From positions 4,882,473 to 4,946,472 of the forward strand of contig OY811979.1 of the NCBI GenBank assembly GCA_963681505.1: 64,000 nt of DNA. Direction: 5' to 3'. Position 1 is the first letter of the stretch; every line of letters begins with the position of its first letter. This document shows positions 1 through 64,000 of the stretch, one piece after another. The notes under the pieces are model-generated. The model was given only the letters and a program-made list of their open reading frames with translations, searched no databases and was not told where the DNA came from. A program made the position numbers and the translations under genes. Source of the stretch: Eunapius fragilis. Its lineage: Eukaryota > Porifera > Demospongiae > Spongillida > Spongillidae.

Positions 1-333
1 AAGGACACTAAGTACACCCATAGGAGGGAGGACCACTGTGGAGAGATAGGTACATGTAGCTAAGGACACTAAGTACACCCATAGGAGGGAGGACCACTGT
101 GGAGAGATAGGTACATGTAGCTAAGGACACTAAGTACACCCATAGGAGGGAGGGCCACTGTGGCTCTATAGGTACATGTAGCTAAGGACACTAAGTACAC
201 CCATAGGAGGGAGGGCCACTGTGGAGAGATAGGTACATGTAGCTAAGGACACTAAGTACACCCATAGGAGGGAGGACCACTGTGGAGAGATAGGTACATG
301 TAGCTAAGGACACTAAGTACACCCATAGGAGGG

Positions 334-515
334 AGGACAACGCCCTACCCACCCCCTACCCACCCCCTGGTTTGCCACTAATTTGACTAACCCACCCCCT
401 GGTTTACTGCATGGCATACCATGTAACAGTGCAGAGGGAAGACTTTCACCCCTTATATATTTATATATTCCAAAACCCACCCCCTGTTGCAAACTTGGTG
501 GTAAATCCTGATAGG
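334..515. repeat. Insert in minisatellite, copy 1
   Basis: About 165 bp of non-satellite sequence replaces the middle (CCACTGTGGAGAG) of one 61-bp unit. It contains repeated CCCACCCCCTGG-type motifs, an AT-rich TATATATTTATATATTCC stretch and TTGCAAACTTGGTGG. The monomer resumes at GATAGGTACATGTAGC. The same insert with the same boundaries occurs at about 4133 and 4706. Confidence 0.9.
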
Positions 516-2255
516 TACATGTAGCTAAGGATGCTAAGTACACCCATAGGAGGGAGGGCCACTGTGGAGAGATAGGTACATGTAGGTAAGGACACTAAGT
601 ACACCCATAGGAGGGAGGGCCACTGTGGAGAGATAGGTACATGTAGCTAAGGACACTAAGTACACCCATAGGAGGGAGGACCACTGTGGAGAGATAGGTA
701 CATGTAGCTAAGGACACTAAGTACACCCATAGGAGGGAGGGCCACTGTGGAGAGATAGGTACATGTAGCTAAGGACACTAAGTACACCCATAGGAGGGAG
801 GACCACTGTGGAGAGATAGGTACATGTAGCTAAGGACACTAAGTACACCCATAGGAGGGAGGACCACTGTGGAGAGATAGGTACATGTAGCTAAGGACAC
901 TAAGTACACCCATAGGAGGGAGGACCACTGTGGAGAGATAGGTACATGTAGCTAAGGACACTAAGTACACCCATAGGAAGGAGGACCACTGTGGAGAGAT
1001 AGGTACATGTAGGTAAGGACACTAAGTACACCCATAGGAGGGAGGACCACTGTGGAGAGATAGGTACATGTAGCTAAGGACACTAAGTACACCCATATGA
1101 GGGAGGACCACTGTGGAGAGATAGGTACATGTAGCTAAGGACACTAAGTACACCCATAGGAGGGAGGACCACTGTGGAGAGATAGGTACATGTAGCTAAG
1201 GACACTAAGTACACCCATAGGAGGGAGGACCACTGTGGAGAGATAGGTACATGTAGCTAAGGACACTAAGTACACCCATAGGAAGGAGGACCACTGTGGA
1301 GAGATAGGTACATGTAGCTAAGGACACTAAGTACACCCATAGGAGGGAGGACCACTGTGGAGAGATAGGTACATGTAGCTAAGGACACTAAGTACACCCA
1401 TAGGAGGGAGGACCACTGTGGAGAGATAGGTACATGTAGCTAAGGACACTAAGTACACCCATAGGAGGGAGGACCACTGTGGAGAGATAGGTACATGTAG
1501 CTAAGGACACTAAGTACACCCATAGGAGGGAGGGCCACTGTGGAGAGATAGGTACATGTAGCTAAGGACACTAAGTACACCCATAGGAGGGAGGACCACT
1601 GTGGAGAGATAGGTACATGTAGCTAAGGACACTAAGTACACCCATAGGAGGGAGGACCACTGTGGAGAGATAGGTACATGTAGCTAAGGACACTAAGTAC
1701 ACCCATAGGAGGGAGGACCACTGTGGAGAGATAGGTACATGTAGCTAAGGACACTAAGTACACCCATAGGAGGGAGGACCACTGTGGAGAGATAGGTACA
1801 TGTAGCTAAGGACACTAAGTACACCCATAGGAGGGAGGACCACTGTGGAGAGATAGGTACATGTAGCTAAGGACACTAAGTACACCCATAGGAGGGAGGA
1901 CCACTGTGGAGAGATAGGTACATGTAGCTAAGGACACTAAGTACACCCATAGGAGGGAGGACCACTGTGGAGAGATAGGTACATGTAGCTAAGGACACTA
2001 AGTACACCCATAGGAGGGAGGACCACTGTGGAGAGATAGGTACATGTAGCTAAGGACACTAAGTACACCCATAGGAGGGAGGACCACTGTGGAGAGATAG
2101 GTACATGTAGCTAAGGACACTAAGTACACCCATAGGAGGGAGGACCACTGTGGAGAGATAGGTACATGTAGCTAAGGACACTAAGTACACCCATAGGAGG
2201 GAGGACCACTGTGGAGAGATAGGTACATGTAGCTAAGGACACTAAGTACACCCAT

Positions 2256-3957
2256 AGGAAGGAGGACCACTGTGGAGAGATAGGTACATGTAGGTAAGGA
2301 CACTAAGTACACCCATAGGAGGGAAGACCACTGTGGAGAGATAGGTACATGTAGCTAAGGACACTAAGTACACCCATAGGAGGGAGGACCACTGTGGAGA
2401 GATAGGTACATGTAGCTAAGGACACTAAGTACACCCATAGGAGGGAGGACCACTGTGGAGAGATAGGTACATGTAGCTAAGGACACTAAGTACACCCATA
2501 GGAGGGAGGACCACTGTGGAGAGATAGGTACATGTAGCTAAGGACACTAAGTACACCCATAGGAAGGAGGACCACTGTGGAGAGATAGGTACATGTAGGT
2601 AAGGACACTAAGTACACCCATAGGAGGGAGGACCACTGTGGAGAGATAGGTACATGTAGCTAAGGACACTAAGTACACCCATAGGAGGGAGGACCACTGT
2701 GGAGAGATAGGTACATGTAGCTAAGGACACTAAGTACACCCATAGGAGGGAGGACCACTGTGGAGAGATAGGTACATGTAGCTAAGGACACTAAGTACAC
2801 CCATAGGAGGGAGGACTACTGTGGAGAGATAGGTACATGTAGCTAAGGACACTAAGTACACCCATAGGAGGGAGGGCCACTGTGGAGAGATAGGTACATG
2901 TAGCTAAGGACACTAAGTACACCCATAGGAAGGACCACTGTGGAGAGATAGGTACATGTAGCTAAGGACACTAAGTACACCCATAGGAGGGAGGACCACT
3001 GTGGAGAGATAGGTACATGTAGCTAAGGACACTAAGTACACCCATAGGAGGGAGGACCACTGTGGAGAGATAGGTACATGTAGCTAAGGACACTAAGTAC
3101 ACCCATAGGAAGGAGGACCACTGTGGAGAGATAGGTACATGTAGGTAAGGACACTAAGTACACCCATAGGAGGGAAGACCACTGTGGAGAGATAGGTACA
3201 TGTAGCTAAGGACACTAAGTACACCCATAGGAGGGAGGACCACTGTGGAGAGATAGGTACATGTAGCTAAGGACACTAAGTACACCCATAGGAGGGAGGA
3301 CCACTGTGGAGAGATAGGTACATGTAGCTAAGGACACTAAGTACACCCATAGGAGGGAGGACCACTGTGGAGAGATAGGTACATGTAGCTAAGGACACTA
3401 AGTACACCCATAGGAAGGAGGACCACTGTGGAGAGATAGGTACATGTAGGTAAGGACACTAAGTACACCCATAGGAGGGAGGACCACTGTGGAGAGATAG
3501 GTACATGTAGCTAAGGACACTAAGTACACCCATAGGAGGGAGGACCACTGTGGAGAGATAGGTACATGTAGCTAAGGACACTAAGTACACCCATAGGAGG
3601 GAGGACCACTGTGGAGAGATAGGTACATGTAGCTAAGGACACTAAGTACACCCATAGGAGGGAGGACTACTGTGGAGAGATAGGTACATGTAGCTAAGGA
3701 CACTAAGTACACCCATAGGAGGGAGGGCCACTGTGGAGAGATAGGTACATGTAGCTAAGGACACTAAGTACACCCATAGGAAGGACCACTGTGGAGAGAT
3801 AGGTACATGTAGCTAAGGACACTAAGTACACCCATAGGAGGGAGGACCACTGTGGAGAGATAGGTACATGTAGCTAAGAACACTAAGTACACCCATAGGA
3901 GGGAGGGCCACTGTGGAGAGATAGGTACATGTAGCTAAGGACACTAAGTACACCCAT
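2256..3957. repeat. Two copies of an 851-bp higher-order repeat
   Basis: Marker variants repeat in the same order at a constant 851-bp distance: AGGAAGGAGG at 2256 and 3107, GGACTACTG at 2813 and 3664, and the short AGGAAGGACC unit about 115 bp further on in both. 851 bp equals thirteen 61-bp units plus one 58-bp unit. The order breaks down after about 3870. Confidence 0.85.
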
Positions 3958-4132
3958 AGGAAGGAGAGATAGGTACATGTAGCTAAGGACACTAAGTACA
4001 CCCATAGGAGGGAGGACCACTGTGGAGAGATAGGTACATGTAGCTAAGGACACTAACTACACCATAGGAGGGAGGGCCACTGTGGAGAGATAGGTACATG
4101 TAGCTAAGGACACTAAAAACACCCATAGAAGG

Positions 4133-4316
4133 GAGGACAATGCTGTACCCACCCCCTACCCACCCCCTGGTTTGCCACTAATTTGACTAACCCACCCCCT
4201 GGTTTACTGCATGGCATACCATGTAACAGTGCAGAGGGAAGACTTTCCCCCCTTATATATTTATATATTCCAAAACCCACCCCCTGTTGCAAACTTGGTG
4301 GTAAATCCCTGATAGG
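4133..4316. repeat. Insert in minisatellite, copy 2
   Basis: Second copy of the insert seen at 334-515, with the same entry and exit points inside a 61-bp unit and a few substitutions (for example GACAATGCTGTACCC at the left edge). Identical boundaries mean that one insertion was copied along with the array. Confidence 0.9.
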
Positions 4317-4705
4317 TACATGTAGCTAAGGACGCTAAGTACACCCATAGGAGGGAGGGCCACTGTGGAGAGATAGGTACATGTAGCTAAGAACACTAAG
4401 TACACCCATAGGAGGGAGGGCCACTGGAGAGATAGGTACATGTTGCTAAGGACACTAAGTACACCCATAGGAAGGACCACTGTGGAGAGATAGGTACATG
4501 TAGCTAAGGACACTAAGTACACCCATAGGAGGGAGGACCACTGTGGAGAGATAGGTACATGTAGCTAAGGACACTAAGTACACCCATAGGAGGGAGGGCC
4601 ACTGTGGAGAGATAGGTACATGTAGCTAAGGACACTAAGTACACCCATAGGAGGGAGGGCCACTGTGGAGAGATAGGTACATGTAGCTAAGGACACTAAC
4701 TACAC

Positions 4706-4898
4706 CCATAGGAGGGAGGACAACGCCCTACCCACCCCCTACCCACCCCCTGGTTTGCCACTAATTTGACTAACCCACCCCCTGGTTTACTGCATGGCAT
4801 ACCATGTAACAGTGCAGAGGGAAGACTTTCACCCCTTATATATTTATATATTCCAAAACCCACCCCCTGTTGCAAACTTGGTGGTAAATCCCTGATAG
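4706..4898. repeat. Insert in minisatellite, copy 3
   Basis: Third copy of the insert, about 390 bp after copy 2, again entering after GGGAGGACAACGCC and leaving at TGATAGGTACATGTAGC. Copies 1 and 3 share the GACAACGCCCTACCC left edge, which copy 2 lacks. Confidence 0.9.
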
Positions 4899-6546
4899 GT
4901 ACATGTAGCTAAGGATGCTAAGTACACTCATAGGAGGGAGGACCACTGTGGAGAGATAGGTACATGTAGCTAAGGACACTAAGTACACCCATAGGAAGGA
5001 CCACTGTGGAGAGATTGGTACATGTAGCTAAGGACACTAAGTACACCCATAGGAAGGAGGACCACTGTGGAGAGATAGGTACATGTAGCTAAGGACACTA
5101 AGTACACCCATAGGAAGGAGGACCACTGTGGAGAGATAGGTACATGTAGCTAAGGACACTAAGTACACCCATAGGAAGGAGGACCACTGTGGAGAGATAG
5201 GTACATGTAGCTAAGGACACTAAGTACACCCATAGGAAGGAGGACCACTGTGGAGAGATAGGTACATGTAGCTAAGGACACTAAGTACACCCATAGGAGG
5301 GAGGACCACTGTGGAGAGATAGGTACATGTAGCTAAGGACACTAAGTACACCCATAGGAGGGAGGACCACTGTGGAGAGATAGGTACATGTAGCTAAGGA
5401 CACTAAGTACACCCATAGGAGGGAGGACCACTGTGGAGAGATAGGTACATGTAGCTAAGGACACTAAGTACACCCATAGGAGGGAGGACCACTGTGGAGA
5501 GATAGGTACATGTAGCTAAGGACACTAAGTACACCCATAGGAAGGAGGACCACTGTGGAGAGATAGGTACATGTAGCTAAGGACACTAAGTACACCCATA
5601 GAAAGGAGGACCACTATGGAGAGATAGGTACATGTAGCTAAGGACACTAAGTACACCCATAGGAGGGAGGGCCACTGTGGAGAGATAGGTACATGTAGCT
5701 AAGGACACTAAGTACACCCATAGGAGGGAGGACCATTGTGGAGAGATAGGTACATGTAGCTAAGGACACTAAGTACACCCATAGGAGGGAGGACCACTGT
5801 GGAGAGATAGGTACATGTAGCTAAGGACACTAAGTACACCCATAAGAGGGAGGACCACTGTGGAGAGATAGGTACATGTAGCTAAGGACACTAAGTACAC
5901 CCATAGGAGGGAGGACCACTGTGGAGAGATAGGTACATGTAGCTAAGGACACTAAGTACACCCATAGGAGGGAGGACCACTGTGGAGAGATAGGTACATG
6001 TAGCTAAGGACACTAAGTACACCCATAGGAAGGAGGACCACTGTGGAGAGATAGGTACATGTAGCTAAGGACACTAAGTACACCCATAGGAGGGAGGGCC
6101 ACTGTGGAGAGATAGGTACATGTAGCTAAGGACACTAAGTACACCCATAGGAGGGAGGACCACTGTGGAGAGATAGGTACATGTAGCTAAGGACACTAAG
6201 TGCACCCATAGGAGGGAGGACCACTGTGGAGAGATAGGTACATGTAGCTAAGGACACTAAGTACACCCATAGGAGGGAGGACCACTGTGGAGAGATAGGT
6301 ACATGTAGCTAAGGACACTAAGTACACCCATAGGAGGGAGGACCACTGTGGAGAGATAGGTACATGTAGCTAAGGACACTAAGTACACCCATAGGAGGGA
6401 GGGCCACTGTGGAGAGATAGGTACATGTAGCTAAGGACACTAAGTACACCCATAGGAGGGAGGACCACTGTGGAGAGATAGGTACATGTAGCTAAGGACA
6501 CTAAGTACACCCATAGGAGGGAGGACCACTGTGGAGAGATAGGTAC

Positions 6547-7140
6547 TATGTCCACCAGCCTCCAACAGTGTAAGCTCCCTCTACTGCTCCTGCCCTTCCA
6601 TGCTAATTTCTCTCTCCTTATGTGATACATGTATGAGCAATCCTAATTGGACAGGTCACTGTTATTTTGTATCTTTTGATGACCATATATGAATGTTGAC
6701 CTATGGGTAGATTGAGATAAGCAGTGCCTGGGTTAGGAGTAGAGCTACGGTGCCGCAGGCACAAAGTATGGCGCCGAAGGCGCCTCGTTTAGTAAGGTGG
6801 CGTTCATTCACTGGTGTTTGCGGCCCAATGTTTTGTGGACACTAGATCCGTAGTCCTGAAATGATTACGACCTTGACAACCGAAGACCTTTGGAACATGA
6901 GCTCACTCAAAAACACTGATGGAAAAATTGCCATTTTAACATGGTACAAGGAAAGGAATACCTTTTTTCTATTAGTGTCGCAAACCACGAGGCACCAGTA
7001 CCTCAGCCACCAGTACCAGTCTCATCTCAGCCACCAGTACCAGTCTCATCTCAGCCACCAGTACCAGTCTTATCACAGCCACCCTGTAGCTGCACCAGAC
7101 ATTCGACATGAATCACAGTATGGCTGGGCAGAGAGGTGAC
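6547..7140. other. Unique spacer with small hairpins and a 24-bp repeat
   Basis: Non-satellite sequence upstream of the Sp-type gene. Two tiny perfect hairpins lie side by side at 6750-6762 (GTGCC-GCA-GGCAC) and 6770-6784 (GGCGCC-GAA-GGCGCC). A 92-codon open frame at 6861-7139 (+) encodes three to four imperfect copies of an SHQYQSHL-type 8-residue unit, from a 24-bp tandem repeat at about 7000-7080. No family resemblance is visible and I do not call it a gene with confidence. Confidence 0.4.
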
Positions 7141-7147
7141 GTTACTG

Positions 7148-7170
7148 TGACGTCAAACTATATAATTATA
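7148..7170 (+). promoter_or_regulatory. CRE plus TATA-like promoter of the Sp-type gene
   Basis: A perfect palindromic cAMP-response element TGACGTCA occupies 7148-7155 and is followed within 5 bp by a TATA-like CTATATAATTATA. A second CRE-like TTACGTCA lies at about 7203. The start codon of the Sp-type gene is 126 bp downstream at 7281. Position and spacing suggest a TATA promoter responsive to CREB/ATF factors. This is inferred from motifs only. Confidence 0.5.
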
Positions 7171-7280
7171 ATTATTTCTTTCGAAAATTGGTCACATTAT
7201 TATTTACGTCACGAGATACGGGTGTACGAAAAGCCTGCGCGATGATGTTTTAAGTTTTTGTTTTTTAGGTAAAAAGGACC

Positions 7281-8703
7281 ATGACATCGCTAGCAAACGG
7301 TAGCTATTATGGCGATATTTCTGCCTTTGTAAGTACACAAAGAGTGTGTTAAAAATATTAGCTTATCAAGTATACCGTTCGTTTGTTTCGTAACTTCGCG
7401 CGTATACGCATCTTTTGTTGAGGCTTTGTAGCTACAAGCCTAGATTTGTGTATCATTCAGACAGCAAATTTTAATTTTGCAGAATGGAGCGCCATCGTCG
7501 GACCAGCTGACTTATTTTGCACAAACCCCGCTGACGGACAACGGTGTTAGGCTTTCGCACGGAATGAGCGAATGGTACGTGGAGCCCTCGATCGGTTGCG
7601 TTACTTACGACCCAACCAGAGCCACTCAGAGGCTCACCCACGAGCCCCCTGTGCTTTTGAAGATTTTACCGGGCGTTCAACTCCCCGAACTGATTCCAGC
7701 GCGCGAAGTGTGTAACGGGAGGACCAGCCACATTGGTTACGCCAACAACGATTGTAGCGAAACGAACACAATACCTGGCATGACGCTAGTGCCATATAGT
7801 TACTGCGAAGGTGCCGTTTTCGGCAGCTCCCAGCTACCTCCATGTATGGTTGATTTGAACGTTAACGTGCATTCACAATTTGCTGTTCCTAAACCCGAGC
7901 CTCCTTTCTTGGCGCCGTGTGCCTGCAACGCAAACGATTCTACCTGGTGGAACGCTGGACGCACAGGATGGTCCGCTACACCGCTTCTGCAAACCAGGCA
8001 TGCCGGCGCGCATTCTTGCCCGAGCAACTTCAAAGCGCTTTCGCCGGTTGCGGGAGACCCGGTGGCTCCGCTCGTTTGCCCCACGCAAGATGGCAGCTTG
8101 CCTCTGTATTCTGGTAGCGAAGTTACGTCACAGCTTGCGCATTCGGGGGTCTGGAGTGTGCCTGCGCTACAATATTACGGCCATGCGGACCAGGGGATCC
8201 AACGTAAGCGTGTTGCTTGCACGTGTCCCAACTGTCAAAGTGGCGTTAACTTAACATCCAACACAGATGGCTCGTCAAAAAAAAAGCAACACATATGCCA
8301 CTACCCGAACTGTGGAAAGATATATGGGAAGACGTCACACTTGCGTGCGCACCTTCGCTGGCATACGGGGGAGAAACCGTACATTTGCACCTGGCTTTAT
8401 TGTGGAAAACGGTTCACCCGCTCCGATGAGTTGCAGCGGCACTTGCGAACACACACGGGCGAGAAGCGATTTGTCTGTGCAGAGTGCTCAAAACGCTTTA
8501 TGCGGAGCGACCATCTCAGCAAGCACATCAAAGCCCACCAGAAAGGCGCGAAATACATAACCAGCGAATTTAGAGTGGCCAATGGTTTACCAGACGATGA
8601 CTGCGACGAGTGCAGCGAAGATGGCTCAATGGCTTCTCCCGCTAGCGAGGCATCGTGCAATGATGACCTCTTTGTATCACTTGATGGTGGCCCATGGAAT
8701 TAA
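7281..8703 (+). CDS. Sp-family C2H2 zinc-finger transcription factor
   Basis: Two coding exons: 7281-7328, ending at GTAAGT, and 7483-8703 after a TTTTGCAG acceptor. The junction is phase 0 and gives about 422 residues. A Buttonhead-type box, CTCPNC with flanking RKR, sits near residues 258-266. Three C2H2 fingers of the canonical 81-residue Sp/KLF block follow at about 286-368, with [34 protein letters not shown] and [12 protein letters not shown]. The finger contact residues predict GC/GT-box binding in the nucleus. A Btd box with these fingers marks Sp rather than KLF proteins. The N-terminal part is Ser/Pro/Cys-rich without clear domains, and the tail is acidic ([11 protein letters not shown]). 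The start in exon 1 is preferred because the longer open frame begins inside the intron. The orthologue group (Sp5/Sp8 or Sp1-4) cannot be decided. Confidence 0.9.
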
Positions 8704-9499
8704 CGGCTTCAAACTCATTATCACCGCGCATACCATGTTATTATTTTTTTTTTTTTCCAACACTTTAATTTAGGAACACCGATTTGTCATATTATAAGAG
8801 CAGCCACATCAGTTACATTTTTCTGTTCAAGTGCTATCACTTATTCCCCCCCCCCATTCTAAATTTGCTGTATTTATCTTTTTTTTTTTGACCAACATCA
8901 TATCAATATCTAATCATATCAATATCTATGTTGTTAATTGAAGGGGTGGGGCAGTATTAATCATTTGGATGGATTGTGGTTTTACTAACCATGTTAAAAT
9001 CTTACAATTGATATGCTAAAGAAAAGTTGCGGGTGTCCACGCGGGTTCGGAGCTAACTACTTCTTTCCGCCAATGCGGTATTGTTGGAAGACCAACAATA
9101 CCGCACTTCAGAGATGTACCAAACCGTCCTAGTAGCACTGTTGTTTCTTCTTTGGCGGCATGTTTCTTTTATATGTGACCGATATATGATCTACACAACA
9201 AAGACGAGGTGCGCACGTGACTATCACATGCGTCACTGCGTTTCCATGACTTCAAACTATCTTTTTTTAACGAGCGCCACACAATGGATTATTTGTTCAG
9301 CAGGAAATAAAATGTCACAGCGTAATAGTTTGTAGCGGTCTTTGGTAGCGGCAAGCGGGAGGACCCGGTGAAGCTTCTTCCGCAACTGCCTACTGTAAGT
9401 CTGCAGTAGCATTACCGGGTAAATAAACTGCCCCCTTTGGGTTGTAAGCTGTTGGGTTGGGGTTTTATTTATATATTTATTACTTTTCTTCTTCACCAC
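8704..9499. other. Intergenic, 3' side of the Sp-type gene
   Basis: AT-rich sequence with T and C homopolymers, probably the 3' UTR of the Sp-type gene at its left end. An AATAAA lies at about 9305. A strong hairpin lies at 9074-9105 (separate entry). No coding exon was recognised. Confidence 0.5.
9074..9105. repeat. Perfect 14-bp inverted repeat
   Basis: TGCGGTATTGTTGG and its exact reverse complement are separated by AAGA. This forms a 14-bp stem with a 4-nt loop, between the Sp-type gene and the dynein relic. No gene was assigned. Confidence 0.85.
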
Positions 9500-12400
9500 G
9501 GCAGCATCGTGAACAGGCCACCCCCTCGTTGAAACTATTTTCTGAGCCGCCCTCTGCTGGTAAAGATGTCATCCCAGCCCCACTCCTGCTGAACCTATGG
9601 TACAGAGACTATGCAAAAGTGCGACTTGTCAATCCAGTTATGTTACTCACTCACCCAAATGTGATGGATCTATCAGCCTATCAGAGCACAGTGATGAAGG
9701 ATATTGAAAGTGTTCGGATGTTACTTCTGAAAAAGTACGTCATGTGTATTACTATTGAGAAGAAGGTATCAGGTCAAGCCCTTCTAGGTGGTTCCCTGAG
9801 GTGCTGAGTATATTCTACATGGTTAACAAGAAGAAGCAGATTCCATTGAATCACTTGGATGGCGTCTTCAACTGTGTGTCTCAGGACTACGTGGAGGTGT
9901 TCTGCCCTGATGTAACCAAGTGGAGTATTCCTTGGGTTTCAGCTGAATGTGGTGGTGTTGAATTCCAGCGTGGAGTTTGAACCCAACTTGCAACTATTTG
10001 AGGTAAGTACATTGATCAGATGCTCTGTGAAGTCATGTAAACGATATCTTCCAGTCAGGAGTGCTTGGTGTGTTGGACAAAATGTTAGACGCAGTTAGTT
10101 CTGTCCCCAGAGTGGAGACAAAGCTTTATTCCACTGAGGGAACTCATCCAAAACCCAATCTGAAACCAGTGATTGATCCACTGGTACTTGAAAACGCCAA
10201 AGAAAAGGTATGCATGGACAGAATCACAGATGTGCTGGCTGTTTAACCCCCATCTTCCCTCTCACTGGCTGTCACCATTCCCCAATTCCTCCCTATCTTC
10301 CTCATCCCTCCCTCCCCCTCCCTCCCTCCCTCCCTCCTCTCTACAATTGCAAGGGATGCTTGGTGCAGCCATACACACAAGGAGTACATCAAACAGTTTG
10401 ATAAGTACAAACCACTGATCAACAAAGAGGTGGAGTCTGATGTTGAGAAGTTCCTCCAGGAGGAGGGCCACACCTTCTCAGACTATGAGAAACAGGTGCT
10501 GTGGAATAAGGAAATGCTGGATGAAATGAATAAAGTGTTACTTATAATCAACTGATTTGGTGATAAGACTTGGTCTGCTGCAATGCCCCCAGCAAGTTTA
10601 TCCCCACCTCTTTTGGGTATATGTATGTGTGTGTATGTAAGGATCCAACCCAGTACAGTGTTGGAGAGTGAAGTGTGTGTGCATGTAGCCAGGAGGAGGG
10701 GTGTGTGTGAGTGTGTGTGGCTGGCAATTAACACTTCAGTGCATAGAAACCTGTCATGTAATAAACACATTTTCAGTGTTCTAGAACTGATTTTTATAGC
10801 TGGTCCTGGTACATATGATTAATGGTACTGGTACATGTGCTGTGTGTAGACCACATTTTGCACACACATCCTGCTGTTCCCACTTGCAAACTTCTGTATA
10901 GGAATGCAGTGTGTGCATGTGGTGTGCATGTGTATATTGTGTGTGGTGTGTGTGTGCATGTGTATATGTGGTGTGTGTGTGCATGTGTGTATGTATGTGT
11001 GCATATGTTAGCAAGTGTGTGATTTTGCAGTGTTCAGCCTCACCTGAAGTAGTGCTTTGAAGGGATTGCATCATTGGAGTTCTCCAAAGACCTTGATATC
11101 AGACACATGAAGAGCTCTGAAGGAGAGGTAAATGTGAAGGTGGGGATGTGATGGGGTCTAGTAGGTGGGAGTGAAGCTATGAAGGGACAAGAGGCAATAC
11201 ATGTACATAAAAGTAAATAGTCTTGGAACAGTGTGAAGGGGCTATGGTTATCCAACCTGACCAATGTGAGAGGCACCTGATGGCTTGATGGCCTGATGGG
11301 GGAGATAACTGTGGGACAAAGAGAGATGAGACAAGTGATAGGGACAATAAACATGTGTTGATGGTGAGGTGACCAGATTATAGAGACATTGGTGAGGAGT
11401 GTGATTAGATGAACACTGATACCAATTTGGTCCACTGCTCACAGGTTGTAGTCTCTTGTGTCCACCTTGAAGGCAAGGGGACAGGTGGAGAAGTGGTTGG
11501 TTGAGTGATGATAAGAAGTCTTCACAGGACATTGAAGATTCTATTAAGGTGTATGCAGCCACCAAGAGGACAGACTGGGTCATCTCTTGGCCCGGGCAAG
11601 CCGTACTGTGTGTTTCTCAGACATTTTGGACTACATATGTGCACTAGTCCATCAGGAAGGGCCCAGAGGCCCTCAAACAGTACCTGGAGCTGAACAATAC
11701 GACATAGTAAAGATGGTGAGAGGTAAGCTGAACAAACAGAACAGAACCACACTGGGAGCACTGGTCGTGCTGGATGTACATGCAAGAGATGTTCTGGCTA
11801 TCCTCGTGAAGGAAAGTGAGTCATGGGGTGTAAAGGGGGGGGGGGGGGGGGTGGAGAAGGAAGGTATCATTCAGACGTGGGGTGCTGTTTCAACCTTCAG
11901 ATGTGACTAGTGAACAGACTCCCAGTGGCTTAGTCAACTGCAGTACTACTGGGAAGAGGAAAACATGATGACAAGGATGATCAACTCCAAGTTGGCCTAT
12001 GGCTATGAATATCATGGCAATTCTGGTGTGTGCATGTGTGTGTGTATGTGTGTGTGATCTATGTGTGTGTGTATGTGTGTGTGTGATCTGTGTTGGTATC
12101 TTTGTTAATGCAGATGCTACTGTACACTATTTGGAGCACTGCATTTGCACCTGGGGGGAGCCCCTGAAGGTCCTGCTGGTACAGGAAAAACAGACAGTCA
12201 AAGATCTTGCAAAGCAGTAGCCAAACAGGTACCTAGACCTATATGTTATAGCTGCCCAATACCCTTTACAATACTTTTCACATGCACCTTCTTACCTCAT
12301 ATGCGAGTGTGATAGCTGATGTGTGCATGTGGTGTGGTCTCTGTGCATTGGGTGTGGTCTCTGTGCATTGGGTGTGGTTTCTGTACATTAGATGTATTGT

Positions 12401-12580
12401 TTTGCTAGTGTGTGGTGTTCAACTGCTCTGATTGGCTGGACTATATGCCTGGGGCAAGTTCTTCAAAAAGGGTTGGCATCCTGTGGAGTGTGGTCCTGCT
12501 TTGATGAATTTAACAGAATAGATCTGGAGGTGCTCTCAGTGGTGGCCCAGCAGATCCTTACCTTCAGAGGGCAGGGTTTC
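9500..12580 (+). pseudogene. Axonemal dynein heavy chain, broken unprocessed copy (stem to AAA1)
   Basis: Scattered exons with intron remnants match an axonemal dynein heavy chain from the late stem into AAA1. They include a stem segment at 10380-10550 (KEYIKQFDKYKPLI), [18 protein letters not shown] at about 11563-11615, a [20 protein letters not shown] segment at about 11718-11780, INSKLAYGYEY at about 11968-12010, the AAA1 P-loop GPAGTGKT at about 12160-12190, and the Walker B region [19 protein letters not shown] at about 12497-12555. A working copy would power ciliary beating. This one has an in-frame TAG before [11 protein letters not shown] (about 11053), a TAG after TFWTTYVH (about 11646), a frame change near 11692 and small indels in the P-loop exon and at about 12450. 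It stops at about 12580 in a poly-G tract at the retroelement junction. The retained introns indicate a duplicated gene rather than a retrocopy. Which DNAH paralogue it is remains unclear. Confidence 0.8.
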
Positions 12581-12649
12581 ATCGAGGGGGGGGGGGGGGG
12601 GGGGGCAGCCCCCCTTGCCATTATATTGCCCCCCCTTGGTATTTATGGA

Positions 12650-14758
12650 GTGATCTTTAATAAATGCATCATAACTACACAAGTGATGAATACAACTTTA
12701 CTTAATAAAGTTAAACCGCAATCCTTCGACCTTTCTGCTACGCCCCGAGATAATTTCAAGATATCCCAATTGAAGCGAAGCCTTGAAGAGAAGCTGCAAA
12801 CGCTAACTAAGTGCGATGAAGAAATTCTGTCACTGGTTCCGGAAGGCGACATCGAAGAAGAGATAGTTCGGGCGGACAAAATCAAAGAACGACTGTACAA
12901 CGCCTTATCCTTGTTAGAATCCTCTTCACAGATGGCTTCTTATCCTACCAACGCTAGTCCAGTCGCTATAGAACCGTCCACTGCAACAGATTCACCTGAT
13001 GTGGATCCAGGATCACCTCGAGGAGCCAAGGTGCGACTACCCAAAATCTCTTTGCCTCGGTTCAGCGGTGACCCATTAAAGTGGACTACGTTCTGGGACC
13101 CATATCAGTCTGTAATTCATTTGAATCCTGACATTAGCAAAGTCGACAAGTTCAACTACCTGCGTTCTTTACTTGATCACACAGCTCTTGACTCTATCGA
13201 TGGACTGACTCTCTCATCAGCCAACTACCAGCAAGCCATAGACATCCTTTCTAAACGATTTGGCAACAAGCAGTTGATCATTTCAAAGCACATGATACTT
13301 TGTTGAACATTGATGCTATTATCCTCTGACCGAAACTTCAAGGATTTGCATCGACTGTATAACCACACCGAATCTCACATCCACAGTTTAAAGTCTTTGA
13401 GAATTGAATCTGCTTCTTATGGAGCTCTCCTTGCACCCGTCTTATTGTCCAAGTTGCCACCAGAACTGAGACTCATTGTGAGCAGAAAGGTATCAGACTC
13501 CAATCTGGACATGGATGCATTGCTAGCAACATTTGAGAAAGAATTGACTGCTAGGGAGAGAGCAAATTCTCAATCCTCACGACATGGTCAAGAAAGAGTG
13601 CAGCCTACAGTCTCTACTCTGTTCTCTAGTTCCCAGAACGTGAAGCCTAATCCACAGTGTTGCTACTGCCTGCAGAGTCATCCATCCACAAGCTGCACAT
13701 GTGTGACATCTCCTGCTGATCGCAAGCAAATCCATAAGACCAATGGACAGTGTTTCAACTGCCTACGCCGAAACCACACATCTATATGTGATGCCAATCT
13801 AAGCCGACCATCCAGCTCATCTCACTCTGTCCAATCTGGATTAGCCCCAGATGCATCATTAGTTCAGGCAACTCAAACAACAAGCACACTATGTTCCCAC
13901 AATCAACAGGTCATACTCCTGCAGACAGCCAAGGCAGTTGTTCACCAACCACATGACCCACATGTCTCACTTGAAGTGCGTTTGATTCTCGATGGTGGCA
14001 GCCAAAGATCGTACATCACTGAACGAACCCAACGTCTACTGAACCTAAAGGCTTCCAAGGAGCAATCGCTCTCTATAGCAACGTTCGGGTCAAACGAGGG
14101 CAGTACAAGGGTATGCCCTGTTGTTGACATTAGCCTGTGTCTGAGAGGTTACCCGTCTATGCTGCTCTCAGTCTATGTGGTGCCCACCATTTGTGAACCC
14201 TTGGTTAGGCAGTCGGTATCTGCGTGTGCCAATCAGTTTCCTCACCTTCTTGGACTAGAATTGGCTGATGTCCAGAGCACTGGGTTGAGCATGTCTGTGG
14301 ATATGCTAGTGGGATCTGACTACTATTGGGAGTTGGTGACGGGGAGCATCTGCAGAGGAGTCAGCGGTCCAGTAGCAATACACACGAAACTTGGTTGGGT
14401 GTTGTCTGGTCCATCCTCCCACGAAGATCCTGGACAGTGTGCTATGAACTTGAATGTTACTCATGTCCTACATGTTGATTCATGTCAAATGGAGCCTCAA
14501 ACATTGGAAGAGCAACTTCGAGCATTTTGGGAGCTGGAAGCCCTCGGAATACCAGACAAGGAGAAGACACTCTACGACACTTTCACAAAGGCTGTCAAGT
14601 TTGAGAACGGCAGGTACAAGGTTCCATTACCTTGGAGGGAGTTCCACGATTCATTGCCAGACAACTATCAACTCAGCTTAAACAGACTTCAAGGCCTGCT
14701 CCGTCGACTGAAACAAGACCCTGCAGTTCTCAAGGAATACACTGCTTCTGGCAAGTGA
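12650..14758 (+). mobile_element. BEL/Pao retroelement, truncated gag-protease-RT start
   Basis: The translation shows a BEL/Pao Gag-like region ([16 protein letters not shown] at about 13038-13085, DUF1759 type), two Cys/His-rich knuckles at about 13658-13795, and a DUF1758-type aspartic protease with LILDGGSQRSYI at about 13982-14020 and GSDYYWELVTG and KLGWVLSG further on. The N-terminal edge of the reverse transcriptase region follows at about 14500-14755. The reading frame is interrupted around 13290-13325, including a TGA at 13304, and ends at 14758. The RT core, RNase H and integrase are missing, and no LTR pair was identified. The element is therefore a dead fragment. It lies directly against the dynein relic and shares its frame across the junction. 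Confidence 0.85.
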
Positions 14759-14879
14759 ATGGAAGGGAGGAGTGTGGAGTACAGACATTGTGAACAATAG
14801 TAACTAATATTAGGGAGTGGGTGTGGTGTGCGTGATATAGAACATTTTGGATTGTAGCATGCTAACAGGTTGATTTGAG

Positions 14880-14991
14880 AATCCACTATCATCGTGTTGT
14901 GTGGACTTCACAATTCCTGCTGGAGGATGATAGTGGAGTGTGCTGGTTACTTGCCCAGAACAGTGATGGTACAGAAGTGGTATCCCTCAGG
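14880..14991 (+). other. Possible orphan coding exon
   Basis: An open stretch encodes VVWTSQFLLEDDSG and then CWLLAQNSDGTEVVSLR, and ends at a good donor (CAG|GTATGT at about 14991). The codon pattern looks protein-like, but there is no family match and no partner exon was found. It could equally be a chance ORF next to the dead BEL element. Confidence 0.25.
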
Positions 14992-15461
14992 TATGTAACA
15001 GGTACCAATGCTGGACCAGAACAAGAGTCACGCCCCTAATGAGTACTAGGCATCACATTGTCTGTCACTTAGTGGGATGGGGAGGGGGAGGGGGGGGAGT
15101 AAACTACATGTACTAACATTCAAGCACATAGAATGCATTCAAATCCAATATGCTGGAAGTGCACACTGACACACAATGTTTGTACACCAGGGACACACTT
15201 CATTAAATAAATGCTTGGCCATTCCCCCTTGCCAGGATAGGCCACTCCCCTTGCCACCCCCTCAGCAGGAGGCAAAACCAGACAACTCAAAACAACAACC
15301 TATCTACCTCCCTGCTGCGAGGACACAACAGGCTTGATATGGTACAATGTGCAAGCTTTGATGTAGGGGGGACAGTGGGAAGGGAGAGGGAAAGTGGGGA
15401 GAGTACACTGTTAGACGACAAAATGTACCACCGGGATGACGTCAGGTAGACATTTTCTTAC
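14992..15461. other. Gene-poor spacer
   Basis: G-rich runs at about 15078-15100 and 15366-15400, with no recognised exon. It may hold the downstream intron of the minus-strand gene at 15462-15741. Confidence 0.3.
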
Positions 15462-15741
15462 CCAAGCTCTCAACCAGGAGGGTCTCTGATGGGTCACCTA
15501 GTTTGTGGTCTTTGGTAAGGACCTTGGCCATGACTGCTGGTTCTCCTGGCATGTGTCTGAATGGGTTATTGATAGCTGTGGTGAAATGTGAGTGCGTGTT
15601 GTGTAGGAATCCATGTGCGCGTGTCAATGGAACCACACGAGCGTACCTAGAACGGCCGTTGGGTCCCCAACGTTCGCTACAAATATCTTGTCCTGTCGGA
15701 AAATGACCGCCGACATATTGATGTCGAAATGGTCGACCCAT
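15462..15741 (-). CDS. 5' coding exon of an unrecognised gene
   Basis: A minus-strand open frame starts at ATG 15741 (MGRPFRHQYVGGHFPTGQ) with a G at +4. It runs about 93 codons to a consensus donor TTGG|GTAAGA at 15462/15461. The frame also extends upstream to an ATG at 15780. The peptide is polar and rich in His, Pro and Arg, with no signal peptide, membrane segment or repeat, and I cannot name it. Downstream exons, which should lie below 15440, were not found. A perfect TGACGTCA-like site is nearby (GATGACGTCA at about 15435). Confidence 0.4.
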
Positions 15742-16208
15742 GTAAACATTTTGTAATATTTCATAATAATTATCAAACAATTGAATACGGCAAATTGAAC
15801 CACGTTGGTGTTACAGCTACGTCGATGTTATCTCTGGTCGCTAGTACAGCCAGGTCATGGGGTCTGCAAACAGTCATGTGAAAGTGATTGATGGGCATGT
15901 GCACATGAGGTGAGAGTGACGGGTGAGACAACAATTAGTGTGTACTTACGCATACGTATAGGGAGGTACAGTATCGTGGCGGGTTTCCACGAGCGCGTTT
16001 ATTTATAAAGTTGATGACGGGGACTAGCAGTGAAATCCACTCCCAGTTTAGCGCGCTACGCACTCCAGTTATCCAGAGCACTACAGCTGTATGCACTCCA
16101 TACACAATGTTGTAAATCTATATACGACTGTGGCATATGGATCGTCTAGCAATCTAAAAATGGATTGTCTGACAATAGATACAGTGTACCCATAAAAACA
16201 TGTCTCTA

Positions 16209-16410
16209 TTAGTATTGGCGGTATATAGGAGGATGAAAGACAATGATGGTGTAAAAAGCACAGAAACAACCATTTTGACAGAAATTGATGGAAAGATAAT
16301 ATCCCTCAGCTTGTTGCTGAGAATTGTGCTATTTCTATCCCTCACCGCCTCACGTCTGTGCTTTTTACACCACCAATGTGTTTCAATCATCAACCTTTTC
16401 ATATAGAAAG
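16209..16410. repeat. Foldback element (MITE-like)
   Basis: TGGTGTAAAAAGCACAGA at about 16238-16255 has an exact reverse complement (TCTGTGCTTTTTACACCA) at about 16356-16373. Outside it the arms are looser, and inside there is a CTCAG-CTTGTTG-CTGAG hairpin at the centre. The GGTGTAAAAAGC core and outer GGTATATAGGA resemble the larger foldback at about 56141-56360, so both may belong to one family. No transposase is encoded. Confidence 0.6.
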
Positions 16411-17180
16411 TTTTTATGTACTTGTTTTTGAAGTTTTTAGGCGTAGCATGATCATATCAACTTAAAGGGGAAAAGTGTTACAGCTGATACTTTATTAAAT
16501 TTGAATTCTCCAGGTTTGGTTAATAAATATGTAGTTACATGGGAGAGTAAATGTTACATTGTTTTACCTGCAGATTTATAATATAAAATGCCATGGCCAG
16601 TTTTTAAAAAGGCATGCTACATCAGGTGAACATTTGAAAAACAAAGCTTACATGTAAGTTCATTTGATTTTAAAATAACAGATATTGTAAATTTGAATAA
16701 ACTTGAAAATTTGCATTAATTCGTGAGCGGAAATTTTATGTGCCTGTAATAGTCATGCACGCACACACATCGCATACATATGCACATGCACAGCACGCCT
16801 GCAGTGGCAATTTGAGATTCATTGCAAAGTTGCTGTGAGAACAAAGTAGAGAAAACTAGTACATATTCCAATGAGAACTCAGAAATAATTAAATGTGCAA
16901 ACTATAGTTTTGCCTCATTTTCCTTTCCCCAAAATCTTGCTCCCTTTGGCGTGAACTTATTCTTTTCTTCTCAGTAAGTATTTATGGCAATAGCATGCAT
17001 AAAGAGAGTGTGACTTTCACTTGCAGCAATTTAGTTGTAAACTTTATTAACGCTCCATCGATAGCAATATTTAAAACTTGTGCCTCATGACCCTTGCATA
17101 ATGAAGACTTCTAATAGTGCATGAATGTCTGAAATAGCAGTGAGCTAGAATTGGTACCTTTGGTGTATGATGTGACATAC
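16411..17180. other. AT-rich spacer
   Basis: No exon was recognised on either strand. The stretch presumably includes intron or 3' sequence of the RAG1-N-terminal-like gene to its right. Confidence 0.3.
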
Positions 17181-18310
17181 AGCCTCATTATTCCAAGGTA
17201 TGGCAAGTCTGCCTTAATCGTCAATACCTGAGCTGCCCCAGGCTCAATCGATGATGAGATTCCTGCCTTATCCAACAAAGATCGCCTCTCTTCCTCGCTA
17301 AGGATGAGGACCTCTTTTTGGATAAGCGCAGATGCTTCTCCACCACTGACAATGCCTGGGATTTTCTGCATTTGAGAACATCGCAACTTTACAGTCCGTG
17401 AGCAGGCAGCTGTGGTTTCTTGGTGAGCTCTGGTAACACGCATGAATGTCATTGGCTAAAGTGTGTGTAGATATTGTGTAACCTCAGTACAAGTCAATGA
17501 CATTCACTTAATTGTTCCTCCTGTAGGAAGTTGTATGATGCCTTTGTCAGGACTGGTAGAGATGGCCCTCTTCAGCAATCCCACTGCTTGCTTCCCCTCA
17601 GGTGTAAGTGATGGTACACAGTCATGCCCTTCATAGTCACCAGCCTTAATATCCCTGCTGCAGTCTGTACAATTTACCAGAACATACGATAGCAGCAGGA
17701 GTATCACACCTGGTGCTTGTCTGATATGGGAGGGAACGCATGGAAGTGCTCATATACCTAAACGCCATGATGTCATATGTTTGTTTACTTAAAACATATG
17801 TGTACTGTTTACCTTGCATTCTTGGTCTGTATGTTTTAGCCAATTAAATACGATCACTGCACATTTGTAATGGACTCCCTTTTCGATGGCACTGATGGTT
17901 CTCTGCATTGAGAGCTGACATTGCTTGCAAAACATCTCCGGGTGAATATTGACATCATCCCCAGACGTGTCGATGTCAAAAGCAATTTTCAGCTCAGCTG
18001 AGAATACTTTGCACTCATAGCTAATACCCTTCTTTGCCCTGTACTTCGTTAGCCTCTGCCCACAAACTCTACAATGTATGGGAACTTGTCGGTTGTGGTA
18101 ATCCATACCTGTAATCATGTATACATGTAGGGACAAACCACAACACATGTCGATTATTCATGCAATTTGCTCAGCTTGTTTGTGGTGATAGAAAACGTGT
18201 CACCACATCAGGTTTGCCAATACTTATAGCCACATGCCTCCTGATCATCGCTGCAGTATGCTTACCTTCCAGCTCGGTCACCAAAGGCCACGTTGCATTG
18301 TCTAATTTAG
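17181..18310 (-). CDS. RAG1 N-terminal-like (N-RAG) zinc-binding gene, partial
   Basis: Minus-strand exons at 18108-17813, about 17710-17509 and about 17433-17181. A probable non-coding first exon ends at a GTAAGC donor at about 18266. The first coding exon has CRVCGQRL, then FDIDTSGDDVNIHPEMFCKQ and VFNWLKHTDQEC. This Cys/His layout follows the zinc-binding N-terminal region of vertebrate RAG1 (CRICG, then a SIHPxxFCxxC stretch, then WxxHxxxC). The second exon has NCTDCSRDIKAGDYEGHDC, and the third has SGGEASALIQKE and LLDKAGI before a GTATGT donor. Such domains without the RAG1 recombinase core occur in invertebrate 'N-RAG' transposon-like genes. No catalytic core is seen here, and the 3' end is not found. 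The second-to-third exon junction closes in frame only if the acceptor is the CCAG at about 17434. Confidence 0.65.
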
Positions 18311-20788
18311 TAACGCCCCCCTTCTAATTACGTGCCGCGTGGCCTTATGAAACGGTATGCGCATGCTATCTATGTGGGATGTGAATTGTGCGCATCTATT
18401 GGACATGCCAGGAAAGGGAGTGAAGTGTTTGGGCTCGTTGTAATTTTTTGATTTGCTCGTTCTGCTGAGTCATGGTCACCTTGTAAACATTGGATGTCTA
18501 TAATGAGGCATCTTTTTAGAATGATGTGTTAATACCGTAAATGATCTAATTATAGACCTAGTTTCCAGCCGCATACAACCGTGCCTTAACAGTTAACCTA
18601 TAACCTGCAATAAAAATGCTGATAATTGGATATACGGAACAAATGGCGGTCTTAATTTATTTGCGAAACGCAAATGTTCTATACTCATGTTGTAATCACA
18701 ATTACATGTCATGTTATGTTTAATGTTATCGACCTTGTCATAATCCTTGCAATGGCCTTTGTGAGTAAGTGCAGTGGTGGATGCATGACATCATTTGATT
18801 ACTGTTCCCTGTCCCTTGCCCCCCACACCGCCACCTTACTTTCTGCAGTGGGGATTACGGGGCCACACCCCCACCTCTAAGCAGTGCCCTCCTGGTACAC
18901 TGGCTGGCATGGATATTGTCAGGTGGGAAACAAGTGTTTACATGTTCAATGTATGTACTTGTACTTTTAAGAGTTAGGAAACAGTGAACCAGTTTACCCC
19001 TGTGCGATGGAATCTCAGAGGGATTGTGTTTACAATTGCTTTTTCCTTGCCCCCATTTATCCACAGCACTACGGGTCCTGTGGAAGGTACTGTGAGTGGT
19101 TAAGAGGTGGGAGAGAGAGGACTATGAGGGATACAAGCTAGTTGTATGGTACCATTAGAGATAAAACGTTGATGAAGATTTTACCCATTGGAACATTTTT
19201 TCTCCACGAAAATGTTTGATGTTACACTTTCACACTTCTGTTACAGTGTGGCAACATTGCTGTGTTTGCAACTTGCATGCAGAGTGGGAGGGTGGGTATA
19301 CACAAGTGGGAGTGTTTGATGTAGTTTCTCTTTAAATTCTAGGATGTGATGGTTGAGCAGCCAGCATGTGTTGAAGATATCACATGCTGGCTGTAAAAAT
19401 TGTACTGAATGGCTGTATGTAATCTTGCAGTATACTGATGTGATGTGCCCAGTTTCAAGATTGCCACTTCAAGGGTGTCTTTATCCATTCTTTGCAGTGC
19501 ACTGATATTTAGTTCCTTAGTATTTATTTTATGTATGTGTGTAGTATTATTATACATGTATGTACAAGTATGTGTTTGAGTTGTATATTATGCTTGTCAC
19601 AAGATTTACCACTTTATAAACTTAGAAGAAAGCACTACTTGTACACTGTATAGCAATAATATACACGAACATGTGTCATAGGGTGTTGGTAAAAAGGCCT
19701 GCATACTTACATTGTGTACACATACAGATAAGATCAAAGGCGCCAAAGTATTAAAAAGTACCGCAGCGCTGAAAAAAAAAAAAGGATTCCATGGCCGTAC
19801 TCGTATACGTAAGTTTTAAGAAGAGTGCTGTAGGCATGGTAGTAACCTCTATAACGCGTTTGTCGACCAGTGTTGTATGTGCGAGACCTATACGTGTCGG
19901 GTGATTTCGCCATGCCACGAGATAGTGTCTGCATGAGATAAAACATCGCCTGCTTGCTTTGTTAGCCTAGCCCTAGGTATACTATAGTCTCTGGCCGTGA
20001 GACACCAGCTCGTTTCACGCACAAGACTGAGATGTCATAAAAAAGCGCTGGGTGGTCAGCTATGCGCAGCAATTTGCAAATGATGGTAAAATTGATTTGC
20101 ATTGAACGGGTACATGGCTCCTATGTTGATGAGGGGGACGTGCGACTGTGTTGGCGCGTATACACGGTGCTAAGCAAGAGACGCCTTTGGTTTATCTTTA
20201 CAGTCCTACGTTACATGTACAGCCAAGCAAAATTATAGCATTTAGCAGGGCATTATAATGAGTCGAAAAAGAAAACGGACAGCACCCCCCCCCCCCCCCC
20301 CCCCCCCCCCCCCAGGTTGAATCGACCTGTCAAATGGCGCCCCCTCATCCTATCCTGGCCCCCCCCCCCCCCCCCCCCCCCTCTTTCCGGGGACGCCCAT
20401 GCACTCTCAAGAACAGAACAGAGCATTTATAAAAACTCTTACAGACTTACTTAAATATAATGCTGTTTCGACTTTTATAGTAAGTTTGATCAGCCTATGA
20501 TTTTTAAAAAGCAACAAATATATCGCTACCAATCAGATATATGGTAGACTGACCTAAACCTAGTCAGAGCCATCTCCCGGGCCATACTCTCCAGATCTTG
20601 CATGGCAGGTTAATCTTTTCTGTGCATTTTCTGTGTCTGTGTGTATATGTTTGACATTTTATATAATAAAAATAATAACTATGAATTTTATACCACAAAT
20701 TCATACAACAATATACATTATACCATATAGGAATATATTGTATAAACAAGTATTTAACTATTTAGTAAACTATGTAACTATGTATGAG
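18311..20788. other. Gene-poor spacer with hairpin and poly-C tracts
   Basis: No coding exon was recognised. A perfect 13-bp inverted repeat CAGCCAGCATGTG, with a 10-nt loop, lies at 19358-19393. Two poly-C runs of about 30 and 20 bases lie at about 20284-20313 and 20361-20380. The first follows AACGGACAGCA, as does the poly-C in COP1 intron 1 (about 27968), so a shared mobile element is likely. Confidence 0.5.
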
Positions 20789-20799
20789 TCAACCAACTA

Positions 20800-21148
20800 G
20801 GTAGAGGTCTGAGAATTTAGTACGGGGACCTGCGCTTGCAAGAAATGCTCTGGCATTCGAGCACACAAGGGAAAGGTTTAGTCTGGAATAAATGCTGTCC
20901 AGAGTGGTGGAAGTGGAGGAGTTAACCTGGACTGAAAGGCAGGAAGCAAGTTTCTTGAATGTGTTAGAGGCTAGTTGGCCCCAGGTCCCAAATGATTCAA
21001 CAACAAGGGGTATGCAATTCCAGCCTAGTTCTTCACAAATCGCTGAATTTGCTTGTATCCTTCGCTGTTCTGTGGCAAAGCTGCAGAGCCTGCTGTGTGT
21101 CCCGCTTCGGAAACTATCTTTAAAAAAAATGATAATGATCCTATGCAA
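20800..21148 (-). pseudogene. LINE fragment, C-terminal endonuclease tail
   Basis: The minus-strand translation contains ELGWNCIPLVVESFGTWG and YSRLNLSLVCSNARAFLAS. I recognise this as the conserved C-terminal tail of a LINE group in invertebrates whose reverse transcriptase is followed by a restriction-like endonuclease. Only the tail remains. The right end lies about 35 bp from the hAT-like MITE at 21184. A separate RT piece of a similar element lies at 40.6-42.4 kb. Confidence 0.55.
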
Positions 21149-21183
21149 AATTGAGTCATAAAAATGAACTAAGTAGCTACATG

Positions 21184-21609
21184 CAGGGTTGCCGAAAGTC
21201 AGGCTGGGGTCCGGCCTGCCAGGTCGGATAAATTGATGTTATTAAACAATTTATTAAAAATTCATGGCTAACCACAAAACATTATGGTATTATTAAACAA
21301 TTTTTTAAAAATTCATAGTTAACCATAAACGTAATTACCCAGTCGCCACGTTTAAAATTCATAGCTAAATTAACTGCGTGCCTAAGGACTAAGAATGACT
21401 AATAATTTCTGTAATCTGTAATTTGTAAATTGTAACCATTACCAGCTGATTATAATAACTATATTACTATATATAGCTATAGACATCGCAAAATGAATTA
21501 ATAATTTGTGGGTGGATCCCAGCCTGCTGGCCTGTCAGGTCATGGTCCGGCCTGCCAAGCTAAGCTAAATGTCCGGCCTGGCAGACCGGACTGGCCTTCG
21601 GCAACCCAG
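21184..21609. mobile_element. hAT-like MITE
   Basis: The left end CAGGGTTGCCGAAAG and right end CTTCGGCAACCCAG are inverted. They extend inward as GGTCCGGCCTGCCAGG-like sequence against GGCCTGGCAGACCGG. The flanks GCTACATG (21176-21183) and GTTACATG (21610-21617) form an 8-bp target duplication with one mismatch, as in hAT elements. The interior is AT-rich with a roughly 40-bp direct repeat (TTATTAAACAATTT and AAAAATTCAT at about 21238 and 21293). No ORF is present, so it is non-autonomous. Confidence 0.75.
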
Positions 21610-22143
21610 GTTACATGTACTAAAACATGTGAATGATCGTTTGGCTTTACCTGTGGAGGAAATCTGCAAACCCATGCATCCCAGAAAAACTGCCTTATTA
21701 TTGCAATACATAGATCCTGTAATTCTCATAATTGTGGGGGGGGGGGGGGTGGCGCTTTCTGGACGAGGTGGGGTACAATGGGTGGGCAGGGCACGCCTAC
21801 TCCCAGCTAGGGGCTCCCCCATGCGGGTCACGGGGGAAAAGCCCCAGCCGCTTTGCAACTTTCGCACTTTTCAAGTCACAATAGATAGCATATAATTGCG
21901 TAGAATTAGAAACATGCTAAGATAAAATACACTGCTTCCAGACCTACTTTCATTATCGATATACAGTATCCGCTAGATAAATAGATCAGGATATTTAACT
22001 ACATCCTGTGGGCTGGGACATTTCTACTGCTATCGGAAGAATCGTTGCCTAGTGTAGTGATCATTATAGTGTAAGAAGCCCCTGTAAATGATGCAGCAAC
22101 GAAGCTAGTTTCATTTTCCATTTTTCTACTACGTTTTGTGTAG
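21610..22143. other. Spacer with G-rich element remnant
   Basis: A poly-G run at about 21735-21750 is followed by GGGGCTCCCCCATGCGGG and GGGGAAAAGCCCC, like the G/C-rich MITE cores at 51.6 and 54.4 kb. The region may contain 5' exons of the gene at 22144, but none was resolved. Confidence 0.4.
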
Positions 22144-23403
22144 TGTATTGAGCATGAAAAGCTGTCAATATTTGCATTTGGGTATTGTGATATCGCTAAT
22201 ATTCCAACACCAATAAGTAGAGAAGCCATATACAAGGATAATTCATTGTCACAATCAGGTATGCTTTGTTTTTTTTTTGCATCCAGCCATAATGATTACA
22301 CTATGTAACTTTATTATTTAGCTGCTCAAATGTGGTGTCTAATGAGAGCAATGCCACTTATCATTGGGGATCGAATCCCAATTGGTGATGAGAGATGGAA
22401 TAATTTCACCCAACTTCTGTCCATCATGGATTATATATTTGCTCCAAAGATAACGAAGGCATGTTTGGTATATTTTATTGTGACAGTTTTTACTATGTGT
22501 GTTTATTTTTATGCAGGCAATGCTTGATGAAATGCCAGACATGATCCATTCATACCTTGATACCTATCGAAGGCTGTACCGTAAACGTTTAACCCCAAAG
22601 ATGCACTATTTAGTACATCTGCCAAGCTGGATAAAAAAGTAAGCCCTAGTGTATATATATATAATTTTATAATTTAAAACCTGTTGTATAGGTGCGGTCC
22701 ATTGTCAAATATGTGGAGCATGCGATTTGAAGCCAAGCATCAGTATATGAAACAATTAGCTAAGGTCATTGGCAACTTTAAAAACATCGCCAAAACACTC
22801 GCAAAGAGGCACGCTCAATTCATGTGCTACCAGCTAATGAAACCTGAGAAATTCCTTTGTAATCAGGTTGAATCCGGGAGAGGTAAGCACTATATACAAT
22901 TATACATTATTAAAATTGATTACAAATATTACAGCTGTGCAAATGAAAGTTTGTGAATTCAAGGAGGCCGAGACAATAAGTGACTGCTTTGGTGTAAATC
23001 CACAAACAAATGTGTATAGGTAAATTTATAAATCATGCAATCATAAAAAGTTAATGCACTTCTTTTTTCCAGAATGAAAAAAGTTGCAATGAAAGGAACC
23101 GAGTACAATGTTCAGGATGTTGTCCCATTGGTTTGCAACGATGTAGTTCCAAAGTTTGGTACAATACAGTACATGCTACACTTTGAGGACAACCCAAAAC
23201 AAATTTACTTCTTACTACAAGAGTTGGTGACAGTCACATATGACAGTCATTACCACGCATATGAGGTTCAACAGGGTTCAGCATCAATTATTTGCCAACA
23301 AGAAGCCTTTCTCGATCATCAACCTCTGGTTGTCAACGTTTGCTTTGATCGTACCGTCCATGAGAAACGTTTTGTTCGTGTTAGATATGTTTATGTTCCT
23401 TGA
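22144..23403 (+). CDS. CACTA/EnSpm-like transposase-related gene, 5' incomplete
   Basis: Exons join in frame without a stop: 22144-22258, 22322-22467, 22517-22638, 22692-22882, 22935-23019 and 23073-23403, ending in TGA. All introns are 48-62 bp with GT-AG ends. The protein has AAQMWCLMRAMPLIIGD, then PKMHYLVHLPSWIKKCGPLS and WSMRFEAKHQYMKQLA. The HYLVHLP...GPL...MRFEAKH pattern resembles the DUF4218-type C-terminal region of metazoan EnSpm/CACTA transposases. The N-terminal catalytic part would lie upstream and was not found. A polyadenylation signal AATAAA follows at about 23426. The intact spliced frame argues for a recent or domesticated copy. The family name rests on remembered motif similarity. 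Confidence 0.6.
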
Positions 23404-24513
23404 GCTGCCACATCTGTCTTTATAAAATAAACATCTCATTTTGACAATCAGATCTGTGGGGTGGGCTGATCCATTCCCATCAGATATTTGTGAGCATGCA
23501 AGGTCAACCATACACATGCACATTGGAAGGTGTTGATCCAGATATTGACAGAGCGGGAGTGGACAATGGAGGGAGATGGTAAGGGTATGGAACGTACAGG
23601 AGTTCAAGGTAAGGTGAGGAGTCTGGGTAAGCCAGAGGGAAAAGATTAATGGACCTTTTTTTTATGTTGAGGAGTTCCCTCTTAGGGTAAGGAGCTCGAG
23701 TGGGGGACTAGTCACTCAGGATGAAGACCTAGTAACCAACCTAGTCATCAAGGCCCAAATCTGCTGTTCTACCAGAGCTGTATGGCCGACTCAATCTGAA
23801 CCTAGTAAGGGCTAATGTGAGGGCTATAATGTCCAGATATTGCCCTCAAGATTACTTCTGAAGTGTTATTTAGTTTTGGTCATGTTTTTGTATGTCATAT
23901 AATTGGATCTTGTAATCACAATAATATTAAGAAAAATAACAGTGTGAGGGGTACGGTGTGTGGAGGGTATGTCACATACCTCACCTAGTGCCTGCCTCAC
24001 ATCTGTAGCTTAGAAATATGAATGTATTACAAATACGCTCGCTACTAAAGTCCAACTGATTCTACGATGCAACAGCAATAGTGTGTATTGTGTACACCCA
24101 GGCATTACGATGACCAGTGGCTAGAGAGTTTTAAAAAGGCTTCCCAGGGTAGGGTATTAACAGTCAAAAGAGCAGATGGCAATAAGCATGACAAAGCAAC
24201 GACAGCCAGATCTTGGGTGGGTGTGTGGGTAGGTGGAGGATGTAGATGCTTATCTCTTAGTGCAATAAACTAAACAAGTGCTGCTTCTGGGGGCAGTGTT
24301 GCTGCTGCTACTGCTAGTGGTGGGGGCAGTACCAGCACACTACACAACTGCCACGTGACCAGGAGGTTCTCTCACACATCCCTTCCCAAGATCTCTTTGG
24401 TAGAAATGTTTTTCTGATGAACACAATAAAATGACTACAAACGTTTGATCATCAGCTCAACACATCTCCAACACCTTATATGGAGAAGGAGAGACATAAC
24501 AAGTGTACCATCT
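23404..24513. other. Intergenic between convergent genes
   Basis: The 3' flanks of the CACTA-like gene (+) and COP1 (minus) meet here. A short open stretch at 24099-24215 (+), HYDDQWLESFKKASQGRVLT, follows an acceptor-like CACCCAG. It looks protein-like but has no partner exon or family. Confidence 0.35.
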
Positions 24514-26603
24514 TCAATTAATGCGCACCTTGATACATCCTAGGCTGTTAGAAGCGATGATTATATTGGAGTCCTGAAAAACGGAAAACCATCCTATGCA
24601 ATATTTAAGTTTAGAGGTAAAAAAAACATACCTTTCTCCATCGCACGGAACTGACAAAGTTATTAAGGTCCTTGCCACCTACGGGAGTACTGCTTGTGTC
24701 GGGCTGCAGTACATTGTAAGAGAGCTAGCTGATGTCACATAAGTGGAGTACCTAACCTAATTCATAATTGCCTAGACTACCCAGTATGTGCTGATCCCCT
24801 CTACCTTCTCAGGAGTATGTGTTGATACTCACCAGCATATTGTGTCCTACGTTGAACGTGTACTTGAGCATGTGGTTGGAGACTTGCTTGCAATACACGT
24901 AGAAGGAATTGTTCTCGCTGCCTGCAGAACAATGCTGTTCATGAGGCACTACCTTTTTTTTTGCAGGAACTCACCACATGCAATAAAGTGTGGGGTAACA
25001 CTGAGACCTACAAATTTTTTTTCGTTGACATGTCCCTTGTATGTCCTCACAATGCCCTTATTGAGGTCCCAGAGTTTAAGTTCACTATCAGTTGACCTGC
25101 AAGAAAGGTATGCGCACTAAACTGTGTGCGTGTTATTGGATGGCACTTACGCTGATACGAGCTCCTGCGAATTAATAAAATGGACATACGATACAGCTTT
25201 CCGGTGACCTTTGAACTCTGCCACAGGTTCTGAAGGTTTCCTCAAGTCCATGTAGTGCACTATGTTATCTGTTTGAAAGCAGCAAAGACATCACTGATAA
25301 TATGGGGGTAGGAATTTATACATACTATTGCAGACACTAACCCAAGAACCACCTAAGAGCAAAGAAGCATTACGGGATTTCCATTTACACAAACACACAT
25401 GCACCCACTGCTATGAAGCTAACCAGCTGATCCATAGGCAAGGTTGTAACAATTTGTAGGGTGGAACTGAACACAACATACATTATCCTTTGTTGGGAAC
25501 GAGTAGCAACTCTGCGGACGATTGGAAGACCACAGTTTCACTTGGGGGAGGAAGTAATTCATTTTTAACCCTCTGACCACAATATCAATTATAATCACCT
25601 GTGCAATCCTCTGACCCAGAGGCAAAAAGATTGGGTTCTGTTGGGTTATATACCACTGACCACACCCTCTTCTCATGCTCCTACAAGATCCAAGAGTCAC
25701 ATAGTCATCTTCCAAGAGTGCCTTCCTTACCTGGAACTTCACAAGGCGTGTGCCAGTACTGGTGTCCCACACACATACAGCACCATCATAGTTACTGGAC
25801 ACAAGCCGTGCCTTGTGGTACGGGTTGTAGCATAATGAGCTGAGTGGATTGGTATGGAGAAAGCTTGATTCAATGGAGTAGGGTTATGGTTATGCTATTC
25901 CCATTATGCCCATCCTCCTGGACTTAACCACCCACATATCCCATCCTCACCTAAGTTTGCCTGTACAGGTCATCTCCTGTTCTGGAAAATGGTTGGTGAA
26001 TTCCATGGCTTTTATTACAGAGTAATAGTTGAAGATCTATGAGGTAAGCCATACACAGGTCTCACCCATATATACATTCACGCATTTTCTTTATCCTCTT
26101 GGATACACCTGCAACTGCAAAGTAATCACCATCTTTGTCAAATTCTATGCTTGAGACGCTTGAATTCCCATTAGAATCGGAATAAACCAGCCCTGAGAGT
26201 TCTCTGAAGGTACTGTATCGCGTGAAACGATACAGGCCATCACAGAACTGGTGTAGTGTGTCATCAGAACCCTCTGCTAAAGGTAAGGAAATATCTACAA
26301 GACCGCATGGATCAAATGGCATACACATACTTGCGTCCATAACAGGCATCCGTGTTTCAAAATAGTCACGGCTAAGATCAGTGATGTTAGCCTCAACACG
26401 CATGTTGCGCATATTAAGGATGGTGGACAGAAGTGTCACATTGGATTCTGGGACAATATGTGTCTGTTTCTGTTTGAGGTTTAACAGGTGCAAGAAGGAT
26501 TTTTAAAAAGACGACAATGACAGTACCTTAAACTCTGCAATGTCTTTCTCCACAACAACCAGTCTACTCTGCAGTTTTTCAGCCTCCTATGGGAACCACA
26601 CAC

Positions 26604-26665
<62 letters not shown>

Positions 26666-28286
26666 GGGTTAGTGGCCAGTAGACCTATACAGTACCTACC
26701 ATCACTGTAACCTGTACAGTTCTCTGGAGGAAATGCAACATAGTTGCACTACATATATATTCCTCTTGCTGCAACAGGGTGGGTGTATACAAGTGGTTAT
26801 AAGGTTAAGGTGACAGCTTGGTTTGCATTGAAACAATGATCATATAGTTAGATAACGTTAATAAAAATGTGATTTGAAGATTTGATTACATGTGGATTTA
26901 AGCAAAAAACATTCCTGTCATAGTCATCACACAATAGGCCGACCCATGCACACACACTCCTAACCTTGTTTCTGCATTGAACCTGTTCTATCAGGTTACT
27001 ACAGAGCTTCCTTAGTGTTTCTATGGCAACAGTACACCCTCACTGAGAACACGAGAGTGACTGGTTAACATACCACCATCGTTTATTTGACTAATCATCT
27101 CCCGGATCTCCCGGACATCAGGGGTCTGTGGGTCCAAATCAGTTGCCAACACACATGAGCCTCCTCTCATAACTAACCTTCTGTATCGCTTCACTTGAGA
27201 TGGACTGGATGGACTGCTGTCTGTATTTGGTCACAATGTCATTCACTAAAGACAGAAGGAATCATGTGCATATCATGTGATTGCCCCCCCCCCCCCCACC
27301 AAAAGGTGCTCACATGAGAAGTTGGGATGAATAGGACTTTGAACACGCAATGAAGTCTTGCACACTGGGCATTCGGAAACTTCTCCCAAGACTTTGTTAA
27401 TACACTTGAAACTAAATTGGTTCAAATACAGCATTACACACAAGCACACGTGCATTATAAAAAAGCAAATACACATGCACATACGTGCATGCACACATAT
27501 ACATATACATGCATACCGCCATGCTGCACATAATTTCAAACAATTATTATGCAAAGCCCATACATGTGTAGGCAACGTTCCATCCTTAGATAAAAAGATT
27601 TGATAACACATGGATACAGATACTTGGATAACTAACCAGAAACTGTGGCCACACACAGTAACGTAGACTTCACTTAAGATTGCATTGCAGATGGGACTAA
27701 TAATAAGATATAAGAATAATCACATTTGCTTACTATTACGCTGCTACCCTCTACCAACTGGCAGCCCCGCCCCGGATCCAGCATAGGCTCGGTGGGGGCA
27801 GCCGCCCCCCCCCCATTCATACGAAATGCCGCCCTCTGGGACCAATTGCCGCCCCCCCCCTCCCGCTCCATTCCCCACGCACTATCACGCGTGCGTGCAC
27901 AAACCAAGATATAAATCATCGTACGGCAAGCAGTCGCCCCCCCCCCCCGCTTTTCGTATCGGGCCTAAAACGGACAGCACCCCCCCCCCCCCCCCCCCCC
28001 GCTTTTCGTATCTGCCCCTGGCTTCGCATTCATTCATTGTCAATGTGCCACCCCCCCCCCCCCCCCCCTTAGCCAAATCCTGGATCCGGGGCTGCCAACT
28101 GGAGATACATAACTTCTTAACAAAGGACTTTACCCTGTAAGTTTTACTGACAACCAACTAGTCGCTTATGGGAAAACATACGTACCACGTAAAATCATTC
28201 TGTTGCAATCTGGGGTCCGTACATGAGCCGGACTCTCCATGATTGATCTTCCTTTTCTTTTTGGGCGGTCCTTCGGATAGAGCCAT
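24514..28286 (-). CDS. COP1: COP1 E3 ubiquitin-protein ligase
   Basis: Eighteen exons read minus-ward: 28286-28186, 27696-27637, 27411-27314, 27245-27178, 27125-27074, 27020-26965, 26768-26700, 26586-26527, 26469 to about 26075, 26036-25951, 25839-25731, 25680-25599, 25540-25424, 25268-25151, 25096-24975, 24921-24833, 24703-24632 and 24573-24514, giving about 600 residues. Exon 1 has PPKKKRKI, an SV40-like nuclear signal. Exons 2-3 rebuild the RING ([25 protein letters not shown]) with its metal ligands split across a phase-2 junction. Exons 4-8 are helical and coiled-coil-like. Exon 9 holds [20 protein letters not shown] and [20 protein letters not shown], typical of COP1. Exons 10-18 form WD40 blades ([58 protein letters not shown]). 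Known COP1 ubiquitinates transcription factors in DET1-linked CRL4 complexes. All junctions close in frame except exon 9/10. Confidence 0.92.
26601..26660. repeat. (AC)n microsatellite in a COP1 intron
   Basis: An uninterrupted AC run of about 55 bp lies just upstream (minus sense) of COP1 exon 8. It reads as (GT)n in the transcript. Confidence 0.95.
27758..28098. mobile_element. C-rich MITE in COP1 intron 1
   Basis: The terminal inverted repeat is GGCAGCCCCG...GGATCCAGCAT on the left and ATCCTGGATCCGGGGCTGCC on the right. AACT flanks both ends as a possible 4-bp target duplication. Inside are four poly-C runs, and CGCTTTTCGTATC occurs twice (about 27948 and 28000). It has no coding capacity. 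It sits between the first two COP1 exons and must be spliced out. Confidence 0.65.
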
Positions 28287-29017
28287 GCTATTAAACAGAT
28301 GTTGATATATCTAAAAAATGGTGGAAGTTCTAGATGACGAAAAGGTGTTAATACAAGTGTGTAAGTATGTTAAAAGCTACAGTTGTCTATACACATGTGT
28401 GTGCTTCTTAATAAATGGTCTCCAAAAAAGGCCTGCTAATCATAAAAATAATCATAAGAACAAGACACGCACTTGCATGAGGTCTTGAACGCTGTGGCAG
28501 TTCTGAAGGGTTAGATTAAAGCTACCTGCCCTCTTGTGACAGGAACTGCAGGGGGAGGACAGGATGGTGGTGGGTGGACGGGACATCAGTGGTGCATGGG
28601 GAGGAGGAGCGGTTGTGGGAGGGGCATCATCGGTGCATGGTGAGTGGCGGGTGTGGTATCAGAGGAAGAGGGAGCTGTAGACGAGGCAGGAGGTACCGTA
28701 CAGGATGATTGAATGGTGAGAGGAGACACTCTCTTCACATGGTACACATAGACACACAAACACAAACACACACACACACATACACACACATACACACACA
28801 CACGCACACACACACACACACAAAGCTTTCTTGCTACTCCTGGCTGATAATGGCCTTGATACAGGATCACTGCCTAGTGTGGGGTCCCTCCCCTTGGCCC
28901 CCTTCCTGCTGCCAATAGCCAATCAGGCATGCAAGGTGGGACCAGATTCCATCAAATTCACATTATCAACTTGTGAACAAGGGATCTCATGACTGACCAT
29001 GTGAACTGTTTAATATG
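28287..29017. other. COP1 upstream region
   Basis: This region separates the COP1 start from the 3' end of the next minus-strand gene, so it should hold the COP1 promoter. It contains a G-rich tandem-like stretch at about 28548-28690 (GGTGCATGG and GGGAGG motifs) and a (CA)n run at about 28760-28822. No exon was recognised. Confidence 0.45.
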
Positions 29018-29330
29018 CTAGCATAGATTTGATAATTGGGTGGGTTGGTCCATCTGATTGTCATTCAACAACATCCTCTGGAATATCTGTTTGGCTTTCT
29101 TGGGCAGCATCTCATGGATGATCTTGATGGGGAGGAGGAGGAAGAGGAAGAGGGGAGGCGAGGTAAGAGAGGATGATAATCTGTACAGAAGATGAAAGGG
29201 AAATACATGAACACATACACACACACACACCTTTCTGTCAGAATCACCAGTAGTTCCATCCATCTTTTCAAACCCATCAAAAAGTGCTTTCCAAACAGAT
29301 ATCTTGTAATTAACATCCTCCAGCCACCAT
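29018..29330 (-). CDS. 3' terminal exons of an unrecognised gene
   Basis: The last exon is 29122-29018: IIHEMLPKKAKQIFQRML to a TAG stop, after a CCATCAAG acceptor. The preceding exon, about 29330-29231, encodes DVNYKISVWKALFDGFEKMD and GTTGDSDRK and ends at AAAG|GTGTGT. The donor sits at the edge of a (TG)n tract. Joining the two is in frame (phase 0). The peptide is hydrophilic and helix-prone, and no family was recognised. The upstream side runs directly into the 18-bp satellite, whose GWWLTR frame is continuous with this exon (WWLEDVNYK). Either the satellite is intronic and the acceptor is GGCTGGAG, or the satellite is translated, or the gene has been broken. Confidence 0.45.
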
Positions 29331-32300
29331 CCTCGGGTCAGCCACCACCCTCGGGTCAGCCACCATCCTTGGGTTAGCCACCATCCTCGGGTCAGCCACC
29401 ATCCTCGGGTCAGCCACCGCCTTGGGTCAGCCACCATCCTTGGGTCAGCCACCACCCTCGGGTCAGCCAACATCCTCGGGTCAGCCACCACCCTTGGGTC
29501 AGCCACCACCTTCGGGTCAGACCCATCCTTGGGCCAGCCACCACCTTCGGGTCAGCCACCATCCTCGGGTCAGCCACCATCCTCAGGTCAGCCACCATCC
29601 TTGGGTCAGCCACCATCCTCGGGTCAGCCACCATCCTCGGGTCAGCCACCATCCTTGGGTCAGCCACCACCCTCGGGTCAGCCACCACCTTCGGGTCAGC
29701 CACCATCCTCGGGTCAGCCACCATCCTCGGGTCAGCCACCATCCTCGGGTCAGCCACCATCCTCGGGTCAGCCACCACCCACCATCCTCGGGTCAGCCAC
29801 CACCCTCGGGTCAGCCACCATCCTTGGGTCAGCCACCATCCTCGGGTCAGCCACCATCCTCGGGTCAGCCACCACCTTCGGGTCAGCCACCATCCTCGGG
29901 TCAGCCACCATCCTCGGGTCAGCCACCATCCTCGGGTCAGCCACCACCTTCGGGTCAGCCACCATCCTTGGGTCAGCCACCATCCTCGGGTCAGCCACCA
30001 TCCTTGGGTCAGCCACCATCCTCGGGTCAGCCACCATCCTCGGGTCAGCCACCATCCTTGGGTCAGCCACCACCCTCGGGTCAGCCACCATCCTCGGGTC
30101 AGCCACCATCCTTGGGTCAGCCACCATCCTCGGGTCAACCACCATCCTTGGGTCAGCCACCACCTTCGGGTCAGCCACCATCCTTGGGTCAGCCACCACC
30201 TTCGGGTCAGCAACCATCCTCGGGTCAGCCACCATCCTCGGGTCAGCTACCATCCTTGGGTCAGCCACCATCCTTGGGTCAGCCACCATCCTTGGGTCAG
30301 CCACCATCCTTGGGTCAGCCACCATCCTTGGGTCAGCCACCACCTTCGGGTCAGCCACCATCCTTGGGTCAGCCACCATCCTTGGGTCAGCCACCACCTT
30401 CGGGTCAGCCACCATCCTTGGGTCAGCCACCATCCTTCGGGTCAGCCACCATCCTTGGGTCAGCCATCATCCTTGGGTCAGCCACCATCCTCGGGTCAGC
30501 CACCACCCTCGGGTCAGCCACCATCCTTGGGTCAGCCACCATCCTTGGGTCAGCCACCATCCTCGGGTCAGCCACCATCCTCGGGTCAGCCACCATCCTT
30601 GGGTCAGCCACCATCCTCGGGTCAGCCACCATCCTCGGGTCAGCCACCACCCTTGGGTCAGCCACCATCCTTGGGTCAGCCACCACCTTCGGGTCAGCCA
30701 CCACCCTCGGGTCAGCCACCATCCTCGGGTCAGCCACCATCCTTGGGTCAGCCACCATCCTTCGGGTCAGCAACCATCCTTGGGTCAGCCACCATCCTCG
30801 GGTCAGCCACCATCCTTGGGTCAGCCACCATCCTTGGGTCAGCCACCATCCTTGGGTCAGCCACCATCCTTGGGTCAGCCACCATCCTCGGGTCAGCCAC
30901 CATCCTCGGGTAAGCCACCACCCTCGGGTCAGCCACCATCCTTGGGTCAGCCACCACCTTCGGGTCAACCACCATCCTTGGGTCAGCCACCATCCTTGGG
31001 TCAGCCACTACCTTCGGGTCAGCCACCATCCTTGGGTCAGCCACCATCCTTCGGGTCAGCAACCATCCTCGGGTCAGCCACCACCCTCGGGTCAGCCACC
31101 ATCCTTGGGACAGCCACCACCTTCGGGTCAACCACCATCCTCGGGTCAGCCACCGCCCTCGGGTCAGCCATCATCCTCGGGTCAGCCACCACCTTCGGGT
31201 CAACCACCATCCTTGGGTCAGCCACCATCCTTGGGTCAGCCACTACCTTCGGGTCAGCCACCATCCTTGGGTCAGCCACCATCCTTCGGGTCAGCAACCA
31301 TCCTTGGGTCAGCCACCATCCTCGGGTCAGCCACCATCCTCAGGTCAGCCACCACCCTCGGGTCAGCAACCATCCTTGGGTCAGCCACCATCCTTGGGTC
31401 AGCCACCATCCTCGGGTCAGCCACCATCCTTGGGTCAGCCACCATCCTCGGGTCAGCCACCACCCTCGGATCAGCCACCATCCTTGGGTCAGCCACCATC
31501 CTCGGGTCAGCCACCATCCTCGGGTCAGCCACCGCCCTCGGGTCAGCCACCATCCTTGGGTCAGCCACCACCTTCGGGTCAGCCACCATCCTCGGGTCAG
31601 CCACCATCCTTGGGTCAGCCACCACCTTCGGGTCAGCCACCACCCTCGGGTCAGCCACCATCTTTGGGTCAGCCACCACCCTTGGGTCAGCCACCATCCT
31701 TGGGTCAGCCACCACCTTCAGGTCAGCTACCACCCTCGGGTCAGCCACCATCCTTGGGTCAGCCACCATCCTTGGGTCAGCCACCACCCTTGGGTCAGCC
31801 ACCATCCTCGGGTCAGCCACCACCCTCGGATCAGCCACCATCCTTGGGTCAGCCACCATCCTCGGGTCAGCCACCATCCTCGGGTCAGCCACCGCCCTCG
31901 GGTCAGCCACCATCCTTGGGTCAGCCACCACCTTCGGGTCAGCCACCATCCTCGGGTCAGCCACCATCCTTGGGTCAGCCACCACCTTCGGGTCAGCCAC
32001 CACCCTCGGGTCAGCCACCATCCTTGGGTCAGCCACCACCCTTGGGTCAGCCACCATCCTTGGGTCAGCCACCACCTTCAGGTCAGCCACCACCCTCGGG
32101 TCAGCCACCATCCTTGGGTCAGCCACCATCCTTGGGTCAGCCACCACCCTTGGGTCAGCCACCATCCTCGGGTCAGCCACCATCCTCGGGTCAGCCACCA
32201 TCCTCGGGTCAGCCACCATCCTTGGGTCAGCCACCATCCTTGGGTCAGCCACCACCCTCGGGTCAGCCACCATCCTCGGGTCAGCCACCATCCCCGGGTC

Positions 32301-35300
32301 AGCCACCACCTTCGGGTCAGCCACCATCCCCGGGTCAGCCACCACCTTCGGGTCAGCCACCACCCTCGGGTCAGCCACCACCCTCGGGTCAGCCACCATC
32401 CTCGGGTCAGCCACCACCCTCGGGTCAGCCATCATCCTTGGGTCAGCCACCACCCTCGGGTCAGCCACCATCCTCGGGTCAGCCACCATTCTCGGGTCAG
32501 CCACCATCCTTGGGTCAGCCACCACCCTCGGGTCAGCCATCATCCTCGGGTCAGCCACCACCTTCGGGTCAACCACCATCCTTGGGTCAGCCACCATCCT
32601 TGGGTCAGCCACTACCTTCGGGTCAGCCACCAACCTTGGGTCAGCCACCATCCTTCGGGTCAGCAACCATCCTTGGGTCAGCCACCATCCTCGGGTCAGC
32701 CACCATCCTCAGGTCAGCCACCACCCTCGGGTCAGCAACCATCCTTGGGTCAGCCACCATCCTTGGGTCAGCCACCATCCTCGGGTCAGCCACCATCCTT
32801 GGGTCAGCCACCATCCTCGGGTCAGCCACCACCCTCGGGTCAGCCACCATCCTTGGGTCAGCCACCATCCTCGGGTCAGCCACCATCCTCGGGTCAGCCA
32901 CCGCCCTCGGGTCAGCCACCATCCATGGGTCAGCCACCACCTTCGGGTCAGCCACCATCCTCGGGTCAGCCACCATCCTTGGGTCAGCCACCACCTTCGG
33001 GTCAGCCACCACCCTCGGGTCAGCCACCATCCTTGGGTCAGCCACCATCCTTGGGTCAGCCACCATCCTTCGGGTCAGCAACCATCCTTGGGTCAGCCAC
33101 CAACCTCGGGTCAGCCACAATTCTTGGGTCAGCCACCATCCTTGGGTCAGCCACCATCCTTGGGTCAGCCACCATCCTTGGGTCAGCCACCATCCTCGGG
33201 TCAGCCACCATCCTCGGGTCAGCCACCACCCTCGGGTCAGCCACCATCCTGGGGTCAGCCACCACCTTCGGGTCAACCACCATCCTTGGGTCAGCCACCA
33301 TCCTTGGGTCAGCCACTACCTTCGGGTCAGCCACCATCCTTGGGTCAGCCACCATCCTTCGGGTCAGCAACCATCCTCGGGTCAGCCACCACCCTCGGGT
33401 CAGCCACCATCCTTGGGTCAGCCACCACCTTCGGGTTAACCACCATCCTCGGGTCAGCCACCACCCTCGGGTCAGCCACCATCCTTGGGTCAGCCACCAC
33501 CTTCGGGTCAACTACCATCCTTGGGTCAGCCACCATCCTTGGGTCAGCCACTACCTTCGGGTCAGCCACCATCCTTGGGTCAGCCACCATCCTTCGGGTC
33601 AGCAACCATCCTTGGGTCAGCCACCATCCTCGGGTCAGCCACCATCCTCAGGTCAGCCACCACCCTCGGGTCAGCAACCATCCTTGGGTCAGCCACCACC
33701 CTCGGGTCAGCCACCATCCTTGGGTCAGCCACCATCCTTCGGGTCAGCAACCATCCTTGGGTCAGCCACCATCCTCGGGTCAGCCACCATCCTCAGGTCA
33801 GCCACCACCCTCGGGTCAGCAACCATCCTTGGGTCAGCCACCACCCTCGGGTCAGCCACCATCCTCGGGTCAGCCACCATCCTTGGGTCAGCCACCATCC
33901 TTGGGTCAGCCACCATCCTTGGGTCAGCCACCATCCTCGGGTCAGCCACCATCCTCGGGTCAGCCACCATCCTCGGGTCAGCCACCATCCTTGGGTCAGC
34001 CACCATCCTTGGGTCAGCCACCATCCTTGGGTCAGCCACCACCTTCGGGTCAGCCACCATCCTTGGGTCAGCCACCATCCTTGGGTCAGCCACCACCTTC
34101 GGGTCAGCCACCATCCTTGGGTCAGCCACCATCCTTCGGGTCAGCCACCATCCTTGGGTCAGCCACCATCCTTGGGTCAGCCACCATCCTTGGGTCAGCC
34201 ACCATCCTTGGGTCAGCCACCATCCTTGGGTCAGCCACCACCTTCGGGTCAGCCACCATCCTTGGGTCAGCCACCATCCTTGGGTCAGCCACCACCATCG
34301 GGTCAGCCACCATCCTTGGGTCAGCCACCATCCTTCGGGTCAGCCACCATCCTTGGGTCAGCCATCATCCTCGGGTCAGCCACCATCCTCGGGTCAGCCA
34401 CCACCCTCGGGTCAGCCACCATCCTTGGGTCAGCCACCATCCTTGGGTCAGCCACCATCCTCGGGTCAGCCACCATCCTCGGGTCAGCCACCATCCTTGG
34501 GTCAGCCACCATCCTCGGGTCAGCCACCATCCTCGGGTCAGCCACCACCCTTGGGTCAGCCACCATCCTTGGGTCAGCCACCACCTTCGGGTCAGCCACC
34601 ACCCTCGGGTCAGCCACCATCCTCGGGTCAGCCACCATCCTTGGGTCAGCCACCATCCTTCGGGTCAGCAACCATCCTTGGGTCAGCCACCATCCTCGGG
34701 TCAGCCACCATCCTTGGGTCAGCCACCATCCTTGGGTCAGCCACCATCCTTGGGTCAGCCACCATCCTTGGGTCAGCCACCATCCTCGGGTCAGCCACCA
34801 TCCTCGGGTCAGCCACCACCCTCGGGTCAGCCACCATCCTTGGGTCAGCCACCACCTTCGGGTCAACCACCATCCTTGGGTCAGCCACCATCCTTGGGTC
34901 AGCCACTACCTTCGGGTCAGCCACAATCCTTGGGTCAGCCACCATCCTTCGGGTCAGCAACCATCCTCGGGTCAGCCACCACCCTCGGGTCAGCCACCAT
35001 CCTTGGGTCAGCCACCACCTTAGGGTCAACCACCATCCTTGGGTCAGCCACCAACCTCGGGTCAGCCACCATCCTTGGGTCAGCCACCGCCTTCGGGTCA
35101 ACCACCATCCTTGGGTCAGCCACCATCCTTGGGTCAGCCACTACCTTCGGGTCAGCCACCATCCTTGGGTCAGCCACCATCCTTCGGGTCAGCAACCATC
35201 CTTGGGTCAGCCACCATCCTCGGGTCAGCCACCATCCTCAGGTCAGCCACCACCCTCGGGTCAGCAACCATCCTTGGGTCAGCCACCATCCTCGGGTCAG

Positions 35301-38300
35301 CCACCATCCTCGGGTCAGCCACCATCAATGGGTCAGCCACCATCCTTGGGTCAGCCACCATCCTCGGGTCAGCCACCATCCTCGGGTCAGCCACCACCTT
35401 CGGGTCAGCCACCATCCTCGGGTCAGCCACCATCCTCGGGTCAGCCACCATCCTCGGGTCAGCCACCACCTTCGGGTCAGCCACCATCCTTGGGTCAGCC
35501 ACCATCCTCAGGTCAGCCACCATCCTTGGGTCAGCCACCATCCTCGGGTCAGCCACCATCCTCGGGTCAGCCACCATCCTTGAGTCAGCCACCACCCTCG
35601 GGTCAGCCACCATCCTCGGGTCAGTAACCATCCTTGGGTCAGCCACCATCCTCGGGTCAGCCACCATCTTTGGGTCAGCCACCACCTTCGGGTCAGCCAC
35701 CATCCTTGGGTCAGCCACCACCTTCGGGTCAGCAACCATCCTCGGGTCAGCCACCATCCTCGGGTCAGCCACCATCCTTGGGTCAGCCACCATCCTTGGG
35801 TCAGCCACCATCCTTGGGTCAGCCACCATCCTTGGGTCAGCCACCATCCTCGGGTCAGCCACCATCCTCGGGTAAGCCACCACCCTCGGGTCAGCCACCA
35901 TCCTTGGGTCAGCCACCACCTTCGGGTCAACCACCATCCTTGGGTCAGCCACCATCCTTGGGTCAGCCACTACCTTCGGGTCAGCCACCATCCTTGGGTC
36001 AGCCACCATCCTTCGGGTCAGCAACCATCCTCGGGTCAGCCACCACCCTCGGGTCAGCCACCATCCTTGGGACAGCCACCACCTTCGGGTCAACCACCAT
36101 CCTCGGGTCAGCCACCGCCCTCGGGTCAGCCATCATCCTCGGGTCAGCCACCACCTTCGGGTCAACCACCATCCTTGGGTCAGCCACCATCCTTGGGTCA
36201 GCCACTACCTTCGGGTCAGCCACCATCCTTGGGTCAGCCACCATCCTTCGGGTCAGCAACCATCCTTGGGTCAGCCACCATCCTCGGGTCAGCCACCATC
36301 CTCAGGTCAGCCACCACCCTCGGGTCAGCAACCATCCTTGGGTCAGCCACCATCCTTGGGTCAGCCACCATCCTCGGGTCAGCCACCATCCTTGGGTCAG
36401 CCACCATCCTCGGGTCAGCCACCACCCTCGGATCAGCCACCATCCTTGGGTCAGCCACCATCCTCGGGTCAGCCACCATCCTCGGGTCAGCCACCGCCCT
36501 CGGGTCAGCCACCATCCTTGGGTCAGCCACCACCTTCGGGTCAGCCACCATCCTCGGGTCAGCCACCATCCTTGGGTCAGCCACCACCTTCGGGTCAGCC
36601 ACCACCCTCGGGTCAGCCACCATCCTTGGGTCAGCCACCACCCTTGGGTCAGCCACCATCCTTGGGTCAGCCACCACCTTCAGGTCAGCTACCACCCTCG
36701 GGTCAGCCACCATCCTTGGGTCAGCCACCATCCTTGGGTCAGCCACCACCCTTGGGTCAGCCACCATCCTCGGGTCAGCCACCACCCTCGGATCAGCCAC
36801 CATCCTTGGGTCAGCCACCATCCTCGGGTCAGCCACCATCCTCGGGTCAGCCACCGCCCTCGGGTTAGCCACCATCCTTGGGTCAGCCACCACCTTCGGG
36901 TCAGCCACCATCCTCGGGTCAGCCACCATCCTTGGGTCAGCCACCACCTTCGGGTCAGCCACCACCCTCGGGTCAGCCACCATCCTTGGGTCAGCCACCA
37001 CCCTTGGGTCAGCCACCATCCTTGGGTCAGCCACCACCTTCAGGTCAGCCACCACCCTCGGGTCAGCCACCATCCTTGGGTCAGCCACCATCCTTGGGTC
37101 AGCCACCACCCTTGGGTCAGCCACCATCCTCGGGTCAGCCACCATCCTCGGGTCAGCCACCATCCTCGGGTCAGCCACCATCCTTGGGTCAGCCACCATC
37201 CTTGGGTCAGCCACCACCCTCGGGTCAGCCACCATCCTCGGGTCAGCCACCATCCCCGGGTCAGCCACCACCTTCGGGTCAGCCACCATCCCCGGGTCAG
37301 CCACCACCTTCGGGTCAGCCACCACCCTCGGGTCAGCCACCACCCTCGGGTCAGCCACCATCCTCGGGTCAGCCACCACCCTCGGGTCAGCCACCATCCT
37401 TGGGTCAGCCACCACCTTCGGGTCAGCCACCACCGTCGGGTCAACCACCATCCTTGGGTCAGCCACCTTCCTCGGGTCAGCCACCACCCTCGGGTCAGCC
37501 ACCATCCTTGGGTCAGCCACCATCCTTCGGGTCAGCCACCATCCTTGGGTCAGCCACCATCCTTGGGGCAGCCACCACCTTCGGGTCAGCCACCACCGTC
37601 GGGTCAGCCACCATCCTTGGGTCAGCCACCATCCTTGGGTCAGCCACCATCCTTGGGTCAGCCACCACCTTCGGGTCAGCCACCACCGTCGGGTCAACCA
37701 CCATCCTTGGGTCAGCCACCACCCTTGGGTCAGCCACCATCCTTGGGTCAGCCACCACCCTTGGGTCAGCCACCATCCTCGGGTCAGCCACCACCTTCGG
37801 GTCAACCACCATCCTCGGGTCAGCCACCACCCTCGGGTCAGCCATCATCCTCGGGTCAGCCACCACCTTCGGGTCAACCACCATCCTTGGGTCAGCCACC
37901 ATCCTTGGGTCAGCCACTACCTTCGGGTCAGCCACCATCCTTGGGTCAGCCACCATCCTTCGGGTCAGCAACCATCCTTGGGTCAGCCACCGCCCTCGGG
38001 TCAGCCACCATCCTTGGGTCAGCCACCACCTTCGGGTCAGCCACCATCCTCGGGTCAGCCACCATCCTTGGGTCAGCCACCACCTTCGGGTCAGCCACCA
38101 CCCTCGGGTTAGCCACCATCCTTGGGTCAGCCACCACCTTCGGGTCAGCCACCATCCTCGGGTCAGCCACCACCTTCGGGTCAACCACCATCCTCGGGTC
38201 AGCCACCACCCTCGGGTCAGCCATCATCCTCGGGTCAGCCACCACCTTCGGGTCAACCACCATCCTTGGGTCAGCCACCATCCTTGGGTCAGCCACTACC

Positions 38301-40580
38301 TTCGGGTCAGCCACCATCCTTGGGTCAGCCACCATCCTTCGGGTCAGCAACCATCCTTGGGTCAGCCACCATCCTAGGGTCAGCCACCATCCTTGGGCCA
38401 GCCACCACATTCGGGTCAGCCACCATCCTTGGGTCAGCCACCACCTTAGGGTCAACCACCATCCTTGGGTCAGCCACCACCCTCGGGTCAGCCACCATCC
38501 TTGGGTCAGCCACCGCCTTCGGGTCAACCACCATCCTTGGGTCAGCCACCATCCTTGGGTCAGCCAATACCTTCGGGTCAGCCACCATCCTTGGGTCAGC
38601 CACCATCCTTCGGGTCAGCCACCATCCTTGGGTCAGCCACCATCCTCGGGTCAGCCACCATCCTCAGGTCAGCCACCACCCTCGGGTCAGCAACCATCCT
38701 TGGGTCAGCCACCACCCTCGGGTCAGCCACCATCCTCGGGTCAGCCACCATCCTTGGGTCAGCCACCATCCTTGGGTCAGCCACCATCCTTGGGTCAGCC
38801 ACCATCCTCGGGTCAGCCACCATCCTCGGGTCAGCCACCATCCTCGGGTCAGCCACCATCAATGGGTCAGCCACCATCCTTGGGTCAGCCACCATCCTTG
38901 GGTCAGCCACCATCCTCGGGTCAGCCACCACCTTCGGGTCAGCCACCATCCTCGGGTCAGCCACCATCCTCGGGTCAGCCACCATCCTCGGGTCAGCCAC
39001 CACCTTCGGGTCAGCCACCATCCTTGGGTCAGCCACCATCCTCAGGTCAGCCACCATCCTTGGGTCAGCCACCATCCTCGGGTCAGCCACCATCCTCGGG
39101 TCAGCCACCATCCTTGAGTCAGCCACCACCCTCGGGTCAGCCACCATCCTCGGGTCAGCAACCATCCTTGGGTCAGCCACCATCCTCGGGTCAGCCACCA
39201 TCTTTGGGTCAGCCACCACCTTCGGGTCAGCCACCATCCTTGGGTCAGCCACCACCTTCGGGTCAGCAACCATCCTCGGGTCAGCCACCATCCTCGGGTC
39301 AGCCACCATCCTTGGGTCAGCCACCATCCTTGGGTCAGCCACCATCCTTGGGTCAGCCACCATCCTTGGGTCAGCCACCATCCTCGGGTCAGCCACCATC
39401 CTCGGGTAAGCCACCACCCTCGGGTCAGCCACCATCCTTGGGTCAGCCACCACCTTCGGGTCAACCACCATCCTTGGGTCAGCCACCATCCTTGGGTCAG
39501 CCACTACCTTCGGGTCAGCCACCATCCTTGGGTCAGCCACCATCCTTCGGGTCAGCAACCATCCTCGGGTCAGCCACCACCCTCGGGTCAGCCACCATCC
39601 TTGGGACAGCCACCACCTTCGGGTCAACCACCATCCTCGGGTCAGCCACCGCCCTCGGGTCAGCCATCATCATCGGGTCAGCCACCACCTTCGGGTCAAC
39701 CACCATCCTTGGGTCAGCCACCATCCTTGGGTCAGCCACTACCTTCGGGTCAGCCACCATCCTTGGGTCAGCCACCATCCTTCGGGTCAGCAACCATCCT
39801 TGGGTCAGCCACCATCCTCGGGTCAGCCACCATCCTCAGGTCAGCCACCACCCTCGGGTCAGCAACCATCCTTGGGTCAGCCACCATCCTTGGGTCAGCC
39901 ACCATCCTCGGGTCAGCCACCATCCTTGGGTCAGCCACCATCCTCGGGTCAGCCACCACCCTCGGATCAGCCACCATCCTTGGGTCAGCCACCATCCTCG
40001 GGTCAGCCACCATCCTCGGGTCAGCCACCGCCCTCGGGTCAGCCACCATCCTTGGGTCAGCCACCATCCTCGGGTCAGCCACCATCCTTGGGTCAGCCAC
40101 CACCTTCGGGTCAGCCACCACCCTCGGGTCAGCCACCATCCTTGGGTCAGCCACCACCCTTGGGTCAGCCACCATCCTTGGGTCAGCCACCACCTTCAGG
40201 TCAGCTACCACCCTCGGGTCAGCCACCATCCTTGGGTCAGCCACCATCCTTGGGTCAGCCACCACCCTTGGGTCAGCCACCATCCTCGGGTCAGCCACCA
40301 CCCTCGGATCAGCCACCATCCTTGGGTCAGCCACCATCCTCGGGTCAGCCACCATCCTCGGGTCAGCCACCGCCCTCGGGTCAGCCACCATCCTTGGGTC
40401 AGCCACCACCTTCGGGTCAGCCACCATCCTCGGATCAGCCACCATCCTTGGGTCAGCCACCATCCTCGGGTCAACCACCATCCTCGGGTCAGCCACCACC
40501 CTCGGGTCAGCCACCATCCTTGGGTCAGCCACCATCCTCGGGTCAGCCACCATCCTCGGGTCAGCCACCGCCCTCGGGTC
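29320..40580. repeat. 18-bp satellite, about 11.25 kb, with higher-order structure
   Basis: About 625 copies of an 18-bp unit, GGGTCAGCCACCATCCTC, in which the last positions vary (CTC, CTT, TTC, CCTC). In the plus frames it reads GQPPSS, GSATIL and VSHHPR. In minus frames it reads ADPRMV and GWWLTR, and the third minus frame has TGA in every unit. Occasional 19-bp units (CCTTCGGG instead of CCTTGGG, followed by CAACC) shift the phase. Larger blocks are repeated: 360 bp at 31441/31801, and copies offset by 4962 and 3534 bp. Left neighbour: the 3' exons of an unknown gene. Right neighbour: a LINE fragment. No promoter, start context or mixed codon use supports translation. Confidence 0.95.
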
Positions 40581-40589
40581 TTTTCAATG

Positions 40590-42370
40590 CCACTCCGAGG
40601 AATTGACTGTAATGGCATTAAAGGGGGAGACCTGAGTGTTAAACATTGCCACTGCCTGTTTTAGGTGGATGTTATCAGCCTTGCCAAAGCCGGAGACTGA
40701 CAGGGAGGCAAAGAACGCTGCAGCATGGTGAGAGACCCAGACCCCCAAATTTTAGTCCTAGCTGTGCCTGGCTCCAGGCATCATTGGTAACATTGATGGC
40801 TGAGCACATTACAAAGCACTGCTTGACATCCTCATCAAACGACCTTAGAGCATCTGTGGCCAGGCTTGGTGGGGTAACCCTTGCTATGTGGACCATCCTG
40901 CAGAAGCTACCACACATGCGCAATAAGGAAACTGTTACCTGGAGATCGACTGCAGCAACATCCACTAGACCGGAGAGTAGCTTCCTAAACTCAGCACACC
41001 TCCCAGTGATAAACTTAGAGAACAGTGTAGATAATCCCCAATTGGAGCACCTAGGATGTCCAGATTAGGCAGGAGTGAGCACCTCACCTCCAGTGGGAAT
41101 GATGTGTTGCCCTGCCTGCTGAACATCTCACACTTGGCCAGGTTCACATGTAGGCCCAATGCAGGACCCAACTCCTCAATCACATGTAAGGCACGTAGTA
41201 CAGCTGGGCGGGTGCCAGCCAAAGCTCCATCATCGAGGTACCAAGCTTGGAGAAGGATTTCAGCATACTCCTCATCTGCATCCTGGCTAGATACCAACTT
41301 CTAGAGGACTAGTGCAAACAGTAAGGGACCTAAAGGGTCACCCTGCTGCACTCCAGACTCAGAGCTGATCTGACCAAGAGGGTGCCATAGCAGAGGATGG
41401 GCCATAACACCAAGACACCCAGAGTAGCAACTCAGGGAAAAAAGTAGCACACTCATCAAGGACTGCTTGTCTGGAGACAATATTAAAAGCGTTCCTCATG
41501 TCCACCTTAAGTACAACAAAGTCCTCGTCCATCCAGTGCTCTTCAATGCATCTCCTGAGAGCATGGGCCACCTTCTCTGCCCCTGCATGACAAGCCACAC
41601 CCAGTTGCAGGGGTCAGAAGAACTCAGAAGCCTTGTCCTTCACCAAGGCACACATGCACTTCCCAGTCAGCCTCCTTATTGTCTCCCCCACCGCGATGGG
41701 CCTAATGTCAGGTGGGCAGCCCTCCTTGGTTTTGTTCAAGGCAATCAAGCAGCCTCCAGCTAAGAACTTAGACACAGATGTAGGTACCTTTCCAGCTGGC
41801 AGGATATTGACCAACTGCCTGAGGGAGGAGCAAATGGATGTGGAAAGTGGGACACTAGCCACATCAAGCAGGTGTTGGACTCGAAGACCAGAAGGACCAG
41901 CTGCAGTGTCCTTGGGGAAGGACCGTAAATTGAAATCTGGCTCGAGGGTGAGAGGGGCAGAGTGGGACGCTGGAGCTACTGGAGTGGGACAGCTGGGATG
42001 TTTGGATTTCAACAGATACCACGTTGTCTCATTATTTGGGGCATACCGCTGGACTGAAGGACTCTGCAAGCTTTTCCAAACATACCAGATCTGCCTAATG
42101 ACACAGCTTGGTCAATGACCTTTGTCCGATTGTTGATGGACACACCTCCAGGATGATTACGATTGGCTGACCAACTCTTGGCCAAAGACCAAAGGGCTCC
42201 CAGTTTGTCATCTGACCACATGTTGCAGAGAGAATCCACTGGCAGTGGCTTGTCATGTCGTCCCTTACGTCGAAGTGAAGGCAGAACACATTTAGGAAGC
42301 ATGAAGTGTTCTCCAGGATAACACTTCCCAAAGTAGGTGACAATGCCCGGGCAAAGGCAGGCCAGGACAT
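40590..42370 (-). mobile_element. LINE reverse transcriptase relic (YLDD)
   Basis: Minus-strand pieces in order: an N-terminal part at about 42302-42070, AGPSGLRVQHLLDV and IRPIAVGETIRRLTGK at about 41915-41680, LKVDMRNAFNIVSRQAVLDE at about 41510-41450, then WYLDDGALAGT, the catalytic YxDD, at about 41248, and LGLHVNLAKCEMFSR to DILGAPIG at about 41150-41040. Pieces to about 40675 (FGGLGLSP) carry the C-terminal domain. The frame changes at least three times, so the element is dead. The type is a LINE group common in invertebrates, with a restriction-like endonuclease tail as at 20.8-21.1 kb. The left end abuts the 18-bp satellite at 40580. Confidence 0.75.
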
Positions 42371-42560
42371 GTGTATATATTATTATTATTATTAAAGTTA
42401 TTAGTTAAAATAACAAAACATGAAAAGTTTAATAATACAATAATTAACATAATAATGAACGATGTATATACATGTACGAATATGCCAGGTAGCTCTTAGA
42501 TAGGTCTTGCCAAGCTGTATCAGATGTGTCAACACCAATGCATCAACAGAATGACATTCT
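42371..42560. other. AT-rich spacer
   Basis: A short (ATT)n run at about 42378-42395 and AT-rich unique sequence separate the two LINE fragments. No gene is seen. Confidence 0.4.
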
Positions 42561-42569
42561 AATGTCATC

Positions 42570-42925
42570 ATCAATTAGAGCAAAGGCTTTACATGAAGAG
42601 TTGATGGAGTTGCCCTTGCCAGATGTACCAGTTTGCACATGGTTCCACAGAGACAAGGAAGGATTAAAGCAACCTGAGGGTCGACAACTCCAACCTCCTC
42701 AAGTTGTGACAATACGATCTTGGCCTTAGAGTGTTTTTTGAGATAAAGGAGGAACAAAAATCCTGGTCACCGTGGGAATCCCAAGAATCTCCATATTGTG
42801 CTTGTCAGATTTCTTAATGTTCAATGGGAACATGTCAAGACCATGTCGGCTAAACACCTCACAATTGTGTGTGCTGGTAGGGTTGGAATGCTCCTCTTGG
42901 ATATATGTCAATTGTTTGATATCCC
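42570..42925 (-). pseudogene. Second LINE fragment, diverged
   Basis: The minus-strand translation CEVFSRHGLDMFPLNIKK and MEILGIP matches the CEMFSRQGNTSFPLEV and LDILGAPI segment of the LINE at 40.6-42.4 kb. LCGTMCKLVHLARATPSTLH matches its MCGSFCRMVHIARVTPPSLA segment. The two pieces are in different frames and the copy is clearly more decayed. It is cut at about 42925 by a plus-strand Ty3-type element. Confidence 0.6.
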
Positions 42926-43835
42926 AGTTTGTGGCCGAGCTAAGGAAGCTATCGGAATTTTGTGAGTTTGGGGATACTTTAGACGTCATGCTGAGGGACA
43001 GGTTGGTGTGCGATCTCCGGAACCAGAAGCTTCAGCAAAGGCTACTCGCGGAATCTAATCTTACCTTTACTAAGGCTTTTGAAATTGCACAGACGGCAGA
43101 ATTATCAGAGCAGAATGCCAAAGACCTGCAACGACCCGAGACAATGGAGGTACACGTCATGAACAAGAAAGGGCAGGAAAGAACAATGGCTACTAGTAAT
43201 TGTTTCCGTTGCCATGGTAATCACCTTGCTTCTGAGTGTCGTTTCAGGTCGGTAGACTGCAACAATTGTGGGAAACGAGGGCACATTGCTGGGGCATGTA
43301 GGCAGATTCGGGAGGACAGATATCCGGCGTCGGCGGCATCGAGTACTCGGAGGGTCCCACGTTCAAGGGAGAGGAAACAAGATTCTCCAGAGCTCCTGCA
43401 AACAGACACCTTGTATACTTTCCGTTCACCAGACCCTCTCAGAGCTCCAGTTATCATTAACAATGTCACAATTGAAATGGAGATAGATACTGGAGCAGCA
43501 GCTTCGGTTATTAGCGAAAAAACGTATAAAAATGCGTGGGTCGGGGAGGCACGCCCCTCCCTTTTGACCACTAATGTGCTGCTTCGTACCTACTCAGGGG
43601 AAAGACTGAACATTCGTGGGGAAATTAAGGTGGATGTGCAGTTTCGGGACAAAAAGGCTAAATTGAATTTACTGGTAGTGGTGGGAAATGGTCCCTCTTT
43701 GATGGGAAGGGATTGGATAAGTGTGTTACAGCCTAACTTTTCTGTGCTCAGGTCTAGTGTTGATGGCAGCCTTCAATCATTATTGGACAAACATGCAGTC
43801 TTGTTCAAGGAGGAGCTGGGTCGAATTAGACCCCA
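42925..43835 (+). mobile_element. Ty3/gypsy gag-protease fragment
   Basis: The plus-strand open frame has a Gag C-terminal region (FGDTLDVMLRDRLVCDLRN, FTKAFEIAQTAE), then zinc knuckles CFRCHGNHLASEC and CNNCGKRGHIAGAC at about 43203-43303. A retropepsin-like domain follows with MEIDTGAAASVIS at about 43479-43517 and the conserved GRDWI at about 43705. The frame is open, but the element ends about 40 codons after the protease, where sequence switches to a minisatellite at about 43834. RT, RNase H, integrase and LTRs are absent. The left end cuts into an antisense LINE fragment. Confidence 0.8.
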
Positions 43836-44042
43836 TGGCACCAGGTCACCACACACCCCATGGCACCAGGTCTCAACACACCCCATGGCACCAGGTCTCC
43901 TCCACACACCCCATGGCACCAGGTCTCCTCCACACACTCCATGGCACCAGGTCTCCTCCACACACCCCATGGCACCAGGTCTCCTACACCCCCCCATGGC
44001 ACCAGGTCTCCTCCACACACCCCCATGGCACCAGGTCTCCTA
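43834..44042. repeat. 25-28-bp minisatellite (ATGGCACCAGGTCTCC)
   Basis: Eight units of CCCCATGGCACCAGGTCTCC plus a variable TCCACACA tail follow the Ty3 fragment with no gap. About 100 bp of the same repeat, in the opposite orientation, lies at 48163-48262. The Ty3 frame happens to stay open through it. Confidence 0.9.
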
Positions 44043-44205
44043 CATCCTCCTGCCTCCTAGACATCAGTGCCCCATCCCCCTGCCTCATAGACATCAGTGC
44101 TCCATTCTCCTGCCTCCTAGACATCAGTGCCCCATCCCCCTGCCTCCTAGACATCAGTGCCCCATTCTCCTGCCTCCAAGACATCAGTGCCTGCCCCATC
44201 CTCCT
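44043..44205. repeat. 28-30-bp minisatellite (CCTCCTAGACATCAGTGCCC)
   Basis: About six units built on CTGCCTCCTAGACATCAGTG followed by CCCCATCCC or CTCCATTCT. It directly follows the ATGGCACCAGG minisatellite and ends in AT-rich unique sequence. Confidence 0.9.
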
Positions 44206-44382
44206 AGATATCCTCACATTAGTACAGAATAGAACATTACAGACATTATAAATTATCTTTCCAACCCAAAAAATCTGCCACCTACAGCATAAATAAAAAA
44301 AATTGTGCACTTGTACAAGTGATATTGGTCAGCCGAAACAATCAATGCATTGCAGCATAACCACAGTGCTCTTTAAATAAGG

Positions 44383-46726
44383 CTAAGATTTAGAGCTGAC
44401 CATGGTGGTGGGGCTCAGCTGGCTGAGGACCCTGTCAAGCCACACCAGCGGCCCGTGCATTTGGATCTCAAGCCAGCACGGTGTGCTGTTGATGGACTGT
44501 CGATGGTATTCTGGTCCCCAGCCCTTAATGAAGCTCAAGTACACACAGCAAGCCTTGGTGAGGTTGAAAGTGGCACTGTACCCTTTGTCCACAGTCTCAT
44601 GAAAGAGCTTGGCAAACTCCATATTGCTGAATACCTTTGTGCTACCACCGGGTGGGAGCTTCATCACAGACGAGGTTGGTAAGCACTGCGACCTGGCCAT
44701 AGTGTTGCTTTGAATGAAAATGGCATACTCACTAAGGCAGTCAACAAACAGTTCACCACCAGTATAGGTGAGCTGGACGCCGTGTCCTATGTGCTTGCGG
44801 ACTGATTCCGTTTTATCGTTACGACTTGTGCTGGTGAAAGAGCCCAGGCACATGTGGTTTTTCATCACGGTGTCTGTGTAGCCATTGACGTATGCTTGTA
44901 TGGCAGTGGGTTTGAACTGTGCCCCAACCTGCTGGTTGAGCTCGTAGTACTGGATGGTGCACCAATGATTCACCTCTTCAAAATGTACTTGCACAGGTTG
45001 ACAACCTATAAACCAGAGGCAGAATAACAGTGGAATTATTACACAACTGAAGTATTTATCGTGCCAGGTACAATATATATATATTCTCAGGGAAGAGTAG
45101 ATGTACAATTATCAATGACAGTCTTAAGGTATGCTTTGCAGGTAGGAGGAAAGCTATGTACCAGAGATGCTTTCTGTTGTTGCAAACCTGGTCAAAAACA
45201 TCATTGTTTTCAACCAATTGGAGATTTGAATCAACTGCAAAAGAGTTGCATGTTAGTACATTTCATCCAATGGGATTAGGTTCAGCCTGTAAAGTGTTAT
45301 TTTTGTTTTCATTCATAAACAGCTTCTTTGTGTGCCAAAGGTAAACCCAAACACAAAACACTTTTAACCTGATGTCTTGCATAAGTTCATGAAGGGCATA
45401 TAAGGGACAAGCAAAGAGTTCACAGTTTTAGGAGTTAATTTCTGGAATTGAGTTGTTTGATCTGTAATATGAATATATCATTATGAATGAATTAAAAAAA
45501 ACAAAAGAAAATACGCCAGAAATGAAACTATCTATGCTTTATCACTACTTATGTTTTATTTTAATTGTGTGAAATCATTAATATTTATCTGTCAGTTATA
45601 AAAGTGTGGCTTGCAGGTAAATATATCCTTTGTTATTTACTACAGCGTCTTCCTGAAATTTGAACCCGTTTTGTACCAGATTTTCATGACTGTTAGTACA
45701 TAAAATTGATATTTTCTGAAAGCTTGATGATTGCACTCTACATGGATATAATTTTTCTGTTCAGAAGTTATTAATGATCAAACATCGTGAAAATCTGATA
45801 AAAAATGGGTTCCAAATTCGGGAAGACGCTGTAGTAAATAACAAAGGATATAATTGCCTGCAAGCCACACTTTAAAACTGACAGATAAATATTAATGATT
45901 TCACACAATCATGATTACTATAGAAATATCAAGTGAAACACACTTGTCCCTTATACATCAATGATATACGGACAAAATATCAGGTGAACAGGGTTAATTT
46001 TCATGCATGATTTTATATCCATCAGTATGACAAACATATAGGATCAGTATTACAAAATTAAGTGTATTTAGAGAAAAATGTTACTAAGCATCAAATGATC
46101 AGATTGCAGTACAGTGCTAAAGATTCATGGTTATATTCAACATGTATTAGGTTAGTAGCTTTGTTCATACAAGGCTATCATTGTCCTCTAAGGATTACAC
46201 ATGTATTTATAATGAAGTATTGGACATTTGCTACTTAATTGGTCTTCAAAAGGTCCCTCCCGCCACACATACACATTCTGCATTTGCTTCTTTACAGCTT
46301 ATCTGATCTCAGTGATTAGCAAAGGTATCATAAAAGTACCATAAAAGTATTAGTGTTAAGTGAACTACATCTCCAGAAATTAGTGCAAAGTAAAAAGTGT
46401 AGCCAGCCACTTCACACACATATCATGGTGATCACTAAACGGTGTGAGGGTTAAGCCTTGTTTCCCTCCCCTTCAATTTTCCAATACCTGTGAAAAAGAA
46501 CTCACTACAACAATGTACTGACTCCATCATTGACTTGACTGTACATAATGATGCATATACATTTTCTGCACATATATTTCATTATTTAGTGCCCAGTATG
46601 CACGGCTTTAAGTGATTGCACTGTGCGTGTTGGGATTGGGATATTACAGCATTCTTAGATAGTCTTTACAATACAGAGATAGTTACTAAGATGCCATGCA
46701 GTTATTAATAATTATAAATTGCAAGT

Positions 46727-46764
<38 letters not shown>

Positions 46765-47781
46765 ACACACACACACATATACCATGAATTGCAGCCTTGA
46801 GTGACTTAACATAGCTTGGGACAACATCATACCGCATTGATAAGCATTCAGGTTTTCGCTGCACCATGACAGGGGGTAGAACTGGAAGAGCAAAGAAAGG
46901 CAGCAAACCATTTGGGCATTAATACTAAAGAATGACAACGTCCAATTACAATAGTGAACTGTACAATATTTCTTTATTTCTGAGTTATTACCAGTCTGAA
47001 GCGCAGTGTTGACCTGCATATGGGGTCAGTACATGTTGGCAGGAGGGTGTCCACGAATGAACTCAACGCTTTTGAAGAATAACTTCAGTGCATGCTCAAT
47101 TTAGAGATGCAAGAACATAGTGGTGAAGAACAAAAAGGTATCAATGGCCACCATCTCACTAGTGGGATGTATTTTAGAATTAGGTCAAGGAGGGGGGTGG
47201 GGATTTGACCAGTTATTAACCTTGGGGCATTGGATTTAATAAATCTCTACTATGTCCTGGATAAACGTCGACGTGGCTGCAGCGCCCTTATCTAGTAATC
47301 ATATATATGCATCCCGCATTATATTATACAAGGAACGTGAAGGGGATCGACTCCGCACAATCAAGTGCTGATGTCTTATCTTACCGGGTGCTTCCACCCG
47401 ACGGTAGTGGTAGGGATTGACGCAGACTTCTTTGTTGTCTTTGCTGTAGCCAGTCGCGCACGAATCGGTCGCCCTCAGTTCGTATTGGCTCTGCAGGTCG
47501 GGCCAGCGCCATATGCGGCAGTAAATCACATGTGGTAGGGTTTTCCGATTCGCCACCTGAAGTCTTCCATCTAACGTCTGGGGTATTGTGACACATTCGG
47601 AGGGATATGATGGATTTTCCAAGACGCGTTGGAGCTCTTCTATTGAATGTAACCTGGAACTTAGTTTTCTGATGAGGAGGTTGATGGCCTTCTCAGCCCA
47701 CTTGTCATCTTCTTCATCCTGTCGCCACTCCAGGAGTTTGTTCACGGCCGGAGACAGAGAGAACGGAAGAAACCACGACAT
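44383..47781 (-). CDS. Receptor-regulated Smad (R-Smad), compact linker
   Basis: Three coding exons: 47781-47385, 46881-46783 and 45005-44383, with in-frame phase-1 junctions and about 372 residues. Exon 1 is an MH1 DNA-binding domain ([47 protein letters not shown]) with the zinc-ligand Cys/His positions. Exon 2 carries [10 protein letters not shown] and about 20 further residues. Exon 3 is a full MH2 domain ([47 protein letters not shown]) ending in SSKS, the SSxS motif phosphorylated by type I receptors. Smads carry TGF-beta/BMP signals to the nucleus. The L3-loop His and LQSQYEL lean toward the Smad1/5 branch, but the usual L3 Asp is Ser. The start MSWFLPFS follows a splice acceptor with a T tract of about 28 nt. 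The linker lacks a PPxY WW-docking motif. Confidence 0.92.
45564..45909. mobile_element. Foldback MITE in the Smad intron
   Basis: Arms of about 125 bp begin ATTGTGTGAAATCATTAA and end in its reverse complement (TTAATGATTTCACACAAT). They match with only scattered differences through GTGGCTTGCAGG, CCTTTGTTATTTACTACAGC and GTCTTCC. The loop is about 80 bp (45695-45775). There is no coding capacity. It lies in the second Smad intron. Confidence 0.85.
46727..46780. repeat. (AC)n microsatellite touching a Smad donor
   Basis: An AC run with one CAT interruption. In the Smad sense it is (TG)n, starting just after the exon 2 donor CATG|GTATATG. Confidence 0.95.
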
Positions 47782-47795
47782 ATTTGCAAACCTGC

Positions 47796-47824
47796 ACAAA
47801 AAAAAAAAAAAAAAAAAAAAAAAA
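47796..47824. repeat. Poly-A (poly-T in Smad sense)
   Basis: A homopolymer of about 28 bases. In the minus sense it forms the polypyrimidine tract immediately before the GTGCAG acceptor that precedes the Smad start codon. Confidence 0.9.
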
Positions 47825-48162
47825 CAACCGTCAGTGTGTCATTATGCGCATATACGTTTGTCTCATATATAGTGCACACCCTACCACACTGAGTGCATGT
47901 GTACGTGGAAGTGACAAGAGGAGAGGCTAGGGAAGGACAGGGATTCATTTACCTGACACAATCCCGTCACGCTGCTGTTGAATTCCGCGCCCCGCGTCAT
48001 GTAATAGTTGTACATTTACATGCATGGCCCGCCGTTATCATATTGACGATTCTCATTCGTTGTTCATTATTTGTCGCTCGATGTTATTAAGTGGTTTAAG
48101 TTTTGTACTCGATCGACCCTAAGCTCACTGACTCTAACACTTCAAAACATGCATGTTGCCAT
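47825..48162. other. Smad upstream region
   Basis: It probably holds the first non-coding Smad exon and promoter. A TATATAT-like motif lies at about 47868-47875. A 33-bp stretch, CTCACTGACTCTAACACTTC and onward, at about 48122-48155 recurs at about 63299-63331. Confidence 0.35.
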
Positions 48163-48262
48163 GGGGGTGTGTGGAGGAGACCTGGTGCCATGGGGTGTGT
48201 GGAGACCTGGTGCCGTGGGGTGTGTGGAGGAGACCTGGTGCCATGGGATGTGTGGAGGAGAC
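48163..48262. repeat. ATGGCACCAGG minisatellite, inverted orientation
   Basis: Four units of GGAGACCTGGTGCCATGGGG, the reverse complement of the repeat at 43834-44042, running directly into the TGGG tetranucleotide block. Confidence 0.9.
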
Positions 48263-48264
48263 CT

Positions 48265-48841
48265 GGGTGGTGGGTGGGTGGGTGGGTGGGTGGGTGGGTG
48301 GGTGGGTGGGTGGGTGGGTGGGTGGGTGGGTGGGTGGGTGGGTGGGTGGGTGGGTGGGTGGGTGGGTGGGTGGGTGGATGGATGGATGGATGGATGGATG
48401 GATGGATGGATGGATGGATGGATGGATGGATGGATGGATGGATGGATGGATGGATGGATGGATGGATGGATGGATGGATGGATGGATGGATGGATGGATG
48501 GATGGATGGATGGATGGATGGATGGATGGATGGATGGATGGATGGATGGATGGATGGATGGATGGATGGATGGATGGATGGATGGATGGATGGATGGATG
48601 GATGGATGGATGGATGGATGGATGGATGGATGGATGGATGGATGGATGGATGGATGGATGGATGGATGGATGGATGGATGGATGGATGGATGGATGGATG
48701 GATGGATGGATGGATGGATGGATGGATGGATGGATGGATGGATGGATGGATGGATGGATGGATGGATGGATGGATGGATGGATGGATGGATGGATGGATG
48801 GATGGATGGATGGATGGATGGATGGATGGATGGATGGATGG
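48265..48841. repeat. (TGGG)n then (GGAT)n microsatellite
   Basis: About 110 bp of pure GGTG/TGGG repeat switches at about 48376 to about 465 bp of uninterrupted GGAT, roughly 116 copies with no visible mismatch. The WMDG and SIHP reading frames through it are artefacts. The G-rich part could form quadruplexes. Confidence 0.97.
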
Positions 48842-49047
48842 AGTAGTAGTACACCCATACAAGGTTGTACTCGTTATACGTGTACATGTACTCGTGTGTG
48901 TGCAACTCGGTCGGTGTGATTCTCTTGTTAATTTGAAACTTGCGTTCAATTGGTTTAAAATTCATGCAGTAGCTAGTGATGGTCAAGTGAACGACGCTCG
49001 TTAGATAGGGTGGGATGGGTGATACTGTACTCACATCTTCCACATGT

Positions 49048-49262
49048 GCACGCACAGGTACACCTCCACTGGTCCCAAGAATTAAACCCACACACCAGTG
49101 CTGATGTACACACACATCATTCACACCCTGGGAAGCACTCACACATTTTTCAAACCACCCTGCAACAGGCCTGTCAACTGGGCACACATTTTTATAACCA
49201 CCCGTTCCCTTGCAACAGGCCTGTCTTGTATTTTGCACGCACAGGGACACCTCCACTGGTCC
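49048..49262. repeat. Short direct repeat pair
   Basis: GCACGCACAGG and ACACCTCCACTGGTCCC occur at about 49048 and again at about 49238, 190 bp apart. Between them CCTGCAACAGGCCTGTC and CTTGCAACAGGCCTGTC form a second pair. This points to an old tandem duplication. No gene was called. Confidence 0.6.
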
Positions 49263-49369
49263 CTACTCCCTTCACCTCAACGCAGCCTTGACCTTAAATA
49301 CACATGTGTACATGTACACATAACACCACCTCACTCCACACCACACCACCCTCACTAGATGGGTTCACT

Positions 49370-49615
49370 GACCTGTCCAAAACCGCACCCACTGCGGGGG
49401 ACACGTCTGTGTCCTCAAACAGGCTGTCGTCAGATGGCTGGCTGAGCGCCGAGGGGGGCTCGTACAAAGACCCCCCCCCCTGGGGGGGAGGGGGGGGGGG
49501 GTTGGTGCCATGGCGACAGGGCACTGGGCTCCAGGCACAGCAGAGTGTAGACCCCACGTAGCCAGCTCTCTAAGTCCTCCAGGTTGCTGAAGGACCTGAC
49601 CTTCTTGTACTGTAA
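49370..49615 (-). CDS. Possible exon of an unrecognised gene
   Basis: The minus strand reads YKKVRSFSNLEDLESWLRG after ACAG-type acceptors near 49612. It continues through a proline/glycine homopolymer stretch to SLYEPPSALSQPSDDSLFED and TDVSPAVGAVLDR, ending at a CAG|GTCAGT donor at about 49372. The Ser/Asp-rich low-complexity composition looks like coding sequence. The G and C runs at about 49480-49502 make the frame uncertain. No family and no neighbouring exons were found. Confidence 0.35.
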
Positions 49616-49903
49616 CTGTAGCTATAAGTCCTTCCAGCACTTCTTCCTTTGCATCCAACAAAAAACGAATCGCAATACTTCCAACAACCCTTCCAACTGG
49701 CTCCAAAATTGTAGCAAAACTGTTTCGTACACCTGTTTTATCAATACACCTCCCTTTCTTTGTTAACTTCGTTAACTTTGTTAACCCATTTTTCGAGAGG
49801 TTCTCCAAGCAAGACGTGTGCCTAATATGTAAAAATGCTGATTTAGAACTACATGCAATTGCCGTTCAACACTTCTCTTTTGGGGACAAATTAAGAGCAT
49901 TTT

Positions 49904-50152
49904 TGTCAGGTCCTCAATGTCAGGTCCTCTTTCATGCTTATGACAGTAATTTAATAGACAGTGTTATTATTAATCACTTGCTGTTGTTTAATATCTAATA
50001 TCAACCAAAACAAAAAAAAAAGCATGTACAAACATTACCATTTTTTTTTGGTTGATATTAGATATTAAACAACAGCAAGTGATTAATAATAACACTGTCT
50101 ATTAAATTACTGTCATAAGCATGAAAGAGGACCTGACATTGAGGACCTGACA
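49904..50152. mobile_element. Near-perfect palindrome (foldback element)
   Basis: The left arm at about 49904-50010, beginning TGTCAGGTCCTCAATGTCAG, is the reverse complement of the right arm at about 50047-50152 with almost no mismatch. The loop of about 37 bp contains A and T runs. GAGGACCTGACA-like motifs continue to about 50230. No coding sequence. Confidence 0.9.
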
Positions 50153-50254
50153 GTAGTGGGGTGGAAACAGAGGACCTCTCTGTGGTGGGCTGGACAAAGA
50201 GGAACTGACAGTTGTGGAATGGACAAAGAGGACTCCCGATACGGCCCCGTTTCG

Positions 50255-50590
50255 CCCCCGTTTAAGTGTATTTCCATCGCAACGTATAATTTCCGTTGCA
50301 ATAGATCATTCCCGTCGCAATAGATCATTTCCGTTGCAAAGGATCATTCCCGTTGCAATAGATCATTCTCGTCGCAACGGATTATTCTCGTCGCAATGGA
50401 TCATTCCCGTCGCACGGGATCATTCCCGTTGCATTACTTTTATACCCGTTGCAATGTACACATCCCGTCGCAATTGATTTGTCCCGTCGCAACAGATCAT
50501 TCCCGTAACATTACTTTCATTTCCGTCGCAATGGATTATACCCACATTCCCGTCGCATTACTTTTACAATGCACCCTTCCCGTCGCAACT
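50255..50590 (+). repeat. CCCGTCGCAA repeat block 1
   Basis: About 17 degenerate units of 17-21 bp with the core TTCCCGTCGCAA or TTCCCGTTGCAA, spaced by short variable segments such as TAGATCA, AGGATCA and TGGATCA. It runs in one orientation only. Confidence 0.85.
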
Positions 50591-50694
50591 GTTTAACATT
50601 ACTTTTGGTAATGATTTACAGCAAGCACAACTTTTATTTTGGTAGTATTGAAATTAAATAGAATTAAGTATAGTGCAAATCTTTTCATATGCTT

Positions 50695-50910
50695 ATGATG
50701 GTATGGAACTGTCCCCCGATGCCAGGGCCCCAGGACAGGCAACTCTGCTGCCTGTCCATGTGTCACTCCGTAGGACTTGGTACGACGTCCGTCCACCCCC
50801 ATCAGAGGTTCTCATGCTGGCTTGGCCCCCTTAGCTCGGCCCCCACCTGGTGTCCCTGCTGGTAAAAATGACAATTACACATCCGACACAGGTATCCCCT
50901 TTGTCCAAAA
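50695..50910. repeat. Dispersed repeat copy (50.7 kb)
   Basis: GGTATGGAACTGTCCCCCGA and the following ~200 bp recur nearly unchanged at 62884-63100, and the last third (GACAATTACACATCCGACAC) also at 61107-61126. The 62.9-kb copy has an extra TCTCTTT and lacks a 12-bp segment. Confidence 0.85.
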
Positions 50911-50968
50911 ACCTTCCCACATTCAGAACACTCAAAATTCTTCTCCTGTGTATGGACCATCATTCCCA
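50858..50968 (-). pseudogene. C2H2 zinc-finger fragment
   Basis: The minus strand reads VHTQEKNFECSECGKVFGQR, the linker and first half of a TGEK-type C2H2 finger. It then joins LCRMCNCHFYQQGH, encoded by the dispersed repeat, so the finger's histidines are missing. There is no start and no other finger nearby. Confidence 0.55.
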
Positions 50969-51240
50969 TTCATCATTCCCGTCGCAAAGAGTCATTCCCG
51001 TCGCAAGAGATTATTCCCGTTGCAATGCACTCTAACCGTCGCAATGAATTATTCCCGTCGCAATAGATCATTCCCATCGCAAAGGGTCATTGCCGTTGCA
51101 AGAGATTATTCCCGTCGCAATGCACTCTTCCCGTCGCAATCGATTATTCCCGTCGCAAAAGATCATTTCCGTCGTGAATAGTGCATTGCGACGGGAATAA
51201 AAGTAATGCAACGGGAATGATCTTTGCAACGGGAATAATC
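50969..51240. repeat. CCCGTCGCAA repeat block 2 with polarity switch
   Basis: About ten plus-oriented units (TTCCCGTCGCAAT core) run to about 51172. Three minus-oriented units (GCGACGGGAATAA, GCAACGGGAATGA) then follow to about 51240. The two orientations meet head-to-head at about 51175-51186. Confidence 0.85.
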
Positions 51241-51481
51241 CTTACGAATGGTGTATGAGACCTCCCAGAGCACAAATAAATAGCTACCCATCCAACATTG
51301 ATTGATGTAGGATAGCTTTTTATATCTTTACGCAATTCATCCAAGAAACACCCTTTTGAAGTTCTCCTAAACTTATTCTTGCGATGATCGTGGAAACGGC
51401 GCCTGCTCTTTTTTACTTACAACATTTATCTCTCTATAGCTAATTTTAAAAATAAATGTAACGTTTACTAATTTCATAACA

Positions 51482-51778
51482 GTGGCGTAGGAATAGAGGG
51501 GGCGGGGCAATTGCCCCCCCACTTTTACACCAGCGATACTACAGATAAATGCGTAATTTGTAATGAATTGCATTGATTCTAGTGTAGTTTTGTAACGTCG
51601 TTAGATGCAAATAGCGTTGGCTTCTGGGGCACATCCCCAGACCCCAATGCGGAAGCTTACAGCACTCCCCTAGCTGGCTGGGGGAGGGCACCGCTCTCCC
51701 GCCATGATGACCATCCCCCCCTCCCCCCCCCCCCCCCCCCCCCCCCATTTTTAAACTCCTTCCTACGCCGCTACGGAA
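51482..51778. mobile_element. G/C-run MITE (CAGTGGCGTAGG)
   Basis: The left end CAGTGGCGTAGGAA faces the right end TTCCTACGCCGCTACGG. Inside are GGGGCAATTGCCCCCCC, a GGGGCACATCCCCAGACCCC block and a poly-C run of about 26. It resembles the element at about 54300-54770. No coding capacity. Confidence 0.6.
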
Positions 51779-53343
51779 AAATGTATATCAAAAACAGTCC
51801 AAAACATAATCTCCCAGTGAAGAAACGATTCATGAATGTACAGTATTATTTTATAAAGCTAGATGTGTAAGGAAATGCAGCTAACGCCTGACACAACCAC
51901 ACCACTTAAATTTACGCTTACGTGCGATAGGTCACGAAAGCTTGCTAGTCCTTTCTGCAAAAGTACATCTCCCAGTGGGCATTGGTGCGCTCTGTAGAAA
52001 TTCAGTCGGACAGAAGCTCTACTACTAGTACGTATGCGAAGCGAGGTAGCCAGACACAAAGGCCGTGCAAGCCGACGGTAAATTATGTAGTTTCCCGCGT
52101 TATTCCGCCCCCCTTTTGTCCTCGGAGTTTTTGATCACACATTAGCGGTTACTGGTGAAGCCTAATAGAACCATTTTAAATTTATAGTGTAGATGCATTG
52201 CAACAAAACACAACATGAGAAACTTACAACAAAAAACTGTCACTGGTCCGGTCTGCGTACGAGGATGGTGCCATAATAGTAATAGTTAATAATCCTTGGT
52301 GCCACGATGAAAATGAAATCAAGCGCAATACTTCCCCTGTGGACCTTTACAGTACTTCAAAGCAGCATTCTCGGGCAGCTGTGCCAAAGTGAGTACAATG
52401 AATGAATGAGTCTTGCTCGTCGGCAATATTGATCAGTACAGAGATAATATATAAAGGTATTGGCAACGCGCCACGTGACCATAGATATTTGCGTGTGCCA
52501 TCCGACCTGCTGTGAATCACACGTACATAGAAGTGTGAAAGGGGCACGAAAATTCGCTGGCGTTTTGGAACAAAGATGGATAAGCACGTTTCACTGTAGT
52601 ACGCAAGCAGCTGCAGGTTATTGTATATGTGTATTTTAACAAGTTTTACAGGATCGAGAGTTCTCCGCGTGATTTTATTTTTGCCCAAGTTTAGCGAAAA
52701 TTTCCAATGTTGGGTGCGCTCTTTTTGGTGGGACAGTATCTAGTGAATCGACGAGTGATTCTTTCTGCAATCCGTTACCCCAACTTAAAAATGGTTGTAT
52801 TGTAGCGTGCCATTCTTGTTTTGCCAATAACGCGCTCAGAACCACCCGTATAACATATCGAATATGCAAATCTTGTGGGACAGTGTAGTCATTGCTATGC
52901 AAGCTAGTACTATAAAACTTTTATATACTGGCTTGTAGCACATTCCTTACATTTTAGCGTCCAAGTATAGTGATGTGCACCACACGTTTGGTTGACAACC
53001 TGCATTTTTTCGAAAGGAATGTGAATTTAATCGCAAAAGAACGGCGAGCGCCCACAGCCTCGCGAGAATAGTCTGTTTCTTGATCGTTGAGTACTACCAC
53101 TTGCCTGCTCTGTCCAGCTTTTATTACCGTTGACAAGAGTGTGTTGTTCCCTTCTTGAATGTGTATAAAAGTTTTAGCATGCAACCACTACTGCTTAAAA
53201 GTCTTTTAAAAATTCGATTGGTTTCAAACGATCCTACTCTACTCCTCATACCCATCTCGAATGTAACCTTTTTAATACCCCCACAATCCCCTTTGTCATC
53301 TGTGGTGAGGGGATGAGATTTATTGTTGCTTGGAAGAGTGCGT

Positions 53344-53374
<31 letters not shown>

Positions 53375-54299
53375 GGGGGCAAGGCAAATTGAGGAAGTAT
53401 TTCAGGGGATTCAGCAGGAGCAGTTGTGATGAAGGCATGGGTTCAGGAGCTGGTGCACTGTGAAGGGGTCTGGATCGAGTGGAATTTGGATAATGCATGG
53501 CTGCACTAAAGGTAAAACGGTCTTGTGACTCTCATCTTCCTCTTTACAACTTCCGCCAAATTAGCAACACCCCCCCCGCCCAACACCTCCACATGCCCAA
53601 CCCCACGTCTTTAACTGGAACAGGCCATTACATGTTAGTAAGGTTCACAGTGCACCAAGTTATGGTGGCTCTGTATCAATGCAATTAGTGCTGCATGGTC
53701 GTGAAGCCTACAGGATATAAATATGACTTTTGTAACTTGTAAGTTAGCAAGGATTAAGCTAGTAAACTATATCACCCAAAGGTCAATGCCAATCCATTCC
53801 TATAGGATTATAGTTGATTGAGGAATAAAGCAAAACTGGTTGTCAGATCAGTGGACTTATGTCTGGCTTATTATACTCAAAGTGCCTGTACAAGGTTGCC
53901 TGGAAACTTAGGGGAACAGGAAATTTCTATGGATTCACGTGGGGAAGGCACGCGTTAATTAGCGTTAAGTGGACTCGTTGCCAATCCCGTTATATATTAT
54001 CTCTGATCAATACTAACAAGCAGGGTAGCGTAGTCGGCAGTGGGGAGTGGTCGGCACCCAACTTTCAACACAACGCAGCGCCTTCAAGAAGGCGTTTCAA
54101 TATTTGAAAAAGGATAATTGCCATCCTTCTGGGTTGTCTCAGAAGCAGTAAGTATAGTTTAATGCAACTACGTTCCCGTTAAATAGTAACACATCGGGTG
54201 CCGAACTATCGTGCGTGCCCCTAGTCAGTGTAGTGTGCCGGAGGCTACATCAATACTGCGTTTGGTTTGGCCAACTGGTGAACAAACACCTCATCATGC
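51779..54299. other. Gene-poor region
   Basis: Unique sequence with a (GT)n-(G)n run at about 53341-53382 and a short C run at about 53570. I found no exon chain or familiar protein on either strand. The open frames are short and composition-like. Confidence 0.4.
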
Positions 54300-54770
54300 A
54301 GGGCCGTAGCATTGATAAAAGAACCGGTCCGGCCACGTGAATATGTAGAAAGTCCCGAGGAGGGCCCAGCTAAGGGGGGGTGGGGGGCGCTGAAAGCTCT
54401 CCCATCGGGGTCTGGGGCAGAGCCCCAGGAGCCAGCGCTTTTTTGATACGTAAAACCGACAAAAACTACTCAGAAAGTGCGTGTCACTGTGTTACACGTT
54501 AAGCGTGTGTGGGCGTAACATTGTATTGCTCTGAGTCGCAGGAAATGAATAACGCCCACACTGTGCACGTGGATAATTAACTTGGCTCAGGACGATACAG
54601 CGTACTGTACGTTCTCGTGAGCTACCAAAGTCATCCAAGCATGAGACGATTGCAGGTTCATCGTTGTCGATCGTTTCATAATTATAAATGATTTCAAATG
54701 TTCTGGTTATAATCCGGTCCGGCCATGGCCTGATCGGCCGGACTGGAATGGCCCTGGTCATGCCCAATAC
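54300..54770. mobile_element. Probable MITE with G-rich core
   Basis: Left CAGGGCCGTAGC and ACCGGTCCGGCCACG face right CCGGTCCGGCCATGG and GGAATGGCCCTG. The core GGGGTCTGGGGCAGAGCCCC at about 54397-54430 matches the 51.6-kb element in reverse. No clean target duplication was found, so the edges are approximate. Confidence 0.45.
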
Positions 54771-55087
54771 TGATGCAACAGGAACAGATGTTACTTTTTT
54801 TGTTTTTTTTTTTTTACAAACCTTTGGCGTACAGCTATGGGTTAATTTTGTTATCTATATGCGTGAGTATTGGTTATATGTACCTGCATGTTGTAATTGG
54901 AAGCTCTAAATATTGTACGCTGACCCATGTCACTACCTAGTAAGGTAAATTTCGGCGGGGGGTGGGGGGGGGTAAAAGTAAACATCATACGCATATATAG
55001 TACCCTGAATGATCATTAATGTTTGGGCACTTTACACTGTACGTATAGTTTTTAAAGTTTTTAACAGAGCATCTCTGTAATTTTAAT

Positions 55088-55135
55088 CCCGCTTGTAGCG
55101 GGTCATTATAATCGGAACCTACGCAAGTAGGTTCC
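55088..55135. repeat. Two adjacent perfect mini-hairpins
   Basis: CCCGCT-TGT-AGCGGG at 55088-55102 and GGAACCTAC-GCAA-GTAGGTTCC at 55114-55135. The latter has a GNRA-type loop. They are similar in style to the hairpins at 6750-6784. Confidence 0.8.
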
Positions 55136-56140
55136 CGGCATATGCAGTATCATGCATGACTGTCATTAACAATTAACGTCTCTCACGTCTAGTGGGACAG
55201 CCTAGACTCTGGTCACTTCGCTCTTAGTGGCAATCAGCAATATTTAAAACGACAACAGTTCTGCATTGTATCTATGTCATAAGATGGTGTACTTCAAAAA
55301 TACTCATCCCCATCGTCCGTACCCAGTCCCACCTAAAATCCGTCATCTTATTCCTAGTATTAGTATAAGGAACGTTTGTATAGAGCACCCCAAGTGTACC
55401 AATCGCGTCAGGATGCGTCCGCAGATTATCTTCAGGGGTCTGTTAGACGCCTAACAGATCGGGCAATTAGCTGAAGCGAGTAATACCTTATTTGGTGTTG
55501 ATCTATAACATCAATGATCATGACGCACCGGTATATATAACCAGCGTTATCAAATTCGATGGTATTACCATGCAATCTCAAGGACAATTCTGATTGCCGG
55601 CAGCGGCATTCGAGCATCTAAAAGATCCAGATGCTGCCAGATCTGCCAAATGAGTGCATGTCAAGCCCGTACCAAAAGGACCAACAAAACGACATCCAAA
55701 GGTATATAACAGCATTGATAAATGCTGGATCCATAAATTATGAGCATGCATGGTATGTCGCTAAAATGGAATAGTTTCTATAATAGTTACAGCGGTAGAC
55801 ACTGCGTCTCTCTCTCTCCGCTTTATAGTAATATGCGCTGTGCTTACGTCAATTTGGTAAAGTATAGCGGTACATGGTCTATCTGATAATAGCACGAGAT
55901 CAGGGTAAATTTATCCTACGTGTTATATGGCTTCTCGCTTTTGCCGGTGCTTTTAACCTTCATCACCATTTGGTCCTCAACCTCAATGGAGGTAGTCTGG
56001 GGACTAGTATAGTGGTACACCTCAACAATTCTTTAGAAAATAAATCTGGCACAAGTTGCTACCTGAGTCTATATGTAATACAATACCAAATCTACCAGAA
56101 AAATGTAGGAAACAAGTAATAAAACTCTACACAAGAAGGT
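55136..56140. other. Gene-poor spacer
   Basis: No exon or repeat was recognised. The open frames near 55266 and 55874 (+) show no domain. Confidence 0.35.
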
Positions 56141-56360
56141 TGTTGGTATATAGGAATCAAAGGTGATGGTAGTGTAAAAAGCAAGGGAACATAGCTTCTG
56201 ATTGAAAAGGAAAAATGAAATAGACCTATATTAGCATGCACATTTAAATATGACAGCATGTTGTCTACTGATTTCATTTTTCCTTTTCAATCAGAAGTCT
56301 TGTTCCCTTGTTTAATTTTACACCACCATCACCTTTGATTTTTATACACCACCAACCATC
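56141..56360. mobile_element. Foldback MITE
   Basis: Arms of about 85 bp: GGTTGTTGGTATATAGGAAT with AATCAAAGGTGATGGTAGTG on the left, and CACCACCATCACCTTTGATT with TTTTTATACACCACCAACC on the right. TTCTGATTGAAAAGGAAAAA near the loop pairs with TTTTTCCTTTTCAATCAGAA. No coding capacity. Confidence 0.85.
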
Positions 56361-57988
56361 TCGTATCGAGAATGTTTTTATTTAAGCACCCTGTAGTTAA
56401 ATTGTATTAGATAAATCTGTGATAAGCTAAGAAGCAATATTGTATTGCGATTCCACTGGAGAGCTATCCATTGTCAGAGACGAGCGGTTCGGGGGTCTGG
56501 AGCATGCAATTCGGGTTTAGCGAAAATTGCGCGAACTGTGAAAGAGAAATTGCGTACGTCAGTAATAAAAGACCACTTGCCTATCACCATTGATGAACTT
56601 GTTGTCAAACAAAATAATATGCCTATAAACACCTTTTATTTAGGTCACAAATTGCTATTTCACGGATGCCGACGTCTTAACTTCGGCAGCCTACTTCATA
56701 GTATAGCAATACAACTTGATTGTAGGATATCCCAAACATGGGAACCAACTCTGCACTCAATCAGGTCTGTTCCAACGGTCTCAGAATCTAATTAATTGCT
56801 TCTCCTGATTTTTTGTTTTTGATAACGCACCCAAAATAATTGCCCTTTTGGGTCCGAAATTACGGAGACGCTCTGTTAAGTACTTTTAATGTGGATGCAT
56901 ATAACGTTATTCAAACGAGAGCTCGTTTAATTATTCATAAGTAGGTGTGGCAAATAGGAGGCGCACGTGATCGCTTATTATGTTTTTGACTTTGAACTGA
57001 TCTTGTTACAGGGGCGAATACATCAATAATAATCCAAAAGTTTTGCTTTTCAACGCTTTGGGATCAGAAAGTATAACACTCCCATGAGGGGTATACCCCC
57101 ACCCACTTTACCTTTACATGTAAAGAAAACTGAACGTAAACTTTGCGTAAAGCATGCCAACAGTAATGATCATTGCACGCTATTACTAAGTATGCTGAAA
57201 TGAAAGCTGTTATGAAGCTAAGTACGAACACATAAATCAGCACATGATGCGTCATAGACTACTATGCAAACTTATTAGTGAAAACACAATCCTACTGAAG
57301 TGGCCTTGTGATACCCAGTAGCCACTTAGTGAACAAAGGCAAAGAAGGAGTGGCAGGTTGCAATAAGCAACGTCCTGGTTAAATACAATTAGTTCTGTGG
57401 GGACAGGGCGCAGATCAATCAGCATGCAGAGAAATTGCTACACATGGCTAATGCTGAGGTTAAGAAGAAACTTTTGGGAGTATTTGCAGGTTGGGATGGT
57501 TCAGGACTTGCATGCCATAAAGAAAGTCGCACTGGAATGATGATAATATCAACGAGCCTTAATTACCACTGTATGCAATCATGAAAGTGTTGTGTAAAGT
57601 ATTCCCAATAAAAAATAAAATGATTAAGAAATGAGAGACACACCTTTTCTTGCGATGAGAAATATATGATCCTCATTCCTAAATGTGTGGGCGTCCTCCC
57701 GGGGGTACATTTGTCTGCCACGGTGTACAGAAAATAAAATTATTCACGTTCAGCCAGTTAACATCCCTTTTACACCTGATAGTGCATAGCTTGGCCCGAA
57801 ATTGCCGAACTCTAATTCTGATCCCAAGTCAGAATTTTCGAAGTGAAGGTATTCGATTGAGGTACATGTGTTTACTGTAAACTGCATTTCTGGCTTTGAT
57901 GCTCTGACTTGGGACCAGAGAAAAAATTTCCACACCATCCTTTTATTAAGAATCACTTAAATTTGGCTTCTTTTACCTTGCACTGTAG
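56361..57988. other. Gene-poor spacer upstream of the Ig receptor
   Basis: A 116-codon open frame at 56445-56795 (+) has no recognisable domain. 5' exons of the receptor (signal peptide) should lie here or further left, but none was identified with confidence. Confidence 0.35.
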
Positions 57989-60545
57989 GTTACGAAGTCT
58001 CTGTCAACATCCTGACAAGTGGACCAATCACAACACGGTCTCCTGTGTCACTTACCTGTACAGTTGATCCAGTCCCTCCTGGTCCAGTGTCCTACCAGTG
58101 GTCCACTGCTATCCCAGGGGCCTTCATGTCCTCACAAGGACCTAATGCTACTGTGCACATAGGATATGCCCACCCAAAGCAGGGTCTGTACTTCTGTCAT
58201 GTGCTCTCCAACAGAAGTGAGGTGGCTGTTGGCTATACTGTGATCAGGCCACAATGTATGAAGCTACTAGCATATCATTATTAAGTATTTAATGGTTATC
58301 ATTACATGTAGGGTTTCTCATTCCTATTGGTCCAACCAAGGTCACCTATCACTATGGAGACACCATAGTCCTGGGAGTAAACATATTTTCACTCTATCCA
58401 GATCCAGCTTCCTACATCCAGTCCCTCCAGTGGTACAGAGATGGTAACCCAGTACCTGTGAACAGCTCCTCTGACATGAGGGTGTACAGTGACAGCATGG
58501 GGACCAGGCTGACCATCCAGAGAGCAGGGAGCTCAGATGAGGGAGAGTACACCGTCAAGATACAGACCATATATGGTGTTAATAACAGTAATTGGTGCCA
58601 TAAAAGCCTGCTGTCTCTGATGGATGTATCCATTGCTGCGCACTCACCTGTGACGTTCACTGTATCATCCTCATCATTTGAGGGTAAGGTATAGAGATGT
58701 AACATTTTACTTCAATGACTTGTTCCTGTTTTTGTAGCTGGTTTAAGCAAGGCTTCAGCTGATGATAACATAAATGTTCTCACAGTAATGAACAGTTCCA
58801 ACATATATGTGAAGGAAGTGTTCAATGTTACACAGGTTGAACTCATACAGCAGAGCAACTGTTTCTGTTTTAATTGCGACATTTCAGTCCAATCTAAGCT
58901 TTACTTCAATGGTTACCAGATCTCTGACAGCCGAGTGAACTACACCATTCAGTCTGGAACTATAGTACTCAATATTTCAAATGCCACATCCAAAGACTTT
59001 GGAGTGTATGAAGGAATCTTCACTGCCTGTGCAGTTTACTGTGCTCCATTTTATTTCAATACATTTTTTAGTTTTTCTTTACCTCCTTATGATCTTTTAA
59101 AAATTGGGGGAACCTTCAGAGTTCAGATCTATGGTATGAGTAACAATGATGTCACTGCATGCTTTGTGTTTAATCTATTTCCTTACCAGCTCCACCCACA
59201 GTTTCCATAGTTACTTCACCTGCAGGCATTGGTCGTCACCCTACCTATATCAGTATTACCTGTATGGCACTAAATGGATCTCCTGATGTCCACAACATCA
59301 CCCTGATGAAGAGTGGGTCAGTGATAGCTAGTACTGTTGGAGGGAACACTCTGACACACACAGTCCCAGTGACATGGAATGGTCTGGGTCAGTATGTGTG
59401 TGAGGTGGAAAGCCTCTACTCCACACAGCAGAAGTCACTGGTACTCAGGGAATCAGGTATGCAAAGCACAGTACACATGTAAGGGCTGACATGATCAGGC
59501 AGAATATTTTTACTAGAAATGAATGTAGGTACCAACCTAACTAGACAACACAACAATTTTCATTTATCTTTTCAGTGAACAGTTTTAACAGATTAGTTTA
59601 TTATGTAGCACAATTACGTCACATAATGCTGAGATTAATTTTATGAGAGAAATTTTTATCTATTAGACTGGGCTAAGATGTATTTCACATATTCCCCCAC
59701 ATGCAGCAATGTTAAGGCTACAACTGACCTCTACTGACATTCTGACTGGCCTGTGTACAAATGTGGTAGGTACCATCATACCATCTATAGACATCCATAG
59801 ACCTTCAATTGTATTCATCACTATTGTAGCCAACCTATGTGCAGAATATAACCACTCAGCTGAGAGGTCTTACAGAGACCTTGTGTTCCTGCTCATTGGA
59901 CAATGATACATTCATACAGGCTAATGTGACCTGCCCCTCCAATAATGAACCATGGACTGCAGGGGTCATTACTGTTCTGGTCCAGTATGCATCTGATGAC
60001 GGCTTGGTGACTGCTAGTGACCTTGTGGGTATGATTCAGAGCTGGCTGCTTGACTCATCCTGTGGTTGTATTGCCATTGGAGGCTCCACCCTCCAGCTAA
60101 GCAGAGGGTGTTGCATAAATGGCACCAGTTCCCAGGTGCACAGTGGTGCAGGTTTAAATACCTCTTACCTCCCAAAGGAAGGACTATCATCAGCTCACAT
60201 TGCAGCTGGAACCATAGTAGGGTTTGTGGGAGGAGTCCTTCTTACCATAGGAGCATGTGTCATTATCAGGTAAGGCTGAATACACATGTATTCCACAGCC
60301 TGAGATAAGGTTGGGGGTGGAGTCAGGGGCGGAGTTATAGGTGGAGTTAAGGGGTGGAGTCAGGTTTGGGGCCAGGAGTCTGCTTGATTCATGTATGGAG
60401 ATATTACTTTTCCTCCTAAAGTATTGCTTGGAGGAATGGGACATCATCTGGTACATATCAAACAAACCCCGTGGATGATGCTGGTGGTAATACAGAAGTC
60501 AAGGACATGGCTCCAGAGTTTGAAATGAAAGAAAATTCAGCATAA
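57989..60545 (+). CDS. Type I membrane receptor with Ig-like domains, 5' incomplete
   Basis: Exons: 57989-58255, 58312-58683, 58738-59133, 59190-59456, 59707-59765, 59830-60269 and 60422-60545, all with GT-AG borders. Exons 1 to 4 each encode one Ig-like region: SVNILTSGPITTRSPVSLTC to GLYFCHV, TKVTYHYGDTIVLGVN to DEGEYTVKI, a third with FGVYEGIFTAC, and YISITCMALNG to GQYVCEVES. Exon 6 has a Cys-rich, SEA-like juxtamembrane segment (ITTQLRGLTETLCSCSL, ITVLVQYASDDGLVTASDL) and a transmembrane helix (IVGFVGGVLLTIGACVII). The last exon gives a cytoplasmic tail of about 40 residues, acidic and polar with YQTNPVDDAG. Many NxS/T sites suit a glycosylated surface protein. Ligand and function are unknown. 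The signal-peptide exon was not found. Confidence 0.8.
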
Positions 60546-61924
60546 CAAACTGTCAGATATGGACAGTGATTTTGCAGCTGGCTAGATGTGTGAACATACA
60601 CGTAGTGATAAATAGGTGTACGTTGCTATTGTATGCATAGCCCTTCCCCCCCCCCCCCCCCATCAATGTTGCGTAGCTAATATCGTAATGATGTGGGCCT
60701 GGGGACCAAACAGCAATGAACACATGGCCCGCAAAAAAAAAAGTGAGATGACTTTGCCATTCGGAGAGTCTAACGGGTTTTGTACTAAACCGTTACAACA
60801 TTTTTGGTCAGCTTGGTCCGAACCGATCTACGTTTGTGTGGAAGGTTTTGTAAGCGAAGGGATCTGGCGAGGCAAGCTGAACTTGACTGGTGTGTGAAGG
60901 GCACCGCGTATGCGCTCCGTAATCGTCGTCTTTCTCTCAGGACCAAGGTGGCCGATTCGGGGTTAGTCGAGGGTAAAGCGTACATGATTGGGGAAATAAT
61001 AATAGTAAATAGTATTGAAAGGAAAATACCACACAATATACACACATCGTACAGCTGCAGTACCTCGTGAGGTCCCCCTTGCTGTTCGTGGTGTCCCTCC
61101 TGGTAAGAATGACAATTACACATCCGACACATCTGTCACTTCACCACTTCACTTTTTAGCTAATATCACACCAAGCAACATTATTCCGAGGGGGAGAAGG
61201 AAGCAGCAGCCTAACTCATATGTAGAGAAAAGTAGTTGATCTAAACTGAGAAGATAGGGCAGAGGTATTATATGTTGAGAAATGCAGGCTTCCCCGAATA
61301 TATATTAACAAAAATGAATTGTTGATGCATGGGAAGCGCAAGCTTCAGTGAGGGTTTCAAAACTACGAGTAAGTACTGATATAGTATTTGTGATTATAAA
61401 TACAGAATGAAAGTAGTACACAGATAAGATCAAATGCATCTACAGGGGGGGGGGGGGGGCGATAAATACAGAAACGGTTCCGAATCGGGACATTTTGAGG
61501 CCGGTGAGAAATGGTGAGTTAGTTTTAATCAGTCATGACATATACAATTCACGTCTTCGGCTTTTAAAATTGCGTAAAATAGTACTTTTCACTGTAATAT
61601 ACTTTGATACAGAACATCGGTCAGCAAAATTTACTTCCTTTAGATACAAGTAGTATCACGTACATTTCAAACCAGTTACCTAGTTGGTAGTAATGTTTTT
61701 TTTTCTCCTTCGTTTAATCAGGGACATAATGCAAGCTAAGCACGGAAGCTGGCGCAAATGTAACTTGTTTGAGAGTTTTGTTTCGCGGCCGTTAATCCAC
61801 GTGTTCCGCATATATTTCGGCGGGAATATCTTTTTATTTATTTGCCAAGTTTAATGTATACTGTTGGCGTATATAGTTAGTAGGTCTAGTAATTAAATTT
61901 TACCTTGAATCTTTACATCTCCAG
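60546..61924. other. Intergenic, repeat-containing
   Basis: Contains a C run at about 60646-60660 and a partial dispersed repeat at about 61060-61140 (GACAATTACACATCCGACAC). A poly-G tract of about 17 lies at 61445-61461, followed by AACGGTTCCGAATCGGG. No gene was recognised. Confidence 0.45.
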
Positions 61925-62473
61925 GTCTTCGTTTTTATATTGACGGCTATGTACATAGTCAATGGTACGTTATTTAATGTGTGTGTATGTTATTTACACT
62001 AGCCTACATTTTGCTTGCAACTCTGATTAGTTTACCGTACATTTTTTATGTTTACACTTCCCCAGTCTATGCCCAGAGCCTCACGTGTCAGATTAATGGA
62101 GGTGTGGTCTCATGTCCTCCTGTAGCCTGTCCTGGGGCCCAGGTGGTGGTGACCTTTACATCAACTGTCCAGAATTTTGTTGGTTATAATCTATGGGTAC
62201 TGCCCACTGGAACATGTGGTGGTTCTACTCCACCAGATAGCATTATACTAGCCCAGGGTGTAGGGGTTTGTAAAGGCACAACCTCAACATGTGGGCCCTA
62301 CACAGCTACTAATGCTGACCCTGGCAATACATCCATTCCATGTCTGACAAGTAACTTGACAGTGACAGCCACCAGCAGTATGCTATCATCAGTGATCCAG
62401 GTTGGGACTCGATCCCTGGTGGCTGGTCAGAGTGCCATTTTGAATACCACTCAAATAACAGTCCTATACACAG
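61925..62473 (+). CDS. Second receptor-like gene, first exons
   Basis: An exon at 61925-61964 encodes a hydrophobic VFVFILTAMYIVN, and its GTACGT donor joins in frame to the exon at 62066-62473 (YAQSLTCQINGGVVSCPPVA). This forms a credible signal peptide with cleavage near VYA-QS. The extracellular part is Cys- and Thr-rich with NTS and NLT glycosylation sites, and ends TQITVLYT at a GTACAT donor. Composition and placement after the Ig receptor suggest a tandem family member, or the N-terminal domain type of that family. The initiator ATG exon and later exons were not found. Confidence 0.55.
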
Positions 62474-62883
62474 GTACATTTTTGAGATACACTAATGCTA
62501 TGTACTTGTGGTTGTGTAGGTGTATTTATAAATACCTGAAATCACATGATTGACATTTTATAATAGTCCCAATTGTAACAACAGACTCCTTTTCTGATGT
62601 GAAGATTTCATCTGCATGTATGCTGTCAAAGTCCATTTGAATATATTAAATTTTGTCATACTGTCTGTAATATCTTATTTACAATACCAAAGCCTATTTT
62701 TAAAAATCTTGCAGAAGATATTTTTCCATCCCCCATGACATGATAGTCCATTCCATAAGTGACCATGGTCCCACAGACATAGTACATTTATAATTGTGCA
62801 CTAATGCTTATATTCATCACTTCAAGAATGTCTGTTCTCTGCTCTCTGAATAGAAGCCTCTCCCCCTCCCCAAGACCTAGAGG

Positions 62884-63100
62884 ATGGTATGGAACTGTCC
62901 CCCGATGCCAGGGCCCCAGGACAGGCAACTCTGCTGCCTGTCCATGTGTCACTCTCTCTTTCCGTAGGACTTGGTACGACGTCCAGAGGTTCTCATGCTG
63001 GCTTGGCCCCCTTAGCTTGACCCCCCTCCCCCCCCTGTTCGTGGTGTCCCTGCTGGTAAGAATGACAATTACACATCCGACACATCTGTCACCTCACTAC
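62884..63100. repeat. Dispersed repeat copy (62.9 kb)
   Basis: Matches 50695-50910 over about 200 bp, including GGTATGGAACTGTCCCCCGA, GGCAACTCTGCTGCCTGTCC and GACAATTACACATCCGACAC. On the minus strand this end reads CRMCNCHSYQQGHHEQ, and the 61.1-kb partial copy reads CRMCNCHSYQEGHHEQQ. Confidence 0.85.
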
Positions 63101-63525
63101 TTAAATCACACCAAGCAATATTAATAATGTAATGTACTTTCCGTAGGACCCTTAGCTCCACTCCCCCCCCTCCCCCCTGTTCATGGTCCTTTGTTTCCAT
63201 TTTAAATTGTACCCTTGATCAAAATTACTGCATTAGATGCCCCAAACACAATAAGTGCTGCCCACATTCATATGCCATTCTAGAGAGAAAAACCCAGGCT
63301 CACTGACTCTAACACTTCAAAACATGCATGACTAAACAAAGACATCTATTAGACTCCAGGTTAAACATCTGTCACTTCACCACTTCACTTTTTAAGCAAA
63401 ACTCACACCAAACAACATTATTGAAGGAGGGAGAAAAAGGCCGGCTATTAAAACATATGGAGAGAAAAGTAGGTTAAAAATATGTTTGCACTGATACGAT
63501 GAAAATCACCATTACTTCTCTTTAG

Positions 63526-63680
63526 GGCCATACAACAAAAGGCAGGCGGTGGAAGCCATAGATGTGGTGGTAACCACCCAGAAAGTTGAGCAGCAGGACC
63601 ATCCAAGGGTAAAAGGGCGTGTCCCTAAGACTGCAGCTGCAAAGAAAACTTCAAAAGCTGGGAAAGGGAAAGGAAGCTGA
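63526..63680 (+). CDS. 3' terminal exon of an unrecognised basic protein
   Basis: After a TTCTCTTTAG acceptor the frame reads PYNKRQAVEAIDVVVTTQKV, then RVKGRVPKTAAAKKTSKAGK and KGS, and stops at TGA 63680. The Lys/Ala-rich tail resembles nuclear or ribosome-associated tails in composition only. The gene's other exons were not found. A link with the receptor-like exons at 61.9-62.5 kb is possible but not supported. Confidence 0.35.
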
Positions 63681-63715
63681 GACACATTGTTCTTGAGTGC
63701 TTTGAAGTTGCGATG

Positions 63716-63830
63716 TGAGTATACTGTCTTGCGACGGTAATGATCGATCTGTTGCGACGGGAATAAAATGCGACAGGAATAAAGTAATGCGACGGGAATA
63801 AAGTTATGCGACGGAAATTATCCACATTAA
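63716..63830 (-). repeat. CCCGTCGCAA repeat block 3
   Basis: Five to six minus-oriented units (TGCGACGGGAATAAA) like those at 50.3 and 51.0 kb. They follow the terminal exon directly. Confidence 0.8.
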
Positions 63831-64000
63831 TTTTTATCTTTGAATTTTTATTCTCAACAATAAGATACATGTTACATAATAAATATGAGTCAAAAGTCCA
63901 AGTGGAACTCCCCTTCCTTTTATGCAGCTCTAGCTGTCAGCAGGGCATGCACGGATAACCCCTTGTGGGTGACCTCTGCATGGGGTAACCCCTTTCCTTT
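63831..64000. other. Window end
   Basis: AT-rich sequence followed by GGGTAACCCC-like motifs, with GATAACCCCTTGTG and GGGTAACCCCTTTCC about 35 bp apart. No gene is seen. Confidence 0.35.

Follow-up and report, generated by a model that had tools for sequence, protein, structure and literature searches.

A RAG1-type zinc domain in a truncated transposon copy

The window, the whole 64,000-nucleotide stretch of contig C9 of the sponge Eunapius fragilis analysed here, contains on its minus strand a truncated copy of a Chapaev-type DNA transposon (17129..18583, blastn) that runs from the 5′ end of the element to intron 3 of its gene. An intact 5′ terminal inverted repeat, CACGGTTGTATGCGGCTGGAAACTAGG (18557..18583, minus strand, 0 mismatches; C9:4901029-4901055), precedes exon 1 (17813..18106, minus strand), which contains an ATG, is open for 98 amino acids and encodes a RAG1 N-terminal-type (‘Chapa’) zinc domain. 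The CRVCG / DIDTSGDDVNIHPEMFCKQC / FNWLKHTDQEC arrangement lies within this single open exon. Against Pfam, the exon matches PF12560 (RAG1_imp_bd; E 9.4e-8, 32.4 bits, cut-off 23.3), and three RAG1 sequences top the 13 PDB matches listed (best E 5.3e-6). Judged by these matches, the RAG1 N-terminal-type zinc domain in the window is real and beyond chance, and the resemblance to the RAG1 N-terminal region claimed in an earlier note on this DNA holds.

The remainder of the copy is decayed. It is 93-97% identical to loci L004-L008 and L009-L014 on both sides of a deletion in exon 2, where comparison with the full copy L012 reveals 313 bp missing between 17737 and 17738, and with them the RING finger; L004-L008 hold the missing sequence and extend past the point at which the window copy ends. 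Because 313 is not a multiple of three, the deletion shifts the reading frame. What is left of exon 2 (17508..17757, minus strand; 250 of 566 bp by alignment to L012 and L004-L008) has a further 3-bp deletion relative to L012 and, at its start, a Tyr in place of the first Cys (VCEHF to VYEHF). Compared with L012, exon 1 carries five substitutions, and the exon 3 remnant (17181..17429, minus strand; 249 of 261 bp) has lost 1 bp and 11 bp. Homology to the element ends with the intron 3 remnant (17129..17180, minus strand), stopping exactly at the AG acceptor, so the catalytic exons and the 3′ inverted repeat are absent. Position 17181, the left edge of the feature in the earlier note, is the end of model exon 3. 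The description of the feature as an apparently intact gene does not survive this comparison, since the copy is frameshifted, internally deleted and without homology beyond 17129, and belongs, as a 3′-truncated relic, to a multicopy DNA transposon.

The dead copy lies inside a segmental duplication (13199..22162, no strand assigned) that is 99% identical to C9:8802957-8811944 and has another copy at about C9:5.93 Mb. Two loci with the same flanks on the same contig, L027 and L028, are 99.5% and 99.4% identical to it over 9.9 and 7.5 kb, respectively, and since its truncation the copy looks to have been multiplied only passively, within C9 segmental duplications. At C9:9.57 Mb lies L033, a duplicate that has diverged further (pieces of 92-98% identity); it shares the 5′ flank, lacks the 313-bp deletion and carries a different deletion of about 70 bp. 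The form without RING and core is thus the product of later decay, not an ancestral architecture. Window positions 9000-27000 as a whole are a mosaic of segmental duplications, largely on C9 itself, and the matches listed for this range include six on C9 that exceed 1.5 kb, with identities of 97-100%.

Elsewhere in the window, a 61-bp satellite array occupies 1-6551 (main part 510-6551, with about 98 copies), and a GC-rich 18-bp minisatellite with about 624 repeat units and a strong GC skew spans 29321-40580 and is open in several frames, up to 2105 codons. An open frame of 419 amino acids (7444-8703, plus strand) contains three C2H2 zinc fingers and, by eye, presumably resembles an Sp/KLF-type factor. 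Retroelement-like gag/protease open frames were recognized by eye at 12392-14758 and 42742-44232 (plus strand); part of the former (12732-14740) has copies of 88-94% identity on other contigs. In the host genome, two loci on contigs C10 and C5 match silicatein with Ser for the catalytic Cys (QCGASYAF and QCGSSYAF; approximate query), and a cathepsin L-like gene on C17 reads GSCWAF. Serine-type silicateins are a sponge trait, and these silicatein-like genes support the ‘probable sponge’ that had been guessed as host from the DNA.

Full-length copies, their ends and their gene

The host genome (219 Mb, 24 contigs) yielded at least 151 matches to a 97-amino-acid exon query, ranging from 100% down to about 30% identity; the figure is not a copy number, as scoring covered 150 of 562 candidates and some copies are represented by two separate pieces. 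DUF1280, the Chapaev transposase family, has 131 matches in the same genome, and the end repeat occurs at 111 sites with ≤3 mismatches, against none for a control pattern read backwards. The family is thus multicopy. Twenty regions of about 10 kb were fetched and aligned, giving both ends for 11 copies, 10 of which are 4367-4530 bp long; L021 (5623 bp) apparently holds inserted sequence. The copies aligned at their ends have inverted repeats with CAC...GTG termini (CAC at 11/11 5′ ends and 12/12 3′ ends listed), although in L011 the 5′ CAC sits one base inside the listed edge. An exact 4-bp target duplication flanks nine of the 11 copies (TAAC, GAAT, AGGC, AGGT, AAAG, TATG, CTCT, CCCC and ACTA), with that of L019 located in a C run; no matching 4-bp duplication was found at L010 and L021. 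These 4-bp duplications differ from the TWA 3-bp pattern of Chapaev3, as that pattern is given in PMC4079192. The terminal repeats that the earlier note had proposed looking for are therefore present in the full copies, together with target duplications.

For two of nine sites, those of L016 and L013, the joined flanks were searched as 180-base queries, and empty sites with one copy of the target were found for both. With L016, all 40 places scored match over 180 of 180 bases, six of them at 100%; with L013, all 40 cross the join, mostly over bases 1-133 and none past 141 of 180. Both copies were evidently inserted into other repeats. Over 4391 bp, copies L011 and L012 differ at 0.27% of positions (99.73% identity), and their target duplications are different, a combination that suggests recent movement of the element as read from these sequences.

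In the full copies of family A, 11 exons join in phase into a frame of 941 amino acids. This spliced frame is open in three of the six family-A copies read (L010, L011 and L012), whereas L009 has one stop and L013 and L014 have several lesions, L014 also being cut short. The 10 model introns are GT-AG in L009-L012, with one AT acceptor in L013. Splicing, as claimed earlier, is thus plausible, the introns being predicted from sequence. All 11 exons were also located, each in one or more copies, in three other subfamilies, whose overall identity to L012 is 76, 62 and 39% (39% for L024); L022 and L026 lack several exons. In a distant subfamily (L023 2462-3424, also L024 and L025), the RAG1-like domain and the RING are encoded in one uninterrupted frame, whereas an intron separates them in the other modelled subfamilies. 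A 622-amino-acid open frame at L029 was rejected as a real copy, as it is a short DUF1280 piece reading into satellite.

A RAG1-like front end and a Chapaev core

With a profile built from the alignment of four spliced proteins (A1), the top hit among 121 PDB sequences, 60 of which were shown, is RAG1, matched as a single segment over residues 102-376 (E 4e-15). The match spans the CxxC, HP..FCxxC, W..H and CxxC motifs, the RING and the following zinc finger. Among the RING proteins shown, RAG1 chains come first, and 1rmd alone scores 6.1e-9. By Pfam, the RING of the full copies is detected by PF00097 at 21 bits, exactly at the cut-off of 21, and by PF15227 at 23.3 bits, under its cut-off of 30. 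RAG1_imp_bd was found in three of the four members at an E threshold of 0.01, missing one, and scores under its cut-off in the subfamily B copy L017 and in L022. DUF1280 (PF06918) was found in all four (best E 1.4e-16) and lies above its cut-off in the member tabulated. The absence of a recombinase core, part of the earlier claim, hence applies to the window copy only; full copies have a Chapaev (DUF1280) DDE core downstream.

Within this core, D463, D533 and E886 are invariant in A1 and would be the catalytic residues, as assigned by motif. The accompanying motifs are C552-x2-C555, LH at 621-622 and H860-x4-H865, which read YPCLYC, PPGLHI and HLLEDH in L012; LH and H(4)H are invariant in the four A1 rows, and row L016 has a gap at C(2)C. 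Between the second D and C(2)C the distance is 19, equal to that between D708 and C727 in RAG1, and between H(4)H and E it is 21 versus 20 in RAG1. The D-D-C-C-H-H-E spacing arose in 4 of 20,000 shuffles, in a test that was designed after the motifs had been seen and does not give an independent probability. No hit to the RAG1 catalytic core occurs in the 60 displayed of the 121 PDB matches to A1, and direct alignment of A1 with the RAG1 core by hhalign was not significant (36 columns, E 0.15, probability 0.4%). The link between this core and RAG1 therefore rests on DUF1280, the motifs and the literature. In genome contigs of bacteria and archaea, a pattern scan found 18 matches; none was confirmed as a relative.

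Structure prediction for the N-terminal half (alignment A2, 14 rows) produced a poor model, with a mean pLDDT of 44.9 and pTM of 0.32. In Foldseek searches with this weak model, RING-zinc-finger modules of TRAF5/TRAF6 and LNX took the first ten places, ahead of the RAG1 dimerisation domain (1rmd; rank 11, E 1.8e-3). The model, also proposed as a check in the earlier note, is compatible with a RING plus zinc finger and is not specific to RAG1.

Known elements, alternatives and the origin of RAG1

Chapaev elements are characterized by CAC...GTG termini, target duplications of 3 to 4 bp and a transposase with DDE, C(2)C, LH and H(4)H motifs, according to the account in PMC4079192. By sequence, the full sponge copies appear to have every hallmark of the superfamily that could be checked, and their CAC ends with 4-bp duplications are as that account gives for Chapaevs generally. 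DUF1280 is equated with Chapaev transposases and placed in one clade with RAG1 in PMC3985635, and PMC12730594 lists EnSpm, Mirage, Chapaev, Transib and RAG1 as sharing C(2)C and H(3-4)H. The name of the zinc domain comes from PMC4411706, where the truncated RAG1 N-terminal part of the TransibSU transposase is called the ‘Chapa domain’, after Chapaevs. There, the domain is identified in lancelet and sea anemone Chapaevs, and two Chapaev subgroups are described in which a RING comes after the Chapa domain, as in RAG1. In the sponge element, compared with this published description (PMC4411706), zinc domain, RING and Chapaev core stand in the same order and the host is different. Among literature titles and abstracts on Chapaev, the Chapa domain or RAG1-like sequences in sponges, no sponge report was found. 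The Chapa-RING-core architecture is already known in other animals, and the present element adds a sponge host.

The window feature is, with a probability of about 95%, the dead remnant of a sponge cut-and-paste transposon that belongs to the Chapaev superfamily. The single gene model of full copies predicts a protein in which a RAG1-type zinc domain and a RAG1-like RING, with the zinc finger after it, are joined to a DUF1280 core. By analogy with its family, the spliced transposase would bind the ends of its own element, excise it and reinsert it at a target cut with a 4-bp stagger. In RAG1, the zinc/RING front end has dimerisation and ubiquitin ligase activity, and its sponge counterpart probably dimerises the protein and may serve as a ubiquitin ligase. 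In the window copy, the 5′ end survives, the 3′ half and the RING are gone, and frameshifts have been acquired.

Three other readings were weighed. That the feature is a domesticated host gene with a RAG1 N-terminal-like domain and no transposase, as first proposed, would accord with the open exon 1, which gives the same protein in three copies, and with the GT/AG sites kept at the exon ends of the window copy; these three identical copies, however, sit in near-identical segmental duplications, and the frameshifts, the lost zinc-ligand candidate, the 313-bp deletion, the at least 151 related matches and the 111 end-repeat sites make such a gene very improbable. A transposon holding the zinc domain and nothing more would resemble N-RAG-TP of Aplysia, which was reportedly described by Panchin and Moroz in 2008. 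That element likewise combines a RAG1 N-terminal-like domain with a transposon and is described in PMC8355894 with that domain only, and the window copy alone has this look; the sponge gene model, however, continues into RING and transposase, with the core in the same gene model of full copies, which refutes this reading for the sponge family and leaves it the least credible of all. A RAG1-like (Transib/ProtoRAG) element would explain the N-terminal architecture common to the sponge element and RAG1, including the match to residues 102-376 with zinc motifs, RING and following zinc finger (the 1rmd region), and the similar D-D-C-C-H-H-E spacing. It too is highly unlikely, as the core differs from that of vertebrate RAG1 in being Chapaev-type, matching DUF1280 rather than the RAG1 core, and the target duplications are of 4 bp versus the 5 bp given for Transib in the literature. 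The Chapaev assignment is therefore preferred.

A bearing on the origin of RAG1, as the earlier note had suggested, is real; in PMC4411706, however, it was already argued for the lancelet and sea anemone Chapaevs. We tentatively consider, as a possible but rather doubtful scenario, that a complete RAG1 front end, with zinc domain, RING and the zinc finger behind it, joined to a RAG1-related DDE core was already present in transposons of the earliest animals and has been kept vertically by sponge Chapaevs. If true, the RAG1 N-terminus would be an ancestral part of the transposase and not a later graft. According to PMC4079192, Chapaev families have been transferred horizontally on repeated occasions, so occurrence in one sponge alone gives no date for the architecture. 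With this element, the known range of the Chapa-RING-core transposase architecture comes to include a sponge, and its several subfamilies, with some copies open, provide material for a rooted comparison of the RAG1 N-terminal module with its transposon relatives.
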